Origin: Vicinamibacteria bacterium
Lineage (GTDB): Bacteria; Acidobacteriota; Vicinamibacteria; Fen-336
Direction of reading: 5' to 3'
DNA length: 32,223 nucleotides
Assembly (NCBI GenBank): GCA_025923995.1
Contig: JAICEW010000031.1
Location: 1-32,223, forward strand
Every line of letters starts with the position of its first letter. Position 1 is the stretch's first letter. This document shows, piece by piece, positions 1 through 32,223 of the stretch. Both the position numbers and the translations under genes were made by a program. A model generated the notes under the pieces. That model had not been told where the DNA came from and made no database searches. It saw nothing but the letters and a program-made list of their open reading frames with translations.

Positions 1-1
1 C

Positions 2-1312
2 GTGCTCTCCACGGCCACCACGGTCCTGTTCGCCCTGGGCCCGGCGTTCCACGCATCGCGCGTGGACCCGGCCGCGGCGCTCCAGGACGGCGGCCTGCGC
101 ACGCGCGGCAGCGCATCCGGGCGGCGCTGGCGCGGGGCGCTGGTCGTCGCCGAGACCGCGCTCGCGGTCACGCTGGCGACGGGCGCGGGGCTGATGGCGC
201 GGAGCCTCCAGTCCCTCTACCGCGTCGACGTCGGCTTCGAGCCGGCGCACGTGATGACGGCTTCGCTGTCGCTGCCCGCGGCCGCGTACCCGACGCCGGA
301 GTCCACGATCCCGTTCTACCGTGCGCTGCTCGAGCAGGTGCGCGCGCTGCCCGGCGTCGAGTCGGCCGGGCTCCTGCGCCGGCTGCCGCTGGGCCAGGTC
401 ATCGGCGACCGGGGCATCGACGTGGAGGGCTACGTCGAGGACGCGGCCGGCGCGTCGGCCGAGTGGCAGGTGTCGTCGGGCGGCGCGGCCGAGGCGCTGC
501 GCGAGCGCCTGGTCGCCGGCCGCTTCCTCTCGAACGACGACGTGCTCGAGTCGCCCGGCGTGGCCGTCATCAACGAGGCCATGGCGCGCCGGTTCTGGAC
601 CGGCCGCGACGCGCTCGGCGGGCGCATGCGCGTGGGCTCGGGCGAGGAGCGGCCGTGGGTCACCGTCGTCGGGATCGTGGCCGACGTGAAGCACACCAGC
701 CTGGTCGCGCCCGTCAAGCCCAAGTTCTACCGGCCGCTCGAGCAGTTCCACATCCCGACCGGATCCACGACGCGCAACGTGAACCTGGTCCTGCGCGCGA
801 GCGGCGACCCGCTGGCGCTCGCCCCGCAGGTCCGCGACGTGGTGCGGCGGCTCGATCCCGGCGTGCCGGTGGCCGGCGTGCGGACCATGGACGACGTGGT
901 CGCGACCGCGCTGGGGACGCCCCGCTTCACGGGTGGCCTGATGGCCCTGTTCGCCGGCCTGGCGCTCGCGCTGGCGGCGATCGGCGTGTACGGCGTGATG
1001 TCGCTCTCCGTGAGCGAGCGCGCGCCCGAGATCGGCGTGCGCATGGCGCTGGGCGCCGCGCCGGGACAAGTGGTCCGCCTGGTCGTGCGCGAGGGGCTGG
1101 TGCTGGTCGGCTCGGGGCTCGCCTGCGGCATCGGCCTGGCCCTGGCGCTGGCGCGCGTGGGCCGCAGCCTCCTGTACGAGACGGCGCCGACCGACCCCGT
1201 GACGCTCGCGGCGGTGGTGGCGGTCCTGGCCGCGATCGCGCTGGCGGCGGCGTGGCTGCCGGTGCGGCGGGCGCTGCGCGTGGAGCCCATGCGCGTGCTG
1301 CGGGAAGAGTAG
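2..1312 (+). CDS. ADOP-family ABC permease, C-terminal part (5' end outside window)
   Basis: This is the C-terminal half (about 436 residues) of a MacB/FtsX-type permease; the frame is open to the left edge, so the GTG at 2 is not the true start. Visible parts are the end of a first FtsX domain, a mid-chain membrane helix (about 41-70, after RRWRGALVV), a periplasmic MacB_PCD domain (about 75-290) and a second FtsX domain (about 310-436) with the family motif EIGVRMALGA after GVYGVMSLSV. The periplasmic part carries the typical INEAMARRFW and VVGIVADVKH segments. It is the first of five tandem paralogues and lies 12 nt before the next. Such proteins move lipophilic substrates or act mechanically on envelope factors in MacB/LolCDE systems; the substrate here cannot be read from sequence. 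Confidence 0.9.
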   Translation: MLSTATTVLFALGPAFHASRVDPAAALQDGGLRTRGSASGRRWRGALVVAETALAVTLATGAGLMARSLQSLYRVDVGFEPAHVMTASLSLPAAAYPTPESTIPFYRALLEQVRALPGVESAGLLRRLPLGQVIGDRGIDVEGYVEDAAGASAEWQVSSGGAAEALRERLVAGRFLSNDDVLESPGVAVINEAMARRFWTGRDALGGRMRVGSGEERPWVTVVGIVADVKHTSLVAPVKPKFYRPLEQFHIPTGSTTRNVNLVLRASGDPLALAPQVRDVVRRLDPGVPVAGVRTMDDVVATALGTPRFTGGLMALFAGLALALAAIGVYGVMSLSVSERAPEIGVRMALGAAPGQVVRLVVREGLVLVGSGLACGIGLALALARVGRSLLYETAPTDPVTLAAVVAVLAAIALAAAWLPVRRALRVEPMRVLREE

Positions 1313-1324
1313 ACGGGAGACCAA

Positions 1325-3814
1325 ATGGACCAGCTGCTGGCCGATCTTCGCTACGCGGGACGCGCCATCCTGAAGAACCCCGGGTTCTCGGCGGTGGTGA
1401 TCCTCACCCTGGGCCTGGGCATCGGTGCCAACACCGCGATCTTCACGCTGATGGACCAGGTGCTGATGCGGCCGCTGCCGGTGCAGGACCCGGGCGAGCT
1501 CGTCCTGCTGGACGGGCCGGGCCCCTTCTCTGGCCGCACGCACAACGACCAGACCTTCTCGCACCCCATGTACCAGGCCCTGCGCGACAACACGTCGGGC
1601 GTCTTCAGCGGCGTGGCGGCGCGCTTCGGCACGGACGCGACGCTGACCTGGCACGGCCGCACCGAGCGGGTGATGGTGGAGTCGGTCTCGGGCACCTACT
1701 TCGGCACGCTGGGCGTCGGTCCGGCCCTGGGCCGGGTCTTCACGCCCGACGACGACCGCACGGCGGCGGGCCATCCGCTGGTCGTGCTGAGCCACGGCTT
1801 CTGGAAGCGCCGCTTCGCCGCCGATCCCGCCGTCGTGGGCCAGTCGGTGAGCATCAACGGACATCCCATGGACGTGATCGGGGTGACCGCGCCCGGCTTC
1901 CAGGGGATCGAGGTCGGGCGGGTCGTCGACGTCTTCGTGCCCATCACGATGAAGGCGTGGCTGACCCCCACCTGGGACGACTTCGCCAACTGGCGGAGCC
2001 GCTGGTTGAACATCGTGGCTCGCCGCGCGCCCGGCGTCTCGCGCGAGCAGGCCGAGGCCGGCGCGAACGTCGCGTACCGGCAGGCGCTGGCGGAGGACGT
2101 GAAGACGCTCGGCCACTGGACCGAGAAGAACCGCGCCCGCTTCCTGGCCAAGCACCTCGACGTCAAGCGAGGCGCGACGGGCCTGTCCGGCCTGCGGCAG
2201 CAGGTGTCGGCTCCGCTCCTCGTGCTCATGGGGATGGTGGGCCTGGTGCTGCTCATCGCCTGCGGGAACGTGGCGAACCTCCTGATGGCCCGCGCGACCG
2301 CGCGCCAGAAGGAGGTCGCGATCCGCCTCAGCCTGGGCGCCGGCCGCGGCCGGCTCATCCGCCAACTGCTGGTCGAGAGCGTGGTGCTGGCGCTGCTGGG
2401 CGCGATCGCCGGCATCGTGTTCGCCACCTGGACGGGCGACCTGCTGCTGCGCGCCCTGCCCTTCGAAGGCGCCAGCCAGGCGCTGTCGGCCGAGCCGGAC
2501 CTGCGGGTCGGGCTGTTCACGCTGGTGGTGAGCCTGCTGACCGGGATCCTCTTCGGCCTGGCGCCGGCCCTGCAGCTCACGCGTCCGGCGGTGGCGCACA
2601 CGCTGAAGGACGAGGCGGCCGCCGTCATCGGAGGCAGCGGGGCCCGGCTGCGGCGCGGGCTCGTGATCGCGCAGGTCGCGCTCTCGCTGCTGCTGCTGGT
2701 CGGGGCCGGCCTCTTCGCGCGCAGCCTCCACAACCTGCGCCAGCTCGAGCCCGGCTTCCAGGCGGAGCGGCTGCTGGTGTTCTCCGTCGACCCGCCCCTC
2801 GCCGGGTACGACCGCGACCGCGTGCGGGGCTTCGCGCAGCGCCTCCAGCAGGAGCTGCAGGCGACGCCCGGCGTGGCCGGGGCCGCGACTGCGCTCAACC
2901 CCGTCATGGCGGACGCCGTCTGGCGCAGCACGATCAAGGTGGAGGGCTACACCAGCAAGGAAGGCGAGGACATGAGCCCGCAGGTGAACGCGGTGGCGCC
3001 CACCTTCTTCGGCACGCTGGGCATCCCGATCCTCGGCGGGCGCGACTTCGACGCGCGGGACGTCCAGGGCGCGCCTCGGGTCGCGATCGTCAACGAGACG
3101 CTCGCGAAGTACTTCTGGGGCAGCGAGAGCGCGATCGGCAAGCGCTTCGGCTTCGCCCGCGACGACCGGATCGACATCGAGGTGGTGGGCGTCGTGAAGG
3201 ACGGCAAGGCCAACAACATGCGCGAGACCGTGCCGCGCATGCTGTACGTGCCGATCGACCAGCAGGAGGAGATCTCGGGGCTGGTGGTCTACGCCCGCAC
3301 CAGCCTGCCCGAGTCGGGTGTCGCCCCGGTCGTGCGCCAGGCGGTCGGGCGGCTCGACGCCAGCCTGCCCGTCTACAACCTGAAGACGATGGAGGCGCAG
3401 ATCAGCGAGTCGCTGTTCGTCGACCGCATGGTGGCCGCTCTCTCCGCCGCCTTCGGTCTGCTGGCCACGATGCTGGCCGCGGTCGGGCTGTACGGCGTGA
3501 TGAGCTTCAGCGTCGCCCGGCGCACGCGCGAGATCGGGATCCGCCTGGCGCTGGGCGCGCCGCGCCAGCGCGTCCTCGCGATGGTGCTGCGCGAGGTGGG
3601 CGTGCTGGGCGCGTGGGGCCTCGGCCTGGGCCTGCCGATCGCGCTGGGCCTGGGACGCCTGGTGCGCGCGCAGCTGTTCGGCCTGCCCGCCCACGACCCG
3701 GTGACGATCGCCGCGGCCACGCTGCTGCTGGCGTGCGTCACGGTACTGGCGGGACTGATCCCGGCGCGGCGCGCGATGGGCGTCGATCCCATCCTCGCGC
3801 TCCGGTACGAGTAG
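1325..3814 (+). CDS. ADOP-family ABC permease (second of five)
   Basis: An 829-residue inner-membrane permease with two MacB_PCD-FtsX units in one chain. An N-terminal amphipathic segment (DLRYAGRAILKNPGFS) leads into TM1 (about 21-44, GLGIGANTAIF). A periplasmic domain, FtsX domain 1 (about 290-420, EVAIRLSLGAGRGRLIRQ), a mid-chain TM (about 445-468), a second periplasmic domain (about 470-690) and FtsX domain 2 (about 700-825, EIGIRLALGA) follow. There is no N-terminal winged-helix extension, which some ADOPs carry. A GGGAGA purine run sits just upstream of ATG 1325. With both half-transporters in one polypeptide, one chain could pair with an ATPase dimer (inference). Confidence 0.93.
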   Translation: MDQLLADLRYAGRAILKNPGFSAVVILTLGLGIGANTAIFTLMDQVLMRPLPVQDPGELVLLDGPGPFSGRTHNDQTFSHPMYQALRDNTSGVFSGVAARFGTDATLTWHGRTERVMVESVSGTYFGTLGVGPALGRVFTPDDDRTAAGHPLVVLSHGFWKRRFAADPAVVGQSVSINGHPMDVIGVTAPGFQGIEVGRVVDVFVPITMKAWLTPTWDDFANWRSRWLNIVARRAPGVSREQAEAGANVAYRQALAEDVKTLGHWTEKNRARFLAKHLDVKRGATGLSGLRQQVSAPLLVLMGMVGLVLLIACGNVANLLMARATARQKEVAIRLSLGAGRGRLIRQLLVESVVLALLGAIAGIVFATWTGDLLLRALPFEGASQALSAEPDLRVGLFTLVVSLLTGILFGLAPALQLTRPAVAHTLKDEAAAVIGGSGARLRRGLVIAQVALSLLLLVGAGLFARSLHNLRQLEPGFQAERLLVFSVDPPLAGYDRDRVRGFAQRLQQELQATPGVAGAATALNPVMADAVWRSTIKVEGYTSKEGEDMSPQVNAVAPTFFGTLGIPILGGRDFDARDVQGAPRVAIVNETLAKYFWGSESAIGKRFGFARDDRIDIEVVGVVKDGKANNMRETVPRMLYVPIDQQEEISGLVVYARTSLPESGVAPVVRQAVGRLDASLPVYNLKTMEAQISESLFVDRMVAALSAAFGLLATMLAAVGLYGVMSFSVARRTREIGIRLALGAPRQRVLAMVLREVGVLGAWGLGLGLPIALGLGRLVRAQLFGLPAHDPVTIAAATLLLACVTVLAGLIPARRAMGVDPILALRYE

Positions 3815-3823
3815 GTCGCTCCC

Positions 3824-6298
3824 ATGCGCGGCATCGGGCAGGACGCGCGGCTGGCGGCGAGGAGGCTCCGGGAGAGCCCGGGCTTCACGGCCGCGGCCGT
3901 CCTGTCGCTGGGGCTCGGCATCGGCGCCAGCACGACGGTCTTCAGCCTGGTGGAAGCGCTCCTGCTGCGGCCGCTGCCGGTGGCCGATCCCGCGGGTGTC
4001 GTGGCGGTGTACACCAGCGACTACAGCGGGCCCGCCTACGGCGCCAGCTCCTACCCGGACTACCTCTCGTTCCGCGATTCCGGCGTCTTCGAAGGGCTGG
4101 TGGCGTTCACCATGATGCCTCTGGGCCTGGCCGGCGAGAGCGGGCCCGGCCGGGTCTGGAGCGAGGTCGTCTCGGGCGACTACTTCACGACGCTCGGCAT
4201 CCCCGTCGCGCACGGCCGCGGCCTGGTCCCGGACGACGACCGGGCGGGCGCGCCGGGCACGGTCGTGATCTCGCACGCACTGTGGCAGCGCGTGTTCGGC
4301 GGCGAGCCGTCGGTGATGGGACGGTCACTGGCGATCTCGGGCCGCCATTTCACGGTGGTGGGCGTGGCCGCGCCGGGCTTCGCGGGGCTCACGCGCGGCC
4401 TGGCGGTGGACGCGTGGGTGCCGATGTCGAGCCGGCCGGCGCTCACGGGCGAGGCGGGCGCGCTGACGAGCCGGGGCGACCGCGGGCTCGCGCTGCTCGG
4501 CCGCCTGCCGCCGGGGCTGCCGATGGCCGTGGCGCAGGCGCGGCTGGACGCGCTGGCCGCGGGCCTGCGCGCGCAGCACCCGGCGGAATGGAGGGACCTG
4601 CGCGACGCGACACGGCGGATCAGCCTCCTGCCCGAGTGGCAGGCGCGCATCCAGCCCATGTTGAGCGGCCCGGTGAGCGCGTTCCTCGCGCTGCTGGGCG
4701 CCATCGCACTGCTCGTCCTGCTGGCCGCCGCCGCGAACGTGGCCACCCTGTTCCTGGCCCGGCTGGTGCGCCGGCAACGGGAGGTGGCGGTGCGGCTGGC
4801 GCTGGGCGCGCGCCGCGGCCGGCTGGTGCGGCAGTTCCTCACCGAAACGCTGCTGGTCGCGCTGCTGGGTGGCGCGCTCGGCGTCGGGCTGGCCTTCGCG
4901 GCGGCCGAGGCCCTGGCCGCGATGCGCCTGCCGCTGCCGGTCACGGTCGCGCTCGACGCACGGCCGGACCTGCGCGTGCTGGGCTTCGCGGTCGGGCTCT
5001 CGCTGCTGGCCGGCGCGGCGCTCGGCCTCTTCCCGTCGCTGCAGGCGTCGCGTGCCGACGTGCTGCCGGGACTCAAGGACGAGGGCGCCCGGCGGGGCCG
5101 CGGGCGCCTGCGCGGCGCGTTCGTGGTGGCGCAGGTGGCGCTCTCGCTCGTCCTGCTCTCGGGCGCGCTGCTCTTCCTGCGCGGCCTGGGCCGAGCGGCG
5201 GCCATCGACCCCGGCTTCGACGCGGGCTCCGTGCTGGCCCTGCCCGCGGACCTCGTGCTGTCCGGCTACGACGAGCCGCGGACGGTCGACTTCCAGCAGC
5301 GCGTGGTCGAGCGCGTGGGCGCGGTGGACGGCGTCGAGGCGGTCGCGCTGGCCGTCAACCTGCACCTCGATCCGCTCGCCAGCGTGCGCCGCGGCCTCTC
5401 GGTCGAGGGCTACGAGCCCGGGAGCGGCGAGGACATGGAGGTGCACGCGGCCGCGGTGGGCGCGGGCTTCTTCGAGGCGCTGCGGCTGCCCATCGTGCGC
5501 GGCCGCGCGTTCGGCGCGGACGACCGGCCGGGCCGGCCGCTGGTCGCGATCGTCAACGAGACCTTCGCCCGCCGCTACCTCGCGGGACGCGACGCGATCG
5601 GCGCGCGCTTGAGCACGCGGGGCGCCGAAGGACCGTTCCTGGAGGTGGTGGGGGTCGCGCGCGACGCGAAGTACGCGAGCCTGGGCGAGGCGCCGCGGGC
5701 TTTCTTCTACGTGCCGCTCGTGCAGGACTTCGCGTTCGCGCAGTCCATCGGCTCGTTCGTGCCGCTGACCGTCCTGGTGCGCACCAGCGGCGACCCCGCG
5801 CGGCGAGCCGCCGACGTGCGCCAGGCCGTGCAGGACCTCGATCCCGCGCTCGCGCTGCAGCCGCCGCGGCCGCTCGCCGACCTGCTCGGCCTCTCGGTCC
5901 TGCCGACGCGCCTGGCCGGCCTGGCCCTGGGCGCGTTCGGGGTGGTCGGCCTGGGCCTGGCCGCGCTGGGCCTGTGGGGCGTGGTCGCCCAGTCGGTCGC
6001 GCAGCGCTCGCGCGAGTTCGGGGTGCGGCTGGCGCTGGGTGCCGCGCGGAGCCATCTCGTAGGCCTGGCGCTGGGGGAAGGCTCGCGGCTGGTCGCGATC
6101 GGCGGCGGCCTGGGCCTGGTCCTGGCGCTCCTGTTCGCGCGGGCGGCGCAAGGCTTCCTCTACGGCCTCTCGCCGTCCGACCCGCTGACGTTCGCGACCG
6201 CCGCCTTCGTCCTCCTGGCCGTCGCGCTCGGCGCGTCGTTCCTGCCGGCGCGCCGCGCCGGCCGCGTCGATCCGGTCGCATCGCTGAGGAGCGAGTAG
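3824..6298 (+). CDS. ADOP-family ABC permease (third of five)
   Basis: An 824-residue paralogue of its neighbours, starting 9 nt after the previous stop. TM1 is about 21-44 (GLGIGASTTVFSLVEALLLR). FtsX domain 1 is about 280-405 (EVAVRLALGARRGRLVRQ), the central TM about 429-455, and FtsX domain 2 about 692-820 (REFGVRLALGA). The second periplasmic domain keeps the IVNETFARRY and VVGVARDAKY segments shared by all five copies. Its periplasmic sequence differs clearly from the other copies while the membrane modules stay alike, suggesting old duplicates that recognise different partners or substrates (inference). No strong Shine-Dalgarno precedes ATG 3824, so translational coupling to the upstream gene is likely. 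Confidence 0.93.
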   Translation: MRGIGQDARLAARRLRESPGFTAAAVLSLGLGIGASTTVFSLVEALLLRPLPVADPAGVVAVYTSDYSGPAYGASSYPDYLSFRDSGVFEGLVAFTMMPLGLAGESGPGRVWSEVVSGDYFTTLGIPVAHGRGLVPDDDRAGAPGTVVISHALWQRVFGGEPSVMGRSLAISGRHFTVVGVAAPGFAGLTRGLAVDAWVPMSSRPALTGEAGALTSRGDRGLALLGRLPPGLPMAVAQARLDALAAGLRAQHPAEWRDLRDATRRISLLPEWQARIQPMLSGPVSAFLALLGAIALLVLLAAAANVATLFLARLVRRQREVAVRLALGARRGRLVRQFLTETLLVALLGGALGVGLAFAAAEALAAMRLPLPVTVALDARPDLRVLGFAVGLSLLAGAALGLFPSLQASRADVLPGLKDEGARRGRGRLRGAFVVAQVALSLVLLSGALLFLRGLGRAAAIDPGFDAGSVLALPADLVLSGYDEPRTVDFQQRVVERVGAVDGVEAVALAVNLHLDPLASVRRGLSVEGYEPGSGEDMEVHAAAVGAGFFEALRLPIVRGRAFGADDRPGRPLVAIVNETFARRYLAGRDAIGARLSTRGAEGPFLEVVGVARDAKYASLGEAPRAFFYVPLVQDFAFAQSIGSFVPLTVLVRTSGDPARRAADVRQAVQDLDPALALQPPRPLADLLGLSVLPTRLAGLALGAFGVVGLGLAALGLWGVVAQSVAQRSREFGVRLALGAARSHLVGLALGEGSRLVAIGGGLGLVLALLFARAAQGFLYGLSPSDPLTFATAAFVLLAVALGASFLPARRAGRVDPVASLRSE

Positions 6299-6308
6299 GA
6301 GGGACCTG

Positions 6309-8738
6309 ATGGACACGCTGCTGCAGGACGTCCGGCACGCGGTGAGGCGACTTGCGAAGACGCCCGGCTTCACGCTGGTGGCGGTCGTCGTCGTCGCCGT
6401 CGGCATCGGGGCCAACGCCGCGATCTTCAGCGTCGTGAACGCGACGCTGCTGGCGCCGGGCCCCTTCCCGGAGCCCGAGCGCCTTGTCCGCGTGTGGGAC
6501 TCGAGCCCCCAGCGGGGCGAGCCGATCGACCCCATCCCGCCGGCCAGCTTCCACGCCTATCGCGACGAGACGGGCGTCTTCGAGACGCTCGGCGCCTCGA
6601 CCGACGGGTTCTACAACCTGACCGGCTCGGGCGAGCCCGAGGCACTGCTCTCGTACCGCTACTCCGCGGACTTCTTCAAGGCGCTGGGAGTCCGGCCGCT
6701 GCTGGGCCGTACGTTCACGGCCGAGGAAGACCGGCCCGGCCACGACGGCGTGGTGGTGCTCAGCCAGGAGCTCTGGCAACGGCGCTTCGCGAGCGACCCC
6801 GGCATCCTGGGTCGCGCCATCACGCTGGACGGCCGCGCGTACACGGTCGTCGGCGTGATGCCCTCGAGCGTGAACTTCGGGCCGATCCAGCTCTGGACGC
6901 CGCTCGCCCTCGACCCCGCGCTGGCGAACAGCCTCGACCGGCGCTTCCTGCGCGTGGTCGGCCGGCTCAAGCCGGGCGTCACGCGCGAGCAGGCGAGCGC
7001 AGCGCTCGCCCGCGTTGCGGCGCGCATGGAGCGCGACCACCCCGACACGCACTCGGGCTGGACGGCGCTGGCCGAGCCGATCGACGAGCGGCTGGTGGGG
7101 GACATCCGCCCGGCCCTCAAGGTGCTGACGGCCGCCGTCGCGTTCGTGCTGCTGATCGCGTGCGCGAACGTCGCGAACCTGCTCCTGGTGCGCGCGGCCG
7201 GTCGCGAGCGCGAGGCGGCGGTGCGCGTGGCCCTGGGCGCGTCGCGCGGCCGGCTGATCCGTCAGTCGCTGGCGGAGAGCCTGCTGGTGGCCGTGACCGG
7301 CGGGGCGCTGGGCGTGTGGCTGGCCGGGGCGGGCGTCAACCTGCTGCTCGCGTTCTTCCCGAAGAACCTGGGCAACGTCGCGATCCCGAGGCTGCAGTCG
7401 ATCCCGATCGACGGGCACGTGCTCGGGTTCAGCCTGCTGCTCGTGCTCGCGAGCGGCGTCCTCTTCGGCCTCGTCCCCGCGCTGCGGGCCTCCGCCGCCG
7501 ATCCCGCCGAGTGCCTGCGCGACGGCGCGCGCACGACCTCGGGCGCGGCGCACGGACGCCTGCGCGGCCTGCTGGTCGCGAGCGAGATGGCGCTGGCCCT
7601 GGTGCTCACCTCGGCGGCGGCGCTGATGGTGCACAGCTTCGCGCGCCTCCAGGAGGGCCGGCTGGGGTTCGAGCCCGACCAGGTGCTGACGATGCGCGTG
7701 ATGCTGCCGCGCGCGCGCTACGACGCCGACGGCCAGCGGCGCTTCATGGACCAGGCCCTGCGGAACATCCGCGCGGTCCCGGGCGTGCAATCGGTGGGCA
7801 GCACCACGTTCCTGCCGCTCAGCGGCTGGCACGGCGACCGCGAGTTCGCGGTCGAGGGCCGCACGCCGCCCGTGCGCGGGCAGGAGCCGCACGCGGACTG
7901 GCGGATCATCGGGGGCGAGTACTTCGCCGCGCTGGGCACGCCGCTGGTGAAGGGCCGACTGTTCACGGACGCCGACGACGCGTCGCGCCCGCGCGTGGCC
8001 CTCGTCAACGAGACCTTCGCCCGCCGGCACTTCGCGAACGAGGACCCGTTGGGGCGCCGCCTCGACTTCCGGATCCAGTCGGAGGGCGACGCGCCCGAGT
8101 GGCGCGAGATCGTCGGCGTCGTCGGCGACATCCGGCACCACGGCCTCGTCCGCGACCCGGTCCCCGAGGTCTACATCCCGTACGCCCAGGAGCCCCTCTT
8201 CATCGTGGCCTTCGCCGTCCGCACCGCGGGCGAGCCGGCCGCGATGGCGGGGGCCGTCCGCCAGGCCATCTGGCAGGTCGACAAGGACCAGCCGGTCGCC
8301 TACGTGCTGCCCCTGCGCCAGATGGCGTCGGAGACGACCGCGCTGCACCGGACCAGCACGCTCACGCTGCTGGCGTTCACCGCCGTCGCGCTGGGCCTGG
8401 CCGCGCTGGGGCTCTACGGCGTGCTGAGCTACGCGGTGTCGCAGCGCTCGCACGAGATCGGGATCCGCGTGGCCATGGGCGCCTCGCGCCGCGACATCCT
8501 GGGCCTGGTGATGGGGCAGGGCCTGCGCTTGGCCGGAGCCGGGCTGGTCGTCGGCCTGCTGGCCTCGTTGGCACTCACGCGCCTGCTCTCGAGCCTGCTC
8601 TTCGGCGTCTCGCCCTACGACGTGCCCACCCTCGCGATCGTGGTCCTCGTGCTGACGGCCACCGCCCTGCTCGCGAGCTTCATCCCCGCCTTCCGCGCGA
8701 CCCGCGTCAGCCCGCTGGACGCGCTCCGCTACGAGTGA
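6309..8738 (+). CDS. ADOP-family ABC permease (fourth of five)
   Basis: An 809-residue double-FtsX permease. A good ribosome site (GGAGGG, 6299-6304) lies 4 nt before ATG 6309. TM1 is near residues 21-42 (VGIGANAAIFSVVNATLL), FtsX domain 1 about 265-395 (EAAVRVALGASRGRLIRQ), the central TM about 417-440, and FtsX domain 2 about 684-805 (EIGIRVAMGASRRDILG). The second periplasmic domain has the family LVNETFARRHF segment. It groups by eye with the fifth copy (shared IFSVVNA and similar length), so these two may be the youngest duplicates. Confidence 0.93.
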   Translation: MDTLLQDVRHAVRRLAKTPGFTLVAVVVVAVGIGANAAIFSVVNATLLAPGPFPEPERLVRVWDSSPQRGEPIDPIPPASFHAYRDETGVFETLGASTDGFYNLTGSGEPEALLSYRYSADFFKALGVRPLLGRTFTAEEDRPGHDGVVVLSQELWQRRFASDPGILGRAITLDGRAYTVVGVMPSSVNFGPIQLWTPLALDPALANSLDRRFLRVVGRLKPGVTREQASAALARVAARMERDHPDTHSGWTALAEPIDERLVGDIRPALKVLTAAVAFVLLIACANVANLLLVRAAGREREAAVRVALGASRGRLIRQSLAESLLVAVTGGALGVWLAGAGVNLLLAFFPKNLGNVAIPRLQSIPIDGHVLGFSLLLVLASGVLFGLVPALRASAADPAECLRDGARTTSGAAHGRLRGLLVASEMALALVLTSAAALMVHSFARLQEGRLGFEPDQVLTMRVMLPRARYDADGQRRFMDQALRNIRAVPGVQSVGSTTFLPLSGWHGDREFAVEGRTPPVRGQEPHADWRIIGGEYFAALGTPLVKGRLFTDADDASRPRVALVNETFARRHFANEDPLGRRLDFRIQSEGDAPEWREIVGVVGDIRHHGLVRDPVPEVYIPYAQEPLFIVAFAVRTAGEPAAMAGAVRQAIWQVDKDQPVAYVLPLRQMASETTALHRTSTLTLLAFTAVALGLAALGLYGVLSYAVSQRSHEIGIRVAMGASRRDILGLVMGQGLRLAGAGLVVGLLASLALTRLLSSLLFGVSPYDVPTLAIVVLVLTATALLASFIPAFRATRVSPLDALRYE

Positions 8739-8742
8739 CGCC

Positions 8743-11148
8743 ATGAGCACGCTGGTCCAGGACCTCCGACACGCCGCACGCCTCCTGCGCAAGAGCCCCG
8801 CCTTCACGGTGGCCGCGCTGGCCATGCTCGCCGTGGGCATCGGCGCCAACACGGCCATCTTCAGCGTCGTGAACGCGGTGCTGCTGCGCCCGCTGCCGTT
8901 CCCGGAGCCGGACCGGCTGGTGTTCATCACGCGCGAGGGCGACGTCTCCATCCTCGACGGCATCGACTGGCGCGCGCAGAGCCGGACGCACGAGGGGATC
9001 GCGCTGTTCCTGCGCAGCTGGGCGTTCGACCTCTCGGGGGAGGGGGAGCCGGAGCGCCTGCAGGGCGCGGTCGTGGAGCCCCAGTACTTCCAGGTCCTGC
9101 GCACGCCGCCGCTGCTGGGCCGCGTCCTGGCCGCGGAGGACAACCAGCCGGGCGCGCCGCAGGTGGCGGTCTTGAGCCACGCGTTCTGGACGCAGCGGTT
9201 CGCCTCCGACCCGGGCGTGGTCGGCCGGGCGGTGGTCCTGAGCGACGTGCCGACCACGATCGTGGGCGTGATGCCGCCCGAGTTCGACTTCCTCGACGAC
9301 GGCGTCGACCTGTGGGTCCCCGTCGCCGCGGCCACGCCCCAGTTCCTGGGCGAGCGGGGCACGAACAACTTCGACGCCATCGGGCGGCTGCGCGCGGGCG
9401 TGACGGTGGAAGAGGCGCGGGCCGAGATGGTCGCCATCTCGCAGCGACTGGAGAAGGCGTACCCCGACACGAACCGCCGCAAGATCGTCGAGCCGCTGCC
9501 GCTGCTCGAGTTCATGGTGGGCGGCGTGCGCCGCTCGCTGTGGGTCCTGCTGGCGGCCGTCGGCCTGGTGATGCTGGTCGGCAGCGTCAACCTGGCCGGG
9601 CTGCTGCTCGCGCGCTCGCAGGCGCGCAGCGGCGAGTTCGCGCTGCGCATGGCGGTCGGCGCCTCCGTCGGCCGCGTGGTGCGCCAGCTCCTCGCCGAGG
9701 GGCTGCTGCTGGGCCTGCTGGGCGGCGCCGTGGGGCTCCTCGTCGCCACGTGGGCCCGCGAGGCGCTGGTCATGGCCGCGCCCGAGACGCTCCTGCGGCT
9801 GCGCGAGGTGCCCATCGACCGGAACGTGCTGCTGTTCGGCCTGGTCTCCGCGCTGGTGTCGGGAGTCCTGCTGAGCCTCGTGCCCGCCTGGCAGGTCGCG
9901 CGCTCCGACGCCGGGGGGTACCTGAAGGGGACGCGCACCACGTCGGGGCAGGCCCGGCATCGCGCGCTGGGGGCCCTCGTGGCCGCGGAGCTGGCGTTCG
10001 CCTGCGTGCTGCTGGTGGGCGGGGGGCTGCTGGGCCGCACCTTCCTGCGCCTGCAGGGCGTGCCGCTGGGATTCGACCCCGAAGGCCTCCTCACCGCCGA
10101 CATCGTGCTGCCCGAGTCGCGCTACGGCGCGATCGGGGCGCAGACGGCCGCGTTCAAGGGGATCGTGGAGGGCGCGCGGGCCATGCCGGGCGTCGCCTCC
10201 GTGGCCTACGTGATCACGCCGCCGCTGTCGCCGCGCGGCGGCATCGGGTCGCCCATCCTGTTCCAGCAGCCGCCCGACCAGATGCCGGTCGAGGCCCCGG
10301 GCGCGCGCGTGCGCCTCGTCTACGGCGACTACTTCGGCACCATCGGCCTGCCCCTACGGGAGGGGCGCGGCTTCGACGCGCGGGACGAGCAGGGCGGGCT
10401 GCCGGTCGCGGTCGTGAACGAGCGCTTCGCCAGGGACTTCTGGCCGGGCCGCAGCCCCATCGGCCAGCAGGTCTCGTTCCGCTGGACCAGGGAGCCGCGC
10501 TGGCTGACGATCGTCGGGGTCGTCGGGGACCTGAAGGGGACGCGGGTCACCGAGGACGATCCGCGCACGATCTACGCGCCCTACGTCCAGCGCAACACCG
10601 AGTGGCAGCGCTGGGGCACGATCGTGGTCAAGGGCAAGGTCTCCCCGCACGCGCTGATCGTCCCCTTGAAGCAGGCCGTATGGGCGGTGGACCCGACCCT
10701 GACGCTGGACCAGGTCCAGACGATCGACGAGCGGATCGCGGTCCAGACCGGGCAGCAGCGCTTCAACGCGCTGGCCGTGGCCTGCTTCGCGGCGGTGGCG
10801 CTGCTGGTGGCCCTGCAGGGCATCTACGCGCTGCTCGCCTACGCGGTCGAGGAGCGCCGGCGCGAGATCGGTGTCCGCATCGCGCTGGGCGCCACCACCC
10901 GCGACCTGGTGCGGCTGGTGGTGGGCCGCGGGCTGCGGCTGGCGGCCATCGGGCTCGCCGCCGGCCTGGTGCTGGCGCTGGCGCTGGGCCGCGGCCTCCA
11001 GAGCCTCCTGTTCGAAGTCGGACCGACCGATCCCCTGACGTTCGTGGCGGTGGCGGCCCTGCTGGGCGCGACGGCCTTCGTGGCCTGCTCGATCCCGGCC
11101 TGGCGCGCCTCTCGCGTGGACCCCATGACGGCCTTGCGCACGGAGTGA
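8743..11148 (+). CDS. ADOP-family ABC permease (fifth of five)
   Basis: An 801-residue permease, the last of the array, starting 4 nt after the previous stop. TM1 is about 21-43 (VGIGANTAIFSVVNAVLLR). FtsX domain 1 is about 264-390 and departs from the family consensus at the coupling region (SGEFALRMAVGASVGRVVRQ). The central TM is about 407-430, and FtsX domain 2 about 672-798 (EIGVRIALGATTRDLVRL). The stop TGA 11146-11148 shares its A with the ATG of the Fis-type gene, so translation of the two is probably coupled. A cognate ATPase gene lies only one small gene downstream, which argues against calling these permeases orphans. Confidence 0.93.
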   Translation: MSTLVQDLRHAARLLRKSPAFTVAALAMLAVGIGANTAIFSVVNAVLLRPLPFPEPDRLVFITREGDVSILDGIDWRAQSRTHEGIALFLRSWAFDLSGEGEPERLQGAVVEPQYFQVLRTPPLLGRVLAAEDNQPGAPQVAVLSHAFWTQRFASDPGVVGRAVVLSDVPTTIVGVMPPEFDFLDDGVDLWVPVAAATPQFLGERGTNNFDAIGRLRAGVTVEEARAEMVAISQRLEKAYPDTNRRKIVEPLPLLEFMVGGVRRSLWVLLAAVGLVMLVGSVNLAGLLLARSQARSGEFALRMAVGASVGRVVRQLLAEGLLLGLLGGAVGLLVATWAREALVMAAPETLLRLREVPIDRNVLLFGLVSALVSGVLLSLVPAWQVARSDAGGYLKGTRTTSGQARHRALGALVAAELAFACVLLVGGGLLGRTFLRLQGVPLGFDPEGLLTADIVLPESRYGAIGAQTAAFKGIVEGARAMPGVASVAYVITPPLSPRGGIGSPILFQQPPDQMPVEAPGARVRLVYGDYFGTIGLPLREGRGFDARDEQGGLPVAVVNERFARDFWPGRSPIGQQVSFRWTREPRWLTIVGVVGDLKGTRVTEDDPRTIYAPYVQRNTEWQRWGTIVVKGKVSPHALIVPLKQAVWAVDPTLTLDQVQTIDERIAVQTGQQRFNALAVACFAAVALLVALQGIYALLAYAVEERRREIGVRIALGATTRDLVRLVVGRGLRLAAIGLAAGLVLALALGRGLQSLLFEVGPTDPLTFVAVAALLGATAFVACSIPAWRASRVDPMTALRTE

Positions 11149-11363
11149 TGCCCCTGGAACGCGATTTCAAGACGCTCGTCGCCGAGTACGAGAAGAAGCT
11201 GATCGAGGAGGCCCTGGCCGCCTGCGGCGGCAACCAGCGCCGGGCCGCGGCCGCCCTCAAGACCCTTCCCACCACGCTTCACGAGAAGATGAAGCGGCTG
11301 GGCCTCAAGCCGACCGGCGCCCCGCCGGTGGAGGACGAGGACTGCACCGAGAGAGAGGGATGA
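11148..11363 (+). CDS. Small Fis-type helix-turn-helix protein (71 aa)
   Basis: A 71-residue protein that is essentially one Fis/HTH_8 DNA-binding domain. A helical segment (LVAEYEKKLIEEALAAC, about 10-26) leads to GGNQRRAAAALKT and the HTH pair ending in LHEKMKRLGLKP (about 45-55), then an acidic tail (EDEDCTERE). The fold usually forms the C-terminus of NtrC-family regulators; the regulator at 12092 has the equivalent GGNVSRAAEALGLSRSALYRRLQRFGL. Here there is no receiver or AAA+ domain. The start overlaps the upstream stop (TGATG) and the end overlaps the ATPase start (ATGA), so it is embedded in the operon. It may regulate the operon or compete with the full-length regulator (inference). 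It could also arise from a lost regulator. Confidence 0.85.
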   Translation: MPLERDFKTLVAEYEKKLIEEALAACGGNQRRAAAALKTLPTTLHEKMKRLGLKPTGAPPVEDEDCTEREG

Positions 11364-12025
11364 TCCAGCTCCGCAACGTCGAAAAGACCTACCCGCAGGG
11401 CGGCGGCCTCACCTACGTGCTGCGCCGCATCGACCTCGACATCGCGGCCGGGGAGTTCACGTCGATCATGGGCCCGTCGGGCGCGGGCAAGTCGACGCTC
11501 CTGCACATCCTGGGCATGCAGGACAGCGCCTTCACCGGCGAGTACGTCTTCCGCGACCAGCCCACGAGCCGCCTCTCGCGCAAGGACCGGCTCGACCTGC
11601 AGAAGCGCAACATCGGCTTCGTCTTCCAGAGCTACCACCTGCTCGACGAGCTCACGGTGGCCGAGAACCTGGACCTGCCCCTGAGCTACCGCGACCTGCC
11701 CAAGGGGGAGCGGCAGGCCATGGTCGCCGACACGCTGGACCGCTTCCAGATCGTGGGCAAGAAGGACCTGTACCCGCGCCAGCTGTCGGGCGGGCAGCAG
11801 CAGCTGGTGGCGGTGGCGCGGGCCATCATCGCCAAGCCGGTCCTGCTGCTGGCGGACGAGCCCACCGGCAACCTGCACTCGGACCAGGGGCGCGAGATCA
11901 TGGAGCTGTTCCAGCGCCTCAACTCGGAGGGGACGACCATCATCCAGGTCACGCACTCGGAGACCAACGCCGGCTACGGGCGCCGGGTCATCACCCTCCG
12001 GGACGGCTGGATGGCCAAGGACTGA
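11360..12025 (+). CDS. ABC transporter ATP-binding protein, LolD/MacB type
   Basis: A 221-residue cytoplasmic ATPase expected to power FtsX-type permeases. It has Walker A GPSGAGKST (38-46), Q-loop Q90 (FVFQSYHLL), signature LSGGQQQ (142-148), Walker B LLLADEP (162-168, E167 catalytic) and H-loop H199. FQSYHLLDELTVAENL and DEPTGNLHSDQG are typical of the LolD/MacB/FtsE group. The residue after the signature is Leu (QQQLVAVARA) where this group usually has Arg. ATG 11360 overlaps the Fis-type stop by 4 nt. Being co-transcribed with five permeases and having no fused membrane domain, it is the likely shared motor for all of them (inference). Confidence 0.93.
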   Translation: MIQLRNVEKTYPQGGGLTYVLRRIDLDIAAGEFTSIMGPSGAGKSTLLHILGMQDSAFTGEYVFRDQPTSRLSRKDRLDLQKRNIGFVFQSYHLLDELTVAENLDLPLSYRDLPKGERQAMVADTLDRFQIVGKKDLYPRQLSGGQQQLVAVARAIIAKPVLLLADEPTGNLHSDQGREIMELFQRLNSEGTTIIQVTHSETNAGYGRRVITLRDGWMAKD

Positions 12026-12038
12026 AAGCGCGGCGCCA

Positions 12039-12064
12039 AACGCCCGACGCCGGCGCATGGCGTT
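12039..12064 (+). terminator. Weak imperfect inverted repeat after the ATPase gene
   Basis: Six-base arms AACGCC (12039-12044) and GGCGTT (12059-12064) flank a 14-nt loop that itself contains GCCGGC. It starts 14 nt after the ATPase stop, with no T-run. It may be an attenuator between the permease operon and the regulator genes, but this much pairing is common by chance at this base composition. Confidence 0.2.
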
Positions 12065-12076
12065 CACATCATTGAA

Positions 12077-12082
12077 TAGAAT
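12077..12082 (+). promoter_or_regulatory. -10-like hexamer TAGAAT before the response regulator
   Basis: TAGAAT differs from TATAAT at one position and lies in a short AT-rich patch (ATTGAATAGAAT) in otherwise GC-rich DNA. Nine bases separate it from ATG 12092, so transcription would start at or next to the initiation codon. No Shine-Dalgarno precedes this ATG and no convincing -35 lies 17 nt upstream. Confidence 0.4.
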
Positions 12083-12091
12083 GCCCGCGCG

Positions 12092-13462
<1,371 letters not shown>

Positions 13463-13490
13463 GGCGCCGCCGTTCCCGCGGCCGGAGCGG

Positions 13491-14810
13491 ATGGCCCGCC
13501 GCCTGAGCCATGAGCAGCGCGTGCTGCTGCTGTCGCTGGGGGCGGCGGCCCCGGCCGCCGTGGTGGCGCTGACGCTGCTGTGGACGCAGCCGCACGGCAC
13601 CCGCGCCCGCTGGACGCTGACCGCCCTGGTCGTGCTGGCGGCGCTCGCGTTCGCGGCCTCCGCGCGTGCGGCCGTGGTGCGCCCCCTGCAGACCCTCTCG
13701 AACCTGCTGGCCGCGCTGCGCGAGGAGGACTACTCCTTCCGCGCGCGGGTGCCCCGCGGCGCGGACGCGATGGGCGACGCCCTGCGCGAGGTCAACGCGC
13801 TGGTCGACGTGCTGCGCACGCAGCGCCTGGGCGCGCTGGAGGCCACCGCGCTGCTGCGCAAGGTGATGGAGGAGATCGACGTCGCGGTCTTCACGTTCGA
13901 CGAGCTGAAGCGGCTGGTCCTGCTCAACCGGGCGGGCGAGCGGCTGCTGGGCCGGACGGCCGAATCGATGATCGGCCGCACGGCCGACGAGCTGGGGCTG
14001 GGGAGCGCGCTGGACCCGGCCGTGGTGCCGGTCCTGGAGCTGAAGCTGCCCGGCGGGGCGGGGCGCTTCGAGGCCCACCGGGGCACGTTCCGCCAGGGCG
14101 GCGTGCCGCACGAGCTGCTGGTGCTGACCGACGTGAGCCGCGCGCTGCGCGAGGAGGAGCGGCTGGCCTGGCAGCGCATCATCCGCGTGCTCGGGCACGA
14201 GCTCAACAACTCGCTGGCGCCCATCAAGTCGCTGGCCGGCAGCCTGGACGACCTGGTGGCGCGCCAGCCGCGCCCGGACGACTGGGAAGCGGACCTGCGC
14301 CGCGGCCTGGCCGTGATGGGCGGCCGCGCCGAGTCGCTGAGCCGCTTCCTCGACGCGTACGCGCGCCTGGCCAAGCTGCCGCCGCCGCAGCGCCGGCCCG
14401 TCGACCTGGGCGAGCTGGTGCGCCGCGTGGCCGGACTGGAGACGCGCCTGCGGGTCGAGGTGGCCGATGCGCCGGTCCTCAAGGTGCGCGCCGACCCCGA
14501 CCAGCTCGAGCAGTTGCTCATCAACCTGGTCCGCAACGCCGTCGACGCCGCCCTGGAAACGGGGGGAGGCGTGCGGCTCGCCTGGCGCGCGAAGGGGCCG
14601 TGGGCGGAGGTGGTGGTCGAGGACGAGGGACCCGGCCTGCCCGCCAGCGCCAACCTGTTCGTGCCCTTCTTCACCACCAAGCCGGAGGGATCCGGCATCG
14701 GCCTCGTGTTGTCGCGCCAGATCGCGGAGGCGCACGACGGCACGCTGAGCCTGGAGCCGCGCGGCGGTGGCCCCGGCAGCCGCGCGCGGGTGCAGCTCCC
14801 GCGGGGCTGA
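13491..14810 (+). CDS. Membrane sensor histidine kinase, NtrB/NtrY-like
   Basis: A 439-residue inner-membrane kinase. Two TM helices (about 11-31 and 41-62) enclose only a very short outside loop, so it probably senses membrane or cytoplasmic signals. A HAMP-like linker (about 62-112, starting VRPLQTLSNLL) and a PAS-like domain (about 118-215) follow. The H-box LGHELNNSLAPI has phospho-acceptor H236. The catalytic domain has the N-box LINLVRNAVDA (343-353), G1 box DEGPGL (378-383) and PFFTTKPEGSGIGL (392-405). The compact ELNNSLAPI box is typical of NtrY/NtrB kinases that pair with NtrC-type regulators. GGAG ends 4 nt before ATG 13491, and the regulator gene lies just upstream. Confidence 0.94.
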   Translation: MARRLSHEQRVLLLSLGAAAPAAVVALTLLWTQPHGTRARWTLTALVVLAALAFAASARAAVVRPLQTLSNLLAALREEDYSFRARVPRGADAMGDALREVNALVDVLRTQRLGALEATALLRKVMEEIDVAVFTFDELKRLVLLNRAGERLLGRTAESMIGRTADELGLGSALDPAVVPVLELKLPGGAGRFEAHRGTFRQGGVPHELLVLTDVSRALREEERLAWQRIIRVLGHELNNSLAPIKSLAGSLDDLVARQPRPDDWEADLRRGLAVMGGRAESLSRFLDAYARLAKLPPPQRRPVDLGELVRRVAGLETRLRVEVADAPVLKVRADPDQLEQLLINLVRNAVDAALETGGGVRLAWRAKGPWAEVVVEDEGPGLPASANLFVPFFTTKPEGSGIGLVLSRQIAEAHDGTLSLEPRGGGPGSRARVQLPRG

Positions 14811-14823
14811 CGGCGGCGCCCCG

Positions 14824-14829
14824 TATACT
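14824..14829 (+). promoter_or_regulatory. -10-like hexamer TATACT before the Ser/Thr kinase
   Basis: TATACT is one base from the TATAAT consensus. Only seven bases (GCCTCGA) separate it from ATG 14837, which leaves no room for a leader or Shine-Dalgarno. The kinase may therefore be transcribed on its own as a leaderless message even though it follows the histidine kinase by 26 nt. Confidence 0.45.
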
Positions 14830-14836
14830 GCCTCGA

Positions 14837-16450
14837 ATGGCCTGGCGACACGTCTGGGGCGGGCTCAGCTCGGCCGGCTCGGCGCCCGGCGACGAGGGGC
14901 GCGCCTTCCTGCAGAAGCGCATCGCGTTCTTCGGCAAGGTCGGCCTCGGCTTCTCGCTGGGCGCGTACGTCTTCACGCACGGAGCACTCGTCCTCACCCC
15001 CGGCTACTCGTGGCGCGTCTGGGTCCGTCCGGACGCGCTGCTGTACCTCGTGAACGTGACGCTGTTGGGCGCCGCCTGGCTGGGCGCCCGCGGGCCGCAG
15101 CTGGGAGCCCGGGCGCTCGCCGCCATCGACGCCAGCGTGTCCTTCCTGGCCTGCTCCAGCGCGGCCGTGCCGCTGCTCCTGCCGGAGGCCACGGTCGACC
15201 AGCAGTACCGCATGCTGCTGGTCGTCACCACGGCGCTCATCGCGCGCGCCGCGGTGCTGCCCACGCCCTCGCGCTGGACGCTGGGCGTGAGCGCGGCCGC
15301 GGTCCTGCCCGCAGTCGGGCTCACCTGGTGGCTGCACGCGCGGTCCTCGGGGACCGCGGTCGCGGTCTCGCAGACGCTCGTGGCGCTCATGTGGTGCACG
15401 CTGGCGGTGGCCATCAGCACGGTCGTGTCCCACATCATCTATGGGCTGCGCCAGGAGGTGCGGGAGGCGCGCCAGCTGGGGCAGTACACGCTCGAGGAGA
15501 AGCTGGGCGAGGGCGGCATGGGCCAGGTCTTCCGCGCGCGCCACGCGATGCTGCGGCGGCCCACGGCCGTCAAGCTGCTGCCGCCCGGCCGGGCCGGGGA
15601 GAGCGCGCTCAAGCGCTTCGAGCGCGAGGTGCAGCTGACCGCGATCCTGACGCATCCGAACACGGTGCAGGTGTTCGACTACGGGCGCACCGCGGACGGG
15701 ATCTTCTACTACGCGATGGAGTACATGGACGGGCTGAACCTGGACCAGCTTGTCAGCCTGTACGGCCCGCAGCCGCCCGGCCGCGTCGTCCACGTGCTGC
15801 GCCAGGTGGCGGGTGCCTTGGCCGAGGCGCACGGCATCGGCCTCATCCACCGGGACGTGAAGCCCGCGAACATCATCCTCTGCGAGCGCGGCGGCGTGCC
15901 CGACGTCGCGAAGATCTTCGACTTCGGCCTCGTGCGCGAGACGGGGAGCGACGCGCAGGCCTCGGTGACCGGAACCAACGTGATCATGGGGACGCCGTTG
16001 TTCCTCTCGCCCGAGGCCCTCCAGTCGCCCGAGTCGGTGGACGCGCGCAGCGACCTGTACGCCCTGGGCGGCGTCGCGTACTACCTGATGGCGGGACGCC
16101 ACGTGTTCGAGGGCCGGTCGGCGGTCGAGATCTGCGGGCACCACCTGCACACGGCGCCGGCGCCGCCGTCCGAGAAGCGGGGCGCGCCGTTGCCGGCGGA
16201 GCTGGAGGCGCTCGTGATGTCCTGCCTCGAGAAGGACGCGGCGCGGCGACCGCAGTCCGCGCGCTCGCTGCTCGAGCGGCTGGACGCGATGGCGGAGGCG
16301 CTCGTCTGGACCGAGGATCAGGCGCGCGAGTGGTGGGCGAAGCACGGACCGGCCACGCCCCCTCCAGCGGCGGCCGCGTCGCGGTCCGTCTCGTCGCTGA
16401 CGCAGGCGCTCACCGTGGACCTGCGCGAGCGCGCGCTGGCGCCGGACTAG
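14837..16450 (+). CDS. Membrane-anchored Ser/Thr protein kinase (PknB-like, N-terminal TM domain)
   Basis: A 537-residue Hanks-type kinase with inverted layout: about six hydrophobic helices come first (about 35-55, 67-83, 95-115, 126-141, 148-166, 175-203) and the kinase domain last (about 217-485). Kinase motifs are the glycine loop GEGGMGQVF (224-232), K246 (AVKLL), catalytic loop HRDVKPAN (338-345), DFG (362-364), SPE (391-393) and DARSDLYALG (402-411). There is no extracellular sensor or PASTA repeat, so the membrane bundle itself is probably the input module. Start ATG 14837 is chosen because the kinase-membrane unit begins there and TATACT lies 7 nt upstream; the same frame is open further upstream but only overlaps the histidine kinase gene. 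Confidence 0.93.
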   Translation: MAWRHVWGGLSSAGSAPGDEGRAFLQKRIAFFGKVGLGFSLGAYVFTHGALVLTPGYSWRVWVRPDALLYLVNVTLLGAAWLGARGPQLGARALAAIDASVSFLACSSAAVPLLLPEATVDQQYRMLLVVTTALIARAAVLPTPSRWTLGVSAAAVLPAVGLTWWLHARSSGTAVAVSQTLVALMWCTLAVAISTVVSHIIYGLRQEVREARQLGQYTLEEKLGEGGMGQVFRARHAMLRRPTAVKLLPPGRAGESALKRFEREVQLTAILTHPNTVQVFDYGRTADGIFYYAMEYMDGLNLDQLVSLYGPQPPGRVVHVLRQVAGALAEAHGIGLIHRDVKPANIILCERGGVPDVAKIFDFGLVRETGSDAQASVTGTNVIMGTPLFLSPEALQSPESVDARSDLYALGGVAYYLMAGRHVFEGRSAVEICGHHLHTAPAPPSEKRGAPLPAELEALVMSCLEKDAARRPQSARSLLERLDAMAEALVWTEDQAREWWAKHGPATPPPAAAASRSVSSLTQALTVDLRERALAPD

Positions 16451-16453
16451 CCG

Positions 16454-16484
16454 AGTCGGTCGCGGGGCTGGATCGCGACCGACT
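16454..16484 (+). terminator. Perfect 11-bp hairpin after the Ser/Thr kinase
   Basis: AGTCGGTCGCG (16454-16464) pairs perfectly with CGCGACCGACT (16474-16484) around a 9-nt loop. It begins 3 nt after the kinase stop. No T-run follows, so it may be a structure-only terminator or an mRNA 3'-end stabiliser. Confidence 0.55.
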
Positions 16485-16735
16485 TGCCGGTCACGCGCCG
16501 TACGGGATCACTCGCGTGCACGGTACCAGGAGCGCGTAGCGCGGCCGTCGACCGTCCTTGCCCGCAGGGTGCAGAGCGACTAGAGTCCTCCAAGCTACGA
16601 AACCAACACCGGCCGAGGTGAGGTCGTCACTGGGCGGTCGGTCCGCGCAGATGCTCACGAAGGCGCAGCGCGACGAGACGACCCCGGACCAGGCCTTGAG
16701 ATGCCGCGGCGAGGGAACGAGCCTATCCAAGAACT
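16485..16735. other. Intergenic stretch with no recognised gene
   Basis: About 250 bases between the kinase terminator and the alkylsulfatase ribosome site. I see no coding pattern, tRNA or repeat. A 79-codon minus-strand frame (16491-16730) has no recognisable domain. The base composition is visibly less GC-rich than the upstream operon. The alkylsulfatase promoter should lie here, but I could not pick a convincing -35/-10 pair. Confidence 0.5.
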
Positions 16736-16739
16736 GAGG
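16736..16739 (+). promoter_or_regulatory. Ribosome binding site (GAGG) that decides the alkylsulfatase start
   Basis: GAGG ends 5 nt before ATG 16745, a normal spacing. An in-frame GTG at 16739 overlaps this site and so is unlikely to be the start, although it would add only two residues. Confidence 0.5.
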
Positions 16740-16744
16740 TGCCC

Positions 16745-18811
16745 ATGGACCGAGTCACTCCGCTCCTGGTCGTCGTGACGCTGTCGGCGGTGACCGTCGG
16801 CGGCTCTGCGCAAGCGCAGGAACGACACTTCCATCCCAAGGGCAAGCCGCCCTCGAAGTTCACCATCGAGCTGCAGCAGGGCGTGCGCGCGTCGCTGCCC
16901 TTCGACGACAAACGCGATTTCGAAGAGGCGAAGAAGGGGTTCATCGCAGCTCCGCCGTACAAGCAGATCAAGGCCGAGGCGGGTCACGTGGCGTGGGACA
17001 TGGCGAGCTACGACTTCCTGCTCCAGGGCGGGACGTTCGATTCCATTCACCCCTCGCTCCAACGCCAGGCGATCCTCAACATGGCCTACGGTCTGTACGA
17101 GGTCCTGCCGGGCAGGATCTACCAGGTGCGCGGCTACGACCTCGCCAACTTCACCCTGGTCAAGGGCGACACGGGGTGGATCGTGTTCGATCCGTTGACG
17201 GCCAAGGAGACGGCCAGGGCGGCACTGGACTTCGCCAACGAGAAGCTCGGCCGGCGCCCGGTGGTCGCCGTCGTCTACTCCCACTCCCATGGCGACCACT
17301 TCGGCGGTGTGCGCGGCGTGGTGGAGGAGGCCGACGCGACAAGCGGCAAGGTCAAGATCATCGCGCCGGTCGGCTTCATGGACCACGCGGTGGCCGAGAA
17401 CGTCATGGCCGGCACGGCGATGACGCGGCGGATGTTCTACCAGTACGGCGTGCTGCTCCCGCGCGGCCCGTTCGGCCATGTCGACCAGTCGATCGGCAAG
17501 AACACCGCGGCCGGCAACACGGGACTGGTCCAGCCCAACGTCATCATCGAGAAGCCCTTCGAGGAGCTCACGGTCGACGGTGTGCGGATGGTGTTCCAGA
17601 ACACGCCCGGCACCGAAGCCCCCGCTGAAATGAACACCTGGTTTCCGCAGCTGAAAGCGTTCTGGGCCGCCGAGAACATCACCGGCACGATCCACAACAT
17701 CTACACGCTGCGCGGCGCACTGGTGCGTGACGCCTTGGAGTGGTCCAAGCAGATCAACGAGGCGATCTACCGCTTCGGCCTGGAAGCCGACGTCATGTTC
17801 GCTTCGCACAGCTGGCCGCGCTGGGGGAACGCTCGGATCCTCGAGGTGATGCGGGCGCAGCGCGACGCCTATGCGCACCTGAACAACCACGTGCTGCACC
17901 TGGCCAACAGCGGGGTGACGATCAACCAGGTCCACAACGTCTACAGGCAGCCAAGGAGCCTCCAGAGGCAATGGGCGGCGCGCAGCTACCACGGCTCGGA
18001 GCAGCACAACAGCCGGGCGGTCCTCAACCGCTACCTCGGCTACTGGGACGCGAACCCGGCCACCCTGATCCCCCTTTCGCCGGGCGATTCCGCGCCGCTC
18101 TACGTGGAGATGATGGGCGGGGCCGACAAGATCATCGCCAAGGGGCGTGAGCTCAACGACCGGGGCCAGTACCTGCTTGCGCAGGAGATCCTCGGCAAGC
18201 TCGTCTACGCGCAGCCGAAGAACGAGGCGGCCAAGGACCTGCTCGCCGACGTGTGGGAACAGATCGGCTACCAGCAGGAGAGTCCGAGCGTGCGCAACAG
18301 CTTCCTCGCCGGTGCCTACGAGCTGCGTTCGGGCATTCCCACCGGCGCCTCACCCAAAGGGACGGGGCCGGACATGATTCGGGCCATGACGACGGGCCTG
18401 TGGCTCGACTTCCTGGGCGTGAGGCTGCAGAGCGACAAGGTCGAAGGGCAGAGTTTCGTCGTCAACTTCGTCACGCCGGACAACGGCGAGAAGTTCGTGA
18501 TCGAGCTGAGCAACGGAACGCTCACCAGCATCCGGGGCCACCAGGCGAAGAACCCCACGCTGACGATGACGGTGAACCGCGCTGATCTCGAGCAGGTCAT
18601 GATGGGCAAGACCGCACTCGACGACCTGATCGGGGGCGGCAAGGTGAAGCTCGAGGGCGATCGCAAGGCCTACGACCTGCTCAAGGCGAGCCTCGTCCAC
18701 TTCGACATGGGCTTCGAGATCCTGCCGGGGACGAAGACGCAGCCGGAGCCGCCCAAGCTGAATCCCTTCGAGCAGGCACCCCCGGCGCCGTCCGGGGGCG
18801 GAATGCTCTAG
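16745..18811 (+). CDS. Secreted alkyl sulfatase, metallo-beta-lactamase fold (SdsA1/BDS1 family)
   Basis: A 688-residue type III alkylsulfatase expected to cleave primary alkyl sulfates such as dodecyl sulfate in the periplasm. A signal peptide (about 1-24, ending SAQAQ) is followed by a zinc metallo-beta-lactamase domain with HSHGDH (180-185: H180, H182, D184, H185), TEAPAEM (E291, E295), AAEN (E310) and ASHSWP (H355). A helical dimerisation domain (about 400-540, MMGGADKIIAKGRELNDRGQYLLAQEIL) and a C-terminal SCP2-like domain (about 555-670) complete the usual family layout and length. Sampled lines are about 57-70% G+C, below the permease operon, consistent with transfer. It is monocistronic and ends at a strong bidirectional hairpin. 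Confidence 0.93.
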   Translation: MDRVTPLLVVVTLSAVTVGGSAQAQERHFHPKGKPPSKFTIELQQGVRASLPFDDKRDFEEAKKGFIAAPPYKQIKAEAGHVAWDMASYDFLLQGGTFDSIHPSLQRQAILNMAYGLYEVLPGRIYQVRGYDLANFTLVKGDTGWIVFDPLTAKETARAALDFANEKLGRRPVVAVVYSHSHGDHFGGVRGVVEEADATSGKVKIIAPVGFMDHAVAENVMAGTAMTRRMFYQYGVLLPRGPFGHVDQSIGKNTAAGNTGLVQPNVIIEKPFEELTVDGVRMVFQNTPGTEAPAEMNTWFPQLKAFWAAENITGTIHNIYTLRGALVRDALEWSKQINEAIYRFGLEADVMFASHSWPRWGNARILEVMRAQRDAYAHLNNHVLHLANSGVTINQVHNVYRQPRSLQRQWAARSYHGSEQHNSRAVLNRYLGYWDANPATLIPLSPGDSAPLYVEMMGGADKIIAKGRELNDRGQYLLAQEILGKLVYAQPKNEAAKDLLADVWEQIGYQQESPSVRNSFLAGAYELRSGIPTGASPKGTGPDMIRAMTTGLWLDFLGVRLQSDKVEGQSFVVNFVTPDNGEKFVIELSNGTLTSIRGHQAKNPTLTMTVNRADLEQVMMGKTALDDLIGGGKVKLEGDRKAYDLLKASLVHFDMGFEILPGTKTQPEPPKLNPFEQAPPAPSGGGML

Positions 18812-18829
18812 CGGGTCGACCCTCTGACA

Positions 18830-18862
18830 CGAGCCCGAGCCGTTCGTCACGGCTCGGGCTCG
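18830..18862. terminator. Bidirectional 14-bp hairpin between convergent genes
   Basis: CGAGCCCGAGCCGT (18830-18843) and ACGGCTCGGGCTCG (18849-18862) pair perfectly around a 5-nt loop. The hairpin lies 18 nt after the alkylsulfatase stop and 2 nt beyond the minus-strand glycine-zipper stop, so it can serve both genes. No strong T-run flanks either side. Confidence 0.7.
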
Positions 18863-18864
18863 CC

Positions 18865-19343
18865 CTACTTCACGGTATAGCCCCGACCTTCCAGGCACAC
18901 CGCGGCCGCCTTCTTGAAGGTATCGATCGCCTGCTGGTTCCGCGCGACGGCCATCTGGGCGCCTTTCGAACCCGCTTCCTGGGTGGCCTGGCCGCGGGCG
19001 CTGAACCCGCCCGTGGCGCCCGCGTCGGCCCCGATGCCCGCGCCCCTGCCGGTGTTGCCGGCGATGGCGCCGATCGCGGTGCCGGCCGCGGCACACTTGG
19101 CTGCACCGACCACCGCGGCGCCTTTGGTCGCCCTGCCGACCTCCTTCTCCGCCGCCCTTGCCGCCGCCTGCGTGTTGACGGTCCCCGCTCGGAGCTCGAG
19201 GCCCGTCTGAGCTTCTGCCCAGTTGGTGCAGGCCTCCTGATCCTTCGCTGACTGCTCGGGACTCTGACCCTGCGCCGGCCGCCGCAGGCGGCGGCGAGCG
19301 CAACGGAGAGGACGGCCAGCGGGTGGAGAGGGATTCGGGTCAT
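18865..19343 (-). pseudogene. Secreted glycine-zipper protein with a frame break after the signal peptide
   Basis: The intact part (19275 to 18865, 136 residues) starts AQGQSPEQSAKDQEACTNW. It holds a glycine zipper (GTAIGAIAGNTGRGAGIGA) and ends CLEGRGYTVK, the layout of YMGG-type glycine-zipper proteins that sit in or near the envelope. That frame has no usable start. In another frame, ATG 19343 opens a good signal peptide (MTRIPLHPLAVLSVALAAACGG). The two join if two bases are extra or one is missing between about 19300 and 19275, exactly where an 8-bp GC palindrome lies (19278-19295). Three Cys are present in the mature part. The break may be a sequencing or assembly error in a hairpin, or a true recent pseudogene. 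Confidence 0.75.
19278..19295. repeat. GC-only inverted repeat at the frame break
   Basis: GCCGCCGC (19278-19285) and GCGGCGGC (19288-19295) form perfect 8-bp arms around two bases. The repeat coincides with the boundary between the signal peptide frame and the mature-protein frame of the glycine-zipper gene. Confidence 0.7.
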
Positions 19344-19377
19344 CCCGCCTGTCTATCGAGCCCCGCGCGCCGTGTCG

Positions 19378-19391
19378 GTGACGCGCGTCAC
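19378..19391. repeat. Perfect 14-bp palindrome GTGACGCGCGTCAC
   Basis: A loopless palindrome between the PurD-like stop (19398) and the glycine-zipper ATG (19343, minus strand), about 35 nt upstream of that ATG. It could be an operator or part of a terminator, but a few 14-bp palindromes are expected by chance in 32 kb. Confidence 0.3.
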
Positions 19392-19397
19392 GACGGA

Positions 19398-20696
19398 TCA
19401 CGCCTCCCGCAGGTACCCCCACGTGTGCAGGCGGTCGTGGTCGTCGAACCAGCGCTCGCCGATGTCGTCGCGGTAGTACATGTTCGGGATCGTGATGTTC
19501 TTGATCCGCCCGTACGCCTGCGCGCGCGCCGCTTTCATGGTCGGCCCGAGGCCCACCACCACCAGCACGACGCCGGACGTGCCCGCCACCAGCCACTGGC
19601 CGCCCACCTGCTTCACGTCCTCGATGTGAACCTCCTCCGGCGCGGCGCCCTTCTTGAACGTGATGGTCGCGTTGCGCGAGAAGCTCTCGAACGTCGCGTC
19701 GTCGTCGAACGGGAAGGGCGGCACCACGATGCGCACGCCGATCTGGAACCCGCTCTTGACGCGCAGCTTCGTGTCCGCGCCCGCGGCCAGGTCGAGGAAG
19801 AACTGGCCGATGGGGGTGATCATGCCCTCCTGCTGGATCATGATCGTCGGGTAGCCGAAGCGGGACGTGAACTCGAGCGGGTAGATGCCGTTGCCGTTGA
19901 CGATGCAGTTGAGGTCGATGTAGCCGACGTAGCCTTCCTCGGCCAGCCGGCCCTCCATCTTCTTGAGGGTCTGGTTGAAGATGCGGTTGGGCGCGCTCCA
20001 GTACATGGACGTGCCCATCTCGCCGGTCGGCGGCCCGATGTTCCCCGGGAAGAGCTTCTTGTGCTCGAAGTTGATGTTCACGGGTGTCACGAACTCGCGC
20101 CCGTTGAAGAAGGCGCCCACCGCCATCTCCACGCCGCTCACGCGCTTCTGGAGCTGGAAGACCTTGATCTCCTCCGAGAAGGCCCTCTTGTACGCCTCCA
20201 GCATGCGGATCACGTCGTCGCCGTCGTCCTCCTCGCCCACGAACAGCCGGCGCTTGACGTTCTGCGCCTCGCCGCTGGGCTTGATGACGTAGGCGTCCGG
20301 GTTCGCCCTGACGTGCGCGATGGCCCGGTCGAAGTCGTCGAACTCCCAGTAGGGGATGATGTTGACGCCGGCCTTCTTGAGCTCCTCCTGGCCGAACGAG
20401 CGGTCGTCCTCCAGGTTGTCGGTGTAGGCGGAGCCGCCGATCACGAGCTTGCCCTGCTGCCGGAGGGCCTGCGCCTTGGCGCCCTGGCCCAGCGTGTCGT
20501 CGAAGACGATCACGTCGGCCCAGTCGACGTCGCTCTGCCAATCCTCGGACTTGGGCACGAAGCCGTCCGCGATGTCCTTCTCCTTGGGCGCCTCGATGTA
20601 GTACTTGACGTCGTGCCCTTCCTTCAGCACCTGCCAGGCGATGTCGCCGATCAGGCCGCCCAGCGAGACGAACAGGAACTTCTTCTTGTCGGGCAT
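19398..20696 (-). CDS. PurD-like ATP-grasp ligase (GARS-like, divergent)
   Basis: A 432-residue protein of the phosphoribosylamine-glycine ligase-like ATP-grasp group. The N-terminal domain (1-100, FLFVSLGGLIGDIAW) is a Rossmann-like fold unlike classical PurD, which usually begins with a GxGGREHA motif. The ATP-grasp region shows K139 (YVIKPSG), E190 (VSGVEMAVG), IDLNCIVNGNGIYPLEF (260-276) and FTSRFGYPT. The C-terminal part (about 320-415) resembles the GARS C-domain: GVRIVVPPFPF, GLGPTMKAARAQAYGRI and MYYRDDIGER. It probably ligates an amine or amino acid to a carboxylate or phosphoribosyl substrate. Whether it is the cell's purine enzyme or serves another pathway cannot be told; no other purine gene is here. 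It lies 6 nt after modA and is probably co-transcribed with it. Confidence 0.75.
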   Translation of the reverse strand: MPDKKKFLFVSLGGLIGDIAWQVLKEGHDVKYYIEAPKEKDIADGFVPKSEDWQSDVDWADVIVFDDTLGQGAKAQALRQQGKLVIGGSAYTDNLEDDRSFGQEELKKAGVNIIPYWEFDDFDRAIAHVRANPDAYVIKPSGEAQNVKRRLFVGEEDDGDDVIRMLEAYKRAFSEEIKVFQLQKRVSGVEMAVGAFFNGREFVTPVNINFEHKKLFPGNIGPPTGEMGTSMYWSAPNRIFNQTLKKMEGRLAEEGYVGYIDLNCIVNGNGIYPLEFTSRFGYPTIMIQQEGMITPIGQFFLDLAAGADTKLRVKSGFQIGVRIVVPPFPFDDDATFESFSRNATITFKKGAAPEEVHIEDVKQVGGQWLVAGTSGVVLVVVGLGPTMKAARAQAYGRIKNITIPNMYYRDDIGERWFDDHDRLHTWGYLREA

Positions 20697-20702
20697 GGCG
20701 AT

Positions 20703-21449
20703 CTACTCGTCGAGGATGACGGCGAAGCCGTGCTTCTCGTACAGGGCGCGCGCCGCGCGGGACACGAGGTGGTCGCGAAAGAGCGCGGCGGCGGGCTTGG
20801 CTCCGGTCAGGAGGGCGAGCGGGTACACGATCCGCGGGCCCTTCTCCCGCGGGACCTCGTAGGCCACCCGGACGCGCTTCGACCGCGCGGCGTCCGTGCG
20901 ATACACGATCGCGGCGTCCGCGTGCTCGCCCTCCACGGCCGCCAGCGCGGCGCGCACGTCGAGGGTGGGCACGACCTTGCCCTCGACGGCGCCCCAGACA
21001 CCCTCCGATGTCAGGTACTGGCGCGCGTAGACGCCCGCGGGCACCGCCTCGGGTTCGGCGAGCGCAATCCGGCCCAGGGACGTGAGGTCGGCCGGAGCCG
21101 CCACCTTCGCGGCCCCCGCGGCGGGCACCACGATCACCAGCGTGTTCGAGAGCACGTCGATGCGGTCGGCCGGGGCCACGCGGCCGGCGCGGGTGACCTC
21201 GTCCATCTGCGTCTTGTCGGCCGGGAAGAAGATGTCGGCCGGCGCGCCGGCCTTGATCTGCCGTGCGAGGTCGTTGGAGCCGCCGAAGTTGAAGACCACG
21301 CGATGGGTGCTCCCGGCCTCGAACGCCTTCGCGGCCTCCTGCAGGACGTCCGTGAGGCTGGCGGCCGCGAAGACGGTGACGTCGTCGGCGCGCGCCAGCG
21401 AGGCGGTGAACACCGCCAGCGCGGCCCACAGCCGCGAGGAACGCCCCAT
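20703..21449 (-). CDS. modA: Molybdate/tungstate-type substrate-binding protein (ModA-like)
   Basis: A 248-residue periplasmic binding protein with a signal peptide (about 1-21, ending LARA before DDVTVFAAASL). Oxyanion-binding positions of ModA are recognisable: S31 (AAASLTD), S58 (GGSNDLARQI), A138 (VPAGVYARQYL) and Y183 (AAIVYRTDA). PADIFFPADKTQMD (70-83) is a ModA hallmark. It should hand molybdate or tungstate to a ModBC transporter, but neither modB nor modC follows; the next gene is the PurD-like ligase. ATG 21449 shares one base with the glutathione peroxidase stop (TGATG), so the two are translationally coupled. Confidence 0.88.
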   Translation of the reverse strand: MGRSSRLWAALAVFTASLARADDVTVFAAASLTDVLQEAAKAFEAGSTHRVVFNFGGSNDLARQIKAGAPADIFFPADKTQMDEVTRAGRVAPADRIDVLSNTLVIVVPAAGAAKVAAPADLTSLGRIALAEPEAVPAGVYARQYLTSEGVWGAVEGKVVPTLDVRAALAAVEGEHADAAIVYRTDAARSKRVRVAYEVPREKGPRIVYPLALLTGAKPAAALFRDHLVSRAARALYEKHGFAVILDE

Positions 21450-21928
21450 CAGGAGGCCAGCGCCTGCTCGATGGCGTCCCGCAGGGGCTTCGCGTCGGGT
21501 GTCACGTCGCTGGCGAAGAAGCGGATCACCTTCCCGTCCCTGCCGATCAGGTACTTTCCGAAGTTCCAGGTCGGCGCCTGCCCTCCGCGGGTCAGGAACG
21601 CGTAGATGGGCGACTGGCCCGGCCCCCTGGTCTCAAGCTTGGCGCCGAGCGGGAAGGTGACGCCGTAGTTGCGCTCGCAGAAGGACTGGATCTGCTCGGG
21701 GCTGCCCGGCTCCTGGCCGCCGAAGTCGTTGCTGGGGAACCCCACGACCGTGAAGCCGCGCGGAGCCAGCTCGGAGTGCAGCGCCTGGAGCGCCTTGTAC
21801 TGCGGCGTGAGGCCGCACTCGCTGGCGACGTTGACGGCCAGCACGACCGTCCCCCGGAAGCGGGCCAGGTCCATCGGCTCGCCCTGCAGCGACGTGGTCG
21901 TGAGGTCGTGGAACGATTCGACGGACAC
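21449..21928 (-). CDS. Glutathione peroxidase family protein (Cys-type, probably thioredoxin-dependent)
   Basis: A 159-residue thiol peroxidase of usual family length. The peroxidatic Cys is C38 (NVASECGLTPQY). The tetrad partners are Q72 (FPSNDFGGQEP) and W121/N122 (TWNFGKYLIG). C84 (QSFCERNYGV) sits where thioredoxin-dependent members keep their resolving Cys, suggesting an intramolecular disulfide route rather than glutathione. No signal peptide is seen, so it acts in the cytoplasm. Translation starts at GTG 21928 with AGGAGG six bases upstream. It is first in the minus-strand cluster with modA and the PurD-like gene. Confidence 0.93.
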   Translation of the reverse strand: MSVESFHDLTTTSLQGEPMDLARFRGTVVLAVNVASECGLTPQYKALQALHSELAPRGFTVVGFPSNDFGGQEPGSPEQIQSFCERNYGVTFPLGAKLETRGPGQSPIYAFLTRGGQAPTWNFGKYLIGRDGKVIRFFASDVTPDAKPLRDAIEQALAS

Positions 21929-21934
21929 GGGGTG

Positions 21935-21940
21935 CCTCCT
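21935..21940 (-). promoter_or_regulatory. Ribosome binding site AGGAGG supporting a GTG start
   Basis: A near-ideal Shine-Dalgarno six bases before GTG 21928; it decides the start of the glutathione peroxidase gene. Confidence 0.65.
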
Positions 21941-22071
21941 GCTGGTCGTGGAAGGGGCACGATACCACGGGCCCGCGGGACGTTCCTCGTGTTGACGAAA
22001 GCCGCGCGTGCTGGCACGTTCATCGTCGATGACGCGCGTGACGAGGGCATGACATCGCGCAAGGCGCGGGA

Positions 22072-24162
22072 TTGAGCACGGCGACCGAAGAGCGCCGGGC
22101 GGTGGTCGCGGGCGCGCTCGCGGCGGCGGCGCTGGTCGCCCACCAGGTGGCGGGCCGGGCGACCCGCGACGCCCTCTTCCTCTCCCACTTCCCGGTCGAG
22201 ACCCTGCCCATCGCCATCAGCGTCTCGGCGGCGGTCTCGATCCTGGCCGTCCTGCTGTACACGCGGGCCCTGCAGCGCTACACGCCGGCACGGGCGGTCC
22301 CGGCCCTGCTGGTGGTCTCCGCCTCCCTCCTGCTCGGGCAGTGGTGGGTGGCGGCGCACTATCCCGGACTCGCGGCGGTGGCCCTCTACCTGCACCTGGC
22401 GTTCTTCGGGGCGACGCTCATCTCGGCTTTCTGGTCGCTGGTGAACGAGCGCTTCGACCCGCACGCGGCCAAGCGCGCGGTCGCGCGCATCGGCGCGGGG
22501 GCGTCGCTGGGCGGCGTGGCCGGCGGCGCGCTGGCCGCGGGGGCCTCGTCGGTGCTGCCCGTCGACTCCATGCTGCTCGTGATGGCCGGGCTCAACCTGG
22601 CAGCGCTCGTGTCGCTGGTCGGGCTCCACCCCGAGCGGCGGGAAGGGCCCTCCGAGGCGCCATCGCACGTGTCGGGGCTGACGGTGATGCGCACCGTCCC
22701 CTACGTGCGGCTGCTCGCGCTCATGGTGGGCCTGGGCGCGCTGTCGGAGGCGCTGCTCGACTACGTGCTCTCGGCACGCGCGGTCGACGCGCTGGGCCGC
22801 GGCCGGCCGCTCCTCTCCTTCTTCGCCTTCTTCCACACCGGGGTCGCCATCCTGGGCCTGGCCCTGCAGACGGCCTTCTCGCGTCGCACGCTCGAGCGCC
22901 TCGGCCTGGCCGGGACGATCGCCCTCCAGCCCGCCGGCGTCGCGGGAACCGCGGCGCTGGGCCTGGTCTGGCCGGGGCTGTGGACGGCGGTGGCGGCGCG
23001 CGGGCTGGAGGCCGTCGTGCACGGGTCGCTCTTCCGCTCGGGCTACGAGCTGCTCTACACGCCGCTGCCGGTGGACCGCAAGCGCGCGATCAAGGCGGTC
23101 GTGGACGTGGCCCTGGACAAGGTGGGCTCGGTCGCGGGCGGCCTGCTGACGATGGCGCTCGTCGCGCTCGCGCCGGGGGCGGCGCCGCCGCTGGCCCTGG
23201 GGGCGGCGGGGCTGGCCGCCATCGCGGCGCTGGCGCTGGTGCCGCGGCTCCACGGCGGCTACGTGGTGTCCCTCGAAGAGAGCCTGCGCACGGGCGCCGT
23301 GCGCCTGGAGCGCGACGACGTGATGGACGGCACGACGCGCTACACGCTCGCGCGGACCGGCCTCGCGCTCGACCGCGACACGCTGCTGCGCGAGATCGAC
23401 GTCCTGCGGCAGGCCGGGAGGCCGCCGGACGACGACACGCTGCTCGCCTCCGCCGCGATCCTGCGCGGACGCGACACGGCCGCCATCCGTGCCGTGCTGG
23501 CGAACGGCCTGGAGCCGGGCCTTGTGGGGCACGCGCTGCCCCTGCTGGGGCAGGACGCGCTGGCGGCCGACACGGTGCGCGCGCTGCGCCGCGTGGAGCC
23601 GGCCCCGACCGGCCAGCTGGTGGACGCGCTGCTCGACCCCATGCGCGCGGACGCCGTGCGCCGGCGCGTGCCGCGCGTGCTGCGCGCCTCCACGAGCCCC
23701 CTCGCCGTGCTGGGCCTGCGCCTGGGCCTGGCGGACCCCCGCTTCGACGTGCGCTACCAGTGCGGCCGGGCGCTGGCGTCCATCCTGGACGCGACGCCCG
23801 CGCTGGCGCCGCCGCGGGAGGCGGTGTTCGAGGAGGTGAAGCGCGAGCTGGCGCGCGGGTCGGCCGCGGACGAGCGCCGCCTCGAGCACGTGTTCACGCT
23901 GCTGGCGCTGGTCGTGCCTCGTGAGCCGGTCCAGATCGCCTACCGCGCGCTGCGCAGCCAGGACCGGGGCATGCGCGGCACGGCGCTCGAGTACCTGGAG
24001 AACGTCCTGCCGGACGACGTGCGCGGGGTCCTGTGGCCGCAGCTGGACGTGCACGTGCACGAGCACCGGCGCCGCGCGCCCGACGAGGTGATGGCCGAGC
24101 TGCTGCAGTCGAGCGATCAGCTCCGGACGCCGCTGCCGCGGGCTGGCGAGCCGGACGACTAG
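22072..24162 (+). CDS. ATP/ADP-translocase-like (Npt/NTT) MFS membrane protein with C-terminal HEAT repeats
   Basis: A 696-residue protein. The first 405 or so residues form roughly 10-12 membrane helices with NTT-family features near FWSLVNERFDPHAAKRAV (136-153) and ARIGAGASLGGVAGGALAAG, where transporter chains of this group carry a conserved Asn/Phe-Asp patch. The soluble remainder (about 420-680) has helical repeats of HEAT type, for example DVRYQCGRALASIL and QIAYRALRSQDRGMRGTALEYL. The start is TTG 22072, behind a weak purine run (GCGGGA); no in-frame ATG lies nearby. NTT proteins exchange ATP for ADP in intracellular bacteria and plastids; in free-living bacteria such fusions are of unknown role. 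Transport activity is not proven by sequence. Confidence 0.75.
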   Translation: MSTATEERRAVVAGALAAAALVAHQVAGRATRDALFLSHFPVETLPIAISVSAAVSILAVLLYTRALQRYTPARAVPALLVVSASLLLGQWWVAAHYPGLAAVALYLHLAFFGATLISAFWSLVNERFDPHAAKRAVARIGAGASLGGVAGGALAAGASSVLPVDSMLLVMAGLNLAALVSLVGLHPERREGPSEAPSHVSGLTVMRTVPYVRLLALMVGLGALSEALLDYVLSARAVDALGRGRPLLSFFAFFHTGVAILGLALQTAFSRRTLERLGLAGTIALQPAGVAGTAALGLVWPGLWTAVAARGLEAVVHGSLFRSGYELLYTPLPVDRKRAIKAVVDVALDKVGSVAGGLLTMALVALAPGAAPPLALGAAGLAAIAALALVPRLHGGYVVSLEESLRTGAVRLERDDVMDGTTRYTLARTGLALDRDTLLREIDVLRQAGRPPDDDTLLASAAILRGRDTAAIRAVLANGLEPGLVGHALPLLGQDALAADTVRALRRVEPAPTGQLVDALLDPMRADAVRRRVPRVLRASTSPLAVLGLRLGLADPRFDVRYQCGRALASILDATPALAPPREAVFEEVKRELARGSAADERRLEHVFTLLALVVPREPVQIAYRALRSQDRGMRGTALEYLENVLPDDVRGVLWPQLDVHVHEHRRRAPDEVMAELLQSSDQLRTPLPRAGEPDD

Positions 24163-24167
24163 ACGGA

Positions 24168-24184
24168 CGGACTTCGGAAGTCCG
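24168..24184 (+). terminator. Short 7-bp hairpin after the NTT-like gene
   Basis: CGGACTT (24168-24174) pairs with AAGTCCG (24178-24184) around a 3-nt loop, starting 5 nt after the stop at 24162. A CTTTCC follows shortly but there is no real T-run. It probably separates the transporter from the downstream secreted-protein genes. Confidence 0.45.
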
Positions 24185-24242
24185 GTGAACTTTCCGGGCC
24201 GCCCCGGCGACTCACTCATGAGCGTCCTCGAAACGGACGGCT

Positions 24243-24250
24243 GGGGAGGG
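24243..24250 (+). promoter_or_regulatory. Ribosome binding site GGGGAGGG
   Basis: A strong purine-rich site six bases before ATG 24257. It favours this ATG, which also opens directly into a signal peptide, over in-frame starts further upstream at 24185 and 24218. Confidence 0.65.
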
Positions 24251-24256
24251 ACGAAG

Positions 24257-24844
24257 ATGAGAACCACCGCCGCGATCCTGTCCGGGCTGTTGCTGATCGC
24301 TTCCGCCGCGCTGGCCCAGACGGCCGACCTCCCGCCAGGCTGGCTGCGGGCCGGGGACCATCCCGCGGACTACGAGATGGGGATGGATCCCCATGGCGGC
24401 CAGGCCGGCCGGAGCTGTGCCTTCATTCGCGCCGCCGAGGCAGACCCCCAGGGCTTCGGCACCCTGATGCAGATGTTCGATGCGAGCGAGTACGCGGGGA
24501 AGCGCCTGCGCCTGTCCGCCACCGTCCGCTGGGAGGGGATCACCGACTGGGCGGGGCTCTGGATGCGGATCGACGGCGCGACGCCGCCCGGATCGTCGGC
24601 GCCCGCGATGCTCGGGTTCGACAACATGCGCGACCGGGCCCTGACGGGCACCTCGGGCTGGGCTCCGCAGGCGGTCGTGCTGGACGTGCCCGCCGAGGCG
24701 CGGGGGATCGCGTTCGGCATCCTGCTCCACGGACCGGGCCAGGCGTGGGTGGACGACTTGAAGCTGGAGCCCGTCGATGCGAACGTGAAGGTGACGGGAA
24801 CGTTCGTCCTCTCGAAGAAGCCCAACCTGACGTTCGACAAGTGA
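24257..24844 (+). CDS. Secreted protein of unknown function, paralogue A
   Basis: A 195-residue exported protein. The signal peptide is about 1-20 (ILSGLLLIASAALA, then QTADLPPGW). The mature part looks like one beta-rich domain with FGTLMQMFDASEYAGKRLRLSATV, WAGLWMRIDG, LGFDNMRDRAL and GIAFGILLHGPGQAWVDD. The pattern of alternating hydrophobic strands and a closing WVDDLKLEPV is like jelly-roll or carbohydrate-binding-type sandwiches, but I cannot name the family. It ends in LSKKPNLTFDK. The next gene encodes a clear paralogue and overlaps this stop. An ECF sigma/anti-sigma pair follows, suggesting a shared envelope-stress or signalling unit (inference). Confidence 0.85.
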   Translation: MRTTAAILSGLLLIASAALAQTADLPPGWLRAGDHPADYEMGMDPHGGQAGRSCAFIRAAEADPQGFGTLMQMFDASEYAGKRLRLSATVRWEGITDWAGLWMRIDGATPPGSSAPAMLGFDNMRDRALTGTSGWAPQAVVLDVPAEARGIAFGILLHGPGQAWVDDLKLEPVDANVKVTGTFVLSKKPNLTFDK

Positions 24845-25395
24845 CTCGCATCGCCGCCGTCCTCGTCGCGCTCGTGCTCGCCCCGCCGGCCGCCGCCGGC
24901 GACCTGCCGCCGGGGTGGTTCCATGCCGGAGACCGTCCCGACGAGTACGAGTCGGGCGTCGAGGCCGTCGCCGGGCGCGCCGGCCGGACGGCCTTCATCC
25001 GCGGCCGGAGCAGCAGTCCGGGGGGATTCGGGACGCTCATGCAGAACATCGCGTCCGACGACTACCGCGGCCGGCGCGTCCGCTTCTCCGCGGAGGTCAA
25101 GACGGCCGGCGTCGCGCAGTGGGCGGGGCTGTGGATGCGCGTCGACGGGGCGTCCGGCGTGCTGGCGTTCGACAACATGAACCAGCGCCCGATCAAGGGG
25201 CACCGCGACTGGGCACGATACGACGTGGTGCTCGACGTGCCCGCCGCGGCGCAAGGGATCGCGTTCGGCCTGCTGCTCACGGGTCCGGGCCAGGCGTGGA
25301 TGAGCGGCCTGCGGCTGGAGGCGGTCGGGGAAGGCGTGCCCACGACGGACGCGCTCGCGCTGCCCAAACGGCCGAACCTGAGCTTCGAGCGCTGA
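24841..25395 (+). CDS. Secreted protein of unknown function, paralogue B
   Basis: A 184-residue exported protein with signal peptide about 1-19 (VALVLAPPAAA, then GDLPPGW). It aligns along its whole length with paralogue A: DLPPGW, GFGTLMQ, WAGLWMRVDG, LAFDNMNQRPIKG, VVLDVPAAAQGIAFG, GPGQAW and a C-terminal LPKRPNLSFER. This marks a tandem duplication with diverged loops; A has an extra TPPGSSAP insertion after WMRIDGA. The start is GTG 24841, which overlaps the stop of A as GTGA, so translation is coupled. Confidence 0.85.
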   Translation: MTRIAAVLVALVLAPPAAAGDLPPGWFHAGDRPDEYESGVEAVAGRAGRTAFIRGRSSSPGGFGTLMQNIASDDYRGRRVRFSAEVKTAGVAQWAGLWMRVDGASGVLAFDNMNQRPIKGHRDWARYDVVLDVPAAAQGIAFGLLLTGPGQAWMSGLRLEAVGEGVPTTDALALPKRPNLSFER

Positions 25396-25413
25396 GGCGC
25401 GCCGCTCACCTGG

Positions 25414-26034
25414 GTGGCGGGCGTGAAGCATGACACCGCGACCGGCGAGGCCGACGCGAGCGACGAGCGCCTGGCCCGGCGGTTCCTCGCCGGAGATGCG
25501 GCCGCCTTTGAGGAGATCGTCCGGCGCCACCGCGACGCGGTGTACCGCTTCGTGCGATGGCAGCTCGGCGCGGCCCGGCACGAGGCCGAGGACGCGACCC
25601 AGGACGCGCTCGTCGAGGTGTTCCGCTCGCTGCCGCGCTATGCGGGGCGCTCGCGCCTGCGGACCTGGATCCTGGGCCTGGCCCGCAACGTGTGCCTGCG
25701 CCGGCGCCGCGCGTCGGCCCGGCTCCTGCCGGTGCCGCTTCAGCGGGCCGAAGACGAGGCGCTCCGAGCGATCCCGGACGCGGGAGCCGATCTCGAGGCC
25801 CTGCTGTCGCGCCGCGAGACGACGGACCGCGTGCGGGCCGGGATCGACGGCTTGAGCCCGGAGCATCGCGTCGTCGTGCTGCTGCGCGAGGTCGAGGGGC
25901 TGTCCTACGAGGAGATCGCGTCGGTGCTGGAGGTGCCGCTGGGGACGGTGCGCTCGCGGCTCCACAACGCGCGCGCGGCGCTCGCGATCTCGCTCTGTAC
26001 GCTCGCTCCGGCGGGCACGAAGGAAATCGGATGA
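25414..26034 (+). CDS. ECF-type RNA polymerase sigma factor
   Basis: A 206-residue sigma-70 family factor with region 2 (about 27-100; RFLAGDAAAFEEIVRRH, EDATQDALVEVF, LRTWILGLARNVC) and region 4 (about 138-190; LSPEHRVVVLLREVEGLSYEEIASVLEVPLGTVRSRLHNAR, written here in parts as LSPEHRV and GTVRSRLHNAR). There is no region 3, as expected for ECF factors. The start may be GTG 25414 or GTG 25423, nine bases later; neither has a strong Shine-Dalgarno. Its stop overlaps the anti-sigma start (ATGA), the classical arrangement for a coupled sigma/anti-sigma pair. Confidence 0.95.
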   Translation: MAGVKHDTATGEADASDERLARRFLAGDAAAFEEIVRRHRDAVYRFVRWQLGAARHEAEDATQDALVEVFRSLPRYAGRSRLRTWILGLARNVCLRRRRASARLLPVPLQRAEDEALRAIPDAGADLEALLSRRETTDRVRAGIDGLSPEHRVVVLLREVEGLSYEEIASVLEVPLGTVRSRLHNARAALAISLCTLAPAGTKEIG

Positions 26035-26576
26035 TCGCGATGGACTGCAGGACGGCGGGCGAGGCGCTGAGCCCGTGGATCGACGGCGAGCTGCCGGAGG
26101 CCGAAGCCGCAGCGGTGGCCGCACATCTGGCCACGTGCGACGCCTGCAGGCGTCGTCGGGCGCTGCTGGCCGGCATCGGTGCCGCCATCAGGGAGCTGCC
26201 CGCGGAACGCGTCTCGGCCACGTTCGAGGATGCGTGGCTCCGCCGGCTGGCGGCCGGGCGCAGGCCGGTTCCTCGTCGGCGCATGGTCCTGGTCGCCGCG
26301 GGGCTGGCAGCCGTGCTGGGCGCGGGCTGGTGGCTGCGGCCCGAGCGGCCGGCGACGGGGCTGGGCGTCATCGCTCGAGCGCCGAAGACGCCGGAGCGGC
26401 GCGCGGCCGGCGTGCCGGCGCTCGACTGCGGGCTCGGCCGGACGGGCGGCCGCTGCCGCGTCGAGACGCCGTGCGCCAGCCCCGCCTCCTGCGGGCGGGC
26501 CGCGAGCCATGACGCGAGCCGGATGGCTCGCGACGCCGGATCGCTGTCGGCAGGGATGCGGACCGGGATGCCCTGA
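26031..26576 (+). CDS. Zinc-finger anti-sigma factor, membrane-anchored
   Basis: A 181-residue anti-sigma factor. The N-terminal zf-HC2 domain has C6 (MDCRTAGEAL), H32, C36 and C39 (HLATCDAC), with SPWIDGELPEAEAAAVAAHL between them as in known anti-sigma domains. One TM helix spans about 85-102 (MVLVAAGLAAVLGAGWWL). The outside tail (103-181) has no known domain but carries four Cys in 22 residues (C133, C142, C148, C154). It should hold the upstream sigma factor until an envelope signal arrives; the Cys tail is a candidate redox or metal sensor (inference). The overlap with the sigma gene makes its expression stoichiometric. Confidence 0.85.
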   Translation: MIAMDCRTAGEALSPWIDGELPEAEAAAVAAHLATCDACRRRRALLAGIGAAIRELPAERVSATFEDAWLRRLAAGRRPVPRRRMVLVAAGLAAVLGAGWWLRPERPATGLGVIARAPKTPERRAAGVPALDCGLGRTGGRCRVETPCASPASCGRAASHDASRMARDAGSLSAGMRTGMP

Positions 26577-26601
26577 TCCGGGCGCGGTGGCGGGCCCAGC
26601 G

Positions 26602-26607
26602 TACAAT
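26602..26607 (+). promoter_or_regulatory. -10-like hexamer TACAAT before the Ppx/GppA gene
   Basis: TACAAT, one base from TATAAT, lies nine bases before ATG 26617, the same spacing as at the response regulator. No Shine-Dalgarno is present in the 40-nt gap from the anti-sigma gene, suggesting a leaderless transcript. Confidence 0.45.
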
Positions 26608-26616
26608 CGCCTGCCC

Positions 26617-28110
26617 ATGAGCGCGCCCGTCGCCGTCATCGACATCGGTTCCAACTCCGCGCGCGTCGTCGTCTACGAGCCGGAGGCGTCGGGGCATCTG
26701 CGTATCCGTGCCGGCACGCGCGCCGCGCTGCGCCTGGTGCGCGACGTGGACACGCAGCGCCGTCTCAGCGAGGACGCGATGGCGCGCGCCATGGACGCCC
26801 TGCGCGACTTCCGGGCCATCGCGCTGGGGGCGGGCGCTTCGCGCGTGGTGGCCGTCGCGACCGCGGCCATGCGCGACGCGGACAATGGCACGGTGTTCCT
26901 GGAGCGCGTGCGGCGCGAGCTCGGCATCGAGGTCGAGCTGATCGACGGCGACCGCGAGGCGCGCTACGGGTTCGTGGGCGCGGTGCGCGGCCTGCCGGTG
27001 GACGACGGGCTCGTGTTCGACATGGGCGGTGGCAGCATGCAGGTGTCCCGCTTCCGCGGGCGGGCGCTCACGAAGGACTGGAGCCTGCCGCTGGGCTCGC
27101 TGCGCCTGTCGCAGACGTTCCTCGAGAGCGACCCGCCGAAGTCGGGCGAGGTGCGCAAGCTCAAGGCGCACGTGCGCGAGCTGCTGCAGGACGCGCACAT
27201 CCCGAAGCTGCGGGCGGGGGAGACGCTCGTCGGCACCGGCGGCACCGTCCGCAACCTGGCCAAGATCGACCGCCGCGGGCGCGGCTACCCGATCACGCGC
27301 CTGCACGGGTACTCGGTCACCCGCCGGCACCTGCACGACGCGGTGGCGCGCGTCGCAGAGACGCCGCTGCGGAAGCGCGACTCGATCCCCGGCCTCTCGG
27401 ACGAGCGGGCGGACTCGATCGTGGGCGGCGCGCTCGGGATCGAGACGCTGGTGGAGGCGGTCGAGGCCTCGGCGATCCTCGTCTCCGGCCAGGGCGTGCG
27501 CGAGGGCATCGCGTACTCGCTGATGGCGCCCACGGTGCCGGACTCTTCATCGGTGCGCCGCGAGGCGCTGGGCGCGCTGACCGCGCGCTTCTCCGCCTGG
27601 GACGCGGAAGCCGCCGTGCGCCGCCGGTCGGTGGCCGCGCAGCTGGCGGCCGCGCTGCTCGGCGGCGACTCCGAGCTCGCCGAGTCGGCCGCGGACGCCG
27701 CGTTCGTCCTCGACATCGGCCGCAGCGTGGACTTCTTCGAGCGCTACGAGCACGCGGCCGACATCGTCCTGGCCACGGACCTGGACGGCTTCTCGCACCG
27801 CGAGATGGCCCTGCTGTCGGCCATCCTGCGCACCGGGCGCGACGAGAACGCGGACCTGAAGCCGCTGAGCCCGATCCTGAAGGGCGACGAGCGCGCGGCG
27901 GTCGAGCGTGCCGCGATGGTGCTGGCGCTGGCCGACGACATCGAGGAGCGTTGCGCGCGCGGCACCGCGATCACCGTGGGGTGCGAGGTGGCGCGGCACG
28001 AGGTGCGCCTGGACGTGCCGGCCCTGGCCGGCTGGCGTGCGCGCCAGATGGGGCCCCGGTTCGAGAGGGCGTTCGGGAAGCGGCTGGTGGTGCTGGCGGG
28101 CGGGACGTAA
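26617..28110 (+). CDS. Ppx/GppA-type exopolyphosphatase / pppGpp phosphatase
   Basis: A 497-residue cytoplasmic phosphatase of the ASKHA fold, near the usual family length. N-terminal motifs are AVIDIGSNSARV (6-17), the catalytic glutamate E114 (GDREARYGF), DMGGGSMQVS (135-144) and GTGGTVRNLAK (206-216). The C-terminal third (about 315-490) is a helical HD-type domain as in PPX/GppA (DIGRSVDFFERYEHAADIV, then FSHREMALLSAILR). It hydrolyses polyphosphate or pppGpp, tying into stringent and phosphate responses; sequence does not tell which. ATG 26617 is chosen because the IDIGSNS motif must be near the N-terminus and the frame upstream only shadows the anti-sigma gene. Confidence 0.93.
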   Translation: MSAPVAVIDIGSNSARVVVYEPEASGHLRIRAGTRAALRLVRDVDTQRRLSEDAMARAMDALRDFRAIALGAGASRVVAVATAAMRDADNGTVFLERVRRELGIEVELIDGDREARYGFVGAVRGLPVDDGLVFDMGGGSMQVSRFRGRALTKDWSLPLGSLRLSQTFLESDPPKSGEVRKLKAHVRELLQDAHIPKLRAGETLVGTGGTVRNLAKIDRRGRGYPITRLHGYSVTRRHLHDAVARVAETPLRKRDSIPGLSDERADSIVGGALGIETLVEAVEASAILVSGQGVREGIAYSLMAPTVPDSSSVRREALGALTARFSAWDAEAAVRRRSVAAQLAAALLGGDSELAESAADAAFVLDIGRSVDFFERYEHAADIVLATDLDGFSHREMALLSAILRTGRDENADLKPLSPILKGDERAAVERAAMVLALADDIEERCARGTAITVGCEVARHEVRLDVPALAGWRARQMGPRFERAFGKRLVVLAGGT

Positions 28111-28124
28111 GCGCGCGCGATCCG

Positions 28125-28153
28125 TTGCGCGGTCCGCCGACGCAAACCACAAT
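28125..28153 (+). promoter_or_regulatory. Possible weak promoter before the first sulfatase-TPR gene
   Basis: TTGCGC (28125-28130) and CACAAT (28148-28153) are 17 nt apart, the ideal spacing, but match consensus at only three and four positions. The hexamer ends 6 nt before GTG 28160, again a leaderless layout. Confidence 0.3.
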
Positions 28154-28159
28154 GACCTC

Positions 28160-30457
28160 GTGAAGCGCGTCGGTGTCGTTCTCGCGCTGGCGGCCGCTGC
28201 CCTCGCGGCCTGGGTGGCCCTCGCCCGTCCGCGATGGGCGTCGCGCGTCCTTCCGTCGCGCGGCCCGCGGAACGTGCTCATCGTCACGCTCGACACGCTG
28301 CGGGCCGACCACCTGGGCGCGTACGGCTACGCGGCCGCGCAGACGCCGCGGCTCGACGCGCTGGCCGGCTCGGGCCTGCGCTTCACGCAGGCCACGACCG
28401 TCGTCCCGCTGACCCTGCCCGCGCACTCGTCGCTCTTCACCGGCACGTTCCCGGGCTGGCACGGCGTGCGCGACAACGGCGGCTTCTACCTGGGCGACGA
28501 CCAGGTGACGCTGGCCGAGGTGCTCCGCGAGCGCGGGTTCCGCACGGGCGCGTTCGTGAGTGCGTTCGTGCTCGATCGGCGCTGGGGGATCGGGCAGGGC
28601 TTCGAGCGCTTCCACGACGAGTTCGACCTGGACGCGTTCGGCGACGCGCCCGGGCTCGACACCATCCAGCGGTCGGGCGCCCAGACGGTCGACCAGGCGG
28701 TCGCGTGGCTCGCGGCCGATCGCGAGCGTCCGTTCTTCGCCTGGGTGCACCTCTACGATCCGCACGCGCCCTACGATGCGCCCGAGCCGTACCGCTCGCG
28801 GTTCCCGGGCACGATGGTGGGCGCGTACGACGCCGAGATCGCGGCGACCGATGCGCAGGTCGGCCGGCTGCTGGACGCGCTCGAGGCGCAGGACCGCCGC
28901 ACCGACACCCTGGTCGTGGTCCTGGCGGACCACGGCGAGATGCTGGACGAACACGAGGAGCAGGCGCACGGCTTCTTCGTCTACGACGCGGCGGTGCGCA
29001 TCCCGCTGATCGTCGCGGGCCCGGGCGTGCCGTCGCGCGTGGTGGCCGATCAGGTCCGCATCGTGGACGTGATGCCGACCGTGCTCGACCTGCTGGGCGT
29101 GGCGCAGCCGAAGGCGGTCCAGGGCGTGAGCCTCCGGCCGCTGGCCCGCGGCGAGCCGCTCCCGCTCGTCGCGCGGTCGGAGAGCTGGTACCCGCGCTAC
29201 CACTACGGATGGAGCGAGCTGCAGTCGATCCAGGACGGGCGGTTCAAGTACATCCGCGCGCCGCGGCCGGAGCTGTACGACCTGGCGGCCGATCCGCGCG
29301 AGACCAACGACCTCTCGCGGCAGGATCCGCAGCGGCTGGCCGCGATGGACAAGGCGCTCCGCGCCGAGATCGACAGGACCGCCAGCGCGACCGCCGCGAA
29401 GGGTCCGCAGGTCGTGGACGCCGAGACGGAGGAGCGGCTGGCCGCCCTCGGCTACGTCGGGGGCAGCGTGAGCGCGCGCCACCTGGAGGACCGGCCGCGC
29501 GGCGATCCCAAGGACAAGATCGGCCTCTACAACCAGATGAAGCTGGCGGGCACCGACTCGAGCGAAGGCCGCTACGACGACGCGATCGCCCGCGTGAGGC
29601 AGGTCCTGACGGCGGATCCGGAAGTGGTCGAGGCCTACATGCTGCTCGGCAACTTCCTCAAGAAGTCGAAGCGCCCCGACGACGCCCTCGCGGCCTACCG
29701 CCAGGCGCTCACGCTCGATGCGGAGCACCAGGGCGCGCTGTTCAGCCTGGCCCTCGCCTACAAGGACCAGGACCGTCTGGAGGAGGCCCGCGTCGGGTTC
29801 GAGCGGGCCCGCGAGCTCGACCCGCGCAACGGCAAGGTGCTCTGGCAGCTCGCGGACATCGCGTTGCGCCAGCACCAGCCGGAGCGCGCCGAGACGATCG
29901 TCCAGGACGCGCTCACGCGACGCGTGGACGCGCACCGGTTCCTGCTGAAGCGGGCCGAGGGGCTGATCGAGCGCCAGCGCTACGACGAGGCGGAGAAGGC
30001 GCTGCGGGAGGCGCTCGAGAAGAAGGCGGACCTGCCGACCGCGCACTACCACCTCGGGCTCGTCTACGAGGCGCGCAACCAGCCCGACCGCGCGATCGCG
30101 GAGTACGAGGCCGAGCTGGCGCGCAGCGCCAAGGCCTACCGCGCGGCGTTCAACCTGGCCAAGCTGCTGCAGTCGGCCGGACGCCTGGACGAAGCCGTCC
30201 GCCGGTACCGCCAGGCGGTCGAGACGCAGGCGGGCTTCGGGACCGGCCAGCTGTACCTGGCCAAGGCCCTGCTCGACACCGGAGACCTGGCGGGCGCGGA
30301 GCAGTGGGCGCGCAAGGGCCTCGAGTCGAGCCCGGACGCGCGCATCGCGCCGCTGGGGCACTTCGTCCTGGCCGACGTGTACAACCGGCAGGGGCGCCGC
30401 GCGGACGCGGAGCGCGAGGTGGCCCGCGCGCGCCGCCTGCAGAAGAGCGCTCTTTGA
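28160..30457 (+). CDS. Sulfatase-fold (alkaline phosphatase superfamily) protein with C-terminal TPR repeats
   Basis: A 765-residue membrane-anchored protein. An N-terminal hydrophobic helix (about 4-21) precedes the sulfatase domain (about 36-440). Metal ligands are D45 (VTLDTLRADH) and D257/H258 (LADHGEMLDEHEEQAHGFF, with H270). The nucleophile position reads T85-L-P-A-H89, so it lacks the Cys/Ser-X-Pro-X-Arg needed for formylglycine; Thr may act instead, as in LtaS- or EptA-type transferases of this superfamily. About seven to eight TPR units follow (465-765; AEKALREAL, DRAIAEYEAEL). The GTG start is preferred because the signal helix begins there; ATG 28152 is out of frame. The role may be in envelope glycan or lipid modification (inference). 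Confidence 0.88.
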   Translation: MKRVGVVLALAAAALAAWVALARPRWASRVLPSRGPRNVLIVTLDTLRADHLGAYGYAAAQTPRLDALAGSGLRFTQATTVVPLTLPAHSSLFTGTFPGWHGVRDNGGFYLGDDQVTLAEVLRERGFRTGAFVSAFVLDRRWGIGQGFERFHDEFDLDAFGDAPGLDTIQRSGAQTVDQAVAWLAADRERPFFAWVHLYDPHAPYDAPEPYRSRFPGTMVGAYDAEIAATDAQVGRLLDALEAQDRRTDTLVVVLADHGEMLDEHEEQAHGFFVYDAAVRIPLIVAGPGVPSRVVADQVRIVDVMPTVLDLLGVAQPKAVQGVSLRPLARGEPLPLVARSESWYPRYHYGWSELQSIQDGRFKYIRAPRPELYDLAADPRETNDLSRQDPQRLAAMDKALRAEIDRTASATAAKGPQVVDAETEERLAALGYVGGSVSARHLEDRPRGDPKDKIGLYNQMKLAGTDSSEGRYDDAIARVRQVLTADPEVVEAYMLLGNFLKKSKRPDDALAAYRQALTLDAEHQGALFSLALAYKDQDRLEEARVGFERARELDPRNGKVLWQLADIALRQHQPERAETIVQDALTRRVDAHRFLLKRAEGLIERQRYDEAEKALREALEKKADLPTAHYHLGLVYEARNQPDRAIAEYEAELARSAKAYRAAFNLAKLLQSAGRLDEAVRRYRQAVETQAGFGTGQLYLAKALLDTGDLAGAEQWARKGLESSPDARIAPLGHFVLADVYNRQGRRADAEREVARARRLQKSAL

Positions 30458-32223
30458 GCGCCGCGAGGAAGCGCGCCCTCGGCCTGGCCGCGGTGCTGGC
30501 CGCGGGGTGCAGCGGCTCGACCCCGACCGCGCCGGAGCCGGCGCGACATCTCGCCATCGTCACCATCGACACGCTGCGCGCCGACCGCGTCGGCGCCTAC
30601 GGCTACGCGGGCGCGTCCACGCCCCACCTCGACGCGCTCGCGCGCGACGGGGCCATGGCCCTTCAGGCGTCCGCGCACGTGCCGCTCACGCGGCCGTCGC
30701 ACGTCACGCTCCTGACCGGCCGGCTGCCCAGCGAGGCCGGCATCCGCGACAACTTCGCGCCCGCGATCGTCCCGCAGGTGCCGCTGCTGGCCGAGGTGCT
30801 GAAGAAGGCGGGCTTCGCGACGGGCGCGTTCGTGTCGTCGGTCGTGCTCGACTCCGGCGCCGGGTTCGACCGCGGGTTCGACGTCTACGCGGACGAGTTC
30901 GAGGCCGCGGGCGACCAGGCCCGCTTCCTGAACACGGTCCAGAAGCGCGGCGACGTCACGACGGGCGAGGCGCTCGCGTGGCTCGAGAAGGCGAGCGCAA
31001 CGGGCCAGCGCGTCTTCCTGTGGCTGCACCTCTACGACCCGCACGATCCGTACGAGCCGCCGGAGCCCTACGCGTCGCGCTTCGCCGACCGGCCCTACGA
31101 CGGCGAGGTCGCGTTCGCGGACGCGCAGCTCGGCCGGCTCGACGAAGCGCTCGCGCGCCTCGGCCTGCGCGAGCGGACGGCGCTCCTCGTGACCTCGGAC
31201 CACGGCGAGGGGCTGGGGGAGCACGGCGAGACGCTGCACGGCTTCTTCGTGTACGAGACGACGCTGGCCGTGCCTTTCTTCGTGCGCGGACCCGGCGTGC
31301 GCCCGGGCACGCGCCTGCCGACGACGGCGCGGCTGGTGGACGTGTTCCCGACCGCGCTGGACCTGCTCGGCGTCGGCGCACCCGAGGGCGCGCGGCCGGG
31401 CCGCAGCCTCGCGCCCGCACTCGCGGGCGGTCCCGCGGGCGAGGAGCCGGTCGTGTACGCGGAGTCGCTCGTGCCCCTCCTGCACTTCGGGTGGAGCGAC
31501 CTGCGCGTCCTGCGCGAGGGCCGCTTCAAGTACATCCAGGCGCCGCGGCCCGAGCTGTACGACCTCAAGACCGACCCCGGCGAGCTCACGAACCTGGCCG
31601 GCAATGAGCCCGCGCGGGCCGAGGCGCTGCGCAAGGCGCTGGGCGCGATGCTGGACGCGGAGCGGGCCCAGGCGAAGTCGGGCACGACCGCGCCGGCCAT
31701 CGCGCCCGAGCTGCTCGAGAAGCTGGGCGCGCTCGGATACGTCGGCGGCGCGGCGCCGGCCGAGACCTCGACGCCCGGGGCCGATCCCAAGGACAGGATC
31801 GAGGACTTCCGCGTCGCCAACGACCTCATCCGCCAGGGGCTGGCGAGCCTGCACGCGGGCGATCACGCGCGGGCGGCGGCGCGCTTCCGTGCGGTGCTGG
31901 CGCGCGGGATCGCGAGCTTCGAGGTGCACTTCTACCTGGCCCGCGCGCTCTCCGGCCTCGGGCGGTACGCGGAGGCCGTGCGCCACTTCGAGGAGGCCAC
32001 GAAGCGCTCGCCCTCGCATGCGCCCGCCTGGCTGGGCCTGGCGCGCAGCCAGCTCGCGGCCGGCAGGAAGCCGGAGGCCCGCCGGGCGTTCGAGGCGGCG
32101 CTGCCGCTGGCTCCGAAGAGCGGCGAGCTGCGCGCGGAGCTGGGCGAGCTCCTGCGCGCGCAGGGCGACGTCGCGGCCGCGATCCGCCTGCAGACCGAGG
32201 CGACGAAGCTCTCGCCCGACGTC
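30454..32223 (+). CDS. Sulfatase-fold lipoprotein with TPR repeats, 3' end outside window
   Basis: At least 590 residues, running off the right edge without a stop. TTG 30454 overlaps the previous stop (TTGA) and begins a lipoprotein signal (SAARKRALGLAAVLAAGC, lipid Cys C19). The sulfatase domain (about 32-430) has D39 (VTIDTLRADR), T79-R-P-S-H83 at the nucleophile site, and D249/H250 (TSDHGEGLGEHGE) with H262 (LHGFF). LGYVGG (about 428-433) marks the domain end as in the upstream paralogue. TPR-like helices follow from about residue 460 (YLARALSGLGRYAEAVRHFEE). It is a paralogue of its neighbour with a different anchor. No ATG lies near the N-terminus. Confidence 0.87.
   Translation, partial: MSAARKRALGLAAVLAAGCSGSTPTAPEPARHLAIVTIDTLRADRVGAYGYAGASTPHLDALARDGAMALQASAHVPLTRPSHVTLLTGRLPSEAGIRDNFAPAIVPQVPLLAEVLKKAGFATGAFVSSVVLDSGAGFDRGFDVYADEFEAAGDQARFLNTVQKRGDVTTGEALAWLEKASATGQRVFLWLHLYDPHDPYEPPEPYASRFADRPYDGEVAFADAQLGRLDEALARLGLRERTALLVTSDHGEGLGEHGETLHGFFVYETTLAVPFFVRGPGVRPGTRLPTTARLVDVFPTALDLLGVGAPEGARPGRSLAPALAGGPAGEEPVVYAESLVPLLHFGWSDLRVLREGRFKYIQAPRPELYDLKTDPGELTNLAGNEPARAEALRKALGAMLDAERAQAKSGTTAPAIAPELLEKLGALGYVGGAAPAETSTPGADPKDRIEDFRVANDLIRQGLASLHAGDHARAAARFRAVLARGIASFEVHFYLARALSGLGRYAEAVRHFEEATKRSPSHAPAWLGLARSQLAAGRKPEARRAFEAALPLAPKSGELRAELGELLRAQGDVAAAIRLQTEATKLSPDV

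Follow-up and report, generated by a model that had tools for sequence, protein, structure and literature searches.

Two TPR-fused sulfatase-fold proteins with threonine at the nucleophile position: candidate exported phosphoester hydrolases from a family linked to Oar-type TonB receptors

The stretch of DNA analysed here (the window; 32,223 nucleotides, the entire contig C31 of genome G000) ends in two overlapping genes on the plus strand, the strand of every feature given below. Gene A (28160..30457, GTG start) encodes a 765-residue protein with a PF00884 domain and TPRs. Gene B (30454..32223, TTG start) shares the four bases TTGA between its own start and the stop of gene A, and runs off the contig end at 32223 after 590 of its 669 residues; the start of contig C272 matches the last 28 bases of the window exactly and extends the gene in frame (C272:2-268) for 79 further residues to a stop. 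PF00884 is matched with E values of 1.3e-49 in A, where the profile is covered over its full length (1-301), and 6.6e-38 in B, and in both proteins profile search places TPR models after this domain, in agreement with a preliminary description of the locus. The two proteins are 43% identical over 544 aa. Protein A begins with a hydrophobic helix (residues 2-21; 28163..28222), a signal or membrane anchor, and B with a lipobox, A-A-G-C19 (30499..30510), followed by Ser. By profile and fold search, residues 440-765 of A (29477..30454) make up a TPR superhelix to which OGT was the closest among the 50 fold matches listed, with no SusD among those listed. A Ppx/GppA gene lies upstream of A; it is absent among the neighbors scanned at locus L031, where two PF01663 proteins adjoin the A-B pair.

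Consistent with the preliminary description, both proteins have Thr at the nucleophile position and retain the metal-site motifs of the alkaline phosphatase superfamily, in which the PF00884 profile and the sulfatase fold place them. In A, the alignment of relatives marks D45 (28292..28294) as a predicted metal ligand, and the same alignment and the PDB sulfatases mark T85-L-P-A-H89 (28412..28426) as the site of the predicted nucleophile and of a His at Thr+4. N106 (28475..28477) stands at Thr+21, and H197-L-Y-D200-P-H202 (28748..28765) contains two predicted second-metal ligands, D200 and H202; D257-H258-G-E260 (28928..28939) supplies predicted metal ligands in its Asp and His, and H270 (28967..28969) lies 12 residues beyond H258. 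The corresponding residues of B are D39, matched to D45 of A by sequence, T79-R-P-S-H83 (30688..30702), N100 at Thr+21 (30751..30753), H192-L-Y-D195-P-H197 (31027..31044), D249-H250-G-E252 (31198..31209), and H262, again 12 residues past the His of the pair (31237-31239). If a second metal is bound, the acidic-x-His motif could supply the rest of its site.

Among the matches listed, the top PDB entries by sequence and by fold are formylglycine sulfatases and PMHs (6hr5: Z 41.9, rmsd 2.2, 344 aligned; 2vqr: Z 34.7, rmsd 2.6, 366 aligned), and with these proteins (PDB 6hr5, 2vqr, and 4uph) A and B have in common the fold, the first Asp ligand, and the His of PHxP. The Thr of A aligns with the first residue of the C/S-x-P/A-x-R motif of the PDB sulfatases, but the formylglycine motif itself is absent by sequence from A (TLPAH) and from B (TRPSH), as had been claimed; Thr stands for Cys/Ser and His for Arg at +4, GKxH is lacking, and a TPR arm has been added. 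With nucleophile, Arg, and GKxH all against it, an identity as formylglycine sulfatases was rejected. One could still envision a sulfatase in which Thr itself acts and formylglycine is not needed, since the fold and the best PDB matches among those listed are those of sulfatases and the superfamily is described as promiscuous. We find this scarcely credible: the Arg of CxPxR, GKxH, and the Asp-Asn pair of the genome's own formylglycine type (Asp-His in A and B) are all replaced, the SulfAtlas authors state that conversion of Thr to formylglycine has never been demonstrated, and the genome has separate formylglycine-type proteins together with FGE-domain matches.

Thr proteins within PF00884 have already been published, and in this Acidobacteriota-like genome A and B are unexceptional. 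It holds 29 PF00884 matches, of which 26 were classed (L027-L029, distant or partial, were left out) as 14 of the Thr type, 6 of the formylglycine type, and 6 others (L006, L007, L009, L013, L015, and L021), making the Thr type the commonest. In three proteins counted as formylglycine type (L004, L010, and L016), an alignment shift of one residue puts T into the nucleophile column; their sequence has Cys. PF01663 (phosphodiesterase/NPP) matches all 14 Thr-type proteins and none of the 6 formylglycine-type proteins, and it matches all 67 members of A2; an acidic residue (D/E) at the position of D200 is likewise found in 14/14 and 0/6, whereas GKxH is found in 0/14 and 6/6, respectively.

Relatives were found by two peptide patterns, and the 80 analyzed, which come from several phyla, are the best of at least 579 confirmed; all conservation figures refer to these 80. 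The survey of Thr suggested in the preliminary description returned Thr in all 79 relatives that cover the site and His at Thr+4 in the same proportion (79/79); both positions lie outside the search patterns, and their conservation exceeds chance. H270, also outside the patterns, is present in 80/80. D45, H202, D257, and H258 are conserved as well, position 200 is D/E in 79/80, and Arg occupies the position of R171 of A in 70/80, as does Asn that of Thr+21 (Phe in 9, Gln in 1); for HxYDPH and DHGE, part of the conservation follows from the search patterns themselves. The family to which A and B belong is large and uncharacterised, and its members are exported proteins with an active site that appears suited to cleaving phosphate esters. 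Clustering counted more than one family gene at 36 of the 80 loci, a paralogue figure that is too high because the cluster takes in TPR-only proteins. That paralogues are numerous, and that there is a weak match to the YejM model, would suit catalytically dead sulfatase-fold scaffolds, of which only the binding function and the TPRs matter and for which YejM/LapC is the comparison case. Such a role is highly unlikely, as the predicted nucleophile and ligands are near-invariant across several phyla.

The sequence supports the earlier suggestion that the site resembles those of phosphoryl-transfer enzymes more than that of a sulfatase. The models named for it, LtaS and EptA, fared less evenly: the Glu of DHGE and the His at +12 have counterparts in MCR-1, whereas around the Thr the pattern T-x-P-x-H with Asn at Thr+21 is the one published for NPP3 (nucleophile T206, Asn N227) and SPAP (T89/H93/N110). 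For this reason LtaS/EptA was rejected as the sole model. With NPP (PF01663; NPP3), A and B share the Thr spacing, the Asn at Thr+21, the Asp-His pair, and an N-terminal PF01663 match; in contrast to NPP, their best whole-domain match is PF00884 and they have D-x-H in place of D-x-x-x-H. The third His ligand of NPP, about 109 residues past the DH pair, has no counterpart, His reaching at most 46% in any column after H270, so that the full NPP set of seven dizinc ligands is not present; H270 may stand in for this distant His. Nor is the Asn at Thr+21 exclusive to NPP, because the SPAP paper reports the same Asn in PMH and one of the 6 formylglycine-type proteins of the genome (L003) has it in that column.

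T85, H89, and N106 of A have exactly the spacing of Thr89, His93, and Asn110 of SPAP. PafA is grouped with SPAP as a Thr phosphomonoesterase, and A and B could be enzymes of this kind that free phosphate from monoesters in the envelope. SPAP is a monoesterase, and its authors hold that the Asn is not what decides between mono- and diesters; furthermore, R171 of A (Thr+86) may correspond to SPAP Arg173 (Thr+84), to which it lies close in sequence. On the other hand, no conserved Lys corresponding to SPAP Lys171 (Thr+82) was found in columns 165-170, and the C-terminal ligands of SPAP are spaced differently from those of A and B. We regard a SPAP-like activity as unlikely, though it deserves consideration. 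A role as transferases like EptA and LtaS, which would hand a phospho-headgroup to a lipid or glycan of the envelope, is favored by the resemblance of D257-H-G-E260, H270, and H202 of A to the MCR-1 set D465-H-G-E468, H478, and H395 (the His of the PH motif), with H270 and E260 spaced as H478 and E468, and by weak NCBIfam matches of A to a PEA-transferase model (218-271). However, these scores fall far below the model cut-offs, the first ligand is Asp (D45) rather than Glu246, and a single N-terminal helix takes the place of the five predicted for MCR-1, leaving no five-helix membrane domain; A and B also differ in the Asn at Thr+21, which with the rest of the Thr region fits NPP/SPAP, in the extra acidic residue at 200, and in the TPR arm. 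LtaS, which has a multi-helix membrane domain, has no row among the 50 fold matches listed, and NPP and EptA are absent from them too; absence from lists of this length, as with SusD in the TPR search, does not argue against any of these. Headgroup transfer is quite improbable.

An Oar-type TonB receptor, an uptake receptor of the outer membrane, is encoded on C272 about 570 bases beyond the end of gene B, and in genome G033 the order is A-B-receptor, all on one strand. Such a receptor adjoins 14 of 29 family loci, against 2.7 expected, in a test covering 29 of the 35 loci with full flanks (left out were L032, L037, L039, L049, and L051, which are receptor-positive, and L064, which is negative); at 16 of the 35 there was no receptor. 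Neighboring genes were called by a rough GC-frame rule and neighboring receptors by BLAST clustering, while the background was counted by Pfam, 36 of the 37 clustered proteins matching PF25183; the background number per genome was the larger of candidates and matches, with at most about 22 candidates scored in each and the matches taken from a shortened list. In the genome of A and B, the receptor occurs at 7 of 10 Thr-type loci (one of them, C203, under the Pfam cut-off at 26 bits) and at none of 12 loci of other PF00884 types, with 65 of 72 candidates scored; no receptor was found at C4, C88, and C282. The associated probability (P = 2.2e-6) takes the 46 contigs with any PF25183 match as 46 receptors and a reach of 4 kb, and, like all P values for the linkage, it treats loci as independent.

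Taken together, these observations lead us to favor, with somewhat better than even confidence, the reading that A and B are exported enzymes of the alkaline phosphatase superfamily that hydrolyze phosphoesters, probably with two metals, and work with a TonB receptor; their activity, substrate, and docking are inferred. Thr would attack phosphorus to give a phospho-Thr intermediate, a first metal (D45, T85, D257, and H258) would activate the Thr, and a second (D200, H202, and H270), together with N106, would position the phosphate and make water reactive. Of the possible substrates, we judge diesters more likely than monoesters. A partner presumably binds to the TPR arm; the neighboring receptor is the best candidate, and if so A and B would act on some phosphate-containing compound imported by that receptor. 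The arrangement recalls SusCD/RagAB in that a TPR protein, a lipoprotein in the case of B, is encoded beside a TonB-dependent receptor, and RagB is described as a 4-TPR lid; here, in contrast, the TPR protein has an enzyme domain and a superhelix like that of OGT, the receptor is of the Oar type, and the association seen is one of gene neighborhood. One could speculate further that the TPR arm clamps the Oar-type receptor, so that a phosphodiesterase cuts phosphate-linked polymers and the receptor imports them within one complex. This would give the Acidobacteriota an equivalent of SusCD with lid and enzyme fused in a single protein, present in some genomes in at least a dozen versions for different substrates; we think this rather unlikely.

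In the titles and abstracts of the literature, with preprints outside the scope and subscription journals thinly covered, we found no description of this TPR-fused Thr family or of its linkage to receptors. Because Thr-type proteins match the PF00884 "Sulfatase" profile, sulfatase counts are probably inflated in Acidobacteriota, Aminicenantes, and Planctomycetota genomes, and a phosphate-ester function has probably been overlooked there. The mixture of NPP-like and EptA-like residues presents a case of nucleophile change, and perhaps of a change in metal count, on the sulfatase fold, and the linkage to receptors, a new finding, opens the question of the substrate to testing.

The residues read from the translated sequences are those that the preliminary description had assigned to the two genes: D45, T85 and D257 in gene A (28160-30457, +; 765 aa), and D39, T79 and D249 in gene B, which starts at 30454 (+) and runs off the contig end. 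Both proteins match PF00884 and TPR profiles. The observation that Thr occupies the sulfatase nucleophile position was thus correct, but the interpretation placed on it, phosphoryl-group enzymes of the LtaS/EptA kind, was right only in part. Nor is such a Thr unusual in this genome (6.82 Mb, 592 contigs): among its 29 PF00884 matches, 26 of which were classed and three left unclassed, 14 carry the T-x-P-[SA]-H motif plus an Asn at Thr+21, six are of the formylglycine type (Cys/Ser) and six of other types. The general point is already known, as the SulfAtlas paper reports that Thr replaces the catalytic Cys/Ser in 30 of the 59 PF00884 Pfam seed sequences and that this profile causes false annotations (PMC5066984). 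In the literature we searched, however, we found no description of the TPR-fused Thr family, its mixed active site or its gene neighbours.

The AlphaFold2 model of A (mean pLDDT 93.3, pTM 0.88) gives its catalytic domain a sulfatase fold (6hr5: Z 41.9, rmsd 2.2, 344 aligned; PMH, 2vqr: Z 34.7, rmsd 2.6, 366 aligned), and profile alignments place T85 at the first residue of C/S-x-P-x-R in solved sulfatases. In an alignment of the best 80 of at least 579 confirmed relatives, all 79 that cover the site have both Thr and His at Thr+4, and Thr+21 is Asn in 70 of 80, Phe in nine and Gln in one; these counts are independent of both search patterns, whereas HxYDPH and DHGE are not. T85, H89 and N106 of A are spaced identically to Thr89, His93 and Asn110 of SPAP, in which His93, common to NPP, keeps the Thr positioned (PMC3145672); NPP3 has T206 and N227 (PMC6052110). 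The PF01663 profile matched 14 of 14 own Thr-type proteins versus none of the six formylglycine-type proteins, which separate with 100/100 support in a tree of 44 domains. The absence of any alignment column downstream of H270 with more than 46% His speaks against a true NPP, and because the SPAP paper (PMC3145672) places the Asn in PMH too, that residue is not unique to NPP. The nine relatives with Phe (L045, L047, L049, L054, L060, L062, L065, L068 and L096), mostly in records titled Terriglobia, Acidobacteriaceae or gp1, provide a natural test of the role of Asn.

The predicted metal-ligand part of the site resembles MCR-1 instead, D257-H258-G-E260, H270 and H202 of A recalling D465-H466-G-E468, H478 and H395 (PMC5216409). 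D/E200 would be an additional acidic ligand beside H202 and H270; the position is A, R or Q in the own formylglycine-type proteins. The proteins would be phosphoester hydrolases, probably with a two-metal site and a preference for diesters. One family member (L021, G000:C7:36839-37642) has C-L-P-A-H in place of T-x-P-x-H, no Asn at +21, Lys in the H202 column and Phe in the H270 column, and is possibly a dead or changed enzyme.

Contig C272, whose first 28 bases are identical to the last 28 of the window, opens with the missing end of B (65% identity over 80 aa to the protein of G033, a relative genome with an A-B pair); B closes at its position 268, giving a full length of 669 aa. From 834, on the strand opposite to B, C272 carries an Oar-type TonB-dependent receptor, the own receptor most like the A-B neighbour in G033 (729 bits versus 228 for the next). 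Since C272 thus both completes B and carries the receptor, the locus order is Ppx/GppA exopolyphosphatase family gene (26179-28110, +, directly upstream of A), A, B and a receptor facing them. Tandem pairs of Thr-type genes occur at four of ten own loci (C203, C282, C70, C31). Elsewhere the window, which is an entire contig (C31) with 73% GC, holds a run of MacB/FtsX-type permease genes (2-8738, +; three scanned, 2-1312, 1325-3814 and 6309-8738). After these come genes for an ABC ATPase (11360-12025) and a sigma-54 response regulator (12092-13462), and then one with a histidine kinase ATPase domain (13491-14810). The window also has an alkyl sulfatase of a different kind, the metallo-beta-lactamase type (16739-18811, +; PF14863/PF14864/PF00753).

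Receptor linkage extends beyond this locus. An Oar-type receptor gene lies at 37 of 80 loci (19 of 35 with full flanks); of these 37 proteins, 36 match PF25183 and 30 a carboxypeptidase regulatory-like domain. Measured against the same genomes' receptor density, 14 of 29 loci were positive versus 2.7 expected (P 1.4e-8, presuming independent loci). In the own genome, seven of ten Thr-type loci have one (C31 via C272, C45, C70, C198, C203, C240 and C308, the C203 receptor scoring below the cut-off), versus 0 of 12 for the contigs of six formylglycine-type and six other-type genes (Fisher P 7e-4). In G033 a receptor follows the A-B pair (62% and 58% identity) on the same strand, and a second A (68%) has one ~120 bases upstream. 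At another locus, L031, two PF01663 proteins and a 274-aa protein that has no family assignment accompany A and B, together with a TPR frame and a receptor. In the closest assembly, RBC046 (L030/L130), A is retained, with no B beside it and a receptor ~5.3 kb off. GWxTD-domain and FG-GAP/UnbV-ASPIC proteins each recur beside family members at 8 of 80 loci, by domain calls resting on one scanned protein per neighbour cluster (L107:1357-3399, L034:1449-3248).

A begins with a predicted hydrophobic helix, the signal of B ends L-A-A-G-C-S, and a simple rule, applied to the 76 relatives for which upstream sequence was available, finds a lipobox or hydrophobic stretch in 70 (six fail). The TPR part of A, folded alone (pLDDT 88.1), resembles the superhelix of OGT (1w3b: Z 27.0, rmsd 6.2, 305 aligned), and is a putative docking part, as had been proposed. 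Because a TPR lid lipoprotein on a TonB receptor is known from RagAB of Bacteroidota (PMC11817032), the speculative reading of A and B as receptor lids is worth testing.

A TPR model is matched by 66 of 67 aligned members. The query P0001 has matches (E <=1e-40) in at least 18 of the 21 genomes searched, own included, and at most in one genome at least 18, with the first 50 candidates per genome scored. Among the matches listed, the nearest named relatives of A are in assemblies titled Acidobacteria, and a larger genome scan listed Acidobacteria, Aminicenantes, Planctomycetota, Deltaproteobacteria, Gemmatimonadetes and Pseudomonadota titles. We thus conclude that the Thr-type TPR proteins are a real, widespread and misnamed family, whose members would function as enzymes.
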